From Rhizobium sp. WYJ-E13 (GTDB taxonomy: Bacteria; Pseudomonadota; Alphaproteobacteria; Rhizobiales; Rhizobiaceae): a DNA stretch of 64,000 bases. Within the stretch, counting starts at the first letter, position 1. Every line of letters starts with the position of its first letter. Below the pieces are notes generated by a model. The model was not told where the DNA came from, searched no databases, and saw nothing but the letters and a program-made list of their open reading frames with translations. The DNA lies in assembly GCF_018987265.1 (NCBI RefSeq), contig NZ_CP076853.1:3313501-3377500 (forward strand), read 5' to 3'. The translations under genes were made by a program, and so were the position numbers. Of the stretch, positions 1-64,000 are shown piece by piece.

Positions 1-1074
1 GACCTGGAATTCGCGGATCGCGCCTTCGGCCTGCGAAGAGGAGGTGCGCATCTTCGTTGCCCAGAAGGGCCAGACAGCGAGCTTGTCTTCCTTTTCCGGC
101 GGCTGCGGGCGAATGTCGAGCTGGGTCACCTTGACCGCCCCCTGACGGAAAGCCGTGCCGACGCAGTCCGAAGCCGTATCACCACCGCCGACGACGACGA
201 CATGCTTGGCGCCGGCCAGGATCGGATCGGACGGCCAGCCGGTACTGTCGATGTTTTCGCGGCCGACACGCTTGTTCTGCTGCACCAGATAGGGCATCGC
301 GTCATGAACACCGGCGAGATCGGTGCCTGGAATGCCGGCTTCACGCGGTGTCTCGGAACCGCCGCAGTAAAGCACGGCATCATGATCAGCCAGAAGCTGT
401 TCGACATTGACGTCGACGCCGACATTGACGCCGCAATGGAAGGTCACGCCCTCGCCCTTCATCTGCTCGACACGGCGATCGATGAAGTTCTTCTCCATTT
501 TGAAGTCCGGAATGCCGTAGCGCAGCAGGCCACCCGGCTTTGTCTCGCGCTCATAGACATGCACATCATGGCCGGCGCGGCCGAGCTGCTGGGCTGCCGC
601 CATACCGGCCGGACCGGAGCCGATGATCGCTACCTTCTTGCCGGTATGGATCGTCGCCGGCTGCGGACGAATGAAGCCGAGTTCGTAGGCCTTGTCGGCG
701 ATTGCCTGTTCGACCGTCTTGATTGCGACCGGCGCATCTTCGAGGTTCAGCGTGCAGGCTTCCTCGCACGGAGCCGGGCAGACGCGGCCGGTAAATTCCG
801 GGAAGTTGTTGGTCGAATGCAGGTTCTGGATCGCCGCTTCCCAGTTGTTGTTGTAGACGAGGTCGTTCCAATCAGGAATCTGGTTATGAACAGGGCAACC
901 CGTTGGGCCGTGGCAATAGGGAATGCCACAGTCCATGCAGCGGGCTGCCTGTTTCTGCACTTCCGGGTCCGACATCGGGATCGTGAATTCACGGAAATGC
1001 CGGATGCGGTCCGACGCCGGCTGATACTTCGCTACCTGCCGATCGATTTCCAGAAACCCTGTTACCTTACCCAT
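1..1074 (-). CDS. gltD: Glutamate synthase small subunit, partial (3' end beyond left edge)
   Basis: The beta subunit of NADPH-dependent glutamate synthase passes electrons from NADPH through FAD and Fe-S clusters to GltB. About 358 N-terminal codons are present out of a usual length near 480, because the gene runs off the left edge. The N-terminal half carries cysteine clusters expected to bind 4Fe-4S centres (CMDCGIPYCHGPTGC near residue 46, then CPAPCEEAC). A Rossmann motif for FAD follows (GSGPAG), then VVVVGGGDTASD for the nucleotide-binding domain. I chose the start giving MGKVTGFLE, the family's usual N-terminus, which has AAGGGA seven bases upstream. In-frame ATGs at 1095 and 1167 could extend it. 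It lies 225 bp downstream of gltB on the same strand and is presumably co-transcribed. Confidence 0.96.
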   Translation of the reverse strand, partial: MGKVTGFLEIDRQVAKYQPASDRIRHFREFTIPMSDPEVQKQAARCMDCGIPYCHGPTGCPVHNQIPDWNDLVYNNNWEAAIQNLHSTNNFPEFTGRVCPAPCEEACTLNLEDAPVAIKTVEQAIADKAYELGFIRPQPATIHTGKKVAIIGSGPAGMAAAQQLGRAGHDVHVYERETKPGGLLRYGIPDFKMEKNFIDRRVEQMKGEGVTFHCGVNVGVDVNVEQLLADHDAVLYCGGSETPREAGIPGTDLAGVHDAMPYLVQQNKRVGRENIDSTGWPSDPILAGAKHVVVVGGGDTASDCVGTAFRQGAVKVTQLDIRPQPPEKEDKLAVWPFWATKMRTSSSQAEGAIREFQV

Positions 1075-1299
1075 ATTTTCGTCCCTTACCCTCATGACCG
1101 CCTCGCCTGCGGCCAGTTGTCTGTTCAGCCTCGATCGCGGAGGCAGGTTGTTTGCTTTGGCCGTCATCAGAACATATCTCCTGATTTCCATCCACGCGGT
1201 CGCGCCAGCTTCAAGCTCGCGGCTGATCGTCGTTGAGTCATTGAGATATTTCAGTCACCCGCCACGCGCTGTTGAGGCGTGGCGGATTGTTCGGTGCAA

Positions 1300-4200
1300 T
1301 TACTCGGCAGCGATGCCCATCCGGCTGCGCTCCATTTCCTCAAGCGCGCGGCGATATTCGACCGGCATGACCTTGCGGAATTTCGGACGGTAGTCACCCC
1401 AGTGCTCAAGGATTTCCTTGGCACGAGTAGAGCCCGTGTAGTGCAGGTGATTGGAGATCAGCTGATAGAGCCGTTCCTCATCGTGGCGCGTCATGTCACC
1501 GGAGACGTCGACGCGTCCCTTGTGCATGAGGTCGCCACCGTGGTGGTGCAGCTTCTCCAGCATGTCGTCCTCTTCCGGAACCGGCTCGAGCTCGACCATG
1601 GCCATGTTACAGCGGCTGGCGAAATCACCGGCTTCGTCGAGAACATAGGCCACGCCACCGGACATGCCGGCTGCGAAGTTGCGGCCCGTTCCGCCGAGCA
1701 CGACAACCACGCCGCCCGTCATATATTCGCAGCCGTGGTCGCCCACGCCCTCGATGACGGCGATCGCGCCGGAGTTACGAACCGCAAAGCGCTCGCCCGC
1801 GACACCGCGGAAGTAGCACTCACCTTCGGTCGCGCCGTAGAGCACCGTATTGCCGACGATGATTGAGTTCTCAGCCACGATCCTCGAATTGTCAGGCGGA
1901 CGGATGATGATCTTGCCGCCCGAAAGACCCTTGCCGACATAGTCGTTGCCGTCGCCAACGAGGTTGAAGGTGATGCCGCGCGCCAGGAACGCGCCGAAGC
2001 TCTGTCCCGCCGTGCCCTTCAGGGTGACGTTGATCGTGTCTTCCTTCAGGCCGCGATGGTTATAACGCTTGGCCACTTCGCCCGAGAGCATCGCGCCGGC
2101 CGAACGGTCGACGTTCTTGATGTCGACCTCGAAGGCGACCGGCGTCTTCGACGCCAGCGCCGGTTCGGCCGCCGCAATCATCTTGCGGTCGAGAATGTCG
2201 TCGATCGGATGCTTCTGGCGCGTCGTCCAGTAAGTCTCTTCCTTCGGTGCATCGACCTTGTGGAAGATCTTCGCGAAATCGAGTCCCCTAGCCTTCCAGT
2301 GCGCTAGCATCTCGTCCTTCTCGAGCAGCTCGGAAGCGCCGATGATCTCATCGAGCCTGGTAAAGCCGAGGGAGGCCAGAATTTCGCGCACTTCGTTGGC
2401 GACGAAGAAGAAGTAATTGATGACGTGCTCGGGCGCGCCCTTGAAGCGCTTGCGCAAGACCGGATCCTGCGTCGCCACGCCGACCGGACAGGTGTTGAGA
2501 TGGCACTTGCGCATCATGATGCAGCCGGCAGCGATCAGCGGTGCCGTCGCGAAGCCGAATTCGTCGGCACCGAGCAGCGCGCCGATAATGACGTCGCGGC
2601 CTGTCTTCAGACCGCCGTCGACCTGCAGGGCGACGCGCGAGCGCAGACCGTTCAGCACCAGCGTCTGCTGGGTTTCGGCAAGGCCGATTTCCCACGGGCT
2701 GCCGGCATGTTTCAGCGAGGTGAGCGGCGATGCGCCCGTACCGCCATCGAAACCGGCGACCGTGATATGGTCGGCGCGCGCCTTCGCAACGCCGGCGGCA
2801 ACCGTGCCGACGCCGACTTCCGAGACGAGCTTGACCGAGACATCCGAGGTCGAGTTGACGTTCTTCAGGTCGTAGATCAGCTGCGCCAGATCCTCGATCG
2901 AGTAGATGTCGTGGTGCGGCGGCGGCGAAATCAGGCCGACGCCCGGGGTCGAGTGACGCGTCTTGGCAACGACCGCATCGACCTTGTGGCCAGGCAGCTG
3001 ACCGCCTTCGCCGGGCTTGGCGCCCTGCGCGACCTTGATCTGCAGCACGTCGGCATTGACGAGATATTCCGTCGTCACACCGAAGCGGCCGGACGCAATC
3101 TGCTTGATGGCCGAACGCTCGGGGTTCGACGAACCATCCGGCAGCGGCATGTAGCGGTCGCTCTCTTCGCCGCCCTCACCGGTGTTCGACTTGCCGCCGA
3201 TCCGGTTCATGGCGATCGCCAGCGTCGTATGTGCCTCGCGGCTGATCGAGCCGAAGGACATGGCGCCGGTGGAGAAGCGCTTGACGATATCGATTGCCGG
3301 CTCGACGCTGTCGAGCGACACCGGCTTGCGGCCGAGCGCCTCCGCGCTCTTGATCTTGAAGAGGCCGCGGATCGTGTTCATGCGCAGCGCCGACGTGTTC
3401 ACCATCTCGGCGAACTCGCGGTAGCGATCCTCGGCATTGCCACGCACCGCATGCTGCAGGGCAGCGACGGCATCCGGCGTCCATGCATGGCTTTCGCCGC
3501 GCATGCGATAGGCATATTCGCCGCCGATATCGAGCGTGCTTGCCAGGATCGGGTCTCGGCCGAAGGCTGCCTTGTGGCGAACAACGGTCTCGCGCGCAAT
3601 CTCTTCGAGACCAACACCTTCAATGGTCGTCGCCGTGCCGAAGAAGTACTTGTCGACGAATTCCGACTGCAGGCCGATCGCATCGAAGATCTGCGCGCCG
3701 CAATAGGACTGATAGGTCGAGATGCCCATCTTGGACATGACCTTGAGGATGCCCTTACCGACCGCCTTGATGTAGCGATAGACCACTTCGCTGGCATCGA
3801 CTTCCTTCGGGAATTCGCCCTTGGCATGCATGTCGAGCAGCGTGTCGAAGGCGAGATAGGGGTTGATCGCTTCGGCGCCGTAACCGGCCAAAAGGCAGAA
3901 ATGATGCACTTCGCGCGGCTCGCCGGTTTCGACGACGAGACCGACCGAGGTACGCAGCCCCTTGCGGATCAGGTGATGGTGCACGGCAGCGGTTGCGAGC
4001 AGCGCGGGAATGGCGATCCGGTCCGGCCCGACCTGGCGGTCGGAGAGCACGATGATGTTGTAGCCACCCTTGACGGCTGCCTCCGCACGCTCGCAGAGAC
4101 GATCGAGCATTTCCGGCATGCCTTCGGCACCACGCTCCACATCATAGGTGAAGTCGAGCGTCTTGGTGTCGAAACGGTCCTCCGTATGACCGATGGAGCG

Positions 4201-6024
4201 GATCTTTTCGAGATCGCCATTGGTCAGGATCGGCTGGCGCACTTCGAGGCGCTTGGCGTTCGCCATGCCTTCATGGTCGAGAATGTTCGGACGCGGACCG
4301 ATGAAGGAAACGAGGCTCATGACGAGCTCTTCACGGATCGGGTCGATCGGCGGGTTCGTCACCTGCGCGAAGTTCTGCTTGAAATAGGTATAAAGCAGCT
4401 TCGACTTCTCGGACATGGCCGAGATCGGCGTATCCGTGCCCATCGAGCCGATCGCCTCCTGGCCCGTCGTCGCCATCGGCGACATCAGGATCCTGGTGTC
4501 CTCGGTCGTGTAGCCGAAGGCCTGCTGGCGGTCGAGCAGCGAGACGTCGCGGCGAAGCGCGCGCGGTTCGACCGGCTTCAGGTCTTCGAGGATCAGCTGC
4601 GTGCGGTTCAGCCAGCTGCGATAAGGATGAGCGTTCGCAAGCTGCGCCTTCACCTCGTCGTCAGAGATGATCCGGCCCTCTTCCATGTCGATCAGCAGCA
4701 TCTTGCCCGGCTGCAGTCGCCACTTCTGGATGATGTTTTCTTCCGCGACCGGCAGCGTGCCGGCTTCGGAAGCGAGGATGACACGGTCGTCATTGGTGAC
4801 GAGATAGCGGGCCGGACGCAGGCCGTTACGGTCGAGCGTCGCACCGATCTGCTTGCCGTCGGTGAAAGCAACGGCAGCCGGACCATCCCAAGGCTCCATG
4901 AGAGCGGCATGATATTCGTAGAATGCCTTGCGCTCCGGCGACATGGACTGATTGCCGGCCCAGGCTTCCGGAATCAGCATCATGACCGCATGCGACAGCG
5001 AATAGCCGCCGCGCAGAAGGAATTCGAGTGCGTTATCGAAACAGGCCGTGTCCGACTGGCCCTCATAGGAGATCGGCCAGAGCTTGGAGATATCCTCGCC
5101 GAAAAGCGGAGAGGAGACCGAAGCCTGACGCGCCGCCATCCAGTTGACGTTGCCGCGCAGCGTATTGATTTCACCGTTATGGGCGACCATGCGGTAAGGG
5201 TGCGCAAGCTTCCAGGATGGGAAGGTGTTGGTCGAGAACCGCTGGTGCACGAGTGCCACCGCGCTTTCGAAGCGCGGGTCCGACAAGTCCTTATAATAGG
5301 CACCGACCTGGTAAGCCAGGAACATGCCCTTGTAGACGACGGTCGTGCTCGACAGCGACACCGGATAGAAGTGGCTCTCTTCACCGTCGAACTCATCATA
5401 GATTCGGTTGGAGATGACCTTGCGAAGGGTGAAGAGCCGGCGCTCGAATTCGTCGTTCGTCGCAGCATCCTTGCCGGCACCAATGAAGACCTGCACATGA
5501 TGCGGCTCGGTCGCGGCAATCGCCGGCGCCTTCGAGAGCGAGGAATTGTCGACCGGTACGTCGCGGAAGCCGATGAAGACTTGGCCTTCTTCGGTGATGA
5601 CGTCCTTGATCACCTTCTTGAAATGTTCGATCTGCTTTTCGTCACGCGGCATGAAGATATGGCCGACGCCATATTCGCCGGCCTTCGGCAGAGTAATGTC
5701 CTGCTTGGCCATCTCCTCGCGGAAGAAGCGGTCGGGAATCTGCACGAGAATACCCGCGCCGTCGCCCATCAGCGGATCGGCGCCGACGGCACCGCGGTGC
5801 GTCAGGTTTTCGAGGATGAAGAGACCGTCCTTGACGATCTGGTGGGACTTCTGACCCTTCATATGCGCGACGAAGCCGACACCGCAGGCGTCATGTTCGT
5901 TGCGTGGATCGTAAAGCCCCTGTTTTTTCGGCAGGCCGGAGGCGGATTTACGCGTATTGGCCGTTGCGCGCACGTCTGCTGCTGCGAACTGGTCAATACC
6001 CATGGATGGCGTCATCTTCGTCAT
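1300..6024 (-). CDS. gltB: Glutamate synthase [NADPH] large subunit
   Basis: The alpha subunit of glutamate synthase releases ammonia from glutamine and condenses it with 2-oxoglutarate, giving two glutamates (the GOGAT half of ammonium assimilation). The predicted protein is 1574 residues, normal for bacterial GltB. In order I see a class II glutamine amidotransferase domain whose nucleophile is Cys47 (HDACGVGF, after a propeptide of about 46 residues), a central domain, the FMN-binding synthase domain (about 820-1190) with the 3Fe-4S cysteines [12 protein letters not shown], and a C-terminal glycine-rich GXGXG beta-helix domain. I set the start at MTKMTPS because AGGAGG lies six bases upstream; 32 further in-frame upstream codons have no such support. 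gltD follows on the same strand. Confidence 0.97.
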
Positions 6025-6556
6025 CGTCTTCCTCCTGTCGAAGCCCGCGGGACTGCGGGCGGCTTTTTGTCGCGCTCCGCACCCTGAAGATAGGTCCGGC
6101 GCGTGACAGCGCTGTTGCATTGTGAAGATCCGGTCGCAGACACCTGCTTCTCAAGGAAAGCAAACCGTCGCGTTCCGCGCCTGCCATTCGCCTCCGCGCG
6201 CCGCCATGTGAAGGCTTGGCGCTCGAAAGAACTATAGCGTGAAAGCCGCTCTGTGCCAGGGCTTTCGGCGCCTCTTCGGCCGGGAAGGCCAAAATAGGAC
6301 AGCAACCCTGTCCTAGTTCATCCGTTCAATGCCAGAAACAATTCCTCTTCGCAAGGGCATCCTCTTAAAAAAACATCAATTTGCGACGGAAGATTGCCAA
6401 ATCGGCCAAAACAGCGACATAAAATTACACAGAGAGAAGACATTTTGTTTTTTGATTACGCAGTTCAATTTCTGTGATGCATTCCGGCTTCCGCCCTTGA
6501 TCCTGTGAAGCTTTGGCGTAAAGTCCCTTCCCGAACCTCCCGCCCCATGATTTTCA
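6025..6556. other. Intergenic region between gltB and the threonine aldolase gene
   Basis: No convincing gene lies in these 532 bases. The two flanking genes diverge from it, so it should hold both promoters. The stretch from about 6365 to 6480 is markedly AT-rich against the surrounding DNA and is the likeliest promoter area. I could not assign specific -35/-10 boxes or a regulator site with confidence. Confidence 0.6.
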
Positions 6557-7621
6557 ATGGTTTCCTCCATGATTTTTGCTTCTGACAATTGGGCTGGCGC
6601 CCATAAATCCATTGCCGAACGCCTACTTGCCGAATCCGCCGGGTTTGCGGCCGCTTATGGCAACAGTGATCTCGACAAGAAGGTGGACGCCCGCTTCTCC
6701 GAGATCTTTGAACGCGAGGTTTGCGTCTTCTTCGTCGCCACCGGCACAGCAGCCAACTCTCTGGCGCTGGCGAGCGTCCAGCGCCCCGGCGGGATCACCT
6801 TCTGCCATTCGGAAGCCCACGTGATCGAGGATGAATGCGGCGCGCCGGAATTCTTCTCCGGCTCCGCCCGCCTCATGGCCGTCGACGGTGAGGCCGGCAA
6901 GATCGATCCGGCCAGGCTCTCGGCAAAGATCGCGCACTTCCCCGAAGATGCCCTCCGTCATGGCCGCGCCAGCGCTGTGACCATCACACAATCGACCGAA
7001 ATCGGTACCGTCTATTCGTTGCCGGAAATCGGCGAAATTTCCTCGATCGCCAAGAAACGGGGACTGCCCCTGCACATGGACGGTGCGCGCTTTGCCAATG
7101 CGCTCATCGCACTGAAAACAACACCTGCCGAAATGACCTGGAAGCGCGGCGTCGACATCCTCTCCTTCGGCGGCACGAAGAATGGCTGCTGGTGCGCGGA
7201 AGCGATCGTCTTCTTCAATCCGGAGCAGGCGAAGGAAATGCATTTCATTCGCAAGCGCGCAGCCCAGCACTTCTCCAAGTCGCGTTTCATCGCAGCCCAG
7301 TTCGATGCCTATTTCGAAAACGGCCTCTGGCTTGATCTCGCCCGCCATTCCAACGGCATGGCAGACCGCCTGCGCGCCGGTATCGGCGCCAGCAATTCCG
7401 CTCGCCTCGCCTGGCCGACAGCCTCGAACGAAGTCTTCGCCGTAATTCCGAAGTCCGCAGCGAAGACGGCAGAAGCCAGAGGCGCAAAATTTTACGAGTG
7501 GCCAATCCCGGCCGGCACATCGGATCTCGTTTCGGAAGGCGAAACCCTCATTCGGCTGGTCACCAGCTTCGCCACGACCGAGGCCGATGTCGACGGCTTC
7601 CTGAAGTGCCTCGCGGCCTGA
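6557..7621 (+). CDS. Low-specificity L-threonine aldolase (PLP-dependent)
   Basis: Predicted PLP enzyme of the beta-eliminating lyase/threonine aldolase family, cleaving L-threonine or allo-threonine to glycine and acetaldehyde in the cytoplasm. The 354-residue length is typical. Visible signatures are the cofactor-binding turn ATGTAANSLAL, the conserved HMDGARFANAL segment, and SFGGTKNG holding the lysine that forms the Schiff base with PLP. The first ATG gives MVSSMIFASDN; an in-frame ATG at 6569 gives MIFASDNW, and neither has a clear Shine-Dalgarno, so the start is uncertain by four codons. It stands alone, divergent from gltB and convergent with the LysR gene downstream. Other aldolases of the fold, such as phenylserine aldolase, cannot be excluded. 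Confidence 0.9.
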   Translation: MVSSMIFASDNWAGAHKSIAERLLAESAGFAAAYGNSDLDKKVDARFSEIFEREVCVFFVATGTAANSLALASVQRPGGITFCHSEAHVIEDECGAPEFFSGSARLMAVDGEAGKIDPARLSAKIAHFPEDALRHGRASAVTITQSTEIGTVYSLPEIGEISSIAKKRGLPLHMDGARFANALIALKTTPAEMTWKRGVDILSFGGTKNGCWCAEAIVFFNPEQAKEMHFIRKRAAQHFSKSRFIAAQFDAYFENGLWLDLARHSNGMADRLRAGIGASNSARLAWPTASNEVFAVIPKSAAKTAEARGAKFYEWPIPAGTSDLVSEGETLIRLVTSFATTEADVDGFLKCLAA

Positions 7622-7692
7622 TTTCGAAAGCACCGGACGCCCACTCGGAAGGTGTGTGTTCCGGTCTCTTTTGGAACAAAGCCGGTTTTCAC

Positions 7693-8547
7693 TCAGGTAG
7701 ACCGCAACCCCCTGACCTTCTTCAAAATATCCTCCGAAAGGGCCGCCACCAACGCCTGATCGGCTCCCTTGCGCGGCACCAGAACGAATTCGACATCCTC
7801 CAGCGCCGGTAACTTGCTTGGAGCGATTTCCTTCAGACCCGAGGGCGCCATGCTGCGCGGCTGCACGAGCACCCCCATGCCGGCGCGCGCAGCAGCCGTC
7901 AGCCCGCTCAGGCTGCCGCAGGTACACACGATGCGCCAGGCCACACCATGCCGCCCGAGCGCCTCCAGCGCGATGGCGCGCGTGACGCTCGGCGGCGGGA
8001 AAGCGATCAAGGGAAGCGGACCGGATGCAAGTACATGCTCCGGATCACGCGCCAACCACACCAGCGGCTCTCGATAGACGAGCCTTCCGAGCTCGTCGCC
8101 GAGCCTCCGCTTGGCAAGCACGAGGTCGATTGCTCCCGCATCCTGCATTTCGTAGAGCACACCGGAAAGTGCGACCGTCAGTTCCAGGTCGACGGAGGGA
8201 TGAGAGCGCACGAAATCTTCCAGCACCGCCGGCAACTGGCTCGTCACGAAATCTTCGGAGACGCCGAGCCGAAGGCGTCCCCGCAGGCTGCCGCCCTTGA
8301 ACAGCGACTGCACCTGCCCCTCGATCAACAGCATGGCGCGCGCATGCGAAAGCAGGGCCTCGCCGTCACCGGTCAGCACGACCTTGTGCGTATCCCGCTC
8401 CAGCAGCCGACGCCCGAGCGAGGTCTCCAGCCTCTGAATGTGCTGGCTGACCGTCGACTGCCCGAGACCCAGCCTTTCAGCAGCAAGCGTGAAGCTGCCC
8501 ATTTGTTCAACGGTAACGAAACTGCGAAGCTGTGAGAGATCCAGCAT
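7693..8547 (-). CDS. LysR-family transcriptional regulator
   Basis: A 284-residue LysR-type regulator. The N-terminal winged helix-turn-helix begins LDLSQLRSFVTV and contains the family core SFTLAAERLGLGQSTVSQHI at about residues 18-37. A periplasmic-binding-like effector domain follows from about residue 88. I took the internal ATG giving MLDLSQLRSF rather than the one five codons earlier because LysR proteins normally begin just before this helix. It is divergently transcribed from the bile-acid-symporter-type gene that starts 94 bases away. LysR regulators usually control the divergent neighbour from the shared gap, so that transporter is the likely target (inference). The effector is unknown. 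Confidence 0.93.
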   Translation of the reverse strand: MLDLSQLRSFVTVEQMGSFTLAAERLGLGQSTVSQHIQRLETSLGRRLLERDTHKVVLTGDGEALLSHARAMLLIEGQVQSLFKGGSLRGRLRLGVSEDFVTSQLPAVLEDFVRSHPSVDLELTVALSGVLYEMQDAGAIDLVLAKRRLGDELGRLVYREPLVWLARDPEHVLASGPLPLIAFPPPSVTRAIALEALGRHGVAWRIVCTCGSLSGLTAAARAGMGVLVQPRSMAPSGLKEIAPSKLPALEDVEFVLVPRKGADQALVAALSEDILKKVRGLRST

Positions 8548-8641
8548 ACCTAATATCCACATTTGTGATAACTGTTATTTCTTGCATCCTGGATCATAAT
8601 GAGCGACAGAACAATGACTCATTTATTCCAGCGAGACCGCC

Positions 8642-9646
8642 ATGCGCCGCTTCTTACCCGATACATTCACGATCCTGCTCGTCTGCACCGTTATTCTCGC
8701 CTCGATCTTCCCGGCGAGCGGCACGTTTGCCGACTGGTTCGGTGTAGCGACCGATATCGCCATCGCGCTCCTGTTCTTCCTGCATGGCGCGCGCCTTTCA
8801 CGCGATGTCGTCATCGCCGGTCTGCTGCACTGGCGGCTGCATCTGGTGATCCTGCTGACGACCTTCGGTATTTTCCCGATCCTTGGCCTCGCAGTGGGTC
8901 TCATTCCAGATTCGATCCTGCCGCAGCCGCTCTATCTCGGCATTCTCTTCCTCTGCGTGCTGCCGTCGACGGTCCAATCCTCCATTGCCTTCACCTCGAT
9001 GGCTGGCGGCAACGTGCCGGCGGCGATCTGCTCGGCTTCAGCTTCCAATATCTTCGGCATGTTCCTGACGCCGCTGCTCGTCGGCCTGCTCTTTTCGGTC
9101 GGCGGCCATGGCGGCTTCTCCTTCGATGCGCTCGAACAGATCCTGCTCCAGCTTCTGGCCCCCTTCGTCGTTGGCCAGATCCTGCAGCCCTGGATCGGCG
9201 ACTGGATCCGCTCCAAGAAGAAGATCCTGATGCCCGTCGATCGCGGCTCCATCCTGATGGTCGTCTATCTAGCCTTCTCGACGGCCGTCGTCGAAGGTCT
9301 GTGGCACACCTTCTCGATCGCCGACATCGCTGCCGTCATCATCGCCGACATGGTGCTGCTTGCCCTCGTTCTAATCATGACCATGTACGGCAGCCGCTGG
9401 CTGGGCTTCAGCAAGGCCGATGAGATCACCATCACCTTCTGCGGCTCGAAAAAGAGCCTCGCAAGTGGCGTACCGATGGCAAACGTCATCTTCGCCGGCC
9501 AGTCGATCGGCGCGATCGTCCTGCCGCTGATGCTCTTCCATCAGATCCAGCTGATGGTCTGCGCCGTTATCGCCCAGAAATATGCCGCGGCCGCAGCCCG
9601 CCGAGCGACCGAAAAGCAGCTTGAAGAAGCTGCAAGCCCAGCCTGA
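8642..9646 (+). CDS. Bile acid:sodium symporter family transporter (YfeH/SLC10A7-like)
   Basis: Integral membrane protein of 334 residues with about nine or ten hydrophobic segments, resembling the SBF-like branch that includes E. coli YfeH and human SLC10A7. Recognisable parts are an early LFFLHGARLS loop, LCVLPSTVQSSIAFTSMAGGN in the fourth or fifth segment, and a late TFCGSKKSLASGVPMA motif, both typical of this branch. The family is believed to move organic anions with sodium, but the substrate of bacterial YfeH-type members is not settled, and I do not infer bile acids here. It is divergent from the LysR gene and ends ahead of the hsp20 terminator. No strong Shine-Dalgarno precedes the ATG. 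Confidence 0.9.
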   Translation: MRRFLPDTFTILLVCTVILASIFPASGTFADWFGVATDIAIALLFFLHGARLSRDVVIAGLLHWRLHLVILLTTFGIFPILGLAVGLIPDSILPQPLYLGILFLCVLPSTVQSSIAFTSMAGGNVPAAICSASASNIFGMFLTPLLVGLLFSVGGHGGFSFDALEQILLQLLAPFVVGQILQPWIGDWIRSKKKILMPVDRGSILMVVYLAFSTAVVEGLWHTFSIADIAAVIIADMVLLALVLIMTMYGSRWLGFSKADEITITFCGSKKSLASGVPMANVIFAGQSIGAIVLPLMLFHQIQLMVCAVIAQKYAAAAARRATEKQLEEAASPA

Positions 9647-9665
9647 TCGAACAAAGTGACCATAA

Positions 9666-9696
9666 ACAAAAACGGCGCCCCTCAAGGGCGCCGTTT
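9666..9696 (-). terminator. Rho-independent terminator of hsp20
   Basis: An 11-bp perfect stem (AAACGGCGCCC pairing with GGGCGCCGTTT, five-base loop) is followed on the minus strand by a T-rich tract. It lies 23 bases past the hsp20 stop codon. The plus-strand side has no T-run, so it serves the minus-strand gene mainly. Confidence 0.88.
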
Positions 9697-9718
9697 GTCT
9701 GATCCGTCTGAAAGCGGA

Positions 9719-10189
9719 TTAGTTGTTGACGACCTGTGCTTCGATGGCCTTCGGAGCTTCGACCGGCTCTGCGGCAATCGCAATCTTGCGGGGCTTCAGA
9801 GCCTCCGGGATGCTGCGCAGGAGGTCGATGTGCAGGAGGCCGTTCTTCAGCGAAGCAGCGGTCACTTCGACATGGTCGGCAAGCTGGAAGCGGCGCTCGA
9901 ATGCGCGCTTTGCGATGCCGCGATACAGGTACTCGCTGCCATCAGCATTTTCTTCGCGTTTTTCACCCTTTACGGTGAGCGCGTGGGCATGCGATTCGAT
10001 GGCGAGTTCGGTTTCGTCGAAGCCGGCAACGGCCATGGTGATGCGATAGGTGTTCTCACCGGTCCGCTCGATATTGTAGGGCGGATAGGTGGGGACCTGC
10101 TCCGGCTGGGCAAGGCTGTCGAGCATCGTGAAGAGACGGTCGAAACCGACGGTGGAACGATAGAGGGGAGAGAAGTCTACGTGACGCAT
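9719..10189 (-). CDS. Small heat shock protein, Hsp20/IbpA family
   Basis: ATP-independent holdase of the alpha-crystallin class that binds unfolding cytoplasmic proteins. The protein has 156 residues. Its N-terminus MRHVDFSPLYRSTVGFDRLF is typical of class A rhizobial sHsps, and the alpha-crystallin domain spans about residues 35-130, with the conserved AVAGFDETEL and GLLHIDLLR strands. The tail has the I-X-I-like motif (KIAIA) used in oligomer assembly. AGGAGG precedes the ATG by five bases. The leader holds a candidate ROSE RNA thermometer and a heat-shock-type promoter, described separately, and a terminator follows, so this is a single-gene transcript under double temperature control (inference). 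Rhizobia commonly have several paralogues; I do not assign a letter. Confidence 0.95.
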   Translation of the reverse strand: MRHVDFSPLYRSTVGFDRLFTMLDSLAQPEQVPTYPPYNIERTGENTYRITMAVAGFDETELAIESHAHALTVKGEKREENADGSEYLYRGIAKRAFERRFQLADHVEVTAASLKNGLLHIDLLRSIPEALKPRKIAIAAEPVEAPKAIEAQVVNN

Positions 10190-10290
10190 GATGTCCTCCT
10201 TGGGAAGCGACGTGTTGCGATATGATGCCCCTGAAACCCCATTCTTGGCGGCTTCGGGACGGTTGCGCGGACCCTTCCGGCGTCCGCAAA
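10190..10290 (-). promoter_or_regulatory. ROSE-like RNA thermometer in the hsp20 5' leader
   Basis: Three hairpins can be drawn on the minus strand between the promoter and the ATG. The first pairs GCGGAC with GTCCGC (10287-10267). The second pairs CCCGAAGCC with GGGTTTC-A-GGG. The third lies just before the start codon and pairs GUCGCUUCC with the Shine-Dalgarno GGAGGAC, leaving one bulged G. Its UCGCU fits the UYGCU motif that defines ROSE elements of rhizobial small heat shock genes, where heating frees the ribosome site. The fold is drawn by hand, not computed. Confidence 0.82.
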
Positions 10291-10294
10291 GTTC

Positions 10295-10323
10295 AGATGG
10301 TGATGGCTTTCCGAGACTTCAAG
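10295..10323 (-). promoter_or_regulatory. Candidate RpoH (sigma-32) promoter of hsp20
   Basis: On the minus strand CTTGAA (10323-10318) and CACCATCT (10302-10295) are separated by 15 bases, close to the CTTGAA/CCCCATnT pattern of RpoH promoters. Transcription would begin just before the first hairpin of the ROSE-like leader, which supports the assignment. Confidence 0.6.
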
Positions 10324-10698
10324 CCCCTCGCCAAATCGCTGGAATTCCTGCGTGAACCCGGCATGAACGGCAGGTTCGGCGAAGGTTCAGACGCCGCTCG
10401 CTAGAGATAGGCGCATCGGGTGACACTGGCCCGAAGGCTGGAGTGTATCGTCCCTTCTTCTTCAGCCTAGATTCGGCCGGCCAAGAGCTCCCTCAGCTCC
10501 GCCGGCCACTTTTCTTCAGGCATATAGCTCCGCAAGTTGATGCTGCGGCTCGGCGTGTCTCAGCTTTTGCCAATGTTATCGTATAGAAAAATCTCAATCT
10601 ATTACACTTCGCTTATATTAAGCGGCAATTTCGCCATTGATTTTCCAGATCCCTGCGGTATCCCCTAGTATATCCCTCATACGAAGAAACACTGCGCT
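10324..10698. other. Intergenic region upstream of hsp20 and the hydrolase gene
   Basis: About 375 bases with no gene I trust. An inverted repeat GGCCGGC/GCCGGCC (10475-10481 and 10501-10507) overlaps a minus-strand reading frame of only 18 codons from ATG (10523-10467), MPEEKWPAELRELLAGRI, which has no upstream ribosome site and is not called. The stretch from about 10565 to 10625 is AT-rich and may hold the promoter of the hydrolase gene at 10699. Confidence 0.5.
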
Positions 10699-11670
10699 AT
10701 GGAACAGGTTCTTTACTCGACTCCAGACAATCCGGCGCCGGAGAACCGCACCGAGGGCTTTTTCGAGACCCACGACGGCCATAGGTTGCGTTTTGCAGTC
10801 TTCCGGTCGCAAACACCGGTCGCCCACGGAACGGTGGTCCTCCTGCACGGACGCAGCGAATACATCGAGAAGTATTTCGAAACGATCCGCGACCTCACCG
10901 CTAAGGGGCTCTGGGTCGCGACCTATGATCTGCGCGGTCAGGGTGGCTCGCCCCGGCTGATCAAGAAACGCAATCACGGCCACATCCGCCGCTTTTCCGA
11001 TTACGAGCGCGATCTCGACACGTTCCTCGAAAAGGTCGTGCTGCCGGATACAAGGCTGCCCTTCTACATGCTCGCCCATTCCACAGGCGCGCTGATTGCG
11101 CTTTCCGCCGCCCCTTATCTTTCGACGCGCATCGAGCGCATGGTACTGTCAGCCCCTTTCCTTGGCCTTATTGGCCAGGCTGCTTCCGAGGGTATTATCC
11201 GCACGGTATCAGCCACGCTTAGCGCCATCGGCCTCGGCGGCGTACCGCTCGGCAAGATGAACGAACTGCAATTCCCTGATAACCCTCTCACATCGGATGA
11301 AACGCGTTTCGAACGGAACGCGGCGATCGCAAAGGCTCACCCGGAGCTCGCTCTCGGAGCGCCAACCGCCCGCTGGATGCACGAATGCATGAAAGCGATC
11401 GACCGGGTGACCCAACCCTACCATCTCTTCTCGATTACCATCCCCTCCGTCGTCATCGCGCCGACGCGCGACGGACTGGTGCCTTATACGGCGCAAGAAC
11501 GGCTCTCACGTTATTTCCGCGCCGGTCAGCTTGTCCCGATCAACGGTGCCCGCCACGAGATATTCCAGGAAAGGGATATTTATCGCACAGCCGCGCTTGC
11601 CGCCTTCCATGCCTTCATTCCCGGCAGCGATGCCGAGGCGACTGATGACGTGACGGCGATCGGCGTCTGA
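10699..11670 (+). CDS. Alpha/beta hydrolase, lysophospholipase (PldB)-like
   Basis: Cytoplasmic or membrane-associated serine hydrolase of 323 residues in the alpha/beta fold, closest in pattern to lysophospholipase L2/monoacylglycerol lipase. Visible elements are the oxyanion-hole segment VVLLHGRSEY (about residue 50), YDLRGQGGS, the nucleophile elbow AHSTGA with its serine at about residue 120, and late acid and histidine positions in PTRDGLVP and GARHEIFQE. There is no signal peptide. The gene is alone on its strand and converges with hisN 23 bases downstream. Substrate is not deducible from sequence; membrane lysolipid turnover is the family expectation. Confidence 0.85.
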   Translation: MEQVLYSTPDNPAPENRTEGFFETHDGHRLRFAVFRSQTPVAHGTVVLLHGRSEYIEKYFETIRDLTAKGLWVATYDLRGQGGSPRLIKKRNHGHIRRFSDYERDLDTFLEKVVLPDTRLPFYMLAHSTGALIALSAAPYLSTRIERMVLSAPFLGLIGQAASEGIIRTVSATLSAIGLGGVPLGKMNELQFPDNPLTSDETRFERNAAIAKAHPELALGAPTARWMHECMKAIDRVTQPYHLFSITIPSVVIAPTRDGLVPYTAQERLSRYFRAGQLVPINGARHEIFQERDIYRTAALAAFHAFIPGSDAEATDDVTAIGV

Positions 11671-11693
11671 GCCTTTTTACGCATGTCGTTGCT

Positions 11694-12479
11694 TTAGCGC
11701 TGCAGGATGGTGATCGCCTCTTCGTAAACCGCCCTGCTGCCGGCTGCGATGATGGAGCCGCCATTTTCCGGCCGCGCCCCGTCCCAGGTGGTCATGATCC
11801 CGCCGGCGCCTTCGATGACAGGAATGATCCCGCCGACGTCATAGGGTTTGAGGCTGTTCTCGATAACGAGATCGACATGGCCCGCGGCCAGCAGCGCATA
11901 GGCATAACAATCGCAGCCGTAACGGAAGAGCCTGACCTTGCTTTCGATCTCACGATACTTCTCCATCTCCTCGCCGACGAAGAGATGCGGGGAGGTGGTG
12001 AAGAGGATGGCATTGGAGAGTGCGTCGCAGTCGCGCACCTGCAGCCGGCGCTCACCCTCCGGCCCGCTATAGGTCGAGCCATTCTCATCGCCGAAATACC
12101 GCTCGCCGGTGAAGGGCTGCTCGATCATGCCGGCAACCGCCCGGCCATTCTTCTGCAGGCCGATCAACGTTCCCCAAACCGGAACGCCGGAAATGAAGGC
12201 GCGTGTGCCGTCGATCGGATCGATCACCCACACATGCTCGCGATCGAGACCGACATCGCCATGCTCTTCGCCCAGAATGCCGTGCTCGGGAAAATGCTCC
12301 TCGATCAGCGCACGAATTGCCGTCTCGGCGGCCCTATCGCCTTCCGTGACCGGATCGAAGCCCGATGACAGCTTGTTGGTGACATTGATGCCCGAGCGAA
12401 AGCGCGGCAGGGTTTCTGCCTTTGCAGCTTCGGCGAGACGGTTGAAGAACGAACGGTCGGGAAGCATGGAGAAATCCAT
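11694..12479 (-). CDS. hisN: Histidinol-phosphatase, inositol monophosphatase family
   Basis: Predicted Mg-dependent phosphatase of 261 residues in the IMPase superfamily. Alphaproteobacteria use this HisN type for the penultimate step of histidine synthesis (histidinol phosphate to histidinol). Metal-site motifs are all present: GEEHG (about residue 70), WVIDPIDGTRAF (about residues 84-95) and the distal YDVGGIIPVIEGAGG. The start MDFSMLPDRSFF is followed by another ATG four codons in. It converges with the hydrolase gene. A small RNA gene lies upstream on the opposite strand. General inositol monophosphatase (SuhB) activity is the alternative; the HisN reading rests on overall resemblance. 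Confidence 0.83.
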   Translation of the reverse strand: MDFSMLPDRSFFNRLAEAAKAETLPRFRSGINVTNKLSSGFDPVTEGDRAAETAIRALIEEHFPEHGILGEEHGDVGLDREHVWVIDPIDGTRAFISGVPVWGTLIGLQKNGRAVAGMIEQPFTGERYFGDENGSTYSGPEGERRLQVRDCDALSNAILFTTSPHLFVGEEMEKYREIESKVRLFRYGCDCYAYALLAAGHVDLVIENSLKPYDVGGIIPVIEGAGGIMTTWDGARPENGGSIIAAGSRAVYEEAITILQR

Positions 12480-12586
12480 ATGGCTAGCGGGAAATGGCGT
12501 TTTTCATAGCGAAAAAGCGGCGAAATGCAAATACAACAGGCAATTTCCGATTAGCTGCCTAAAGATTTTGCAGTGCAATATATTGC

Positions 12587-12615
12587 TTGACAATTGTGCA
12601 ATGCAGCAGTAGCGT
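12587..12615 (+). promoter_or_regulatory. Promoter of the MmgR-like small RNA
   Basis: TTGACA at 12587-12592 and TAGCGT at 12610-12615 are 17 bases apart, giving a perfect -35 and a weak -10. The implied start, near 12622, is where the sRNA's first hairpin begins. Confidence 0.6.
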
Positions 12616-12621
12616 CTTACC

Positions 12622-12701
12622 TACAGTCTTCTGACTGTAAATACCCTCCTTGGGTGTTTCCTCCCTAGACTTAGCCGCGCTGACGAAGCGCGGTTTTTTT
12701 T
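12622..12701 (+). ncRNA. mmgR: Candidate trans-acting sRNA of the MmgR/suhB (alpha-r8) type
   Basis: About 80 bases with promoter, compact fold and terminator but no reading frame. It opens with a perfect 6-bp hairpin (ACAGTC-TTCT-GACTGT). A single-stranded CU-rich stretch follows with CCCTCC and TTTCCTCCC, both able to pair with Shine-Dalgarno sequences. It ends with CCGCGCT-GACGA-AGCGCGG and eight Ts (12675-12701). Length, anti-SD motifs and a location beside an inositol-monophosphatase-family gene fit my memory of the alphaproteobacterial suhB/MmgR family; in Sinorhizobium meliloti MmgR limits polyhydroxybutyrate storage and responds to nitrogen. The family name is recalled, not searched. 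The RNA gene itself is well supported. Confidence 0.75.
12675..12701 (+). terminator. Rho-independent terminator of the small RNA
   Basis: A 7-bp GC stem, CCGCGCT with AGCGCGG around a five-base loop, is followed by eight Ts on the plus strand. It ends 17 bases before the 3' end of the convergent amidohydrolase gene. Confidence 0.92.
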
Positions 12702-12718
12702 GACCTGAAGGCTGAAAA

Positions 12719-13600
12719 TCACTCGGCCGCAAGGGCTCGGTCGCCGGCAAATTTCTCGACATAATCAGCCATCTGCCGCATGAACGACGTGATGGCGGTC
12801 ACAACGGTGTCGAAATCCGGCCGCTTCTCCAGCGTTACCTCATCGACATAGATCGAGCGGTTGACCTCGATCTGCAGCGCATGCAGCCCGCGTGACGGCC
12901 GGCCGTAATGCTCTGTGATGAAGCCGCCGGCATAGGGCTTGTTGCGGATCGCCGCAAAACCCATCTCCTCGAGAATGCCGATCGCCGTGCGCGAAAGCTC
13001 TGCCGAAGCGCTGGTGCCGTAACGGTCGCCGATGATGAAATCCGGCCGCGCATTACTGCCGGCGACACGCACATTGCCCGGCATGGAATGGCAGTCTATC
13101 AGGACACCGAAGCCAAATTGCACATGCGTGCGCGCAATCAGCCGCCGCAGCGCGAAGTGATAGGGCTTATAGACGCTTTCGACACGCTCCAGCCCTTCCT
13201 GAACGGGTAGCCGGCGCGCATAGATTTCCATGTTCTCAGCCACGATGCGCGGAATCGTACCAAGCCCGCCTGCAACTCTTAGCGAATTGATATTCGCATA
13301 AGGCGGCAACAGCCCGTCGAACATGCGCGGATCGAGCTCGTAGGGCTCGCGATTGACGTCGAGATAAGCGCGCGGGAAATTCGCAAGCAGCAGCGGTGCG
13401 CCGAGATCCACGGCCGCGCCGAACAGTTCATCGACATAATGGTCTTCAGAACGGCGTATTGAGATACCTTCCAGCCGCGACTGCGCGATGAATTCCGGTG
13501 GATAAATGCGGCCGCTGTGAGGGGAGTTGTAGACGAAGGGAATGGTCTGCGACACGGGCTCATGCACTTCAAAAAGCTCGTATTCGCGTATTTCCGGCAC
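12719..13600 (-). CDS. N-formylglutamate amidohydrolase family protein
   Basis: Predicted zinc-dependent amidohydrolase of 293 residues (the HutG/FGase family), which hydrolyses N-formyl-L-glutamate to formate and glutamate, the last step of one histidine-degradation route. Family hallmarks are VYNSPHSGRIYP near the N-terminus, RSEDHYVDEL, the DVNREPYELDPRMF segment, IDCHSMPG with a likely metal-ligand histidine, and HALQIEVNRSIY. The reading frame opens with GTG (at 13600); AGAGGG lies upstream. No other hut genes are nearby, so the real substrate in this organism may be a related N-acyl amino acid. It is transcribed divergently from cpdR, with 189 bases between them. Confidence 0.87.
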   Translation of the reverse strand: MPEIREYELFEVHEPVSQTIPFVYNSPHSGRIYPPEFIAQSRLEGISIRRSEDHYVDELFGAAVDLGAPLLLANFPRAYLDVNREPYELDPRMFDGLLPPYANINSLRVAGGLGTIPRIVAENMEIYARRLPVQEGLERVESVYKPYHFALRRLIARTHVQFGFGVLIDCHSMPGNVRVAGSNARPDFIIGDRYGTSASAELSRTAIGILEEMGFAAIRNKPYAGGFITEHYGRPSRGLHALQIEVNRSIYVDEVTLEKRPDFDTVVTAITSFMRQMADYVEKFAGDRALAAE

Positions 13601-13789
13601 TTTCTGCCCTCTTTACCATGTCATCAAGTGGCTGTGACGGCCATGTTGCCAGTTGCCTGCCCTTAAGTCCATACTACATAGAAGGGATGGCGGTCGCGGC
13701 CAGGGCGATTTCACCGGTTGTTTACCGGGCGAAGTCTAGTGTAGACGGCTGGTATCCCATAAAACACTAGTGATCAGCGGTCCGGATTA

Positions 13790-14152
13790 ATGACTCAGAA
13801 GATACTTCTCGCCGAAGACGACAACGACATGCGCCGCTTCCTGGTGAAGGCGCTCGAAAAGGCCGGCTACAAGGTCCTTTCTTACGACAACGGCGCGAGC
13901 GCTTATGACCGCCTGCGTGAAGAGCCCTTCTCCCTGTTGCTGACCGATATCGTCATGCCGGAAATGGACGGCATCGAGCTGGCGCGCCGCGCGACCGAGC
14001 TCGATCCTGACCTGAAGGTCATGTTCATCACTGGCTTTGCAGCCGTTGCGCTGAACCCTGATTCGAAGGCTCCGAAGGACGCAAAGGTCCTTTCCAAGCC
14101 TTTCCACCTGCGCGACCTCGTCGACGAGGTCAACAAGATGCTTGCCGCGTAA
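13790..14152 (+). CDS. cpdR: CpdR-type single-domain response regulator
   Basis: A stand-alone receiver domain of 120 residues with no output domain. The sequence closely matches CpdR of rhizobia, the factor that when unphosphorylated helps deliver the cell-cycle regulator CtrA and other substrates to the ClpXP protease. The acidic pocket (AEDDND), the phosphoacceptor Asp53 in LLLTDIVMPEMDG, the Thr in FITGFAA and the Lys in LSKPFHLRDL are all present. In the known system CpdR is phosphorylated through CckA-ChpT. The neighbouring tRNA-Val is about 85 bases downstream on the same strand and may share the transcript. Confidence 0.95.
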   Translation: MTQKILLAEDDNDMRRFLVKALEKAGYKVLSYDNGASAYDRLREEPFSLLLTDIVMPEMDGIELARRATELDPDLKVMFITGFAAVALNPDSKAPKDAKVLSKPFHLRDLVDEVNKMLAA

Positions 14153-14236
14153 GGCGTCTTGGCGGCTCGTCACAAAACTTCAAAAAAGCCTATTGACGGC
14201 TCCGGAGGTTTTGTGGTCTATGCGCCGACATCGGAT

Positions 14237-14311
<75 letters not shown>

Positions 14312-14330
14312 TCCTAATTCGCTGAAAAGC

Positions 14331-14366
14331 AAAGGCCTTTCGAGAAATCGAAAGGCCTTTTTAGTT
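14331..14366 (+). terminator. Terminator downstream of tRNA-Val
   Basis: A 12-bp perfect stem (AAAGGCCTTTCG with CGAAAGGCCTTT, loop AGAAAT) is followed by a short T-rich tract on the plus strand. Confidence 0.9.
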
Positions 14367-14507
14367 TTGACGCTGTGGCCTTCGCAGGCCCTTCTAAGAC
14401 CGGTACGATGTGTCTGCTTGTTCCGTGCCGCATTTGTCGAGACTTCCCTGAAAAGCGGTCTGACCAAGCGGTTGCAATGTTGTTTCGCTCTCCCGCATTG
14501 GGGGCAC

Positions 14508-14851
14508 ATGAATATTTTCATCGGATTGATATTGCTGATGGTGCTGAGCTGGAGCCCGGCTTCCGCAAAAGAAGACATGAAGCTCCGCACGCTCACGGAT
14601 AGCAAGGAGACAAGCGTCGTCACGATGCTGATCGGCGAGGCCGGATTGACACTTCGAATGATGAACACCCACCTCGCAGCTGAGGACAACCCCTCTTATA
14701 CTGCTCGCCGCGGAACGTTACGATTTCGCGAACCGAGTACGTCGAAATCGCGAAGAGATATCTGGAGCGGCACCCGGATGTCGGTGAGGAGACGTTCCAA
14801 GTTTGCCCCTTGGCCCTGCTCAGGTCACTGGAGCAAATGTATCCGTGCTGA
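14508..14851 (+). pseudogene. Frameshifted Rap1a/Tai-like small secreted protein gene
   Basis: From ATG 14508 the frame gives a clear signal peptide (MNIFIGLILLMVLSWSPASA) and mature sequence as far as THLAAEDNP at 14691. Sense then continues only in another frame, from 14693 (LLYCSPRNVTISRTEYVEI) through KRYLERHPDV to LLRSLEQMYPC and a TGA at 14849. Joined, the product is about 114 residues and ends in the ...AL...PC pattern of the Rap1a/Tai immunity-protein-like family. One missing base in the ACCCCTCTT stretch near 14690-14695 explains the break. Staying in the first frame gives unrelated arginine-rich sequence, so a single intact gene is not supported. It may be a true pseudogene or a sequencing error. 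Confidence 0.72.
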
Positions 14852-14966
14852 GACGATAGAAATCCATCTTCGATGCCAAACCAAATTCGGACACAGAGCC
14901 ATGCCATGCGCGATAATGAGCCCGAGGCGTTGATTCGCCTCGTCAGGACACGGGGTTCGAATCGAA

Positions 14967-15455
14967 ATGAAATTATCTGCGCTTGCCATCGCCGCCTTCT
15001 CCACCCTCACTTTTGCCGCTGCAGCGCAGGCGGATGACAATTTTCCAGGCGCGCCCGGCGTCATCGCGCTTGGCGGCAAGTGCCAGAAGCTGGTCGTCGC
15101 CAAGTTCGACGCCACGAAGGGCTGCAAGGGAGAGCTGGCAAGTGTGACGCTCGTCAACGGCACCGTCACCTTCATCTTCACCTCAGATGGCAAGCTGCTG
15201 GGCTTCCAGGGCGATGGGAAGGCCATCAAGCCTGCATCCAATGGCAATGCCCGCCTGCCGCTCAGCCTCGTCACCACGGGTGTCGGCAACAAGATGACGG
15301 GCGAGGTGAAGGTTGCAGGCTTCTGCACCTTCGGCAATCCCTATGCCGGCAAGCCGACAGCCATCGAATGCACGGCGGAAAGCAAGGATTCGGCCTTCAC
15401 GGGCAGCTTCCGCACCAGCGGCAAGGCACCGGCACGGAAAAACGGTGGAAAATAA
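14967..15455 (+). CDS. Secreted hypothetical protein
   Basis: I do not recognise a characterised family. The 162-residue product begins with a good Sec signal peptide (MKLSALAIAAFSTLTFAAAAQA, likely cut before DDN), so it should be periplasmic. The mature part has cysteines in GKCQKL, KGCKGEL, GFCTFG and IECTAE, which could form two disulphides, and many short beta-prone segments. The tail is basic (GKAPARKNGGK). It lies between the frameshifted Rap1a-like gene and a convergent nuclease-like gene. Codon use resembles the neighbours. No function is proposed. Confidence 0.78.
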   Translation: MKLSALAIAAFSTLTFAAAAQADDNFPGAPGVIALGGKCQKLVVAKFDATKGCKGELASVTLVNGTVTFIFTSDGKLLGFQGDGKAIKPASNGNARLPLSLVTTGVGNKMTGEVKVAGFCTFGNPYAGKPTAIECTAESKDSAFTGSFRTSGKAPARKNGGK

Positions 15456-15476
15456 GAGATCGTTGGACTGACAGCC

Positions 15477-16193
15477 TCAGGCGCACCAGGAGCCTGAGGC
15501 AGATCCCGGCTTCCTCGCTAGGCCCTCATTGATAAGACGCGTACCGAAGGAGCGCCCGTCACGCGAAATGACGCGCGGCGCGCCACGGTCATTCGCCTTG
15601 CCGGCGGCATTCATGTTGAACGGACCGGCATTCAGCAGCGCCAACAGCCGCGATTTGGCGGCGAAGGCGACCTTCCGTTCGTCTTCACAGCGCGCGCGGT
15701 CGACATCCGGGCTCACCATATCAGCGATGACGATCTTCTCACCCTTGTACCAGAAGGTGCCGGCATCGCCGACGCAATTGATATGCTCGCCTTGCCCGCA
15801 ATATCCAAAGGCGGCTTTGGCGGTTTCCGAAGAAGACGGGGCAACAGGGGAGATAGAGGCCGGCACGATCTTTGCCGTCGGAACCGGAGCCGAGGGGATC
15901 GCCATAGGCGGCACCGGATCGTTCGTCTGCCGTGGCTTGGCGGCAGGTGCTGCGACAGCAACCTGCTTCGGCGCGTCCTTGGATGCCTGAGGCTTGGCTT
16001 CAGCCGCTTCGCGGATAACGGCAGCCGGTGCCTTGCCAAGCATCGGGCGAATGGTTTTCCAGTTGTCATAGGCGGCAATGGCGCCCACCGCGGCGATGCC
16101 GAGCACGAACCAGGGCATCGCGCCTCCGGAGGATGCGCTGCTCTTTCTTTTTGCCGGCGCCTTGCGGCGGCCGCGTGTCGCTGTTTTGGCCAT
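15477..16193 (-). CDS. Membrane-anchored thermonuclease-like (SNase-fold) protein
   Basis: A 238-residue protein with a basic N-terminus (TRGRRKAPAKRKSS), one transmembrane helix (about 26-42, MPWFVLGIAAVGAIAAY), a long Ala/Pro-rich linker to about residue 125, and a C-terminal domain resembling the staphylococcal nuclease OB fold (about 130-238). Features of that fold are VIADMVSPDVDRARCEDE, a conserved KSRLLALL helix, and DRGAPRVISRDGRSFGTRLINEGLA. The classical catalytic Arg/Glu pair is not obvious, so nuclease activity is uncertain. Similar proteins in rhizobia are annotated as thermonuclease family. The domain should face the periplasm. It converges with the secreted-protein gene. Confidence 0.72.
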   Translation of the reverse strand: MAKTATRGRRKAPAKRKSSASSGGAMPWFVLGIAAVGAIAAYDNWKTIRPMLGKAPAAVIREAAEAKPQASKDAPKQVAVAAPAAKPRQTNDPVPPMAIPSAPVPTAKIVPASISPVAPSSSETAKAAFGYCGQGEHINCVGDAGTFWYKGEKIVIADMVSPDVDRARCEDERKVAFAAKSRLLALLNAGPFNMNAAGKANDRGAPRVISRDGRSFGTRLINEGLARKPGSASGSWCA

Positions 16194-16301
16194 CGATCCG
16201 ATTCCCTTGAATGGGTCGGATTATCGCTGCGCAATCCTTTCCGAAAGGTTGGCAAGTCATCGCCGCGGATCGCTTTCCCGAACCGAAATTCGCCGGACAT
16301 G

Positions 16302-16328
16302 AAAACGCCCGGCTTCATGGCCGGGCGT
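16302..16328 (-). terminator. Terminator downstream of the small gene at 16352
   Basis: A 9-bp stem, ACGCCCGGC with GCCGGGCGT around a six-base loop, is followed by TTTT on the minus strand. It lies 23 bases past the stop codon of the 59-codon gene. Confidence 0.8.
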
Positions 16329-16351
16329 CTCGCACAAGTTCTACCTGGGAC

Positions 16352-16531
16352 TCAGCAGCCTTGCGCTGCCGAAGGTGCAGTAGCGGGCATCTTCGCTGTT
16401 TGCTCACTTGGCGGCACGGATGGCGTCTCGCGCTTGCCGATATCCATCCGGCGCTCGGCCGCCTCGCGTACGGCCTGCCACTCATATTCGTGCTGGATGA
16501 AGATATCACGCGGCACAAGATTGATTGTCAT
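16352..16531 (-). CDS. Small hypothetical protein (59 aa)
   Basis: A short gene on the minus strand encoding 59 residues. The N-terminal half (MTINLVPRDIFIQHEYEWQA) and the following REAAERRMDI look protein-like and partly helical; the C-terminal half is Pro/Ser/Thr-rich and ends in QGC. I chose the second in-frame ATG because AGGTG stands eight bases before it; the first ATG (16537) would sit on top of that site. A terminator follows directly, and another small gene lies 35 bases upstream on the same strand, so the two may form one transcript. No family is recognised. Confidence 0.6.
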   Translation of the reverse strand: MTINLVPRDIFIQHEYEWQAVREAAERRMDIGKRETPSVPPSEQTAKMPATAPSAAQGC

Positions 16532-16566
16532 TCGCATCTCACCTGTCTTGTTTTACGGAACTGGTT

Positions 16567-16806
16567 TCAACGGACGGGCTTTGCGAGCTTGGTATCGTCG
16601 CTCTTGATGTCAGGTCCGCCCTTGGAAAGGACACTGCCGGTGACATGAGCAGGCACATGGATGTCGTGGAAGACACCCGGCGTAAGCGTCAGGTCGACTT
16701 GGTGCGGCGGAAGCACCTGGGCTTTTTGCATGCGATTGGGTCTTGCCCGCTTCATGCGGTCTGAGGCTTCCGTGCGCTTATCGGGAACATGGGTCGAATT
16801 CTGCAT
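16567..16806 (-). CDS. Small hypothetical protein (79 aa)
   Basis: A 79-residue, basic, hydrophilic product (MQNSTHVPDKRTEASDRMKR at the start) with no signal peptide or membrane helix. A strong ribosome site, AAGGAGG, sits six bases before the ATG and is the best reason to accept the gene. The middle (VDLTLTPGVFHDIHVPAHV) alternates hydrophobic and polar residues as in a beta strand. It precedes the 59-residue gene on the same strand. I do not recognise a family. Confidence 0.62.
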   Translation of the reverse strand: MQNSTHVPDKRTEASDRMKRARPNRMQKAQVLPPHQVDLTLTPGVFHDIHVPAHVTGSVLSKGGPDIKSDDTKLAKPVR

Positions 16807-16955
16807 CGTCGCCCTCCTTCAAGACCATCTCAGATGTTTTCATCGGCTCAGCTAGGTCGTAACGGGCGAGAGCCCCGCATGGTTCCAAAGAAATCGCTAG
16901 CTCTGACCGATCGGGTGTCTTGACTGGCGCGACAACTTCACTACCTACTGGAGCA

Positions 16956-17087
16956 CCCGCAGCCTCATCCAGACATCGGCTGCGGGGGAACCCTGGTGCC
17001 GGGCCCCTCTGGCGAGAGTTTTTACGGCGCTCTCGTGATGTCGGTACCGCCTGCAAATTAGCCGGCGGATTTTTCATCGATGAAAAA
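16956..17087 (+). promoter_or_regulatory. Possible structured leader ahead of the DUF475 gene
   Basis: The 374-base gap 16807-17180 has no gene I trust, but several hairpins can be drawn. CCCGCAGCC pairs with GGCTGCGGG (16956-16964/16978-16986). Alternatively GACATC (16972-16977) pairs with GATGTC (17037-17042), enclosing CGAGAG/CTCTCG (17013-17018/17030-17035) and a GGGG/CCCC stem. The first and second folds exclude each other, as in a switching leader. A perfect 18-base palindrome, TTTTTCATCGATGAAAAA (17070-17087), follows. No known riboswitch class is matched. Confidence 0.35.
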
Positions 17088-17180
17088 GCTCACCATGCCA
17101 AACGCGCATGCCCTTAGTGGTACGCGTTTTTCTGCTTTCACCCCATTTTCCGACCAGGTTTGCGGCTGCGAGGTGCAGCC

Positions 17181-18275
17181 ATGAACCAGCTCCAATCCCA
17201 CAAATCCTCGCTCGGCTATTTCCGCTGGGCTTTCATCGTCACGGCGGTCGGCCTTGCACTCGGCGCCTTCCTTGGCTGGCAATCGACCGGCACACTTGGC
17301 GGCATGGCCACCGTTTTCTTCATCTGCACCGTGCTGGCCGTTCTGGAGATTTCGCTCTCCTTCGACAATGCCATCGTCAACGCCAACAAACTCAAGGAAA
17401 TGACCCCCGTGTGGCAGCACCGCTTCCTGACATGGGGCATCGTCATTGCCGTTTTCGGCATGCGTATCGTCTTTCCGCTGGCAATCGTCGCCATCGCGGC
17501 AAAGATCGGACCATGGGAAGCACTCGTGCTGGCGGCACGTGAACCTGCCGAATATGCCCGCATCATGAACGATGCCCATCTGCCGATCGCAGCCTTCGGC
17601 GGCACCTTCCTGATGATGGTCGGCCTCTCCTACTTCTTCAACCATGAGAAGGAAGTCCACTGGATAAGCTCGCTGGAGCGGCTGATGGCGCGTTCGGCCA
17701 CGATCAAGGGCATCGAGATCGCCTTCGTGCTCCTGCTGATCCTGCTCTTCTCCTACCTCCTGGAGGGTGAAGACGCGACCACCTTCGTCTACTGCGCCAT
17801 CTACGGTCTCGTGACCTTCCTGGCGGTGGAAGTCATCGGCGGTCTCCTCGATGCATCGCAGCGCGCGATGAGCGAGGCGGCAAAGGGTGGCCTCGGCGCT
17901 TTCATCTATCTGGAAGTGCTGGATGCCAGCTTTTCCTTCGATGGCGTCATCGGCGCCTTCGCGCTGACGCAAAACCTGTTCGTCATCGCCATCGGCCTCG
18001 GCATCGGTGCCATGTATGTGCGCTCCATGACGATCATGCTGGTGGAAAAGGGGACGCTTGCCGAATACCGCTATCTGGAACACGGCGCCTTCTACGCCAT
18101 CCTGATCCTCTCGGTGATCATGTATGTGCAGACCTTGACGCACATTCCTGAAGTCATCACCGGCCTCGGCGGCGCGGCGCTCATCGGCATCTCGCTCTGG
18201 TCATCGATCCGCCACAACAGGCACGAACGGCAGAAAGAAGCTGATGTCCCCGAGCGGGAGCGCCTGCACGCCTGA
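17181..18275 (+). CDS. DUF475 / TerC-like integral membrane protein
   Basis: A 364-residue polytopic membrane protein of the DUF475 family, related in pattern to TerC-type metal-efflux proteins. Eight or nine hydrophobic segments are visible. The paired acidic motifs typical of the fold occur twice: LEISLSFDNAIVNA near residue 60 and LEVLDASFSFDGVIGAFAL near residue 245. Acidic residues in such repeats are thought to handle divalent metal in TerC proteins, so manganese or another metal is a guess. I started at the ATG giving MNQLQSHK, with GAGGTG eleven bases upstream, rather than seven codons earlier. The gap upstream can be folded as a leader RNA. Confidence 0.88.
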   Translation: MNQLQSHKSSLGYFRWAFIVTAVGLALGAFLGWQSTGTLGGMATVFFICTVLAVLEISLSFDNAIVNANKLKEMTPVWQHRFLTWGIVIAVFGMRIVFPLAIVAIAAKIGPWEALVLAAREPAEYARIMNDAHLPIAAFGGTFLMMVGLSYFFNHEKEVHWISSLERLMARSATIKGIEIAFVLLLILLFSYLLEGEDATTFVYCAIYGLVTFLAVEVIGGLLDASQRAMSEAAKGGLGAFIYLEVLDASFSFDGVIGAFALTQNLFVIAIGLGIGAMYVRSMTIMLVEKGTLAEYRYLEHGAFYAILILSVIMYVQTLTHIPEVITGLGGAALIGISLWSSIRHNRHERQKEADVPERERLHA

Positions 18276-18320
18276 TGGTCAAAAAGCCGCGGCGGTCTGG
18301 CGCTGCGGCCCGCATAGTCC

Positions 18321-18355
18321 AAAAAACAAAGCCCGCGACCAACCGGTTGCGGGCT
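18321..18355 (-). terminator. Terminator of the DUF1127-like gene
   Basis: An 11-bp stem, AGCCCGCGACC with GGTTGCGGGCT (one G-T pair, four-base loop), is followed on the minus strand by TTTGTTTTTT. It lies 49 bases past the small gene's stop codon and converges with the DUF475 gene. Confidence 0.85.
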
Positions 18356-18403
18356 CATTCATTCAAGAGGTACTTGGTATTCAATCTATGCATCCGGCAC
18401 GTA

Positions 18404-18574
18404 TTACCGGATGACACGGCCGAAGCTAACCGGATCGATACCAAGTTCCTGCAGGTCACGGGCGCGCGGCTTGCGGCCACCTTCGACAGCGGCGCTGACT
18501 GCGTTCGCAGCACCGAGCGCTGCAAAGGCGCGGGCCAGGAAACTATTGTGGATCGACTTTCTGAAAGCGGACAT
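18404..18574 (-). CDS. DUF1127-like small protein (56 aa)
   Basis: A 56-residue product running from MSAFRKSIHN to SFGRVIR. The C-terminal ARDLQELGIDPVSFGRV matches the DUF1127 (YjiS-like) pattern of a leucine/aspartate helix ending in an arginine-containing tail. Such proteins are abundant in rhizobia; some bind RNA and affect phosphate or stress responses in Agrobacterium and Rhodobacter. AGAGGAAAAGAAG precedes the ATG as a good ribosome site, and a strong terminator follows, so it is a complete one-gene unit. The family call is from pattern only, because the Trp/Arg-rich N-terminal half of typical DUF1127 proteins is replaced by an Ala-rich helix. Confidence 0.78.
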   Translation of the reverse strand: MSAFRKSIHNSFLARAFAALGAANAVSAAVEGGRKPRARDLQELGIDPVSFGRVIR

Positions 18575-18790
18575 CTTCTTTTCCTCTCGCTCTTTGGTTG
18601 ACCCCTTCTAGATGGGGGAATCTGCATGCACCTACAACGCGCAGGAAATCACCGCAGCTATGCAAAAAGCGCATATTTCTTTCGCCGGCGAAAGAACCAA
18701 GCTCAGGGATATGATAAATTTTCCGTTTGAATTCACATACTTACAGGGACGTTAATTTCCAGATGCCGACAAAAATGACAAATCGCAAAG

Positions 18791-18820
18791 AAATGGCCGG
18801 CCGTGTCGCCACGGCCGGCC
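18791..18820 (-). terminator. Terminator of the tctCBA operon
   Basis: An 11-bp perfect stem, GGCCGGCCGTG with CACGGCCGGCC around TCGC, lies 30 bases past the tctA stop. The minus-strand continuation ATTTCTTTGCG is moderately T-rich. Confidence 0.82.
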
Positions 18821-18849
18821 TGAGTTAGGGGTCAGGGTCGTCTTTTGTT

Positions 18850-20367
18850 TTAGTCTTCGTTTGCCGCAAGCTGAGAGAGAACCTGGCCGCGGCCACGCAA
18901 TCTCAGGATCAGCGGAATGAGGAAGGCAGCAGCAGCGACGATCAATAGGCCGCAGGCGATTGGCGACATGACGAGCGTGGTTACATCGCCCTGACTGATC
19001 GACAGTGCGCGGCGGAGCTGCTGCTCCGCCAGCGGCCCGAGGATGAGGCCGACGACAGTAGGGGCGATCGGGTAACCGAAGATCCTCATGATATAGCCGA
19101 GCACGCCGAAGCCAAGCAGCATGCCGAGCTCAAAGACCGACGGGTTAGCACCGATGGTGCCGAGTGTGGCAAACAGCAGGATGCCGGCATAAAGCCATGG
19201 CTTCGGAACCGTCAGCAGGCGAACCCAGAGGCCGATCATCGGCAAGTTCAGGACCAGCAGCATCGCATTGGCAATCAGCAGGCTGGCGATGAGACCCCAG
19301 ACGAGCTGCGGATTGGTCGCAAACAGCAGCGGCCCCGGTTGCAGACCGTACTGCTGGAAGCCGGCAAGCATGATTGCCGCCGTCGCAGATGTCGGCAGGC
19401 CGAGCGTCAGCAACGGCACCAGCGTTCCGGCAGCCGAGGCATTATTGGCGGCCTCAGGACCGGCGACGCCTTCAATGGCGCCACGACCGAATTCCTCGGG
19501 GTTCTTTGAGAGACGCTTTTCTGTGGCATAGGAAAGGAAAGTGCCGATTTCGGCACCGCCGGCCGGCATGGCGCCGATCGGGAAGCCGATGATCGTGCCG
19601 CGCAGCCAAGGCTTCCAGGAACGCGCCCAGTCCTGGGCATTCATCCAGAGCGAGCCACGCACCGCTTCCACCTTGTCCTCGCCGCGATTGCCCTGGGCGG
19701 CGATATAAAGCGTCTCGCCGATGGCGAACATCGCGACGGCGAGCGTCGTCACCTCGATACCGTCGAGCAGATCGGGAATGCCGAAGGAAAGGCGAGCCTG
19801 GCCCGTCTGCTGGTCGATGCCGACCATGGCGAGCGCAAAGCCGATGAAGAGCGAGGTGAGACCGCGCAGCGCCGAATCCCCGAAGGCGGAGGAGACGGTG
19901 ACGAAAGCAAGCACCATCAGCGCAAAATATTCGCGCGGACCGAAAACAAGTGCCAGCTTGACGATATAGGGCGCGACGAAAGCGAGGCCGAGCGTGGCGA
20001 TGAGGCCAGCAACAAAGGAGCCGATGGCGGCTGTCGCCAGCGCCGGCCCGCCACGGCCCGCACGCGCCATCTTATTACCCTCGAGCGCTGTGACGATCGA
20101 GGCGCTTTCACCCGGCGTGTTCAGGAGGATCGAGGTGGTCGAGCCGCCGTACATGCCGCCGTAATAGATACCGGCAAACATGATGAGCGAACCGCCCGGA
20201 TCGAGCTTGTAGGTTGCGGGCAAGAGCAGCGCCACGGTCAGCGCCGGGCCAATGCCCGGCAACACGCCGACGGCGGTACCCAGGGTCACGCCGATGAAGG
20301 CATAGAGCAGGTTGATCGGCTGCGCAGCAACCAGAATACCCTGCCAGAGGAATTCGAATGTGCTCAT
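18850..20367 (-). CDS. tctA: Tripartite tricarboxylate transporter, large permease TctA
   Basis: Large membrane subunit (505 residues, around a dozen hydrophobic segments) of a tripartite tricarboxylate transporter that imports citrate-like acids with an ion gradient, using the periplasmic TctC protein for capture. Family signatures are [21 protein letters not shown] near residue 30, [20 protein letters not shown] near residue 67, and a repeated half with [15 protein letters not shown] and [20 protein letters not shown]. It is last in the tctC-tctB-tctA operon, 85 bases after tctB, with a terminator downstream. The exact substrate (citrate, tricarballylate or another carboxylate) cannot be read from sequence. 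Confidence 0.96.
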
Positions 20368-20452
20368 GTCTTTGTCCCAAGCGGCGGCTCCTTAGGGGCA
20401 CTAGGACCGTCCGCGCAAAAAGCAAAAAACTGAAAGCGCAAGGCGGACGCTG

Positions 20453-20944
20453 TCAGAAGAACAGATGTTCGAGCGGGCCGGCCGGCAGCGTCAGCTGCAG
20501 CAACTGCGAGAAGATCGCCCAGACGATGAAGCTCATGATGATGCCGATGGGCAACGAGATCCAGATCTGGCGCTTGCCGAAACCGCGTGCGGTCAGCGCA
20601 AAGAGCACGCCGGTCGCAATCGAGAAGCCGGCGGTGCGCAGGAGCAGCATCTGCCCGGCGAGGCCCGCGATAATCCAGATAACGGGCGCCACTTCCTGAT
20701 GCTCGCGTTCCGGAAAATCGCCGCGCCAGGCTTCGATCGCCGTCCATATGCCAAGACAGAACAGGCCGAGGGCGACAAGCTGCGGGACGGTCGACGGGCC
20801 GATGCGATCATATTGCGCGATCGTCTTCAGATGCGAGGCATCCCAGAAGACCGCAGCAGCGACCACGATGAGGAAGGGGGCAATGATCAGCGCCGCCCAA
20901 TCGGGGCGGCGCTTCGTTGCCGATGAGGTATCGGCTTCGCTCAT
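20453..20944 (-). CDS. tctB: Tripartite tricarboxylate transporter, small permease TctB
   Basis: Small membrane subunit of the transporter, 163 residues from the chosen start MSEADTSSATKR. Four hydrophobic segments are visible (about residues 20-38, 55-75, 90-125 and 132-155), the TctB pattern. The longer frame reaching to 21070 would add 42 codons that lie inside tctC and are basic junk, so I used the ATG that overlaps the tctC stop by four bases, as expected for coupled translation. It bridges TctA and is needed for transport in characterised systems. Confidence 0.93.
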   Translation of the reverse strand: MSEADTSSATKRRPDWAALIIAPFLIVVAAAVFWDASHLKTIAQYDRIGPSTVPQLVALGLFCLGIWTAIEAWRGDFPEREHQEVAPVIWIIAGLAGQMLLLRTAGFSIATGVLFALTARGFGKRQIWISLPIGIIMSFIVWAIFSQLLQLTLPAGPLEHLFF

Positions 20945-21885
20945 TGAACGAGACCGATATCTTTGAGAATGCCTTCGGTAGCGGAGACATCCTTTTCGAG
21001 CTGCGCCTTGAACTCGTCCCCTGCGAGGTAGGTATCGGCCCAGCCCTTGGTCTTCAAGGTTTCCTGCCACGCGGCAGACTTGTGCAGCTTGTCGAAGTCG
21101 GCCGCTATCGAGGCGACTTCTTCATCGGTCAGGCCCGGAGCGGCAGCGACCATGCGCCAGTTCTGGATGGAAACGTCGGTACCGGCTTCCTTGAAGGTCG
21201 GAGCGTCGACGCCGGCAATGCGGGCATCGCTGGAAACGCCGAGCAGGCGCAGCGTGCCGGCCTTGACCTGCGATTCGAACTCGCTGTAGCTCGAAATGCC
21301 GGCCGTGACCTGACCGCCGAGGATAGCGGCGAGTGCTTCACCACCACCGGAGAAGGCGACATAGTTGATCTTCGTCGGATCGACACCGGACGCCTTGGCG
21401 ATCAGGCCGACCGCGATATGGTCCGTGCCCCCGGCAGAACCGCCACCCCAGGAAACGGCGCCCGGATCAGCCTTCAGCTTTGTGACGAGATCGGCAAGCG
21501 TCTTGATGTCGGACGCGGCCGGAACGACAATGGCTTCATACTCGCCGGTCAAACGGGCGATCGGGGTGACGTCCTTCAGCGTGACGACCGACTTGTTGGT
21601 CAACAGGGCGCCGACCATGACGTAGCCACCGACAATGAGAGCGTTCGGATTGCCGGCACTCTGGCTGCTGAACTGGGCAAGACCGATAGAACCTCCGGCA
21701 CCCGGTACGTTCTGAACTTGAACGCTCTTGGAAATGCCTTCCTGCTGCAGCACCGTCTGCAGCGAGCGGGCCGTCTGGTCCCAGCCGCCGCCGGGCGCTG
21801 CCGGTGCGATGATTGTGTAATCGGCTGCATAGGCCGGCAACGCGATAACGGCTGCCAAAAGGGTTGCGATGAAAGTGTGCTTCAC
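20941..21885 (-). CDS. tctC: Tripartite tricarboxylate transporter substrate-binding protein TctC
   Basis: Periplasmic binding protein of 314 residues (Bug/TctC family). The signal peptide MKHTFIATLLAAVIALPAYA ends at an A-X-A site before ADYTI. The first mature strand and loop, IIAPAAPGGGWDQTAR, form the anion-binding P-loop-like motif of the family; VPGAGGSIGLAQF and SWGGGSAGGTDH are the other ligand-contacting segments. It is first in the tctCBA operon and overlaps tctB. The acidic TctD/TctE-like regulators lie about 2.3 kb away on the other strand. The 483 bases upstream should contain its promoter. Confidence 0.95.
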   Translation of the reverse strand: MKHTFIATLLAAVIALPAYAADYTIIAPAAPGGGWDQTARSLQTVLQQEGISKSVQVQNVPGAGGSIGLAQFSSQSAGNPNALIVGGYVMVGALLTNKSVVTLKDVTPIARLTGEYEAIVVPAASDIKTLADLVTKLKADPGAVSWGGGSAGGTDHIAVGLIAKASGVDPTKINYVAFSGGGEALAAILGGQVTAGISSYSEFESQVKAGTLRLLGVSSDARIAGVDAPTFKEAGTDVSIQNWRMVAAAPGLTDEEVASIAADFDKLHKSAAWQETLKTKGWADTYLAGDEFKAQLEKDVSATEGILKDIGLVQ

Positions 21886-22368
21886 GATGTGTCCTCCGTG
21901 CGGCGGCTGAGCGGACCGCCACTGCTATTTTTGAAAACGAGGAGAGATCACCGATCGGTGGACGCAATTGTCCTGATAGCGAGCGGAAGTCCCCCCGGAA
22001 ATTCTTCAACTCTCCGCCTCCACGGAGAGGAAGTAGCCCAAGCCATCATATGAAGCTGTCATTTAGCTGACATCGGCGGGATATCCAGTGCGACAAGACA
22101 CTTTTTGCCGTAATTCGACTACCGCTCGTCACAGCCAGGCAAGTAGCCCTTGCGGCGGATTCCTGGCGCTCGTCGCCAGCTTCAACCGCGCCAAGGATGG
22201 CACAATGGTCGTGCCGGCTGAATATCTGGAAGTGGTGATCCACAAAGGCTGATTGCCGCTGTCGCGGGATCAATGCGGAAGGGCGGGGCACGCCAGAGGT
22301 AAACCTCGCCCTTTATACGTTGTCGACTTGGAATTCGCTGCTGAACTGCAGCATTGACGAGCGAGGTT
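21886..22368. other. Intergenic region upstream of tctC, with a possible gene remnant
   Basis: No complete gene is supported in these 483 bases. The tctC promoter should lie near the 21886 end. A plus-strand stretch from about 22130 to the stop at 22250-22252 has coding-like third positions and translates to ...LALVASFNRAKDGTMVVPAE and YLEVVIHKG, but no start or ribosome site accompanies it. It could be the tail of a degraded gene, or chance. The rest shows nothing I can name. Confidence 0.35.
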
Positions 22369-23433
22369 TTACTGCGTGCGCAGCACCTCATTCCAATGCG
22401 CAATCAGCCGCGCCCGCTTCACCTGATCGAGATAGACCATCAGGCCGGGGCTGACCGGTACAGGGCGCAACTGTGCACCGAGAAGTTCCTGCAACGTATT
22501 GGCAGTATTCTCGCCCGCCACTTCCGGGCTGACGGCCGGGATCTGCAGTTCGCGGGCCATGATCGTCTGGCCTTCCTTCGACATGAAGAAGGCAAGGTAG
22601 CGACGACCGAGTTCGGGCTCGGCGGCAGCTTGCGGCACCAGGCCGATCCGCGACATCACGACGGTGTAGTCCTTCGGCAACACGATGCCGACGTCGGGGT
22701 GACGCGAGGCCCAGTCGGCTGCATAGGAGCCGAGGATATTATAGCCGAGCACGAAGCGCCCATCCGCCACGCGCTCGAGGATCGCCGAGCTGGTGGAATA
22801 TAGTTTTACGCCCGCCGCCCCCATCGCGCCGATCACCGACCAGATATCGCCGAACTGTTCCTGATCTCGCGCCATAAACAAAAAGCCGACGCCGGAACGC
22901 TCGATGTCATAGGTGCCGATCCGCCCATGGACATCGTTGCCCTTGCGCTTCAGATAATCGACTAATTCCGCACGCGAGCTCGGCACCGTTTCATGGGCAA
23001 AGCTGGGCTTATGATAGACGAAGACGGCCGGCTCGAAGGTCAGCGCATAAGCCGTATTGCGCCAGTTCGCCCATTTCGGCCACTGTGCACTCATCGGCAG
23101 ATTGCTCACCTGCGCATAGCCGTCGTTCGAAAGCTTCACCTGCAGGTCCATGGCAGAAGAGAAGGCGAAGTCCGCCGTCTTGTGGCCGGCATCCGTCTCC
23201 CTGACGATCCGGTCGTAGATGTCCCCCGTCAGCATGTCCTCATATTTGACCGCCACATCCGGATTGGCCTCCTGAAAGCCGCGGATCATCGGCTGCGCGA
23301 GCGGTTCGTCAAGTGACGAATAGACCGTCAGCACCGGCGCATCGGCATTGCCTGATTTCGCCGGGTAGAAGACCTGTTCCGCGGCGGCAAGACCGGGCAC
23401 CAGGCACAAGAACAGAATGAAAAGGCTCCTCAT
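22369..23433 (-). CDS. Periplasmic ABC-type (iron-like) substrate-binding protein
   Basis: A 354-residue extracellular solute-binding protein. The N-terminus MRSLFILFLCLVPGLAAAEQ is a Sec signal peptide. The body resembles the AfuA/FutA-type binding proteins: VLTVYSSLDEPLAQPMIRGF opens the fold and GRFVLGYNILGSYAADWA lies in the second lobe. No permease or ATPase gene is adjacent. Instead it sits in the same neighbourhood as the TctD/TctE-like pair, an arrangement in which such proteins can act as periplasmic sensors for the kinase rather than as transporters (inference). The start was moved to the ATG at 23433; the longer frame adds 116 basic codons overlapping nothing sensible. No clear Shine-Dalgarno. 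Confidence 0.84.
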   Translation of the reverse strand: MRSLFILFLCLVPGLAAAEQVFYPAKSGNADAPVLTVYSSLDEPLAQPMIRGFQEANPDVAVKYEDMLTGDIYDRIVRETDAGHKTADFAFSSAMDLQVKLSNDGYAQVSNLPMSAQWPKWANWRNTAYALTFEPAVFVYHKPSFAHETVPSSRAELVDYLKRKGNDVHGRIGTYDIERSGVGFLFMARDQEQFGDIWSVIGAMGAAGVKLYSTSSAILERVADGRFVLGYNILGSYAADWASRHPDVGIVLPKDYTVVMSRIGLVPQAAAEPELGRRYLAFFMSKEGQTIMARELQIPAVSPEVAGENTANTLQELLGAQLRPVPVSPGLMVYLDQVKRARLIAHWNEVLRTQ

Positions 23434-23501
23434 CGCGTAAGAATGCCCGAGCTGTACAGGCCAGACAAGGGTCGGCCTCCAATAGTCGCTGCAGCCAGAC
23501 C

Positions 23502-24014
23502 TCAAAGCTCGCGCTCGAAGAACATCAGGATCGGCTTCAGACCAACAGGGATTTCGTAATAGGCGTCTCGCTCGCGAAAACCCAGGCGGCGATATAGCTT
23601 CTGCGCGGCGATCTGCCGGTGTCCGGTATCGAGCCGCATCATTCGGTAGCCATCCTCCTTGGCCTGTGCAAGGGAAGCTTCGCAGAGCGCCAGCGCCGCG
23701 CCCCTGCCGCGTGCCGCCTCGGAAACGAAGAGCCGCTTCATCTCCGAAATGCCCGGCGCAATCTCGTGCTGCATCACGCAACCGACGATCTCTCCGTCAA
23801 GCCGTGCCAGGAATATTGCACCCTGAGGCCTTGCATGGATATCAGGCAGATCGGCAAGCAGCGCCTCGAACCGTGCGGGATTGTAGTAGAGATCGATCAC
23901 TGGCCGCTCGGCCGGGTAATTGTCGTAAAGCCATTGCCGGAACATGCGGCTAAGTTGGCGCGCGGCGTCAAGGTCCTCGGGGCTTTCCGCGAGCGCAATG
24001 GACATATCTGTCAT
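23502..24014 (-). CDS. GNAT-family N-acetyltransferase
   Basis: A 170-residue GNAT acetyltransferase. The acetyl-CoA-binding motif A is clear: EMKRLFVSEAARGRGAALAL, followed by motif B with KLYRRLGFRERDAYY. The N-terminal half (SIALAESPEDLDAAR...) is the usual variable acceptor part. I started at the ATG at 24014, preceded by GGGGG; a second ATG three codons in is possible, and the longer frame is antisense to the response regulator. The acceptor molecule is unknown. It lies between the binding-protein gene and the divergent regulators. Confidence 0.88.
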   Translation of the reverse strand: MTDMSIALAESPEDLDAARQLSRMFRQWLYDNYPAERPVIDLYYNPARFEALLADLPDIHARPQGAIFLARLDGEIVGCVMQHEIAPGISEMKRLFVSEAARGRGAALALCEASLAQAKEDGYRMMRLDTGHRQIAAQKLYRRLGFRERDAYYEIPVGLKPILMFFEREL

Positions 24015-24195
24015 TTTCAGGCCCCCCAGGCTTTGCCGTAACCTTATCACGGCCGCCTTCGCGCCGCCACCGGAGCGACGCATGGTGCGCGAGCGAATAC
24101 CCCTTGCCATCCTCCGTTCACCAAGTCCCAGAATCGCTGTGACATCCGGATGCCATCCCTGATAAACTCCCCGAAAAAATCGAGGGAAACATCCG

Positions 24196-24873
24196 TTGCG
24201 CATCCTGCTCACCGAAGACAATATCGCACTGGCCGACGGCCTGTCGGCGATCTTGCGCGGCACGGGCCATGCGGTGGATGTCGTCCATGACGGAGCCTCG
24301 GCCAATGCCGTCATCGCAGCAGAAAATTTCGATCTCGTCATACTCGATCTGAACCTGCCGGAGATGGACGGGCTCGATGTATTGCGCGCCATGCGCGCCC
24401 GCGGCAACCGGGCTGCCGTGCTCATCCTGACGGCCCGCGGCTCGCCGGAGGAACGTGTGAAGGGCCTGGATCTCGGTGCCGATGACTACCTCATCAAGCC
24501 CTTCGATATCGCCGAATTCGAGGCGCGCGTCCGCGTGCTCCTGCGTCGCCAGGCCGGGCTGCATTCCTCGACCGTCAGTTTCGGGGCAATCTCGCTCGAC
24601 CTCAACTCCCGCGCCTTTTCTGCCGGCGCCACACCGCTCGATATTCCCGCCCGCGAGCTCGGCCTCCTGGAAATCCTCTTCATGCGCGCCGGCAAGGTCG
24701 TCGCCAAGGAAGCGATCATGCAATCATTGACCGCTTTCGACGACGACATTTCGGCCAATGCCATCGAGCAATATGTCAGTCGCCTGAGAAAAAGGCTTTC
24801 GCCGCATGGCCTGACTGTCAAGACCGCCCGCGGCATCGGCTATTATCTCGACAAATTGCCCGAGGCCTCATGA
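24196..24873 (+). CDS. tctD: OmpR-family response regulator, TctD-like
   Basis: A 225-residue response regulator. The receiver domain (1-115) has Asp51 as phosphoacceptor in LVILDLNLPEMDGLDVL and Lys101 in YLIKPFD. The OmpR-type winged-helix domain covers about 125-222 (ARELGLLEILFMRAGKVV, then ISANAIEQYVSRLRKRL). Translation starts at TTG with AGGGAAA upstream; no nearer ATG preserves the receiver start MRILLTED. It overlaps the kinase gene by four bases (ATGA). Location beside tctCBA and resemblance to TctD make tctCBA the expected target; the symbol rests on that context. Confidence 0.88.
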   Translation: MRILLTEDNIALADGLSAILRGTGHAVDVVHDGASANAVIAAENFDLVILDLNLPEMDGLDVLRAMRARGNRAAVLILTARGSPEERVKGLDLGADDYLIKPFDIAEFEARVRVLLRRQAGLHSSTVSFGAISLDLNSRAFSAGATPLDIPARELGLLEILFMRAGKVVAKEAIMQSLTAFDDDISANAIEQYVSRLRKRLSPHGLTVKTARGIGYYLDKLPEAS

Positions 24874-26252
24874 CGGCAGCCTATTCGCTCCGGCGCCGAC
24901 TGCTTTTCTGGCTGCTTGTCTCGACTGCCGTCATCGGCACGCTGGCGCTTGCCGATACCTGGCGCGAGGCGGTGCAGACATCGAATATCGTTTCCGACCG
25001 CGTGCTCGCCGGTTCCGCACTGGCAATCGCCGAACGTGTCGTCGTCGCCGAAGACGGCACGCTCGAAGTGGACATTCCCTATGTCGCGCTGGAAATGCTG
25101 ACCTCGGCAGCGCAAGACCGCGTCTTTTATCGCGTCGACGGCCCGCCCGGAACATTCATCACCGGCTATCAGGCTCTTCCCGTATTGAAGGAAACACCGG
25201 GCGGTACGGCCGCCTTCGCCGACGACGTCTTCCGCGGCGAGCTGATCCGCGTCGCGACCTTGGGGCGCTCCGCCTCGACTGGCATCCGCTCCGTCCCTTT
25301 CGTTGTCACTGTCGCCGAAACCACCATTGCCCGCCGTCAACTTGCGCAGGCGATTCTCGTCCGCTCGGCATTGCGCCTCGCGGTGATGATTGCCGGTGCA
25401 GCCGTCATCGTCTGGATTTCTGTGACTGTCGCGCTGCGACCGCTCTACAAACTTGGCGATGCCATCGGCGAACGCAGCCCCGACGACCTGCATCCGATCG
25501 AACAATCCGTGCCGAGCGAGGTGCAGCCACTCGTCGATACCGTCAACTCCTTCATGGTGCGCCTGCAATCGGCCCTCGATGCGCTGCGCAATTTCACCGG
25601 CAATGCCAGCCATCAGCTCCGCACGCCTCTGACGATCATCCGCACACAACTTGCCCTTTCGGCCCGTGCCGGCTCTCTCGATGAAGCGCAGCACGCCGCA
25701 CTCAAGGGCGATCAGGCCGTGGCCCATGCCGAGCGCATCCTTGCCCAGCTTCTGCTGATGGCCAAGATCGACGCCGCGACCGCCAAGGAAGCGCTGACGG
25801 TCTCGGCCATCGATCTCACCGCCATCGCCCAGGAGATCACCGGTGAGCAGATCCCACGAGCTGCTGAAGCCGGCATCGATCTCGGGTTCGAGGGTGGTGG
25901 CCCCGCGATGATCCGCGCCGAACCGCTGCTGATCGGCGAATTGCTGCGCAATCTCGCCGGCAATGCCATCGCCTATGCTGGTAAGGGCGCGGAAGTGACT
26001 GTCCGTATCATGGAGGATGCGGAAACGGTCAGGCTGGAAGTCGAGGATAACGGCCCCGGCATTCTGCCGGAAAAGCTGGAAGCGGTCCGGAAGCGCTTCT
26101 CCCGCGGCAATGAATCCGGTGCGCCGGGTGCCGGTCTCGGCCTGCCGATCGTCGAGGAAATCGCCAATCTTTTCAATGCGAGACTCGTGCTGATACCAGG
26201 CCGCGGCGGCAGGGGCCTCAAAGCTTCCGTGACATTCAACCGGGCGGCCTGA
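24870..26252 (+). CDS. tctE: Sensor histidine kinase, TctE-like
   Basis: A 460-residue membrane kinase. A first transmembrane helix (about 12-30), a periplasmic sensor region (to about 165) and a second helix (about 168-190) are followed by a short HAMP-like linker. The HisKA box has ASHQLRTPLTIIR with the phospho-accepting histidine near residue 248. The catalytic domain shows the N box (LLRNLAGNAIAYAGKG) and the G boxes VEDNGPGILPEKL and GAGLGLPIV. It shares a four-base overlap with the response regulator. In the TctDE model the kinase senses citrate-like acids, possibly with help from the nearby periplasmic binding protein. Confidence 0.9.
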   Translation: MTAAYSLRRRLLFWLLVSTAVIGTLALADTWREAVQTSNIVSDRVLAGSALAIAERVVVAEDGTLEVDIPYVALEMLTSAAQDRVFYRVDGPPGTFITGYQALPVLKETPGGTAAFADDVFRGELIRVATLGRSASTGIRSVPFVVTVAETTIARRQLAQAILVRSALRLAVMIAGAAVIVWISVTVALRPLYKLGDAIGERSPDDLHPIEQSVPSEVQPLVDTVNSFMVRLQSALDALRNFTGNASHQLRTPLTIIRTQLALSARAGSLDEAQHAALKGDQAVAHAERILAQLLLMAKIDAATAKEALTVSAIDLTAIAQEITGEQIPRAAEAGIDLGFEGGGPAMIRAEPLLIGELLRNLAGNAIAYAGKGAEVTVRIMEDAETVRLEVEDNGPGILPEKLEAVRKRFSRGNESGAPGAGLGLPIVEEIANLFNARLVLIPGRGGRGLKASVTFNRAA

Positions 26253-26359
26253 AAGCCGTCACCGCGTTAACCTTTCCGCCTTGCATTCTTTCGCTGCATT
26301 GCACACACTGATTTTGGGAACAGCTAAGCCGATCAACGGCAAGCGGATAAAAGAGCAAT

Positions 26360-29300
26360 ATGTCAATCAAAGCCAGCATCTATCATCTGACCCATTATCA
26401 GTATGACAAACCGGTCCGCCTCGGCCCACAGATCATCCGCCTCAAGCCAGCCTCGCATTCGAAAACGCGGGTCTTGAGCCATTCTCTGAAGGTCACGCCG
26501 TCGAACCATTTCGTGAACCTGCAGCAGGACCCTTACGGCAATTATCTCGCCCGCTTCGTCTTCCCCGACCCCGTGAGCGAATTCAAGATCGAAGTCGATC
26601 TCGTCGCGGACATGACGGTCTACAATCCCTTCGACTTCTTCGTCGAAGAAGAAGCGACAAAGTGGCCCTTCAACTACCCGGAATCGCTCCGTGAAGATCT
26701 CTCGATCTACATGATGCCGGAGCCGGCTGGCCCGCGCCTGAAGGCACTGCTGCCGACGCTCGACTGGTCGCCCGATCAGCCGACGGTGGACATGATCGTG
26801 GGCCTCAATGCCCGTCTGCAGCGGCAGATCGGTTATGTGATCCGTATGGAAGCCGGCGTCCAGACGCCGGAGGAGACGCTGGAAACAGCCAAGGGATCCT
26901 GCCGCGACACCAGCTGGCTGCTTGTGCAGATTCTGCGCCATCTCGGGCTCGCCGCCCGCTTCGTCTCCGGCTATCTCATCCAGTTGGCACCGGACCTGAA
27001 AGCGCTCGATGGCCCTTCCGGTACTGAGGTCGATTTCACTGATCTGCATGCCTGGGCGGAGGTCTATCTGCCCGGCGCCGGTTGGGTCGGTCTCGATCCG
27101 ACCTCCGGCCTGCTGACCGGCGAAAGCCACATTCCGCTCGCAGCCACACCGCATTACAGCAATGCCGCCCCGATCTCCGGCGGCTATTTCGGCGAGGCCG
27201 AAACCGAATTCGCCTTCGACATGAAGGTTTCACGCGTCGCCGAGCATCCGCGCATCACCAAACCTTTCTCCGATGAGAGCTGGGACGAGCTCAATCAGCT
27301 CGGCGAGAAGGTCGACCGCGTTCTCGAAGACGAGGATGTGCGCCTGACGATGGGCGGCGAGCCGACTTTCGTCTCCATCGACGATTTTCAATCCGACGAA
27401 TGGAACACCGCCGCAGTCGGACCGACCAAGCGCGAAAAGGCCGACAGCCTGATCCGCAGGCTGCAGGAGCGTTTCGCTCCCGGCGGCTTCCTGCATTACG
27501 GCCAGGGTAAATGGTATCCCGGCGAAAGCCTGCCGCGCTGGACCTTCTCTCTCTACTGGCGCCGCGACGGCAAACCGATCTGGCAGAACCTCGATCTGAT
27601 CGCCGCTGAAGGCAAGGATACCGGCGTCAAGGCCGAGGATGCGGAAAAGCTCCTGACGGTGATTGCCAGGGAACTGGCAATCAAGCCCGATATGGTGCAG
27701 CCGGCCTATGAGGATCCTGCAGACTGGATCATCAAGGAAGGCAGCCTTCCCGAAAACGTTGATCCGTCGAATTCGAAGCTGAAGGACCCCGAGGAGCGCA
27801 GCCGCATTGCCCGCGTCTTCGCCCGCGGCCTCACCGTGCCGACGGGTTATGTCCTTCCCGTTCAGGTATGGAATGCCAGGGCCGCCGCAAGCCGGACCTG
27901 GGTCAGCGAAAAATGGCGCACGCGCCGCGGAAAGATCTTTCTTGTACCGGGCGACAGCCCGATCGGCTATCGCCTGCCGCTCGGCACGCTGCCCTATGTC
28001 CCGCCGGCGCGCTATCCTTATATCCACCCCGCGGATCCGTCGATACCGCGCCCGCCGTTGCCTGACGTCTTCGTGCCCGCCGGCCGAGCCATGCCAGAAG
28101 CATCGTTCCAGACGGACGAAAGCCACGCCGTCCGTGTCGAACAGACCCTTGGCGACATAGGCGGCGCCGTGCGCACTGCCTTGTCGGTCGAACCGCGCGA
28201 GGGCCGACTCTGCGTCTTCATGCCGCCAGTCGAGCGCATCGAGGATTATCTGGAGCTGATCGCGGCTGCCGAAAACGCCGCTGCCGAACTCAAGCTTCCC
28301 GTTCACATCGAAGGCTACCCGCCGCCGCAGGACGAGCGCATCAACGTCATCCGTGTCGCCCCCGATCCAGGCGTCATCGAAGTCAACATCCACCCGGCTT
28401 CCAACTGGCAGGATTGCGTCGACATTACCACGGCGATCTACGAGGAAGCGCGGGCCACCCGGCTCGGCGCCGACAAGTTCATGATCGATGGTCGCCACAC
28501 CGGCACCGGCGGCGGCAACCACGTCGTCGTCGGCGCCGCCAATCCAAACAACAGCCCCTTCCTGCGCCGCCCGGACCTGCTGAAGAGCATCATTCTCCAC
28601 TGGCAGCGCCATCCCTCGCTCTCCTACCTGTTTTCCGGCATGTTCATCGGTCCGACCAGCCAGGCGCCGCGCATTGACGAGGCCCGCCACGACAGTCTCT
28701 ATGAGCTGGAGATCGCCATGGCGCAGGTCGGAGCGCCGGGTCGCGGTCAACTGCCGCTGCCCTGGCTTGTCGACCGACTGTTCCGGAATCTTTTGACCGA
28801 TGTCACCGGCAATACCCACCGTGCAGAGATCTGTATCGACAAGCTCTTCTCGCCGGATGGCCCGACCGGGCGGCTCGGCCTCATCGAGTTCCGCGGCTTT
28901 GAGATGCCGCCGAACGCACGTATGTCGCTTGCCCAGCAATTGCTGGTGCGCGCGCTGATCGCCCGCTTTTGGACGAACCCCGCCGACGGCAAGTTCGTCC
29001 GTTGGGGTACGACCCTGCACGACCGTTTCATGCTGCCGCACTTCGTCTGGACTGATTTCCTCGACGTGCTCGCGGACTTGCGCGAAAACGGCTTCGACCT
29101 CAGCCCCGAATGGTTCAAAGCGCAGCTTGAATTCCGCTTTCCTTTCTGCGGCGAGGTCGAATACGAGGGCTCGAAGCTGGAACTGCGCCAGGCGCTGGAG
29201 CCCTGGCACGTCATGGGCGAGGAAGGCGCGCCGGGCGGCACCGTCCGCTACGTCGACAGCTCCGTCGAGCGCCTTCAGGTTCGGCTCGAAACGAACAACG

Positions 29301-29686
29301 CCTCGCGCTACCCCGTCACCTGCAATGGCCGAATCGTACCATTGACGCCGACGGGCACATCGGGCGTGTCCGTCGCGGGCGTGCGTTTCAAGGCCTGGCA
29401 GCCGGCTTCCGGCCTGCACCCTGTACTGCCGGTGAATACGCCTTTGACTTTTGATATTTATGATACATGGTCGAAACGTTCGATCGGCGGCTGCATCTAT
29501 CACGTTGCCCATCCGGGTGGTCGGAATTATGAAACCTTCCCGGTCAACGGCAACGAGGCGGAAGCACGACGGCTTGCCCGTTTCGAACCGTGGGGACATA
29601 CGGCGGGTGGTTATATTCCGCGCGCCGAAACGGTTTCGCCTGAATTCCCGCTGACGCTGGATCTGAGGCGGCCCGCTGGAATTTGA
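26360..29686 (+). CDS. Large transglutaminase-like protein with DUF2126 domain
   Basis: An 1108-residue cytoplasmic protein, first in a three-gene overlapping cassette. The N-terminal beta domain of bacterial transglutaminase-like proteins covers about 1-140. A transglutaminase core follows with the complete catalytic triad: Cys181 ([10 protein letters not shown]), His230 ([10 protein letters not shown]) and Asp246 (GLDPTSG). From about residue 310 to the end lies DUF2126, rich in conserved motifs such as [26 protein letters not shown] and [18 protein letters not shown]; the last resembles glutamine-synthetase/gamma-GCS-like ligase strands. There is no signal peptide. Such cassettes were predicted by comparative genomics to ligate or cleave peptides, but no reaction is known for this protein. 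A strong ribosome site is not visible. Confidence 0.9.
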
Positions 29687-32118
29687 AGAAATTGGGTCTG
29701 ATGGGCAAGAAGCCTGCACTGGAATTGAGGAACGAGATCGAAGAACGCCCCGGCGCGGATGCGGTCTTCGACTATGCTCCTCTACCCGGCATTGCCGACG
29801 AGATGGTGGACAACAACGGTGCGATCCGTCCCGTCTGGCAGCGTTTCCTCTCCCATCTGAACCTTATGCCGGAAAAGGATCTGACCGAGCGCTTCGCCCG
29901 CGCCGACCGCTACCTGCGCGATGCCGGCGTCTTCTACCGGGCTTACGGTGCCAAGGGCAGCGGCGAGCGCGCCTGGCCGCTCTCCCACATCCCGGTGCTG
30001 ATCGACGAGCGCGAATGGCAGGTGCTTTCGGCAGGCCTCGTGCAGCGCGCCGATCTGCTCGAAGCGATGGTCGCCGATATCTATGGCGACAACAGGCTTG
30101 TTGAGGAGGGCATTGTTCCCCCAGCCCTCATCGCTGCCAACCCTGAATTCCAGCGGCCTCTGGTCGGCGTGAAGCCGGCAACCGGGCACTATCTGCATTT
30201 CTGCGCTTTCGAGATCGGCCGCGGACCCGATGGCAACTGGTGGGTGCTCGCCGACCGCACGCAAGCTCCCTCGGGCGCGGGATTCGCACTCGAAAACCGG
30301 GTGGCGACCACCCGATCCTTTTCCGACGTCTATGCTGAAACGCCGGTTCACCGCCTCGCCTCTTTCTTCGGTGCTTTCCGCGACGCCCTGCAGACGATGA
30401 AACATTCGGGCGACGACCGCATCGCGGTTCTGACCCCCGGCCCGGCCAACGAAACCTACTACGAGCATGCCTATATCGCTCGCTACCTCGGTTTCATGCT
30501 GCTTGAAGGCGAGGATCTGACCGTCGTCAACGGTCGCGTCATGGTCCGCACTGTCGCCGGCCTGAAGCCGATCGGCGTACTCTGGCGTCGTCTCGATTCC
30601 GCCTACGCCGATCCCCTGGAATTGAACCAGAATTCGCATATCGGCACGCCTGGCCTTGTCGAAGCGCTACGCGCCGAAACCGTCACCATCGTCAATGCGC
30701 TCGGCACCGGCGTTCTTGAGACGCGTGCCTTGCTTGCCTTCATGCCCGCCGTCTGTCGTGCGCTGCTGGGCGAAGATCTTCGCCTGCCGTCCATTGCCAC
30801 ATGGTGGTGCGGCCAAAAGGATGAGCGCGATCATGTGGCTGCCAATATCGAGAAGATGGTGATCGGCCCGGCCTATTCCCGCGCACCCTTCTTCGATGAC
30901 GGCGGCGAATCCGTTCTCGGCTCGTCGCTTCGCGCCACGGCCAAGGATTCGATTTCGGGCTGGTTGGCGAGCGACGGCGCAAAACTTGTCGGTCAGGAAG
31001 TCGTTACCCTCTCCACAACCCCCGCCTGGGTCAACGGCAAGCTGACCCCGCGGCCGATGTCATTGCGCGTCTTCGCCGCGCGCACCGCCAACGGCTGGCA
31101 GATCATGCCCGGCGGCTTTGCTCGCATCGGCTCGGGAGACGATGCCGCCGCCATCGCCATGCAGTCCGGCGGCGCCGCCGCCGACGTCTGGATCGTCAGC
31201 GACAAGCCGGTCGAGCGCCACACTCTCCTGCCCGCCGAAGGCAGCTTCACCCGCAACATGCCGGGGAGCCTGCCGAGCCGCGCGGCCGACAACCTCTTCT
31301 GGCTGGGCCGCTATATCGAGCGCGCAGAAGGGGCGCTGCGCATCCTGCGCGCCTGGCATGCGCGTTACGCCGAGGCGGCCGACCCGAACCAGCCGCTGCT
31401 GGCAGACGTCACCGAATATCTGGCCGCGGTCGATATCGACACGGCCGAACCGGTGCCGGAATCGCTGCTGCGCAATATCGATAGCGCCGTCTATTCGGCG
31501 AGCAATATCCGCGACCGCTTCTCGCCCGATGGATGGTTGGCCCTGAACGATCTCGCCAAGACCGCCCGCCGTTTCCATACGACGATTACATCAGGCGACG
31601 ACGCCAGCCATGCGATGACCATCCTGCTGCGAAAGCTTGCCGGCTTCGCCGGTCTCGTGCACGAAAACATGTACCGCTTCACCGGCTGGCGTTTCCTCTC
31701 GCTCGGCCGATACATCGAGCGCGGGCTGCACATGACGCGTCTTCTCGGTCACATGTCCGGCCCGGAAGCACCCGATGGCGCGCTCGATATGCTGCTCGAA
31801 ATCGGTGATAGCGTCATGACCCACCGCCGCCGCTACAATGTGAACACCGCGCGGCTGACGGTGACCGACCTCCTGGCGCTCGATCCGCTCAACCCGCGCT
31901 CGATCCTCTTCCAGATGAACGAGATCCATCGCGAGGTCGAACAGCTGCCGAATGCCTTCATCAACGGCCAGATGTCGCCTTTCTATCGCGAGGCGATGCG
32001 CCTGCATTCCGGCCTCGCCGTCATGACGCCGGAAACGATGAGCGGCGATGTCTATCACCGGCTGGAGCATGAGTTGGAACACCTCTCCGACCTCCTGGCG
32101 CAGACCTATCTCGGATGA
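29683..32118 (+). CDS. Circularly permuted ATP-grasp protein fused to alpha-E domain
   Basis: An 811-residue fusion. Residues about 60-520 form a circularly permuted type 2 ATP-grasp ligase (DUF404/DUF407 pattern): [37 protein letters not shown] and [18 protein letters not shown] are characteristic, with a late [13 protein letters not shown]. Residues about 525-811 form the helical alpha-E domain (DUF403), opening [20 protein letters not shown]. In many bacteria these are two genes; here they are joined. Stop and start overlap with the gene before (TTG at 29683, four bases) and with the gene after (ATGA). An in-frame ATG at 29701 is the alternative start. The ATP-grasp fold implies formation of an amide or peptide-like bond; the substrate is unknown. 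Confidence 0.9.
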
Positions 32119-33002
32119 CGGCCGTGCTCTACGATCTCACTTTGCATATGGGCTATGCCTACGACACGCCGGCATCTGGCGCGCGCCACATCATGCGCCT
32201 CATGCCGCTCTCGCTGCCGAACCGCCAGCGCCTTGTCGCAGGCTCGATCAGCATTTCGCCGCAGCCGGACGAACAGTCCCATTTCGTCGACTTCTTCGAA
32301 CATCCGGCCACATCCTTCCTGCTGCGCTCGCCACATGAAACGCTCGATATCCGGATGCAGGCCCGTGTGCAGGTCGAAAGCCAAGCCATATCGGCGGACT
32401 TCTCGCCGCTGCTGGCCGAGCTCCCGGAGGACGTCGCCGGAATCTGGTCACTCGATCCGGGATCGCCCCACCATTTCCTTGGCGACAGCCCGCGCCTGAC
32501 CGAAACCAAGATCATCAGTGAGTACGCAAGGACCTGTATCCAGCCTTCGCTGACGGTGATGCAGATCGCCTATGCGCTTTGTGCCCGCATCAACGAGGAT
32601 TTCACCTACGATTCGGAAGCGACGAGTGTCGAGACGACGCCGCTGGAAGCCTTCAAGCTGAAGCGCGGAGTCTGCCAGGATTTCACTCATATCATGATCC
32701 TTGCATTGCGCAGCCTCGGCATTCCCGCCGGCTACGTTTCCGGCTTCCTGCGCACCATCCCGCCACCGGGCAAGGAACGGCTGGAGGGGGCCGATGCCAT
32801 GCATGCATGGGTGCGCGTCTGGTGCGGCGAGACGGCCGGCTGGATCGAGCTCGACCCCACCAACAATATCGCCGCCGGAACCGACCATATCGTCGTCGCC
32901 TACGGCCGCGACTATGCCGACGTCGCTCCCGTAATTGGTGTACTCAAAAGCTACGGAAGCCAGCGTTCCGTGCAGGCGGTAGATGTAATTCCGCTGAAAT
33001 AA
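32115..33002 (+). CDS. Second transglutaminase-like cysteine peptidase of the cassette
   Basis: A 295-residue cytoplasmic protein. An N-terminal transglutaminase-associated beta domain (about 1-150) precedes a transglutaminase core with Cys187 (KRGVCQDFTHI), His230 (DAMHAWVRVW) and Asp247 (IELDPTNN). The start ATG overlaps the preceding stop codon by four bases, so its translation should be coupled to the ATP-grasp/alpha-E gene. It may cleave or transfer peptides built by the ligase; this is a prediction by association. A TadG-like gene follows about 120 bases downstream but looks separate. Confidence 0.9.
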   Translation: MTAVLYDLTLHMGYAYDTPASGARHIMRLMPLSLPNRQRLVAGSISISPQPDEQSHFVDFFEHPATSFLLRSPHETLDIRMQARVQVESQAISADFSPLLAELPEDVAGIWSLDPGSPHHFLGDSPRLTETKIISEYARTCIQPSLTVMQIAYALCARINEDFTYDSEATSVETTPLEAFKLKRGVCQDFTHIMILALRSLGIPAGYVSGFLRTIPPPGKERLEGADAMHAWVRVWCGETAGWIELDPTNNIAAGTDHIVVAYGRDYADVAPVIGVLKSYGSQRSVQAVDVIPLK

Positions 33003-33122
33003 TCCCGAAATAGGAAAAAATAGCCGGTTGCCTACAATTTTAGATACTGGGTTTAGCGCCCATTAAAGTCATCTGGTCCATCAGTAGCGTCTACATAGGG
33101 CTCCTTCGAACCGGTGGACATG

Positions 33123-34349
33123 ATGAACACCCTGCATACGCTTTTTGATCGGCTGCGGCGCGACCGCGGCGGCAATTTCGGCATCATGACGGCCATCCTG
33201 CTGCCTGTGCTCGTCGGCGCAGCAGGCTTAGCGATCCAGGTCAGCGATATGTTACTCTCAAAGCAGCAATTGCAGGAGGCAGCCGACTCGGCTGCGCTCG
33301 CAACTGCGACCGCGCTGGCAAATGGCACGATCCAAACCTCGGAGGCCGAGGCCTTCGCGCAGAATTTCGTCGCCGGACAAATGGCGAACTACCTGCAAAG
33401 TGGTGTGGATATCAAGAACGCGACGGATGTCGATGTCCAGACAACGACATCGGGTAAGTCGACATCCTATCAGGTAACGGTTTCACCGAGTTACGATCTC
33501 GCGGTCAATCCGCTCATGCGAGCAGTCGGCTTCACGACGCAGCATCTTTCGACGTCGGGTACAACGGTCAGCGGCCATTCACAGACCCAGGGCTCCGTCT
33601 CCATGTTTCTTGCGCTCGATAAATCGGGATCGATGGGAGAGGCTACAGCGACCGTCAATGTGGATAACCCGACGGAAACGTACACGTATAACTGCAACGG
33701 CCACTACAACAGGAACAACAAGTGGGTCTACGACACCTGCACTGGCACTCGTGCGCGCTATTACACGAAGATAGAGGCTCTAAAGATTGCCGCCAGCAAT
33801 CTCTTCGGCCAGCTCAACAGCGCCGATCCCAATACGGAATACGCGCGCACCGGCGCGGTATCTTATGACTTGGTTGAATACACGCCGAGCAAGCTCGCTT
33901 GGGGAACCGCCGGTGTCGCCAGCTATGTCAACGAGCTTCAGGCCGGGGGCGGCACGAATTCAAGCGGCGCGATGAACACGGCCTACACGTCATTGACTGC
34001 TAAGAACGCAGCCGGGAACGATGCCGAGGATGCCCTTCACCAGCAGAAGACCGGGCAGGTACCCAAGAAATACATCGTCTTTATGACGGATGGTGATAAC
34101 AACAACGACAAGTGGGGCGGCCGCTCTTACGATACCTCGACAAAAACAACATGCGACAACGCCAAATCCAAGGGTATCGAGATCTACACCATCGCCTTCA
34201 TGGCGCCTGCGGGCGGACAGGCTCTGCTGCATTATTGCGCCTCTGATGACGCCCATTATTTCCAAGCAGAAAAAATGGAAGACCTCCTTGCGGCGTTCAA
34301 GGCGATCGGAGCGAAGGCCTCCGCACAGATGACGCGCCTGACCAACTGA
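33123..34349 (+). CDS. TadG-like pilus-assembly protein with von Willebrand A domain
   Basis: A protein of about 408 residues. A single N-terminal transmembrane segment (about residues 20-40, following RRDRGGNFGIM) with the TadE/TadG-type pattern places the rest outside the membrane. A von Willebrand factor A domain follows with a complete metal-ion-dependent adhesion motif DKSGSMG and later VFMTDGDNNND. Such proteins are associated with Flp/Tad pili or with surface adhesion. No other tad genes are near, so it is an orphan copy. The start is ambiguous: GTG 33114, ATG 33120 or ATG 33123. I chose the last because GGTGG is five bases before it. Codon use is somewhat less GC-biased (for example AAC and ACA runs), which may hint at a different origin. 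A terminator follows. Confidence 0.86.
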   Translation: MNTLHTLFDRLRRDRGGNFGIMTAILLPVLVGAAGLAIQVSDMLLSKQQLQEAADSAALATATALANGTIQTSEAEAFAQNFVAGQMANYLQSGVDIKNATDVDVQTTTSGKSTSYQVTVSPSYDLAVNPLMRAVGFTTQHLSTSGTTVSGHSQTQGSVSMFLALDKSGSMGEATATVNVDNPTETYTYNCNGHYNRNNKWVYDTCTGTRARYYTKIEALKIAASNLFGQLNSADPNTEYARTGAVSYDLVEYTPSKLAWGTAGVASYVNELQAGGGTNSSGAMNTAYTSLTAKNAAGNDAEDALHQQKTGQVPKKYIVFMTDGDNNNDKWGGRSYDTSTKTTCDNAKSKGIEIYTIAFMAPAGGQALLHYCASDDAHYFQAEKMEDLLAAFKAIGAKASAQMTRLTN

Positions 34350-34376
34350 CAATCGGTATCTACTAACAGCCGCAAC

Positions 34377-34417
34377 AAAAAGCCGCTCCGGAACAAACCG
34401 GCGCGGCTTTTCGTTTA
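34377..34417 (+). terminator. Terminator of the TadG-like gene
   Basis: A long stem, AAAAGCCGC...CCGG with CCGG...GCGGCTTTT around AACAAA and one unpaired base, is followed by TCGTTTA. It lies 28 bases after the stop codon and separates this gene from glgP. Confidence 0.85.
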
Positions 34418-34630
34418 AGCTTTATTCGGCCTATCAGATCGGGAAAACCGATTGAAATCAAGTCCCTTGGGCCTGTCGAATATGAAGGTTCCGCAAATTT
34501 TTCGTTTGCCCAATTCCCTTGTTGCAAGTGCGTGATAACGGTGCATAAACTGCCCTGTCGGTGTAAGCGACAAATCGATTGAATCAGGCGTAAGATACTG
34601 TAACCAAATAAAAATTGGCGAGACCTGACC

Positions 34631-37090
34631 ATGAATACTGTTTCGAAGCCGATCATTCCCGCCCCCGCTCCGCGCAGTTCCCGGCCGGAAATCCTGGCTG
34701 AGGAAATCATCGAGCGCCTGACCTACCGTATCGGAAAGGACGCCAAGGTCGCCAAGCCGCATGACTGGCTGACGGCAACCATTCTTGTCGTGCGTGACCG
34801 CATCATCGACAAGTGGATGGAGTCCACCCGCAAGGTTTACGAAACCGGCGCCAAGCGCGTCTATTACATGTCTCTCGAATTCCTGATCGGCCGCCTGATG
34901 CGCGATGCCGTATCCAACCTCAACCTCATGGAAGAGGTGAGCGATGCGCTCGCTTCGCTCGGCGTCGATATCAACGTCATTGCCGGCCTCGAACCGGATG
35001 CTGCCCTCGGCAACGGCGGTCTCGGCCGTCTCGCAGCCTGTTTCATGGAGTCGATGGCAACTGTCGATGTCCCGGCCTATGGCTATGGCATCCGCTACGT
35101 CCACGGCCTCTTCCGTCAGCAGATGGCAGATGGCTGGCAGGTCGAACTGCCGGAAAACTGGCTTGCGCACGGCAATCCCTGGGAATTTGAGCGCCGCGAG
35201 AGCGCCTATGAAATCGGCTTTGGCGGCTCGATCGAGGTCATCAGCGGCCATGATGAGCAACCGCGTTACGTCTGGAAGCCCGCCGAGCGCGTCATCGCCG
35301 CCGCCTTCGATACGCCTGTCGTCGGCTGGCGCGGCAAGCGCGTCAATACGCTTCGCCTATGGTCGGCCCAGCCGATCGATCCGATCCTGCTCGACGCCTT
35401 CAATGCCGGCGACCATATCGGCGCGCTGCGCGAGAGCAACAGGGCTGAAAGCCTGACGCGCGTTCTCTATCCGGCGGATGCAACGCCTGCCGGCCAGGAA
35501 CTGCGCCTGCGCCAGGAATATTTCTTCTCGTCCGCCTCGCTGCAGGACATCCTGCGCCGTCACCTGCAGCAGTATGACGACTTTACCTCGCTGCCGGACA
35601 AGGTGGCGATCCAGCTCAACGACACCCATCCGGCCGTTTCAGTCGCCGAACTGACGCGACTTCTCTGTGACGTGCACGGCCTGGATTTCGATACGGCCTG
35701 GGATGTCACCCGTCGTACGTTCTCCTACACAAACCACACGCTTCTTCCCGAAGCGCTGGAAAGCTGGCCGGTTCCGCTGTTCGAGCGCCTGTTGCCGCGC
35801 CATATGCAGATCATCTATGCGATCAACGCCAAGATCCTGATCGAGGCGCGCAAGAGCCGCAATTTCTCCGATACGGAAATCCGCTCGATCTCGCTGATCG
35901 ATGAAAGCGGCGACCGCCGCGTGCGCATGGGCAACCTCGCCTTTGTCGGCTCGCACTCGATCAACGGCGTCTCGGCACTGCACACGGACCTGATGAAGGT
36001 CACGGTCTTCGCAGACCTGCACAAGCTCTACCCTGATCGCATCAACAACAAGACCAACGGCATCACGCCGCGCCGCTGGCTGCAGCAGTGCAACCCCGGC
36101 CTGACCAGCCTGGTGCGCGAAGCGATCGGCGATGAATTCCTCGACGACGCCGAGAAGCTGCGTGCACTCGACAAGTTCGCTACCGACCCGAGCTTCCAGC
36201 AGAAATTCGCTGCCGTGAAGCGCACGAACAAAGTGGCGCTTTCCAATCTCGTCGCTAGCCGCATGGGCGTGAAGCTCGATCCGTCGGCCATGTTCGACAT
36301 CCAGATCAAGCGCATCCACGAATACAAGCGCCAGCTCCTGAACATCATCGAAGCCGTGGCACTTTACGACCAGATCCGCTCGCACCCGGAGCTGGACTGG
36401 GTACCGCGTGTCAAGCTCTTCGCCGGCAAAGCGGCGCCGAGCTACTACAATGCCAAGCTCATCATCAAGCTCATCAACGACGTTGCGCGCACCATCAACA
36501 ACGACCCGTCGGTCCGCGGCCTGCTGAAGGTCGTCTTCGTGCCGAACTACAATGTCTCGCTAGCGGAAGTCATGGTTCCAGCCGCCGACCTATCCGAGCA
36601 GATCTCGACGGCAGGCATGGAAGCGTCGGGTACCGGCAACATGAAGTTCGGCCTGAATGGCGCACTGACGATCGGCACGCTCGACGGCGCCAATGTCGAA
36701 ATGCGCGACAATGTCGGCGAAGACAATATCGTCATCTTCGGGCTCCAGGCCGATGAAGTCGCCAAGATCCGCAGCGAGGGCCATAATCCACGTGCGATCA
36801 TCGAGGGTTCGCGGGAGCTATCGCAGGCGCTGGCCGCCATCAGCTCGGGTGTCTTCTCTCCTGACGATCGCAACCGCTATACCGGCCTTATCGACGGCAT
36901 CTATTCTCACGACTGGTTCATGGTCGCCGGCGATTTCGATGCCTATGCCGCCGCCCAGCGTGAGGTCGATCAGATCTGGACCAACCAGTTCTCCTGGTAT
37001 GAGAAGACGATCAATAATACGGCGCGGATGGGCTGGTTCTCTTCCGACCGCACGATCCGACAGTATGCCGACGAGATCTGGAGAGCTTGA
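34631..37090 (+). CDS. glgP: Glycogen phosphorylase
   Basis: Cytoplasmic PLP enzyme of 819 residues that releases glucose-1-phosphate from the non-reducing ends of glycogen. The family is unmistakable: DAALGNGGLGRLAACFMESMA, NGVSALHTDLMK, the cofactor region EASGTGNMKFGLNG (its lysine carries PLP) and RIHEYKRQLLN. It is first in the glycogen operon, and its stop codon overlaps the glgB start (TGATG). The 281 bases upstream should contain the operon promoter; TTGAAT at about 34577 followed by an AT-rich stretch is a candidate but not a firm call. The start ATG has GGCGAG upstream. Confidence 0.97.
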   Translation: MNTVSKPIIPAPAPRSSRPEILAEEIIERLTYRIGKDAKVAKPHDWLTATILVVRDRIIDKWMESTRKVYETGAKRVYYMSLEFLIGRLMRDAVSNLNLMEEVSDALASLGVDINVIAGLEPDAALGNGGLGRLAACFMESMATVDVPAYGYGIRYVHGLFRQQMADGWQVELPENWLAHGNPWEFERRESAYEIGFGGSIEVISGHDEQPRYVWKPAERVIAAAFDTPVVGWRGKRVNTLRLWSAQPIDPILLDAFNAGDHIGALRESNRAESLTRVLYPADATPAGQELRLRQEYFFSSASLQDILRRHLQQYDDFTSLPDKVAIQLNDTHPAVSVAELTRLLCDVHGLDFDTAWDVTRRTFSYTNHTLLPEALESWPVPLFERLLPRHMQIIYAINAKILIEARKSRNFSDTEIRSISLIDESGDRRVRMGNLAFVGSHSINGVSALHTDLMKVTVFADLHKLYPDRINNKTNGITPRRWLQQCNPGLTSLVREAIGDEFLDDAEKLRALDKFATDPSFQQKFAAVKRTNKVALSNLVASRMGVKLDPSAMFDIQIKRIHEYKRQLLNIIEAVALYDQIRSHPELDWVPRVKLFAGKAAPSYYNAKLIIKLINDVARTINNDPSVRGLLKVVFVPNYNVSLAEVMVPAADLSEQISTAGMEASGTGNMKFGLNGALTIGTLDGANVEMRDNVGEDNIVIFGLQADEVAKIRSEGHNPRAIIEGSRELSQALAAISSGVFSPDDRNRYTGLIDGIYSHDWFMVAGDFDAYAAAQREVDQIWTNQFSWYEKTINNTARMGWFSSDRTIRQYADEIWRA

Positions 37091-39297
37091 TGAAGCCGCC
37101 GAAAGCCGCCCCTGAAGTGAAGCTTCCCTGGGAAATTTCGGCAGACGAGATCGCGGCAATCCTCAGTGGCTCGCAGGCCAATCCTTTTGCCGTCCTGGGC
37201 GTACACCAGGCCGGCGAGGCCTTCATCGCCAGGTGCTTCATTTCGGGTGCGGAAGCCGTCACCGCCATGACGCTGGATGGGACACCAATCGGCGATCTCC
37301 ACCAGCTCCATCCGGACGGCCTCTTCGGCGGCCAGGTATCGATCACGAAATTCCAGCCGGTGCGCTATCGTGCCCGGCGCGCCGACGCCGAATGGGCCGT
37401 GACCGACCCTTACAGCTTCGGCCCGGTGCTCGGCCCGATGGACGATTATTACGCCCGTCAGGGTTCGCATCTGCGGCTTTTCGACAAGATGGGCGCCCAT
37501 CGCATCAAGCACGAGGGTGCAACCGGCATCCACTTCGCCGTATGGGCGCCGAATGCGCAGCGCGTCTCCGTCGTCGGTGATTTCAACAATTGGGATGGTC
37601 GCCGCCACGTCATGCGCTTCCGGTCCGACAGCGGCATCTGGGAGATCTTCGCCCCCGACGTGCCGCTCGGTGTTCCCTACAAATTCGAGATCCGCGGTCA
37701 CGACGGCGTGCTGTTGCCGCTGAAGGCCGATCCCTTTGCCCGCCGCAGCGAACTGCGCCCGAAGACGGCTTCCGTGACGGCCGCCGAGCTTTTACAGGAA
37801 TGGCAGGACGAGCCGCATCTGAAGCATTGGCGCGAAACCGACAAGCGCCGCCAGCCGATCAGCATCTATGAGGTTCATGCCGGCTCCTGGCAGCGTCGCC
37901 AGGACGGCTCCATGCTGTCTTGGGATGAGCTTGCCTCGAGCCTCATCCCCTACTGCGTCGATATGGGCTTCACCCATATCGAATTCCTGCCGATCACCGA
38001 GCACCCCTACGACCCCTCCTGGGGCTACCAGACGACCGGCCTCTATGCCCCGACCGCCCGCTTCGGCGAGCCGGAGGGCTTCGCCCGTTTTGTCAATGGC
38101 TGTCACAAGGTCGGCCTCGGCGTCATTCTCGACTGGGTGCCGGCGCATTTCCCGACTGATGAGCACGGCCTCGGCTGGTTCGACGGCACAGCACTTTACG
38201 AACATGCCGACCCGCGAAAGGGCTTCCACCCGGACTGGAACACGGCGATCTATAATTTCGGCCGCACGGAAGTCGTGTCCTACCTTGTCAACAACGCACT
38301 CTACTGGGCCGAGAAATTCCATCTCGATGGCCTGCGCGTCGATGCGGTCGCCTCGATGCTCTATCTCGACTATTCGCGCAAGCACGGCGAATGGATCCCG
38401 AACGAATATGGCGGCAACGAAAATCTCGAAGCCGTCCGCTTCCTGCAGAACCTCAACACCCGAATCTATGGCGAGCATCCTGGCGTCATGACCATCGCCG
38501 AGGAATCGACCTCCTGGCCGAAGGTTTCCCAACCGGTTCATGAAGGCGGCCTCGGCTTCGGTTTCAAATGGAACATGGGCTTCATGCACGACACGCTGAG
38601 CTACATGAGCCGCGAACCGGTGCACCGCAAGCATCACCACAACGAACTGACCTTCGGGCTGCTCTACGCCTATTCGGAAAATTTCGTCCTGCCGCTGTCC
38701 CATGACGAAGTCGTGCACGGCAAGGGTTCGCTGATCGCCAAGATGCCGGGCGACGACTGGCAGAAATTCGCCAATCTGCGCGCCTACTACGCTTTCATGT
38801 GGGGCTATCCCGGCAAGAAACTGCTCTTCATGGGACAGGAATTTGCCCAATGGGCTGAATGGAGCGAAAACAAGTCGCTCGACTGGAACCTCCTCCAGTA
38901 TCGGATGCACGAAGGCATGCGCCGCCTGGTGCGCGACCTCAACTTCACCTACCGCAGCAAGGCAGCGCTCCATGCGCGCGACTGCGAAGGCGACGGTTTC
39001 GAATGGCTGATCGCCGACGACTACGAGAACTCAGTCTTCGCCTGGCTGCGCAAGGCGCCCGGTCAGAAGCCGGTTGCCGTCATCAGCAACTTTACGCCTG
39101 TCTATCGCGAGAATTACTCGATCCGGCTGCCTTCGTCGGGACGCTGGCGGGAAATCCTCAATACCGATGCCGACATCTATGGCGGTAGCGGAAAAGGCAA
39201 TGGCGGGCGCGTGCAGGCCGTCGATGCCGGCGGCGAGATAAGCTGCTCGATAACCCTGCCGCCACTGGCGACGATCATGCTTGAACCCGAGAATTAG
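37090..39297 (+). CDS. glgB: 1,4-alpha-glucan branching enzyme
   Basis: Glycogen branching enzyme of 735 residues (GH13), which makes alpha-1,6 branch points. An N-terminal region and CBM48 domain (about 110-205: [20 protein letters not shown]) lead into the TIM barrel: [19 protein letters not shown], the nucleophile Asp in LRVDAVASM, the acid/base Glu in MTIAEEST, and [15 protein letters not shown] used the ATG overlapping the glgP stop; one extra TTG codon is possible. It is second in the operon, 19 bases before glgC. Confidence 0.97.
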
Positions 39298-39316
39298 TGA
39301 CTGGTGGGAGGAGAAA

Positions 39317-40579
39317 ATGGTAGAAAGACGCATTCAGCCACTTGCCCGCGATGCAATGGCCTATGTTCTCGCCGGCGGCAGGGGAAGCCGCCTCAAGGAG
39401 CTGACTGACCGGCGCGCCAAACCGGCCGTCTATTTCGGCGGCAAGGCGCGCATCATCGATTTCGCATTGTCCAATGCCTTGAATTCCGGCATCCGCCGCA
39501 TCGGTGTCGCCACGCAATACAAGGCGCATTCGCTGATCCGCCACATGCAGCGCGGTTGGAACTTCTTCCGTCCGGAACGCAACGAAAGCTTCGACATTCT
39601 GCCGGCATCGCAACGCGTTTCCGAAACGCAGTGGTATGAAGGCACTGCCGATGCCGTCTATCAGAACATCGATATCATCGAGGATTACGGCGTCGAATAC
39701 ATGGTCATCCTCGCCGGCGACCATGTGTACAAGATGGACTACGAATACATGCTCCAGCAGCATGTCGATTCTGGCGCCGACGTGACGATAGGCTGCCTGG
39801 AAGTACCGCGTATGGAAGCGGTCGGTTTCGGCGTCATGCATGTCAACGACAAGGACGAGATTTTCGCCTTCATAGAAAAGCCAGCCGATCCTCCAGGCAT
39901 TCCGGACAAGCCGGATTTCGCTCTCGCCTCCATGGGCATCTATGTCTTCCGCACGAAGTTCCTCCTTGAGGCGTTGCGCCGCGATGCCGCCGATCCAACC
40001 TCGAGCCGCGACTTCGGCAAGGATATCATCCCCTATATCGTCGAGCATGGTAAGGCGGTCGCCCACCGCTTCGCCAAGTCCTGCGTCCGCTCGGATTTCG
40101 AACACGAGCCCTACTGGCGCGACGTCGGTACGATCGACGCCTATTGGCAGGCCAATATCGACCTGACGGCGATCGTTCCGGCCCTCGATATCTACGACAA
40201 GTCCTGGCCGATCTGGACCTACGCCGAAATCACGCCACCGGCGAAATTCGTCCATGACGACGAAGACCGCCGCGGTTCGGCAACGTCGTCCGTCGTTGCA
40301 GGCGACTGCATCATTTCAGGCGCAAGCCTCAACCGGAGCCTTCTTTTCACCGGCGTACGGGCCAATTCCTTCTCCAAACTGGATGGAGCGGTCATCCTGC
40401 CCAATGTGAAGATCGGCCGGCGCGCGCAACTCAAGGATGTTGTGATCGACCATGGTGTCGTCATTCCGGAAGGTCTCGTCGTCGGCGAGGATCCGGAACT
40501 CGATGCACGGCGCTTCCGACGGACGGAAAGCGGCATTTGCCTGATCACGCAACCAATGATCGACAAGCTGGATATCTGA
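39317..40579 (+). CDS. glgC: Glucose-1-phosphate adenylyltransferase (ADP-glucose pyrophosphorylase)
   Basis: Makes ADP-glucose from ATP and glucose-1-phosphate, the committed and allosterically controlled step of glycogen synthesis. The 420-residue protein starts [19 protein letters not shown] lies upstream, so I preferred it to a start 12 codons earlier. The nucleotide-binding loop [20 protein letters not shown] and the catalytic region [13 protein letters not shown] are clear, and a left-handed beta helix fills the C-terminus. Rhizobial enzymes of this class usually respond to fructose-6-phosphate and pyruvate; that cannot be read here. glgA follows within four bases. Confidence 0.97.
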
Positions 40580-40582
40580 CTT

Positions 40583-42025
40583 ATGAAAGTTCTTTCGGTT
40601 TCGTCCGAAGTCTTCCCCCTGATCAAGACAGGGGGCCTTGCCGATGTGGCAGGCGCCCTGCCGATAGCCCTCAAATCCTTCGGCGTCGAAACCAAGACCC
40701 TCATGCCCGGCTATCCCGGCGTCATGAAACTCTTGCAAAATCCGGCCGTCAGGCTGGAATTTTCCGATCTTCTGGGCCAGCCGGCACGCGTGATCGAGGC
40801 CCAGCATCAGGGTCTTGATATTCTCGTCCTAGATGCTCCTGCCTATTACGACCGTCCCGGCGGCCCCTATCTCGATGCGAACGGCAAGGATCACCCCGAT
40901 AACTGGCGCCGCTTCGCAGCCCTTTCGCTGGCAGGTTCCGAGATCGCTGCAGGCCTGCTGCCTGGATGGCGGCCGGATCTCGTGCATGCGCACGATTGGC
41001 AAGCCGCCATGGTGCCGGTCTACATGCGCTATTATCCGACGCCAGAACTGCCGAGCATTCTGACGATCCACAACATCGCCTTCCAGGGCCAGTTCGGCGC
41101 CGATATCTTCCCACACCTTCGTCTGCCGCTCCACGCTTTCGCTACCGAAAGCATCGAATATTACGGCACAGTCGGCTTCCTGAAGGGTGGCCTGCAGACC
41201 GCCACGGCCATCACCACAGTCAGCCCCTCCTATGCCGACGAAATCCTGACTCCGGAATTCGGGATGGGCCTGGAAGGCGTCATCGCCAGCCGTCGTGACG
41301 TACTGCATGGCATTGTCAACGGCATCGACGCCGATATCTGGAATCCGGCGACCGATCCGGTCGTCCACACCCACTACGGCCCGACGACGCTGAAAAACCG
41401 CGTCGAAAACCGCAGGTCGATCGAGGAGTTCTTCCATCTTGACCATGACGACGCGCCGATATTCTGCGTCATCAGTCGCCTGACCTGGCAAAAAGGCATG
41501 GATCTCGTCGCAAGCGCTGCCGACAAGATTGCCGCCTTCGGCGGCAAACTCGTCGTTCTCGGATCCGGTGAAGCGGCCCTCGAAGGCGCGCTGCTGGCTG
41601 CCGCCCACCGCAATCCCGGTCGCATCGGCGTTTCCATCGGTTATAACGAGCCGATGTCGCATCTCATGCAAGCCGGCTGCGACGCGATCATCATCCCCTC
41701 GCGCTTCGAACCCTGCGGCCTCACTCAGCTCTATGGCCTGCGCTACGGCTGCGTGCCGATCGTGGCGCGCACCGGCGGTCTCAACGATACCGTGATCGAT
41801 GCCAATCATGCCGCACTTGCAGCAAAGGTGGCGACAGGCATACAATTTGCACCTGTAAACGAAGAAAGCATGCTGCAGGCACTGCGCCGCGCCATGCACC
41901 TCTACGCGGATCAAAAAGTCTGGACCCAATTGCAAAAGCAGGGCATGAAGTCGGATGTCTCTTGGGAGAAGAGCGCCGAACGTTATGTTGCCCTGTATTC
42001 AAGCCTCGTCTCGAAAGGCATGTGA
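40583..42025 (+). CDS. glgA: Glycogen synthase (ADP-glucose type)
   Basis: GT5 glycosyltransferase of 480 residues that extends glycogen chains from ADP-glucose. The N-terminal ADP-glucose motif [16 protein letters not shown], the [15 protein letters not shown] segment, the C-terminal nucleotide-binding LTWQKGMD and the catalytic [18 protein letters not shown] loop are all present. It starts three bases after the glgC stop and is followed by pgm after six, consistent with one transcript. Confidence 0.97.
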
Positions 42026-43663
<1,638 letters not shown>

Positions 43664-43676
43664 TCCGGGGGGGCAT

Positions 43677-45647
43677 ATGGGGGGCAACAGTTCCGTGCAG
43701 GGCGGCGCCATCGTCTTCGAAACGGGCGTTGAATTTTCTGTTTGGTCGCATCATGCAGCGCAGATCGATCTCTGCCTCTTCGATGATGACGACAAGGAAT
43801 ATGCAAGGCTCCCCATGGCTCGCGACAGCGGCCATGTCTTCCGTCTTTTCGCCGACAGCGTGAAGGAGGGCGCCCGCTATGGCTACCGCGCGGACGGCAT
43901 CTACGCCCCGGATAACGGCCTCTGGTTCGACCCTTCGAAACTGCTGATCGATCCCTATGCCAAGGCGGTGGACCGGCCCTTCCATTACGATCCGCGCCTC
44001 GGCATTTTCGGCGAGGATACGCAACATCTGATGCCTAAGTCGGTCGTTACCAAAGACGCGCCCGTCAAAATCCGAAAGCCGTTCTTCAAACCGGGCGGCT
44101 TTATTTATGAGGTGGCGGTCAAGCCCTTCACCGTCCTGCATCCGGAAGTGCCGGAAGTTCAGCGCGGCACGGTCGCCGCTCTTGCCCATCCCTCCGTTAT
44201 CGCTCACCTGAAGCGCATTGGCGTCGATGCCGTCGAGCTGATGCCGATCACCGCCTGGATCGACGAGCGGCATCTGCCGCCACTCGGACTGACGAACGGC
44301 TGGGGCTACAATCCTGTTGCGTTCATGGCACTCGATCCGCGCATCGTGCCGGGCGGTATTGCAGAGCTCAGCGACACGGTGGAGAGACTGCATGAGGAAG
44401 GCATTGCCGTCATTCTCGACCTCGTCTTCAACCATACAGGCGAGAGCGACCGCTACGGCGCAACGCTGTCGCTGCGCGGCATCGACAATCTCAGCTACTA
44501 CCGTCATGCGCCGGACCGGCCGTCTGTGCTCGTCAACGACACCGGCACCGGCAATACGGTTGCCTGCGATCATCCCTATGTTCAACAGCTCATCATCGAC
44601 AGCCTGCGCCATTTCGTGCGCAATGCCGGTGTCGACGGTTTCCGCTTCGACCTTGCCCCCATTCTCGGCCGCACAGAAAACGGCTTTGAGCGGAATGGCA
44701 CGCTGGCCGCGATCCTGACCGACGATCTGCTCACCGATCGCATCATGATCGCCGAACCCTGGGATATCGGCCCAAGCGGCTATCAGCTCGGCAATTTCCC
44801 GGCGCCCTTCCTGGAATGGAATGACCGCGCCCGCGATGACGTCAGATGCTATTGGCGCGGCGATGGCTGGAAGACAGGTTCGCTCGCAACCGTGCTGGCC
44901 GGCTCGTCGAACATCTTCTCAGCCAATGGCGGAACAGCGACCCGCAGCGTCAATTTCCTCGCGGCCCATGACGGCTTCACGCTCATGGATCTCGTCTCCT
45001 ACAGCGGCAAGCACAATGAGGCGAACGGCGAGAACAATCGCGACGGTCACAACGAGAACCATTCGTGGAACAACGGCGTCGAAGGCGAGACGGCTTATCC
45101 CGTGATCCGCGAGCGCCGCAAGGCCGATGTCATGGCGCTCATCTCTACGCTCTTTGCCAGCCGCGGCAGCATTATGCTCACGGCGGGCGATGAAGGCGGA
45201 CGCACACAGCATGGCAACAACAATGCCTATTGCCAGGACAATGAAATCACTTGGGTCGATTGGAAGCTGCTGGACGAAGACCTGATCGCCCATACCGCCT
45301 TCGTCGCTACGCTTCGTCGCCGCTTCTCGGTATTCTCCGATCTGACCTTCTTCTCTGGCAATGGTGATGTGGAATGGATATCTCCTTCCGGTGAACCGAT
45401 GACAACAGGCGAATGGGAAACGCCCCCGCTCTCCACCCTCGGCATGATACTTGCGACCCGCGATCGTTCTTCCCGCAAGCAGACCCGCCTCGCCGTCCTG
45501 TTTAATCGCTCCGAGCAGCATCAGCTATTCACTCTTCTCTCAGCCGGCGAAGCAAACTGGCGCCAGCTTCTGCCCGGCGAGACGCGAAACGTCGCTGCCC
45601 GTGTCATGGTGGAACCGCGTTCAGTCGCCTTTTTCGTGGAAAATTGA
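43677..45647 (+). CDS. glgX: Glycogen debranching enzyme (GlgX)
   Basis: GH13 isoamylase-type enzyme of 656 residues that removes the alpha-1,6 stubs left by glycogen phosphorylase. An N-terminal CBM48 domain is followed by the barrel: VDAVELMPITAWID, the conserved VILDLVFNHTGESD, the nucleophile Asp in VDGFRFDLAPILGR, the acid Glu in RIMIAEPWDIG and the histidine region NFLAAHDGFTLMDLVS. It starts 13 bases after pgm and is last in the operon. I found no convincing terminator; a MaoC-family gene follows on the same strand after 87 bases. Confidence 0.96.
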   Translation: MGGNSSVQGGAIVFETGVEFSVWSHHAAQIDLCLFDDDDKEYARLPMARDSGHVFRLFADSVKEGARYGYRADGIYAPDNGLWFDPSKLLIDPYAKAVDRPFHYDPRLGIFGEDTQHLMPKSVVTKDAPVKIRKPFFKPGGFIYEVAVKPFTVLHPEVPEVQRGTVAALAHPSVIAHLKRIGVDAVELMPITAWIDERHLPPLGLTNGWGYNPVAFMALDPRIVPGGIAELSDTVERLHEEGIAVILDLVFNHTGESDRYGATLSLRGIDNLSYYRHAPDRPSVLVNDTGTGNTVACDHPYVQQLIIDSLRHFVRNAGVDGFRFDLAPILGRTENGFERNGTLAAILTDDLLTDRIMIAEPWDIGPSGYQLGNFPAPFLEWNDRARDDVRCYWRGDGWKTGSLATVLAGSSNIFSANGGTATRSVNFLAAHDGFTLMDLVSYSGKHNEANGENNRDGHNENHSWNNGVEGETAYPVIRERRKADVMALISTLFASRGSIMLTAGDEGGRTQHGNNNAYCQDNEITWVDWKLLDEDLIAHTAFVATLRRRFSVFSDLTFFSGNGDVEWISPSGEPMTTGEWETPPLSTLGMILATRDRSSRKQTRLAVLFNRSEQHQLFTLLSAGEANWRQLLPGETRNVAARVMVEPRSVAFFVEN

Positions 45648-45734
45648 TCCACGTCACCGGCCTGCGAGAATCGTTGTCGCAATCGTCATGAATGCGCGAT
45701 AAGGCTTGCGACTGCGGCTTTTTACGAGGAATGC

Positions 45735-46223
45735 ATGGTCACGGAAATTTCGCTCTCGGATGTCCGGGAGCTGGTTCGCACGGAAACAGGATTATCTGAC
45801 TGGATACTCGTCGATCAGAAGATGATTGATGCCTTTGCCGGGGCAACCGGCGACCATCAGTTCATTCACGTCGATCCTGTTCGCGCAGCAGCCGAAAGCC
45901 CCTTCGGCGGCACCATCGCCCATGGTTTCCTGACGCTCTCTTTGCTTTCGACGATGAACTACAACTGCTTGCCCAAGGTGCGCGAGCAGACCATGGGCAT
46001 CAATTACGGCTTCGACAAAATCCGCTTCATGTCACCGGTCAAAAGCGGAACCCGCATCCGCGGCCACTTCGTGCTTTCGGATGCTCGCTTCAGGGGCGCC
46101 GGCATGCTGATGACGACCTATGACGTCTCGATCGAAATCGAGAACGAAAAGAAGCCGGCGCTCACCGCCCGCTGGATCACGATCATCCAGTTCGACCCAA
46201 AGGATCGACCGGAAGACGCTTAA
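45735..46223 (+). CDS. MaoC/NodN-like dehydratase (hot-dog fold)
   Basis: A 162-residue single hot-dog protein of the MaoC dehydratase family, which includes (R)-specific enoyl-CoA hydratases and the nodulation protein NodN. The active-site Asp/His pair is in ATGDHQFIHVDP, followed by the TIAHGFLTLSLLS helix and the strands FMSPVKSGTRIRGHFVL. GAGG lies before the ATG. The gene follows glgX on the same strand but its role is different; if it supplies (R)-3-hydroxyacyl-CoA it would feed polyhydroxyalkanoate synthesis (inference). It converges with soxG. Confidence 0.88.
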   Translation: MVTEISLSDVRELVRTETGLSDWILVDQKMIDAFAGATGDHQFIHVDPVRAAAESPFGGTIAHGFLTLSLLSTMNYNCLPKVREQTMGINYGFDKIRFMSPVKSGTRIRGHFVLSDARFRGAGMLMTTYDVSIEIENEKKPALTARWITIIQFDPKDRPEDA

Positions 46224-46238
46224 GGCAAGCTGCGGAGC

Positions 46239-46787
46239 TTAGTGCCCCGCATCCTCGGCACCCTCTGCCAGCAGCCCGAAAACATAATCCGAAAACGACC
46301 GCCAGCATTCCACCCGGAACGTATCGTCCTCGGTTCGAAAGAGCACGATCTCGGCCTTACCGAAGATCGTCCGCGAGCAGGCGCCCACCGGAAAGACTTC
46401 GAGCGACAGGTCCTGCGGGCAACCAGCGGAAAGGGTTACCCCTGCGCCAGGTCCCGAGACGATGATACCGACATTGCGATGGGACACGTCAACTGCCGAA
46501 TGAAGAGCGTCGGCACCAGTGAGAAGTGCAGGCAGGTCCGAGCCGGCCTCGTCGATCACAAGCCATTCATCCGGTCCAAGCCAAAGTACCGAGCGCCCCG
46601 CAGCGCGACTAGACGTCTTGGGTGCAGTCGGCAAAGCCACTCCCAAAGCGGAGGAGAGTGCCGATACGGATTCACCCGGCGCGCGCAGCGAAAGACGGCT
46701 GGCGACTGGCGCCACCGTCACGCGCACCGTCGCCGAACCGGCAAGGAGACCGGAAAGCGCCGGTTTGCGAATTGCGACCTCAGCCAT
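46239..46787 (-). CDS. soxG: Sarcosine oxidase, gamma subunit
   Basis: Small subunit (182 residues from MAEVAIRK) of the heterotetrameric sarcosine oxidase, last in the soxBDAG operon. The fold is GcvT-like, but without clear catalytic residues. Recognised features are LWLGPDEWLVIDEAGSDLP and the DVSHRNVGIIVSGPGAG segment typical of SoxG. The ATG overlaps the end of soxA by eight bases. Upstream in-frame codons reaching to 46811 lie inside soxA and are not needed. The gene converges with the MaoC-like gene. Confidence 0.9.
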   Translation of the reverse strand: MAEVAIRKPALSGLLAGSATVRVTVAPVASRLSLRAPGESVSALSSALGVALPTAPKTSSRAAGRSVLWLGPDEWLVIDEAGSDLPALLTGADALHSAVDVSHRNVGIIVSGPGAGVTLSAGCPQDLSLEVFPVGACSRTIFGKAEIVLFRTEDDTFRVECWRSFSDYVFGLLAEGAEDAGH

Positions 46788-49773
46788 GGATACGGCCTCC
46801 TTCCTTGTCAAAGAACACCAGATCCGTCACCTCGACCGGAATTGTCCGATCCGGCATAGGCACATAGAGCGTCTCGCCCATGAGGTTGCGCCCGCCTTCA
46901 ACCAATGCAAAGGCGATGGAGCGGCCACAATTTTCCGACCAGTAGGCCGAGGTCACATGACCGAGCATCGTCATCGGCTTCGGCTGGTTCGGGTTGGCAA
47001 CGATCTGCGCCCCCTCTTCGAGCACCAGCTTCTCATCCTTGGTGGCAAGACCAACGAGCTGCTTGCGACCTTCCTTCACAAGGTCCGGGCGCTTCAGGCC
47101 GCGGATACCGACGAAGTCCGCCTTCTTCTTGGAAACAGCCCAGGAAAGTCCCGCATCGTCGGGCGTCACGGTGCCATCCGTATCCTGGCCAACAATGATG
47201 TAGCCCTTTTCGGCACGCAGCACATGCATGGTCTCCGTGCCGTAGACGCAGGCGCCGAGCGGCTCGGCATTGGCCCACACGGCCTCCAGCACCGACTGGC
47301 CGTAGTCGGCAGGCACGTTGATTTCGAAGCCCGTCTCGCCGGTGAAGGAGACACGGAAGAGCCGCGCCGGAACGCCGGCTACATTGCATTCCGCAACACT
47401 CATATGCGGGAAGGCTTCATTGGAAATATCGAGACCCTCGACCAGCGGCGCTACGATGTCGCGCGCCTTCGGCCCCTGCACGGCGATCACGGCCCATTGC
47501 TCGGTCACCGAGGTCAGCCACACCTTCAGATGCGGGAATTCCGTCTGCAGGTAGTCTTCCATATGGTTGAGAACACGCGGCGCCCCCCCGGTCGTGGTCG
47601 TCACATGGAAGCGATCCTCGGAGAGACGGCCGACGACGCCGTCATCATAAACGAAACCATCCTCGCGCAGCATGATGCCGTAGCGGCATTTACCTGGTTT
47701 CAGCGTATCCCAGGCATTCGTGTACATGAGGTTCATGAATTCGGCGGCATCCGGCCCGACGACCTCGATCTTGCCGAGGGTAGAAGCGTCGAAAATACCG
47801 GCAGCGTCGCGTGCCGTCCGGCATTCGCGGGCAACGGCCTGATGCATCGTTTCGCCGGCACGAGGATAAAACCAGGCGCGCTTCCAGTTGCCGACATCTT
47901 CGAAGATCGCGCCCTTGGCCTCCTCCCAGGCGTGCAGGGGCGTCTTGCGCGTCGGGTCAAACAACGGCCCACGCGAATGCGAGATCAACGCACCATATGT
48001 CACCGGCGTATAGGGCGCGCGGAAGGTGGTGAGACCCACCTGCGGAATATCCTTGCCGAGTGTTTCGGCAGCGATCGCCAAGCCATGCATGTTGGAAAGC
48101 TTGCCCTGATCGGACGCCATGCCGTTCGTCGTGAAGCGCTTGATATGCTCGATCGAATGCATGCCCTCGCGCACAGCAAGGCGGATATCCTTGGCGCAGA
48201 CGTCGTGCTGGAAGTCGATGAAGGCCTTGGCATTCGTGTCCGGCCCGGCACCTTCGGCCGCACCGATCATGCCACCCGTCCAGTTGAAGGCCTGCTCGAC
48301 CGAAATCCCGATCTTGCTGCCCGCCTGTCTGCCAACAGCCCGCGCCATCAGCTCGCCGGCGGCAAGCGATTCCTCGACGGTTTGCTGCAGGCCGTCCGTC
48401 CCGTTGCATGCGCCGACGGAAAGGCAGTCCTGCGCGTAGGTGCCTGGCAGGAAACGCTGCGTCTCCGCATCGAAGGCAACCTTGCCCCGCGACTGCGAGA
48501 AGAGATGTACAGAGGGTGTCCAGCCGGCGCAGACGAGCAGCGCATCGACGGCGATCTTGCGTGGCGAACCACCGCCGTTGCGCGCCACCGTCATAGAGGA
48601 GATGCGCAACGCGCCCGATGTGTTGACGACCGACTGGCCGGTCATCACATCGATACCGAGCGCACGAGCCTCAGTGAGCACCGCCGCACCCGGCGCTTGC
48701 CTGATATCAACGATCGCTGCAATCGACACACCTGCGCGCTTCAGGTCAAAGGCAGCCTCGTAAGCCGAGTCATGCGCGGTATAGATACCGACCTTCTGGC
48801 CGACCGCGACTCCATAATGATTGAGGTACATGCGGCCAGCCGAGGCGAGCATGATACCCGGCCGGTCGTTATTCGGAAATACCATGTGCCGCTCGATCGC
48901 CCCGGTCGCAAGCACAACGCGCTTGGCGCGGACCTGCCACAGCCGTTCGCGCGGCAGATCGCGGGTGGGACGAGCAATATGGTCCGTGACCCGTTCGACG
49001 AGGCCGACGAAATTGTGGTTGTAGTAGCCGAAGGCTGTCGTGCGGGTCAGGACCTGCACATTCTCCATGGCCTTCAGCCGCGCAAGGGTCTTCTGTACCC
49101 AGGCGTAGCCGTCAAGCCCATCCACCTTGACGCCAACATCGAAACGCAACGCCCCGCCGGCTTCCGCCTGCTCGTCGCAAAGGATGACTTTGGCGCCGGC
49201 TTCTGCAGCGGCAAGTGCTGCAGAAAGCCCGGCAATGCCGGCGCCGGCGACCAGCACGTCGCAATGAGCGTAGCGGCTGGCGTAATGGTCAGGATCGCCC
49301 TCTGTGGGTGCGACGCCAAGGCCGGCAGCGCGGCGGATCATCGGCTCGTATACGCGTTTCCACGCAGCCCGAGGCCACATGAAGGTCTTGTAGTAGAAGC
49401 CCGCTGCGAAGAAAGGCGAGAACAGGTTATTGATCGCACCGATATCGAAGGAAAGCGACGGCCAGCGGTTCTGCGACTTCACGATCATGCCGTCGAAGAC
49501 TTCCTGCACGGTTGCCCTGACGTTCGGCTGCTTGCGGGCGCTGTCGCGCGCGACATCGATCAATGCATTCGGCTCCTCGGCGCCAGCCGAAAGAATGCCG
49601 CGCGGGCGATGATATTTGAACGACCGGCCGACAAGGTGCACGCCATGGGCAATCAGGGCTGAGGCAACAGTATCGCCTTCGAGCGCCGTATAGCTGTTGC
49701 CGTCGAAGGTGAAACGCGCGGTCCTGGCGGGCGTCAGCCGGCCCTTGCCGGCAATACGGTTCGCGCCGCTCAT
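46780..49773 (-). CDS. soxA: Sarcosine oxidase, alpha subunit
   Basis: A 997-residue subunit of tetrahydrofolate-dependent sarcosine oxidase, which turns sarcosine into glycine, hydrogen peroxide and 5,10-methylene-THF. An N-terminal Fer2-like domain (FTFDGNSYTALEGDTVASAL) is followed by an NAD-binding Rossmann region with VLVAGAGIAGLSAALAAAEA near residue 170, and a C-terminal folate-binding GcvT domain pair (about 610-997: GIFDASTLGKIEVVGPDA; FTGETGFEINVP). soxD overlaps its start by four bases and soxG its end. Confidence 0.95.
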   Translation of the reverse strand: MSGANRIAGKGRLTPARTARFTFDGNSYTALEGDTVASALIAHGVHLVGRSFKYHRPRGILSAGAEEPNALIDVARDSARKQPNVRATVQEVFDGMIVKSQNRWPSLSFDIGAINNLFSPFFAAGFYYKTFMWPRAAWKRVYEPMIRRAAGLGVAPTEGDPDHYASRYAHCDVLVAGAGIAGLSAALAAAEAGAKVILCDEQAEAGGALRFDVGVKVDGLDGYAWVQKTLARLKAMENVQVLTRTTAFGYYNHNFVGLVERVTDHIARPTRDLPRERLWQVRAKRVVLATGAIERHMVFPNNDRPGIMLASAGRMYLNHYGVAVGQKVGIYTAHDSAYEAAFDLKRAGVSIAAIVDIRQAPGAAVLTEARALGIDVMTGQSVVNTSGALRISSMTVARNGGGSPRKIAVDALLVCAGWTPSVHLFSQSRGKVAFDAETQRFLPGTYAQDCLSVGACNGTDGLQQTVEESLAAGELMARAVGRQAGSKIGISVEQAFNWTGGMIGAAEGAGPDTNAKAFIDFQHDVCAKDIRLAVREGMHSIEHIKRFTTNGMASDQGKLSNMHGLAIAAETLGKDIPQVGLTTFRAPYTPVTYGALISHSRGPLFDPTRKTPLHAWEEAKGAIFEDVGNWKRAWFYPRAGETMHQAVARECRTARDAAGIFDASTLGKIEVVGPDAAEFMNLMYTNAWDTLKPGKCRYGIMLREDGFVYDDGVVGRLSEDRFHVTTTTGGAPRVLNHMEDYLQTEFPHLKVWLTSVTEQWAVIAVQGPKARDIVAPLVEGLDISNEAFPHMSVAECNVAGVPARLFRVSFTGETGFEINVPADYGQSVLEAVWANAEPLGACVYGTETMHVLRAEKGYIIVGQDTDGTVTPDDAGLSWAVSKKKADFVGIRGLKRPDLVKEGRKQLVGLATKDEKLVLEEGAQIVANPNQPKPMTMLGHVTSAYWSENCGRSIAFALVEGGRNLMGETLYVPMPDRTIPVEVTDLVFFDKEGGRIHG

Positions 49774-50111
49774 TGGGCCTCTCCTTCAACAGCTTCATAA
49801 GTTTCGACCGGCGCATGCGGCTCGGCCGCAGTCCCGATGTCAGGCTTCGGTTCACCGGCCTTGTAGGTCATGATGAACTTGTCGCTCACGGTATCGCGCG
49901 CCGCGTTGAAGAAGCGCCCGCAGCCGTGCATGTGCCGCCAGCGTTCAAAGATCAGGCCTTTCGGATTGTCGCGCAGGAAGAAATATTCCTCGAACGCTTC
50001 ATCCGAGATCGAAGCGATATTGGTCGGCCGAGCGATATGGGCGTCACCGGCTCCACGGAACTCGAGCTCGGAGCGCTCTTCCTGACAGTAAGGGCAGTAG
50101 ATCAGCAGCAT
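49770..50111 (-). CDS. soxD: Sarcosine oxidase, delta subunit
   Basis: A 113-residue zinc-binding subunit. The zinc ligands are visible as Cys6 and Cys9 (IYCPYCQEERSELEF), a histidine, and a later cysteine in HMHGCGRFFNAARDTV. FFLRDNPKGLIFERWRH is highly typical of SoxD. It lies between soxB, 12 bases upstream, and soxA, which it overlaps by four bases. The length matches the family. Confidence 0.95.
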   Translation of the reverse strand: MLLIYCPYCQEERSELEFRGAGDAHIARPTNIASISDEAFEEYFFLRDNPKGLIFERWRHMHGCGRFFNAARDTVSDKFIMTYKAGEPKPDIGTAAEPHAPVETYEAVEGEAQ

Positions 50112-50123
50112 GTCGTCCTCCTG

Positions 50124-51377
50124 TCAGTGCGCGACGGCGGCAGCTGCCGCCTCGTCGATCAGCCGGCCGGATCGGAAGCGCTCCAGCGTCAGCCCGGCAT
50201 TGAACTTGTGCGGCTCGTCGCGGGCGATCAGGTGGGCGAAGAGATTGGCCGAACCCGGCGTCGCCTTGAAGCCGCCAGTACCCCAGCCGCAATTGACGTA
50301 AAGCCCCGGAACGGGCGTCTTCGACTGGATGGCCGAACGATCCGGCGTGTTGTCGACGATACCGCCCCATTGGCGCATCATCTTCACGCGGCGGAACATC
50401 GGGAAGAGTTCGCAGATTGCATCCAGCGTATGCGTGATGATCTGCAGGCCGCCGGTCTGGGAGTAGGAATTATACTGATCCGTGCCAGCGCCGATGACGA
50501 GTTCGCCCTTGTCGGACTGCGAGATATAGGCATGCACCGTGTTCGACATCACGACGCAAGGGAAGATCGGTTTGAGCGGCTCGGAAACCAGCGCCTGCAG
50601 CGGGCTCGATTGCAGCGGCACGCGCACGTCCGCCATCTTCATGACCGTTGTCGTGTGACCGGCGGCCGAAACGCCGACCTTCTTTGCGCCGATGAAGCCC
50701 CTGTTGGTCTCGACACCGGTCACGCGTCCGTCCGGACCGCGGCGGATGCCGGTGACTTCGCAATTCTGTATGATGTGGACGCCACGATCGGACGCCGCAC
50801 GCGCATAACCCCAGGCAACGGCATCGTGACGTGCCGTACCGCCGCGACGCTGCAGGGCTGCACCGTTGATCGGATAGCGCGCCGTCGCCGAAATATCGAG
50901 CGGCGGGCAATAGGCCTTGGCCTGCTCCGGCGTCAACCATTCATTGTCGATACCGTAAAGCCGGTTGGCATGGATATGCCGCTTGAAACTCTGCATGTCG
51001 TGCACATTGTGCGACAGCATCATGACGCCACGCGGCGAATACATGACATTATAGTTGAGCTCCTGCGACAGCCCTTCCCAGAGCTTCATCGAGTGCTCGT
51101 AGATATGCATGCTCTCTTCATAGAGATAGTTGGAGCGAATGATCGTGGTGTTGCGGCCGGTATTGCCGCCGCCGAGCCAGCCCTTTTCCAGCACCGCCAC
51201 ATTGCTGATGCCATGCTCTTTGGCGAGATAGTAGGCCGCGCCCAGCCCGTGGCCGCCGCCGCCGATGATGATGACGTCATATTCGGGTCGCGGCTCCGGC
51301 GAGGTCCACTGCTTTTCCCAGCCCCTGTGCCCGCGCAGAGCCTCCCGCGCTACGGCAAAAACCGAATATTTCCGCAT
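50124..51377 (-). CDS. soxB: Sarcosine oxidase, beta subunit
   Basis: A 417-residue DAO-family flavoprotein subunit. The FAD dinucleotide motif is VIIIGGGGHGLGAAYYLA (residues about 34-51). The loop NTTIIRSNYLYEES and the C-terminal VNCGWGTGGFKATPGSA are family hallmarks; the covalent flavin histidine lies in the central part. It is the first gene of soxBDAG. The 240 bases between it and the divergent FecR-domain gene should contain both promoters. I see no glyA, purU or folD next to it, which often accompany the operon. Confidence 0.95.
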   Translation of the reverse strand: MRKYSVFAVAREALRGHRGWEKQWTSPEPRPEYDVIIIGGGGHGLGAAYYLAKEHGISNVAVLEKGWLGGGNTGRNTTIIRSNYLYEESMHIYEHSMKLWEGLSQELNYNVMYSPRGVMMLSHNVHDMQSFKRHIHANRLYGIDNEWLTPEQAKAYCPPLDISATARYPINGAALQRRGGTARHDAVAWGYARAASDRGVHIIQNCEVTGIRRGPDGRVTGVETNRGFIGAKKVGVSAAGHTTTVMKMADVRVPLQSSPLQALVSEPLKPIFPCVVMSNTVHAYISQSDKGELVIGAGTDQYNSYSQTGGLQIITHTLDAICELFPMFRRVKMMRQWGGIVDNTPDRSAIQSKTPVPGLYVNCGWGTGGFKATPGSANLFAHLIARDEPHKFNAGLTLERFRSGRLIDEAAAAAVAH

Positions 51378-51617
51378 CCGCCATCATCTCCTTCAGGCAA
51401 AAGCTGTTCGTCGTGGCCATACAAATCGCAAATCGAATTGCGGCACAACGGTTCTTTTGCGACGTGAAAGAGCTCTTGTTTTGACACGACGACAGCTGCA
51501 CCGCCTCCATTTGTGGCCGTCTCCCTTCGCAAAAGCGGCATAACCCTTTTCTCACCCAACAGGGCAGGCAGAAGCGACCGACTGCAAATGCTAATGTTCC
51601 GATATGTGGAGTGTCAC

Positions 51618-52769
51618 ATGTTGGGTTTGCGTAGCAAAGGGATCGCGGGCTTCTGCCTCGCGCTGTTGAGCGCATGGCCTGCGCTTGCCGCAGAGCCCGT
51701 CGGCCAGGCAACCCTCATCAAAACCGAAGTAAGCGGACAGGCCGGTCCGATCATCGTCAATGACGAGGTCCATCGCAACGAGCGTATCCGCACCTCCCAA
51801 TCGGGGCTCGGCCAGTTCGTCTTCCGCGACGGCACCAAGCTTGCCGTCGGGTGGGGCTCGTCCGTTGTCATAGACAAATATGTTTACGACGATTCCGACT
51901 CCGTCAAACGCCTCTCCATCAAGGCGGCCAAGGGCACGTTCCGCTGGGTCAGCGGCAACTCGAAATCCTCGGCTTACCAGATCCAGACGCCGGCGGGCAC
52001 GATCGGCGTGCGCGGCACCGCTTTCGATTTCTATGTCGGCCCTGACGGTACGACTGCCGTGGTGTTGCTGAACGGTGCGGCCAGCTTCTGCGGCCCGGGC
52101 GGCTGCCGGCAATTGCAGCAGCGTTGCGATTGCGTCATTGCGCGGCCGAACGGCAACATGACGGATGCGCAACCCGTCAACCGCGCCGTGCTGCAGCGAC
52201 TGGGCAACCAGCGCGCCCTTCCCTTCCTTTCCGGCAATCAGAGTCTATCAGGCGGCCTTGGCCTGCTTGGCGGCTGCCGGATGGCCTCGGTTGAGCCCGA
52301 GCGCAAAGACCGGCTTCGCCAGGAACCCCGGCCACGGGATCCGGATCCCCCACCCCAGCATCAACAGCAGAAGCCGGATGATCCGCCGAAGCAGCGGCCG
52401 GAAAAACCGCATCACGATAAGCCGCATCATGACAAACCCCACCATGACAAACCAGGGGACGGCTGGCACGACAAACACGACAAGCATGGCTGGAAGAATA
52501 AGGACGATAGAGGCGATCACGGAAGGCCGGACCGGCACGACGGGTCCAATCGTGCGGACAGACATGGCGCGTCTGACAGGCCAAGCCGTACGGAAAGGGC
52601 AGATAACCATCAGGACCAGCCGAGCAGACAGGAAAGAGGCGGTGGTGAAAACCAGACCGCCGGCAACGACCAGGGCACGGGAAGAGATCGGGATCGCGAC
52701 CACCGTGGCCATGACCGGAATCACGGCTGGGGCGGAAACGGGAGCAGGGACTGGAATCGCAATCGCTGA
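51618..52769 (+). CDS. FecR-domain protein with His/Asp/Lys-rich tail
   Basis: A 383-residue exported protein. After a signal peptide (about 1-24, GFCLALLSAWPALA) comes a FecR domain (about 30-150) with IRTSQSGLGQFVFRDGTKLAVG and TPAGTIGVRGTAFDFYVG. Cysteines in SFCGPGGCRQ and QQRCDCV follow. From about residue 230 to the end the protein is low-complexity, very rich in His, Asp, Lys, Arg, Gly, Pro and Asn, with three KPHHD repeats. I set the start at the ATG giving MLGLRSKGIAG, with GGAG upstream, because the longer frame adds 35 residues before a second signal-like stretch. It converges with the CHASE2 cyclase gene; FecR and CHASE2-cyclase genes often travel together. Metal binding by the tail is a guess. 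Confidence 0.82.
   Translation: MLGLRSKGIAGFCLALLSAWPALAAEPVGQATLIKTEVSGQAGPIIVNDEVHRNERIRTSQSGLGQFVFRDGTKLAVGWGSSVVIDKYVYDDSDSVKRLSIKAAKGTFRWVSGNSKSSAYQIQTPAGTIGVRGTAFDFYVGPDGTTAVVLLNGAASFCGPGGCRQLQQRCDCVIARPNGNMTDAQPVNRAVLQRLGNQRALPFLSGNQSLSGGLGLLGGCRMASVEPERKDRLRQEPRPRDPDPPPQHQQQKPDDPPKQRPEKPHHDKPHHDKPHHDKPGDGWHDKHDKHGWKNKDDRGDHGRPDRHDGSNRADRHGASDRPSRTERADNHQDQPSRQERGGGENQTAGNDQGTGRDRDRDHRGHDRNHGWGGNGSRDWNRNR
52404..52448 (+). repeat. Three tandem 15-base repeats encoding KPHHD
   Basis: Codons 52404-52418, 52419-52433 and 52434-52448 each encode Lys-Pro-His-His-Asp, with synonymous differences (AAA/AAG, CCG/CCC, CAC/CAT, GAT/GAC). A further Lys-Pro follows. The repeat lies in the low-complexity tail of the FecR-domain protein; the synonymous drift suggests selection on the peptide or an old duplication. 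Confidence 0.9.
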
Positions 52770-52773
52770 CTGA

Positions 52774-54945
52774 TTATTCAACGGCCTGGTTTTCCGGCAG
52801 ATCGATTTCCTCCCGGAAATGATCATTCCTGCCCGATATCCGCTCGTAGAATTCGGTGAGACCGGGCAAGACCTGTACTCCGGCGAGCTTTGCCGCACCG
52901 ATCAGCTTGCGGCTGTTCCTCGAGCGCACACGCAAGGCACTCATCACGTCTTCATGGACGAGATGCAGGGCACCAAATTCCGGCGAGGTGGCGACCTTCT
53001 CGTCGCCGATCACGGCAAAGATCTGCGTTCGGCTGCTCTTTCCCTTGAGCGGAATGGCTCCCGCCTCCAAGAGCGCCGCGCCGCTCTGTGCCCGCGCCGT
53101 GCTGTCGGAGATCAGGATATCGAAACCGACGTCCTTGCAGCAGGATTCGATGCGCGCCGCGACATTCACGGCGTCACCAACCGCCGAATAGTTGAAGCGC
53201 GTCTTTGCGCCCATATTTCCGACACAGGCAAGGCCGGTATGGATGCCGATGCCGATCCTGACCTGCTGAGCGCTGCCGAAACCGAAGGCGTCACGCGCAT
53301 TGAGCTCGGCTAACGTCTCACGCATGGCAAGCGCCGCTCGCAGCGCTTTTGTTCCATGATCCGAAACATCGACCGGTGCATTCCAGAACGCCATGATGGA
53401 ATCGCCGATGAATTTATCGAGCGTTCCCTCGTTCCCGACAACATGACGGCTCAGCGCATCGAGCAGCGTATTGAGAAACTGGACGACGGCGGTCGGCGTC
53501 AGCCTTTCACTGATTTCGGTGAAATTGCGCACATCGACGAACATCATGGTGAGCTCTCGCTCGTCCCCGCCAAGCTTCAGCGCATCGGGCGTATGCTCGA
53601 TCCTGTGGAGGAGCGAAGGCGAGAGGTAATGGCCGAAGGCGCGCCGCACCTCCCGTCGCTCCCTGTCGATGACGAGGATGCGGAACGATGTTGCTGCAAA
53701 ATGCGTGATGGAGCCGCTGACGATCGGCGCCAACGGATCGAACAGCAGACCGGTATAGAGAAAGCAGAACCACGAAGCGGCAAGCGCCATCGCGGTGATC
53801 GCCAGGCCGCAGACCAAAGCCACGGCCGGACTGACGAAGGTTGTGACAAGAACAAGCAGGAAACCGAGCACGGCAATGGAGAGAATCTCCAGCCCGTCGG
53901 CCCAGTCCGGCCGTGACAGGTAGCGGCCCGAGAGGATCTGCTCGACCGTCTGTGCCTGTAGCGAAACACCGGGCACATTTTCTCCGAGCGCGGTGGTGCG
54001 GATATCCTGCAGTCCGACCGCCGACGTGCCGATGAAGATGATGCTGCCTTCGATCTGAGCAGCAACATCAGGGGCCGCTCCGCCGGCAGCAAGGACCTTT
54101 CGGGCCGAGATATAACGTTCCGCCCGGTTCGGCGTCACATAAAGCCAGATCTCTCCGGCAGCCGTCAGCGGGACGATGAAATCACCAATCTTCGCCGAGG
54201 TGATGATCCCTGCCCGGTCTGGCGCGCCGGCCAGCACATAGGTCGAAGCACTCTGCGCTACCCGCAACGCTTCGATCGCAAGATTGGGATAAAACTGCTC
54301 GCCATCGCTGAGGAACAACGGCACTGCGCGGACCACCGATGAGGGGCTGCCGGGATTGAGACTGACATGGCCAAGCCCCGCGGCATTCGCTTCCAGCCTC
54401 GGCCGGAGCGGCGTGGAAGCGTTAAGATGCGGAGGTGCGGCTAGCGGACTTTCGCCGGTAAAGGCAAAGCCGGCTTTTACCGGCGGCTTGTAATTGCCCT
54501 CGTTGGAAAGCCCGAAGCCCAGAACGACAGGCTTTCCTTCGATCGATTGCGCGAATATCTCGTCATTGTCGGGCAATTGCGCCGCGAGCGATGGATCGAC
54601 GCCCTCCACCTCCTGGATGACATTGCGCGGCGACATTCGGTCGGGCTCGGCGAAGATGACGTCGAAGGCGATGGCCGCCGCTCCCATGTCGGAGAGACGC
54701 TCGACCAGCGTTGCCAGCCTGTCGCGCGGCCAGGGCCACTGGCCGAACTCCCGCAGGGAAGCCTCGTCGATATCGACCACCCGGACCGGCATCGCTGCGA
54801 AACTGCGCGGCACGAGGCGCTGATACTCATCGAAGGTAACGTCGCGGATCTGCTTCAGCACCGGCGGATCGCTTGCCCGGAACATCGTAAGCGCGGCCAC
54901 GATGATCAGGCCGATCAGCACACCGATCTGCTGCAAGCGCGTCAT
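52774..54945 (-). CDS. CHASE2-domain class III adenylate/guanylate cyclase
   Basis: A 723-residue membrane signalling enzyme. An N-terminal helix (about 6-22) leads into a large extracytoplasmic CHASE2 sensor domain (to about residue 335; VRVVDIDEASLREFGQWPWPRD is the classic opening), then three closely spaced helices (about 345-425) and a class III cyclase domain (about 460-650). The cyclase has metal-binding Asp residues in LTMMFVDVRNFTEIS and LDKFIGDSIMAFWNAP, and GIGIHTGLACVGNMG; whether it makes cAMP or cGMP is not decided by sequence. Its 3' end is five bases from the convergent FecR-domain gene. CHASE2 and FecR genes commonly occur together (knowledge of the family). Confidence 0.93.
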   Translation of the reverse strand: MTRLQQIGVLIGLIIVAALTMFRASDPPVLKQIRDVTFDEYQRLVPRSFAAMPVRVVDIDEASLREFGQWPWPRDRLATLVERLSDMGAAAIAFDVIFAEPDRMSPRNVIQEVEGVDPSLAAQLPDNDEIFAQSIEGKPVVLGFGLSNEGNYKPPVKAGFAFTGESPLAAPPHLNASTPLRPRLEANAAGLGHVSLNPGSPSSVVRAVPLFLSDGEQFYPNLAIEALRVAQSASTYVLAGAPDRAGIITSAKIGDFIVPLTAAGEIWLYVTPNRAERYISARKVLAAGGAAPDVAAQIEGSIIFIGTSAVGLQDIRTTALGENVPGVSLQAQTVEQILSGRYLSRPDWADGLEILSIAVLGFLLVLVTTFVSPAVALVCGLAITAMALAASWFCFLYTGLLFDPLAPIVSGSITHFAATSFRILVIDRERREVRRAFGHYLSPSLLHRIEHTPDALKLGGDERELTMMFVDVRNFTEISERLTPTAVVQFLNTLLDALSRHVVGNEGTLDKFIGDSIMAFWNAPVDVSDHGTKALRAALAMRETLAELNARDAFGFGSAQQVRIGIGIHTGLACVGNMGAKTRFNYSAVGDAVNVAARIESCCKDVGFDILISDSTARAQSGAALLEAGAIPLKGKSSRTQIFAVIGDEKVATSPEFGALHLVHEDVMSALRVRSRNSRKLIGAAKLAGVQVLPGLTEFYERISGRNDHFREEIDLPENQAVE

Positions 54946-55232
54946 GTTTTGCCCGACCTCCCCGCCGCAGGCAGGCTACGCCTGTTCGACGTCAAAGACC
55001 ATTCGCTCATGCGCACAAGCTGAAAAACAAACAGACGGCAATGCAGAATCCGCCCATCGGCACTGGCTCAGTATTTTCGCTGAGATGTAACGGCAACACA
55101 GCGTGGAATTACTTCCAGATTTGGTCCTCGCTTTCAGCCCGACCTTCAAGCGTCGGCCTTGCCGCGCACGCGACGAAATGTTTCTGTGTCTCAGGGGATT
55201 TAACAATGCGATTGATGTCGAGGGGATGAGCC

Positions 55233-56861
55233 ATGGCAGATCCGCAAGGAGAGACCACGGCAAGAACTGCCGAAGATTCGGCTTTCAGCGCGCGCAGAAG
55301 CGGCTACTGGCTGATCGTCGTCGTGCTGGCGATGCTTGCCGGACTGCCGCTCGCTGTCTGGCTTGATATCAGCGACCTCTCCGAAAGCGCCCTGCGCCGG
55401 CAGGCGCGGGACATGAGCTCGCTCGTCACAAGCATCCGCTCCTATTATTCGGCCAATGTCGTCGGCCGGGTGCTTGCTGCCCATCAGGCAGGTGACGTCA
55501 GCGGCACCGTCGTCTCCCACAACTATGCCAATATTCCAGGCGCCATTCCGCTGCCGGCGACGCTTTCGCTGGAACTCGGCGACGTCATCAAGGAGCAGCA
55601 GGCCAATATTACCTATCGCTTCCTCTCCGACCTGCCCTTCAAGAACCGTGCGCCTCACGATCTCGATAGTTTCGAAAAGGCGTCGCTCACGACTCTGCGC
55701 ACCAATTCTGGCCAGACGTTGACGGATCTCACCCGCGTCGGATTTACCGATACCCTGCGGCTCATCACACCTGTCGTCATGGGTCAGGCCTGTGTAGCCT
55801 GCCACAATACCCATCCTGAAAGCCCGAAGAAAGACTGGAAGGTGGGCGATGTGCGCGGCATCCAGGAAGTCATCATCCGTCAGCCCTATGCGAGCAATAT
55901 TCTCGCCTTCAAATATCTGCTCTGCTACTTCTTCTTCGTCGCCATCATCGGCATCAGCTTCATCGTCCTGCAGCGTCAGCAGACGCGCGTCATCCATAGC
56001 GCCAACCGCGACCTTGAAGCCGCAAACGAATTCCTCGCCAGCGTTTCTCTCAAGATTTCCCGTTACCTGCCGCCGCAGATCTACAAGAGCATCTTCAGCG
56101 GCCAGAAGGATGTGGTCGTCCACACCGAGCGCAAGCGCCTGACGATCTTCTTCTCCGACATCAAGGATTTCACCGCGACGACAGAGCGCCTGCAGCCGGA
56201 AGCACTGACGGAGATGCTGAACGAATATCTGACCGAAATGTCCGCCATCGCACTTAACCACGGCGGCACGGTGGACAAGTTCATCGGCGATGCGATGCTG
56301 GTGTTCTTCGGCGATCCCGAGACCAAGGGGCCGGAGGAAGATGCCAAGGCATGCCTGCGCATGGCGGTGGACATGCAGCACCGGCTCGGTGAACTGAAGG
56401 ACAGATGGCGCAGGAACGGCACCGAGGAGCCCTTCGTGGTACGTATGGGGATCAACAGCGGTTACTGCAACGTCGGCAATTTCGGCAGCAACGACCGCAT
56501 GGACTATACGATCATCGGCGCCGAAGCGAACCTCGCCGCCCGCCTTCAATCGATCGCCCAGGGCGGCGAAATCGTCATCAGCTACGAAACCTATGCGCTG
56601 GTGAAGGATATCGTCGACGCCCATCCCCTGCCGCCGATCACCATGAAGGGGATCCAGCGGGAGATCGTACCTTACGCCGTGGACGGGCTGATGCTCGGCA
56701 CCAATCAGAAGAGCCGCGTTCTGAGCGAACATCTGGCCGGCCTGGACCTGCATCTGGACATGGCCCGGCTTGAGCCCGCCGACCGTTCCCGCGTGATAGC
56801 CGCGCTGAAGGAAGCGATCGCCGCGCTCGACGAAACCAAGCCCGAGACGGCGCGTTCCTAG
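55233..56861 (+). CDS. Class III cyclase with DUF3365-like sensor domain containing CXXCH
   Basis: A 542-residue membrane cyclase. Two transmembrane helices (about 26-44 and 226-246) frame a periplasmic domain resembling DUF3365/Tll0287 sensors. That domain contains CVACH (Cys187, Cys190, His191), the covalent heme c motif, so the receptor may be a heme-based redox or gas sensor. The cytoplasmic class III cyclase domain starts near residue 290: [18 protein letters not shown] and [17 protein letters not shown] carry the metal-binding Asp residues, and [16 protein letters not shown] follows. It starts at ATG with GAGGGG upstream and is divergent from the CHASE2 cyclase. Nucleotide product and heme binding are predicted only. 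Confidence 0.9.
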
Positions 56862-57040
56862 CGCCCTGTAATCATGGGCGGCATTTTTCCGCCCATTCGC
56901 ACATGCCGTCTGGACTTCACTCCCTCGATCTGCTATCCCGCTTCACCAATCGCAAGGCTGCGGCCGCGCGAACGTTATATTTTTGCCCCAGGCGCTGCGC
57001 CGCCTTCCGGCATCAACCAAACCAAAGGAACGTGATTCTC

Positions 57041-57256
57041 GTGCAGGTACTTGTCCGCGATAACAATGTTGACCAGGCTCTCCGCGCTCTCAAGAAGAAG
57101 ATGCAGCGCGAAGGCATTTTTCGCGAAATGAAGATGCGCGACTACTACGAGAAGCCGTCGCAGAAGCGTGCTCGCGAAAAGGCCGAGGCTGTTCGTCGTG
57201 TTCGCAAGCTGGCCCGCAAGCGCGCGCAGCGCGAAGGTCTGGTTGCAGCACGCTGA
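57041..57256 (+). CDS. rpsU: 30S ribosomal protein S21
   Basis: A 71-residue basic ribosomal protein. The start is GTG, giving [26 protein letters not shown] lies ten bases upstream. An in-frame GTG at 57032 would add three residues. [20 protein letters not shown] and the Arg/Lys-rich C-terminus ([12 protein letters not shown]) match S21 of rhizobia. A longer upstream frame beginning at 56903 is out of line with the family and is not used. A terminator follows. Confidence 0.97.
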
Positions 57257-57297
57257 GGCGGTGCCGTCGTTTTTTCGACGTTTTCAGGTGCATGTGT

Positions 57298-57331
57298 GGC
57301 GGGGGCGATGAGTTTCGCCGCCGCCTTTTTT
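57298..57331 (+). terminator. Terminator of rpsU
   Basis: GGCGGGGGCGA pairs with TCGCCGCCGCC with one mismatch around a six-base loop, followed by six Ts. It lies about 40 bases past the rpsU stop. A smaller CGTCG-TTTTTT-CGACG hairpin precedes it. Confidence 0.85.
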
Positions 57332-57395
57332 AGTTTGCTGCTGAAGATTGCATATCCGCCTTGCCGGATATGATGCATGGGGAAAGCGAGCCCGA

Positions 57396-58262
57396 ATGGC
57401 TATAATAACCTTCAATCCGTCCCGCTCGTTGCGTTCGCAGAAATCGGTCTTATTTGCCTCTTTGGCTCTTATCGCCGCCCTTGGCCTTGCCGGTTGCGAA
57501 ACGACCAACACGTCTGATGCTGTGATCCGCATCGACAAGGCGCAGGGCTCGCAGGAAAACATCGCGTCGCTGACGGCCGTCATCAATGCCAATCCGCGCG
57601 ATCCGGAAGGCTATAATGTCCGCGGTTCCGCCTATGGTCGCGCCGGCGAGTTCCGCAAGGCGCTCGACGACTTCAATACCGCGCTGCAGATCAATCCGCG
57701 TTTCTTCCAGGCCTATGCCAACCGCGCGCTGGTTTACCGCAACATGGGTCAGCAGGCGCAGGCGATCGGCGATTACAATGCCGCGCTGCAGATCAATCAG
57801 AGCTATGACGTCGCCTATATCGGCCGCGGCAATGTCTACCGCATGGCCGGCCAGGACGATCAGGCCTTTAACGATTTCTCGAAAGCGATCCAGCTCGGCA
57901 CGACGGATGGCCGCGCCTACCACAACCGTGGCCTGATCTATCAGAAGCGCAATCAGCAGGATAAGGCGATCGACGACTTCTCGAAGGCGATCTCGCTCTC
58001 GCCGAACTCGCCCGAGCCCTATAATGGCCGCGGCATTTCCTATATCGCGCTGAACGACGACGACAACGCCTTCGCGGATTTCAACCACGCGATCGAACTG
58101 AATGGCAACCTCGCCGAATCCTGGGCAAACCAGGCTCTCGTCTACGAGCGCCGCGGCGAGAAGGATAAGGCAATCCGTTCCTACCGCCACGCTGTCGGCC
58201 TCGATCCGAAGTACCAGCCGGCCCGGGACGGCCTTGCCCGCGTCGGCGGCACGGCCGGCTAG
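57396..58262 (+). CDS. TPR lipoprotein (NlpI-like)
   Basis: A 288-residue periplasmic lipoprotein. The lipobox LAGC gives Cys34 as lipid anchor. From about residue 50 there are about seven tetratricopeptide repeats (for example NPRDPEGYNVRGSAYGRAGE and RAYHNRGLIYQKRNQQDKAI), which form a superhelix for protein binding. E. coli NlpI, a comparable TPR lipoprotein, regulates peptidoglycan hydrolases; a similar role is possible but unproven. The start is the ATG at 57396; the longer frame adds 16 unconvincing codons. An oxidoreductase gene follows after 18 bases, perhaps co-transcribed. Confidence 0.9.
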   Translation: MAIITFNPSRSLRSQKSVLFASLALIAALGLAGCETTNTSDAVIRIDKAQGSQENIASLTAVINANPRDPEGYNVRGSAYGRAGEFRKALDDFNTALQINPRFFQAYANRALVYRNMGQQAQAIGDYNAALQINQSYDVAYIGRGNVYRMAGQDDQAFNDFSKAIQLGTTDGRAYHNRGLIYQKRNQQDKAIDDFSKAISLSPNSPEPYNGRGISYIALNDDDNAFADFNHAIELNGNLAESWANQALVYERRGEKDKAIRSYRHAVGLDPKYQPARDGLARVGGTAG

Positions 58263-58280
58263 CAGAAACAGGAAGAGGTG

Positions 58281-59375
58281 ATGACGATGACAGCGAAACC
58301 GCATGTAATCGTCGTCGGCGCCGGCATCATTGGCGCCTCCATCGCCTGGCATCTCACACGCAAGGGTGCAGCAGTCACCATCATCGGCGAAGAACTCGGC
58401 GGCGTGGCGACACCTTGCTCTTTTGCCTGGATCAATGCGAGCTGGGGCAATCCTGAATTCTATTTCCATTTCCGCCGCAGGGCGATGGCCGAATGGAAGC
58501 GGCTGGCGCGGGAACTGCCCGGCCTGCCGCTTGCCTGGTGCGGCGGTCTCTGCTGGGATATGCCGCCGGCCGATCTCGAAGCCTATGCCGATGAGCATGG
58601 CCGTTGGGGCTACGGTATCACCCGGCTGAACCGGGAGGAAAGCGCGCTGCTCGAACCCGGCCTCGGCGAGTATCCGGATTTCGCCCTCCATGTCGCAGAA
58701 GAGGGCGCGGTCGAGCCCATTGCCGCCGCACGTTTGCTGCTTGCGGATGCCGAGGCGCATGGTGCGACGTTCGTTCATGCCACGGTCAACGGTCTGCTGC
58801 AGAGTGGCGGACGAATCATCGGGGTCGTCACGTCGGAAGGCATGCTCGAAGCCGATCATGTCGTGCTGGCCGCAGGCGCAGGCGCAGTTCCGATCGCTGC
58901 CTCGGCGGGAATAACATTGCCGCTCTCCACGCCGGCCGGCCTGATCGTGCACTCCCGTCCTGTCTCGAAACGCTTGAACGGCCTCGTCATGACACCGCGT
59001 CTGCATATGCGCCAGACAGCGGAGGGCCGAATCATCGCCGGCACGGATTTCGGTGGCGGCGACCCCGGCGAAGACCATCAGGCAAGCGCTGCGGAACTCT
59101 TCGCACGCGTGAAGGCGACGATCATAGACAATGGCGATTTGACGTTCGATTTCTTCACTATCGGCTATCGCCCGACACCGGCTGATGGTTTCCCCATCAT
59201 CGGAAATGCTGGCCTGCCGGGTCTTTATGCCGCGGTGATGCACTCCGGTGTCACACTTGCTCCGCTTGCAGGCCTGCTTGCCGCCGACGAGCTTCTGTCA
59301 GGCAAGAGTGACGAAAGCCTCATGCCCTTCCGGTTGCAGCGCTTCGCCGACGCAGAACAGTCGGCAAAAAATTGA
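58281..59375 (+). CDS. FAD-dependent oxidoreductase (DAO family)
   Basis: A 364-residue flavoprotein of the D-amino-acid oxidase/glycine oxidase family. The FAD motif VIVVGAGIIGASIAWHL is at the N-terminus. Other typical segments are the central ADHVVLAAGAGAVPIA and the C-terminal YRPTPADGFPIIGNAGLPG followed by HSGVTLAPLAG. The substrate is probably an amino acid or imino compound. Translation may start at ATG 58281 or 58287; GTG 58278 also fits the frame, and AGGAAGAGG lies just upstream. It comes 18 bases after the TPR lipoprotein gene and may belong to the same transcript. Confidence 0.9.
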   Translation: MTMTAKPHVIVVGAGIIGASIAWHLTRKGAAVTIIGEELGGVATPCSFAWINASWGNPEFYFHFRRRAMAEWKRLARELPGLPLAWCGGLCWDMPPADLEAYADEHGRWGYGITRLNREESALLEPGLGEYPDFALHVAEEGAVEPIAAARLLLADAEAHGATFVHATVNGLLQSGGRIIGVVTSEGMLEADHVVLAAGAGAVPIAASAGITLPLSTPAGLIVHSRPVSKRLNGLVMTPRLHMRQTAEGRIIAGTDFGGGDPGEDHQASAAELFARVKATIIDNGDLTFDFFTIGYRPTPADGFPIIGNAGLPGLYAAVMHSGVTLAPLAGLLAADELLSGKSDESLMPFRLQRFADAEQSAKN

Positions 59376-59570
59376 CGATTTTACACCTGACTATTTTAGT
59401 AGGTTGCAACCAAATGCCCTGCCCCCTAACATGGCCTTGCTTTAATAGCGGGCTATTGGGCGGTACGAATGTAAGGGGCGTTTGCGAGTGATGCGGATTC
59501 TTGCTTTCGTGACGGCAGGCGAAACCGTGCTTCCGCAACATCAAGCCCCGACAGACCGGGGGCGGCATCG

Positions 59571-61214
59571 ATGAAGTTTGCCGTACGTCTTTTCCCGAAA
59601 GCTTCGATCGGAACATATCTCGTCGCCATGGCCGTGGCGATTGCACTGCCGATCTTCGCCTTCGTTGCCCTTCTCCTCATGCAGCTAGAGGACAATCAGC
59701 GGTCCACGCTCAAGCGCGAAACCGCGCAGGATGCGCTGGCGCTGTCGCGAACCATCGATCGCCAGCTTCAGGATATGGCCACGACATTGCGGCTGCTGTC
59801 CTCCTCTCCCGAGCTGGAGGGCGGCGACTATGAGTCTTTCTACAACCGTACGGAAACGGCACTGCGCGGCGATACGCTCTATGTGATCGCCGTCGACAGG
59901 ACCGGGCAGCAATTTCTCAATACTCGTCGCGACTTCGGCACCCCGCTTGGCAAGATGACGAATCCAGCGGCTCTCGAAGCCGCCATGAAATCTGGCCGGA
60001 TCGAAGCCTCGGACGTCTTCATGGGCGCAACGAGCGGCACGTGGGTCTATAACGTCACGCTGCCGCGTGACGAGGATCCTGTCGCCGCGCTGATCATCAC
60101 CCAGAATGCCAGCGACCTCGCAAAACTCGTCACGACCGAAGGTCTTGCATCCGGCTGGTCGGCAGCGGTGATCGATCAGGGTGGTCATGTCGTAGCAAGC
60201 CGCGGCCCCGCCAATCTGCAGCCCGGCGAACCCTTCGACCCGCGCATTCTGCCATCGCTCGTCGCTTCCAGCGGCGTTTTCGAAGACAGCGACATCCTCC
60301 CGCACGCCATGCTGGGCTATGCGCAGATTCCCGGCTGGTCCTGGAAGACGGTGGTATGGGGGCCGATCGCAACTGCACAAGCACCGATCGTCAGCACTTG
60401 GCGCTTCCTGCTGATCGGCGGCCTCGTGCTGCTGCTCGTCGCCGTGCTTGCCACCTATGCCGTTGCCCGGCAGGTCCGCTCCACGATCCGTGAAATTGCC
60501 GACATGGCGAACCGGCTCGGCGAAGGCCATATCGTCTCGCCGGTCGAAACCAGCGTTATCGAGGCCAACCAGGTGGCGATTGCGCTTTCCAATGCCTCTT
60601 TCGACCGTAGCCAGAGCGAGGACCGGCTGCGCTTCGTCATGCATGAACTGGTCCATCGTACCAAGAACCTGCTGACGCTTGTTCTCGCCATGATGCGTCA
60701 ACTCTCGAAGCGGGCCGACAGCGTCGAGACATTCCGGCTAGCCGTCGCCCATCGCCTTGAAGGGCTCGTGCGCTCGATCGAGCTTCTGACAGGCGAGCAG
60801 TGGTCCGGCGTCTCGCTGCATCGCGTCATCGATATTCATCTTCAGGCTTTTCCGCAGGCCCGTGAACAGGTGAAAATCGAGGGTACGGATTTTATCCTCA
60901 AGCCCGATGCCGTTCAGAACCTCGGCCTGGCACTGCATGAACTTGCTACCAACTCGGTAAAATACGGAGCGCTGTCCGTGCCTCAAGGCCGTGTGCGTTT
61001 CGAATGGCAGCCGGCAGAGGACAACATGCTGCGTTTCACCTGGACTGAAAGCAGTGGTCCGGTGGTGAAACCGCCGGCGCGCACCGGCTTCGGCACCACC
61101 GTCATCAAGGCACATGCCGCCGCCGCTTTCCGGGGCAAGGTCGATATTGACTTCCGCCCGGAAGGTCTCGTCTGGATCCTCACCGCCCAGCGTGGGATGA
61201 TGGAGCGCGATTAG
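59571..61214 (+). CDS. HWE-family sensor histidine kinase
   Basis: A 547-residue membrane kinase. Transmembrane helices at about 14-37 and 277-297 flank a periplasmic sensor region of Cache type (about 40-275). A HAMP-like stretch (about 298-345) precedes the kinase core. The HWE marks are present: the phospho-accepting His in MHELVHRTKNLL (about residue 362), ALHELATNSVKYGALS, and the WTE triad in RFTWTESSGPVV. HWE kinases are particularly common in rhizobia and often feed the general stress response. No response regulator gene is adjacent. It has no canonical aspartate partner in the window other than CpdR and TctD. Confidence 0.9.
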   Translation: MKFAVRLFPKASIGTYLVAMAVAIALPIFAFVALLLMQLEDNQRSTLKRETAQDALALSRTIDRQLQDMATTLRLLSSSPELEGGDYESFYNRTETALRGDTLYVIAVDRTGQQFLNTRRDFGTPLGKMTNPAALEAAMKSGRIEASDVFMGATSGTWVYNVTLPRDEDPVAALIITQNASDLAKLVTTEGLASGWSAAVIDQGGHVVASRGPANLQPGEPFDPRILPSLVASSGVFEDSDILPHAMLGYAQIPGWSWKTVVWGPIATAQAPIVSTWRFLLIGGLVLLLVAVLATYAVARQVRSTIREIADMANRLGEGHIVSPVETSVIEANQVAIALSNASFDRSQSEDRLRFVMHELVHRTKNLLTLVLAMMRQLSKRADSVETFRLAVAHRLEGLVRSIELLTGEQWSGVSLHRVIDIHLQAFPQAREQVKIEGTDFILKPDAVQNLGLALHELATNSVKYGALSVPQGRVRFEWQPAEDNMLRFTWTESSGPVVKPPARTGFGTTVIKAHAAAAFRGKVDIDFRPEGLVWILTAQRGMMERD

Positions 61215-61276
61215 CGCGACCGGAACAATCACTGCAACCGCCCGTTTCGAACAGGTCATTCAGAAGGAGAAGGACC

Positions 61277-61759
61277 ATGTTCAAGCAAACCATGATTGCT
61301 GCGGCAGTCGTTTCGGCTGCAGCCTGGGCCGGGTCCGCCGCAGCTGCCGACTATATATCGCTTGGCCGACTCGTGTGCGGATCGGATGGCGGCCAGGGGC
61401 TGATCGTCACGTCTGAGAAGAACCTGATCTGCACCTATACGCCAGCTTCCGGCGGCCCGAAGGCGGTCTATGCCGGCAAGATCGAGAAATTCGGCATCGA
61501 TATCGGCCAGACCGGCAAGAGCGTGATGATCTGGCAGGTGCTTGCCAAGACCGGCACCAATGTTCCCGATTTCGCGCTGGCAGGAGAATATTACGGCATT
61601 GGCGCTGATGCCAGCCTCGGTGCCGGCGGAGGTGCCAAGGTCATTGCCGGCGGCACCAACAAGGCCTTCATGCTGCAGCCACTGAACCTGCAGGCCCAGG
61701 AAGGTCTCAATCTCGCCGTCGGTGTCGAGAAGATGACACTGGTGCCTGGCGAAATCTGA
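61277..61759 (+). CDS. DUF992 periplasmic protein
   Basis: A 160-residue secreted protein of the DUF992 family. The signal peptide MFKQTMIAAAVVSAAAWAGS ends before AAADYI. The mature part has cysteines in RLVCGSDGG and NLICTYT (a probable disulphide) and conserved AGKIEKFGIDIGQT. AGAAGGAGAAGG precedes the ATG. The function of DUF992 is unknown. A bidirectional terminator lies between it and pntB. Confidence 0.9.
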   Translation: MFKQTMIAAAVVSAAAWAGSAAAADYISLGRLVCGSDGGQGLIVTSEKNLICTYTPASGGPKAVYAGKIEKFGIDIGQTGKSVMIWQVLAKTGTNVPDFALAGEYYGIGADASLGAGGGAKVIAGGTNKAFMLQPLNLQAQEGLNLAVGVEKMTLVPGEI

Positions 61760-61777
61760 TCGCTCGCGGCGCAAATG

Positions 61778-61801
61778 AAAAGCCCGCCGAAGCGGGCTTT
61801 T
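61778..61801. terminator. Bidirectional terminator between the DUF992 gene and pntB
   Basis: A 10-bp stem, AAAAGCCCGC with GCGGGCTTTT around CGAA, carries T-runs on both strands. It ends three bases before the pntB stop codon and 19 bases after the DUF992 stop. Confidence 0.9.
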
Positions 61802-61804
61802 CGA

Positions 61805-63199
61805 TTAATGACCGATCGCCTTGTTGATCTCTTCCGTCACCTTCTTGGCATCGCCAAGCAGCATCATCGTGCCGTCCTTGTAGAACAGCGTGTTGTCGAT
61901 GCCGGCGTAGCCCGAGCCGAGCGAACGCTTGACGAACAGGCAGGTCTTGGCCTTATCGACGTCGAGGATCGGCATGCCGTAGATCGGCGAGGTCTTGTCG
62001 TCGCGCGCCGCCGGGTTGGTGACGTCGTTGGCGCCGATGACATAGGCGACATCGGCCTGGGCGAATTCCGAGTTGATGTCCTCAAGCTCGAAGACTTCGT
62101 CATAAGGCACATTGGCCTCGGCAAGCAGCACGTTCATATGGCCGGGCATGCGGCCGGCAACCGGATGAATCGCGTACTTCACTTCCACGCCGTTCTTCTT
62201 GAGATTATCGGCGAGTTCGCGCAGCGCATGCTGTGCCTGCGCCACCGCCATGCCGTAGCCAGGCACGATGATGACTTTCGAGGCATTCGCCATCAGGTAG
62301 GCCGCATCCTCGGCCGAGCCGAGCTTGACGGTCTTGTCCGAGTTATCCGCCGCACCACCCGACGTCTCGCCGCCGAAACCGCCAAGGATAACGGAGATGA
62401 AGGAGCGGTTCATACCCTTGCACATGATATAAGACAGGATCGCGCCCGAGGAACCGACCAGCGCGCCGGTGACGATGAGCGCCAGATTGCCGAGCGTGAA
62501 GCCGATGCCGGCGGCGGCCCAGCCCGAATAGGAATTCAGCATCGACACGACGACTGGCATGTCGGCGCCGCCGATCGGCACGATCAGGAGCACGCCGAGC
62601 GCCAGCGACAGAGCCACGACCGCCCAGAAGTCGAAATGGCTTTCCGTCACCGCCAGCCCAATGATGAAGAGCACGATCAGGGCAAGCAGGGTGATGTTGA
62701 TCAGATGCCGGAAGGGCAGCAGGATAGGCTTGCCGGACATGCGCCCGTCGAGCTTAAGAAAAGCGATGATGGAGCCGGTGAAGGTCAGCGCGCCGATCGC
62801 CACGCCGAGCGCCATTTCGATGCGTGCTTCGGTATGGATCTGACCGATCTCGCCGATTCCGAAGGCATCAGGCGTATAGAGCGCCGATGCGGCGACCAGA
62901 ACCGCGGCAAGGCCGACCAGCGAATGGAAGCCGGCCACAAGCTGCGGCATCGAAGTCATGGCGATGGTGCGGGCGATATAGGCGCCCGCACTGCCGCCGA
63001 TGGCAAGGCCGAGGATGATGAGCACGAAGCCGCCGAAATCCGGCGTTGCCAGCACCAGCGTCGTGAGGATCGCAATCCCCATGCCGATCATGCCGTAGAG
63101 ATTGCCCTTGCGGCTGGTGGCTGGATGCGAGAGCCCGCGCAGCGCCAGAATGAACAGCACGCCGGAGACGAGATAAAGGAAGGCTGCAAGATTGGTCAT
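61805..63199 (-). CDS. pntB: NAD(P) transhydrogenase subunit beta
   Basis: The 464-residue membrane subunit of proton-translocating transhydrogenase, which makes NADPH from NADH using the proton gradient. The N-terminal half has about eight hydrophobic segments; the C-terminal half is the NADP(H)-binding domain III with VIIVPGYGMAVAQAQH, HPVAGRMPGHMNVLLAEA and VIGANDVTNPAAR. It is the last gene of pntA1-pntA2-pntB, starting eight bases after pntA2. Confidence 0.97.
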   Translation of the reverse strand: MTNLAAFLYLVSGVLFILALRGLSHPATSRKGNLYGMIGMGIAILTTLVLATPDFGGFVLIILGLAIGGSAGAYIARTIAMTSMPQLVAGFHSLVGLAAVLVAASALYTPDAFGIGEIGQIHTEARIEMALGVAIGALTFTGSIIAFLKLDGRMSGKPILLPFRHLINITLLALIVLFIIGLAVTESHFDFWAVVALSLALGVLLIVPIGGADMPVVVSMLNSYSGWAAAGIGFTLGNLALIVTGALVGSSGAILSYIMCKGMNRSFISVILGGFGGETSGGAADNSDKTVKLGSAEDAAYLMANASKVIIVPGYGMAVAQAQHALRELADNLKKNGVEVKYAIHPVAGRMPGHMNVLLAEANVPYDEVFELEDINSEFAQADVAYVIGANDVTNPAARDDKTSPIYGMPILDVDKAKTCLFVKRSLGSGYAGIDNTLFYKDGTMMLLGDAKKVTEEINKAIGH

Positions 63200-63206
63200 C
63201 GATGCC

Positions 63207-63605
63207 TCACTTGTCCTTCTTGCGGTACATCGCCAGCATGCGCTGCGTCACGAGGAAGCCGCCGAAGATATTCACCGAGACGAGCACGAGGGCCACGAAA
63301 CCGAAGCCTGTCGCAAGCCCGCTGGTCGAAATGCCGACTGCAAGCAGCGCACCGACGACGATGACCGAGGAGATCGCGTTGGTCACGGCCATCAGCGGCG
63401 TATGCAGCGCCGGCGTCACCGACCAGACGACGTAATAGCCAACGAAGATCGACAGCACGAAGATCGCGAACTGGAAGACGAAGGGATCGATCGCCCCGCC
63501 GGTTGCGGCGCTTGCCGCCTCAGGTGCCTGGGCAGCAGCGGTGATAACCGCGGTGACGGCTTGGTCGAGCTGTTCCAGCGCCTTGTCCATTGCTTCACTG
63601 GCCAT
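63207..63605 (-). CDS. pntA2: NAD(P) transhydrogenase subunit alpha part 2
   Basis: A 132-residue membrane subunit that corresponds to the C-terminal transmembrane part of E. coli PntA. Three or four helices are visible (about 45-65, 70-88, 92-112), with [31 protein letters not shown]. The start ATG overlaps the pntA1 stop by one base (TGATG). In alphaproteobacteria the alpha subunit is commonly split this way. Confidence 0.95.
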
Positions 63606-64000
63606 CAGTTATCCCCCTTCTTGGCGCCGCCGAATGCCGGATGCACGACATCCCCCGCATAGGTCAGCATCGTCGCCTTGATGAGCTCGTCTTCGAGGTT
63701 GAGCACGACAGATTTCGTTTCCTTGTTCACCATCGTCTCCAGGAAGGTGAGAAGGTTCTTGGCATAAAGCGCGGAGGCACTGGCGGCCACACGGCCCGCC
63801 ATGTTCGAGAAGCCGACTACCTTCACGCCTTCGACATCGGCGACGTCGCCCGCGACCACGCCTTCGATATTACCGCCACGCTCGACCGCGAGATCGACAG
63901 CCACCGCACCCGGCTTCATCGAAGCCAGCATGGCGCGGGACACCAGCCGCGGCGCCGGACGGCCGGGGATGAGTGCGGTCGTGATGACGATGTCCTGCTT
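63605..64000 (-). CDS. pntA1: NAD(P) transhydrogenase subunit alpha part 1, partial (5' end beyond right edge)
   Basis: The C-terminal 131 residues of the NAD(H)-binding subunit. Visible motifs are [18 protein letters not shown] and [13 protein letters not shown] of domain I, and [20 protein letters not shown]. The end is an ordinary stop overlapping the pntA2 start. The N-terminal part and the promoter lie outside the window. Confidence 0.94.

Follow-up and report, generated by a model that had tools for sequence, protein, structure and literature searches.

The three-gene cassette of Rhizobium sp. WYJ-E13 described here is best explained as an accessory of an Anbu-type peptide-ligase system, in which the middle gene would encode a pseudo-ATP-grasp protein, and not as a free-standing pathway; to this reading as a whole we assign a probability of roughly 0.55. 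The cassette lies in the window, the whole stretch of 64,000 nucleotides that was analysed, and, as judged from its sequence, is a coherent and strongly conserved unit of the predicted amidoligase/transglutaminase kind (Table 1); systems of this kind are already known. Because the DUF2126 family is widespread, the distinction between the likely ligase and the likely non-ligase of the cassette, together with its tie to the canonical ATP-grasp/Alpha-E/transglutaminase (TG) trio, can guide which deletions should be combined and which proteins should be assayed.

Table 1. Features of the cassette and its upstream region (window coordinates)
Feature	Position	Strand	Remarks
Intergenic region upstream of gene 1	26253..26359	+	no sigma54-type site found
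Gene 1	26360..29686	+	TG-like + DUF2126, 1108 aa; ORF; Pfam PF08379, PF01841, PF09899
Transglut_core domain of gene 1	26789..27100	+	triad Cys181/His230/Asp246
DUF2126 domain of gene 1	27194..29668	+	Pfam PF09899
Gene 2	29701..32118	+	degenerate permuted ATP-grasp, fused with Alpha-E; start at ATG 29701 gives 805 aa
CP_ATPgrasp_2 domain of gene 2	29992..31128	+	predicted catalytically dead; profile match
Alpha-E domain of gene 2	31270..32112	+	E-R pair kept
Gene 3	32115..33002	+	second TG-like protein, 295 aa; start 4 bases inside gene 2

Organization and neighbourhood of the cassette

The three same-strand open reading frames and the domains that a preliminary description had given them were recovered from the ORF list and by Pfam profile search, with Bact_transglu_N, Transglut_core and DUF2126 in gene 1, CP_ATPgrasp_2 and Alpha-E in gene 2, and Bact_transglu_N and Transglut_core in gene 3, each above its cut-off. 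In the products of genes 1 and 3 the first Pfam domain begins at residue 6, and none of the three proteins had a match in NCBIfam. The same description took the genes for one translational unit joined by two overlaps of four bases. The overlap of genes 2 and 3 (32115-32118) is present and recurs in 25 of 69 relatives. The overlap of genes 1 and 2 (29683-29686) is doubtful, and coupling of this type with it, because it requires the TTG start of the longest ORF of gene 2 (29683-32118, 811 aa), whereas ATG 29701, which together with the bases that follow it (ATGGG[CT]A) is common to 7 of 12 aligned sequences including that of the window, leaves a gap of 14 nt after gene 1. From this alignment ATG 29701 appears to be the likelier start. 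Genes 1 and 2 were called with a four-base overlap in 4 of 70 relatives, incomplete genes being left out of this count and of that for genes 2 and 3.

The neighbourhood was surveyed in 81 loci, comprising the window and 80 relatives (the best 80 of at least 591, alphaproteobacterial or unresolved in title), by codon-scored calling of genes of at least 35 aa, since long antisense ORFs distort plain ORF counts. The three cassette genes were the only ones that recurred at a fixed place, and neither a conserved small partner nor a recurring small ORF family was found among the 81 loci, in agreement with the earlier remark that no precursor peptide gene lies nearby. The mark of a graspetide-type RiPP cluster, a precursor peptide gene beside the ligase, was likewise not seen in the same survey of genes of at least 35 aa. 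No product of the cassette was found in the literature searched, as had been stated, and the word DUF2126 does not occur there. The joining of ATP-grasp and Alpha-E in one chain, which had been singled out as a special feature, proved to be the usual form in the cassette: a fused gene (median 804 aa) was present in 71 of the 81 loci, and some of the misses are contig ends.

Association with the canonical ATP-grasp/Alpha-E/TG operon

DUF2126 was detected in all 37 genomes of the same genus and in about a third (96 of 299) of the sampled Pseudomonadota genomes. All 96 of the latter also encode Alpha-E (Fisher 7e-31), and at least two Alpha-E copies were present in 91 of them, compared to 11 of the 76 Alpha-E genomes without DUF2126. 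Among the matches listed, Alpha-E lay within 20 kb of DUF2126 in 25 of 84 cases. Canonical ATP-grasp and Alpha-E genes adjoined DUF2126 in 12 of 20 regions (two without the fused gene), although a listed Alpha-E within 20 kb was known beforehand for 11 of these regions, and only one of the remaining nine had canonical genes beside DUF2126; for this reason, the whole-list figure of 25/84 alone is free of region choice. In the genome of the window, a canonical ATP-grasp/Alpha-E/TG operon with an intact ATP-grasp is found about 515 kb from the cassette (L009:6782-10053). Because DUF2126 is accompanied by Alpha-E in all 96 genomes, mostly in two or more copies, and adjoins the canonical operon in a fair share of them, the cassette is probably not self-contained, and we consider it likely to be an accessory of the canonical (Anbu-type) system. 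Co-occurrence is in itself no proof of a pathway shared by the two, and two observations in this genome speak against the accessory reading: cassette and canonical cluster are far apart, and the cassette has no sigma54 site.

In 14 genomes, Anbu itself and DUF2126 were no more than 20 kb apart. The identity of the protein query was supported by PDB matches (5loy, 5nyj and others); PF00227 was dropped as a test for Anbu, as Pfam assigns no family to the Anbu protein L174:11269-12045. The proximity in these 14 genomes would suit a role in protein tagging, in which the ligases would add a peptide tag to proteins and the TG domains, along with Anbu where present, would trim it. This was proposed earlier for the Anbu operon, as discussed in passages of PMC6376114, and parts of PMC5666114 discuss a version framed as a peptide-synthesis system. 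Against it stand the 81 loci, which hold no conserved precursor or tag gene near the cassette, and the genus of the window, where DUF2126 is present in all 37 genomes but the Anbu query (E up to 0.001) had a match in none. Moreover, passages of PMC6376114 report that peptidase activity of Anbu was undetected and that the operon proteins showed no specific interaction. We regard tagging as improbable.

Upstream region and the link to nitrogen

A role in nitrogen salvage, whereby, in nitrogen-starved cells, peptides would be deamidated or cut by the TG-like enzymes and the product stored or recycled by the ligases, is about equally improbable, even though several studies of related clusters point toward nitrogen. 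In Burkholderia cenocepacia, a cluster of four genes with these domains requires NtrC and sigma54, according to portions of PMC5491218; in Pseudomonas putida, PP2685-PP2687 are raised under nitrogen compared to carbon limitation (excerpts of PMC3325844), and Anbu is up under nitrogen limitation (excerpts of PMC5666114). In marine metagenomes there is an association with urea-metabolism domains (PMC3597751), and the Anbu family appears in a survey of the sigma54 regulon (PMC12316311). In our own comparison, sigma54-like scores of at least 12 were reached by 10 of 27 starts of DUF2126 or canonical ATP-grasp genes versus 7 of 102 other starts. The B. cenocepacia and PP2685-PP2687 findings, the sigma54 regulon survey and this comparison also count in favour of the accessory reading. 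On the other side, sigma54 control of the cassette of the window was rejected, as a search of the 300 bp preceding gene 1 found no site, and the signal across cassette upstream regions is weak, with 13 of 80 (79 relatives and the window) reaching the shuffle threshold. The main text of a nitrogen-stress paper on S. meliloti yielded no cassette term, hvyA is the sole TG homologue named in a passage of a Caulobacter NtrC paper, and portions of PMC5666114 describe expression of the Anbu operon as unchanged in several other conditions.

The two-component system that precedes the cassette (24196-26252) was also rejected as its regulator, its two families being found in only 4 of the 81 loci, the window included. 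The genes beyond it include a TctA-type transporter on the opposite strand, and owing to this neighbour and to its rarity at the loci, the two-component system more likely serves the transporter. Rfam gave no RNA family at the cassette, and a promoter and terminator scan found no plus-strand promoter-like site in 26000-33200.

Genes 1 and 3

The two intact TG-like triads that had been read from the sequence hold throughout the alignments. Of 100 sequences aligned for gene 1, 99 keep its triad and one is gapped there, and that of gene 3 (Cys187/His230/Asp247) in 88 of 88 gene-3-type proteins, a label that reflects the best BLAST match and may include some canonical TG proteins. Gene 3 encodes a predicted second TG-like hydrolase or transamidase.

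The DUF2126 part of gene 1 matches its profile almost from end to end (positions 2-826 of 826; 1334.7 bits, cut-off 27) and includes the invariant residues E334, K384, E389, E674, N676, H721, H820, R821, E823, E843, R845 and E848. A structural model of it, of mediocre quality (pLDDT 69.6), resembled the folds of glutamine synthetases (GS), GmaS and YbdK over about residues 300-1080 of the gene 1 model. Foldseek alone gave no significant GS match (YbdK, E 0.33), and profile comparisons of DUF2126 (query Neff 2.5) with GS, GCS2, canonical ATP-grasp, TG and Alpha-E alignments were all nil. DUF2126 is probably a ligase, with a putative GS-type fold.

Loss of the ATP-grasp active site in gene 2

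That gene 2 joins a permuted ATP-grasp domain to Alpha-E, as the preliminary description had it, is upheld by Pfam and by fold, but the word ligase overstates what the sequence shows. The ATP-grasp match is strong (469.6 bits, cut-off 32), and the fold still resembles that of PDB 3n6x (E 7.5e-32) and then those of glutathione synthetases. However, A184 and R186 stand where the canonical paralogue has E183 and N185, E340-T341-R342 replaces D342-D343-K344, G389 replaces K391, D400 and E403 replace G397 and G400, and A486 and A494 replace N482 and K490; G401 (canonical G398) is kept. In total, gene 2 of the window retains 1 of the 11 positions of the active-site motif (E-x-N, DDK, Lys and Gly-rich loop, Asn, Lys), residues that were picked after the alignment had been viewed, while 13 of 13 canonical paralogues keep all 11 and the 88 fused proteins keep 0-3. 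E183 and N185 occur together in none of these 88, two of which are gapped there, and single canonical residues are scattered among them (K391 in 9, K490 in 10, E183 in 1). The motif loss is in part general divergence, since overall no more than 49 of the 122 positions conserved in the canonical proteins persist.

The degenerate part is nevertheless maintained. Against seven relatives its dN/dS is 0.08-0.16, values that are rough because dS is 0.5-1.1 and partly near saturation, and the fused proteins form a single clade (88 of 88, support 0.944) in a tree of 101 tips (88 fused plus canonical), of which only this grouping was used, the rooting on canonical proteins being odd. The Alpha-E part (PF04168; 201.8 bits, cut-off 20.8) keeps 10 of 29 canonical-conserved positions, including the E-R pair, of which E is present in 95% and R in 100% of 40 fused proteins. 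Both TG triads and the DUF2126 landmarks are intact in the same operon. Because the active-site residues of canonical permuted ATP-grasp enzymes have been lost, for which no report was found in the literature searched, gene 2 is very probably not a ligase; DUF2126 and the intact ATP-grasp of the canonical operon are likelier candidates for that activity.

Since single residues persist and others are conserved specifically in the fused family (W369, G371, E340 and G194 among them), the active site of gene 2 could have been remodelled. In Cp1B, an ATP-grasp enzyme, the conserved residues shared with homoglutathione synthetase include R139, D141, E163 and N165, and substitution of each by Ala abolished or strongly reduced activity, as parts of PMC12568646 describe. 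An active gene 2 with a new nucleotide or substrate mode, which would make the cassette a self-contained two-ligase system, would agree with the kept fold, the purifying selection and the family-specific residues, but is very unlikely given the missing Glu-x-Asn pair, the few Lys, Gly-loop and Asn positions left, and the importance of the four Cp1B residues.

Proposed mechanism

In the favoured reading, that of an accessory to the Anbu-type system, we infer the catalytic activities, the order of steps and the role of gene 2 as follows. Gene 1 would combine a GS-fold ligase (DUF2126) and a TG-like cysteine hydrolase on a single chain, gene 2 (pseudo-ATP-grasp and Alpha-E) would be a subunit for docking or regulation with no catalysis of its own, and gene 3 would supply another TG-like enzyme, either a hydrolase or a transamidase. 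Ligation would fall to DUF2126 and to the intact canonical ATP-grasp from elsewhere in the genome, whose joint product, a short peptide or amine conjugate, would arise in the cytosol and be cut or transferred by the TG domains. In glutathione synthesis, GshA, of GS fold, acts first and the ATP-grasp glutathione synthetase follows; by analogy, a two-ligase chemistry of this type is conceivable, although we consider it doubtful. Somewhat less likely still is the fuller proposal that the pseudo-ATP-grasp/Alpha-E protein is kept by selection as a regulatory or substrate-presenting subunit of DUF2126, that this pair makes a glutathione-like, nitrogen-linked metabolite with the distant intact ATP-grasp, and that the two TG-like hydrolases edit it.

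Related systems

The closest known system is the Anbu operon (ATP-grasp, Alpha-E, transglutaminase-like protein and Anbu, as given in parts of PMC5666114 and PMC6376114), in which the same three families are tightly clustered; the cassette adjoins it in some other genomes, and its canonical trio is present in the genome of the window. The cassette differs in the addition of DUF2126, in the fusion of ATP-grasp to Alpha-E and in the loss of the ATP-grasp motif, and it belongs to a genus with no Anbu match in 37 genomes; in the genome of the window, intact separate ATP-grasp, Alpha-E and TG genes are found in the distant operon. The B. cenocepacia cluster I35_5080-5083 (DUF404/407, DUF403, TG and large TG, in portions of PMC5491218) likewise groups these domain families, and its large TG protein is presumably a DUF2126 protein; there, ATP-grasp and Alpha-E are separate genes, and the cluster is dependent on NtrC and sigma54, unlike the cassette of the window with its fused gene and lack of a sigma54 site. 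The rlo operon of Pseudomonas aeruginosa also brings together an ATP-grasp, a transglutaminase-fold protein and a peptidase, but the passages of PMC12239564 that describe it mention neither DUF2126 nor Alpha-E, and the inactive, membrane-bound TG of RloB rules out membership of the cassette in RloABC.

Among individual proteins, DUF2126 resembles GS-like ligases (GS, GmaS, YbdK) in its modelled fold, at undetected sequence similarity, and is larger than these and fused to a TG domain. The closest solved structure to gene 2 in both sequence and fold is 3n6x, a putative glutathionylspermidine synthase from Methylobacillus flagellatus, which, unlike gene 2, has the same active-site motifs as the canonical paralogue. 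Glutathione and homoglutathione synthetases, GspS and YgiC/YjfC, all of which are known ligases, resemble the ATP-grasp fold of gene 2 as well, and their structures (PDB 2hgs, 3kal, 2io8, 7uk8 and 7uk6) align without its Alpha-E part.

Association of the cassette with the canonical system

With a probability of roughly three in four, the cassette is accessory to the canonical system, in which ATP-grasp, Alpha-E and transglutaminase-like (TG) proteins are encoded by separate genes. Of the 299 Pseudomonadota genomes sampled, 96 carry DUF2126, and Alpha-E was present in all 96 versus 172 of the 299 overall (Fisher 7e-31); at least two Alpha-E copies were carried by 91 of the 96, as against 11 of the 76 Alpha-E genomes lacking DUF2126. 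Among the matches listed, Alpha-E lay within 20 kb of DUF2126 in 25 of 84 genomes, where the match may belong to either kind, canonical or fused. In 12 of 20 comparison regions from outside Rhizobiales (L159, L161, L165-L170 and L172-L175), DUF2126 has canonical ATP-grasp and Alpha-E genes beside it, although a nearby Alpha-E was already on record for 11 of the 20 and only one of the other nine (L165) has canonical genes; in L165 and L174 the fused gene is absent. The source genome (6.9 Mb) has a canonical locus about 515 kb from the cassette, with separate genes for CP_ATPgrasp (497 aa), Alpha-E (313 aa) and TG (274 aa).

Anbu lies within 20 kb of DUF2126 in 14 genomes, and of the 120 genomes with Anbu, 118 also have Alpha-E. 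A protein query detected Anbu in none of the 37 genomes of the genus and in 10 of 24 from other families of the order; counts of Anbu based on Pfam would be unreliable, because Pfam-A gives no PF00227 match for the Anbu protein of L174. In the available part of one study, canonical ATP-grasp releases phosphate from ATP, and neither Anbu peptidase activity nor specific interaction of the operon proteins was detected (PMC6376114).

Coordinates of features in the window, elsewhere in the source genome and in a comparison region
Position	Feature
12636-12708 and 16991-17053	Rfam matches, mmgR/suhB sRNA and terC RNA
18850-26252	Minus-strand TctA-type transporter and solute-binding protein gene, then response regulator and 2CSK_N sensor kinase
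26360-29686	Gene 1, TG and DUF2126 (plus strand)
29683-29686	Proposed overlap of genes 1 and 2
29701	Alternative ATG of gene 2 (ATP-grasp fused to Alpha-E), 14 nt past gene 1 end
32115-32118	Overlap of genes 2 and 3
32115-33002	Gene 3, second TG (plus strand)
33114-45647	Tad/VWA protein, then glycogen-metabolism genes (phosphorylase, branching enzyme, phosphoglucomutase, further CBM48/amylase-type enzyme)
L009:6782-10053	Canonical locus of the source genome (G000:C1), operon without Anbu; then HD-domain response regulator and transposase gene
L010:5996-7772	Another adjacent TG-like gene pair of the source genome, one without a Bact_transglu_N match
L174:11269-12045	Anbu protein

Gene 2 as a probable pseudo-ligase

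The preliminary description took gene 2 to contain an ATP-grasp ligase, and the fold and profile match stand: the predicted ATP-grasp structure (pLDDT 87.1, pTM 0.82) matches PDB 3n6x best, followed by glutathione synthetases from plants and humans. The catalytic reading fares otherwise, as the sequence indicates that gene 2 is probably a pseudo-ligase. Eleven motif positions (LEDN, DDK, Lys plus glycine-rich loop, late Asn, late Lys), picked after viewing an alignment of 13 canonical with 88 fused proteins, are invariant in 13/13 canonical proteins; the fused proteins retain 0-3 of them and window gene 2 retains one, and 3n6x has the same motifs as the canonical proteins. In an earlier, smaller set (13 versus 31), the fused proteins kept only 49 of 122 canonical-conserved positions overall. 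Survival of single residues (K391 in 9/88, K490 in 10/88, E183 in 1/88) speaks against total loss.

In glutathione synthetases a Glu-x-Asn pair binds magnesium. E183 and N185 are retained together in none of the 88 fused proteins, two of which are gapped at the site. R139, D141, E163 and N165 of the ATP-grasp enzyme Cp1B are conserved with homoglutathione synthetase, and each alanine swap abolished or strongly lowered activity, according to the accessible part of the report (PMC12568646). The E163/N165 pair would correspond by motif to E183/N185, and because the Cp1B mutants point to it, it lends support independent of the post hoc choice of positions. The fused proteins form a single clade (88/88, support 0.944), and the ATP-grasp domain of gene 2 is not decaying, since its dN/dS against seven relatives (0.077-0.163, a rough figure at dS 0.5-1.1) falls within the range of the remaining operon (0.047-0.303).

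The kind of system is already known, and Iyer et al. 2009 reportedly predicted that such systems act on peptides. By analogy, glutathione-like two-ligase chemistry appears the most compatible with the parts, a tentative and rather doubtful reading; the TG-like cysteine hydrolases would edit the product of the ligases and gene 2 would be a non-catalytic partner. DUF2126 is not mentioned by name in the literature searched, which excluded supplementary files, preprints and most subscription journals, and neither a product of the cassette nor a degenerate ATP-grasp within it was found described there.

Possible regulation by nitrogen

Several sources, each available in part, connect these domains to nitrogen. 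A four-gene cluster of them in B. cenocepacia is NtrC- and sigma54-dependent (PMC5491218); P. putida PP2685-PP2687, one TG-like, are higher in nitrogen than in carbon limitation, and PP2689, a putative endoribonuclease, is tabulated next to the nitrogen-induced TG gene (PMC3325844); a Bradyrhizobium CP_ATPgrasp gene is tabulated with an RpoN site (PMC13207237); a sigma54 regulon survey includes the Anbu family COG3484 (PMC12316311); Anbu is raised in nitrogen-limited P. putida and unchanged in several other conditions (PMC5666114); and in marine metagenomes domains of the set cluster with urea metabolism (PMC3597751). In the 20 regions, sigma54-like sites scoring at least 12 lie upstream of 10 of the 27 genes for DUF2126 or canonical ATP-grasp, compared with 7 of the 102 other genes (Fisher 2.5e-4). 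The 300 bp upstream of window gene 1 contain no such site, and among the regions upstream of 80 cassettes (the window and 79 relatives, from the best 80 of at least 591) 13 passed the shuffle threshold; these results thus do not establish a nitrogen link for this genus.

Gene organization and neighbourhood

ORF calling agrees with the three genes first proposed, and Pfam searches bear out their domain content with high scores. Both proposed catalytic triads proved conserved: of 100 gene 1 proteins in the alignment, 99 carry Cys181/His230/Asp246 and the last is gapped, and all 88 aligned gene-3-type proteins carry Cys187/His230/Asp247. Genes 2 and 3 do overlap, as in 25/69 relatives, but the overlap claimed for genes 1 and 2 would require a TTG start, and the alternative ATG, with the bases that follow, is common to 7 of 12 aligned sequences.

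DUF2126 occurs in 37/37 genomes of the genus, including the source genome and one (G022) whose gene is spread across two contigs; for other families in the order the figure is 5 of 24 genomes. Named Rhizobium records near the source genome include R. croatiense (94%) and Rhizobium sp. CCGE 510 (92%). In 81 loci (the window and the best 80 of at least 591 relatives, with flanks up to 10 kb), what recurs as a unit is precisely the three cassette genes: gene 1 in 80, gene 2 in 71 and gene 3 in 69, the absences being partly artefactual because several contigs stop near the cassette. The next commonest neighbour family occurs in 29 loci at scattered positions, glycogen and Tad/VWA genes in 13 to 17, and the response regulator and sensor kinase adjoin the cassette in only 4. 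No precursor-peptide gene was noted near the cassette, and in this set no small partner recurs among called genes of at least 35 aa.

A YjgF/RidA-like gene lies near the cassette in 3 of the 20 regions (L166, L167 and L168; family checked for L167 only). In region L171, where neither ATP-grasp nor Alpha-E was called, the DUF2126 protein is short and divergent (687 aa, 33% identical) and adjoins a separate TG gene.
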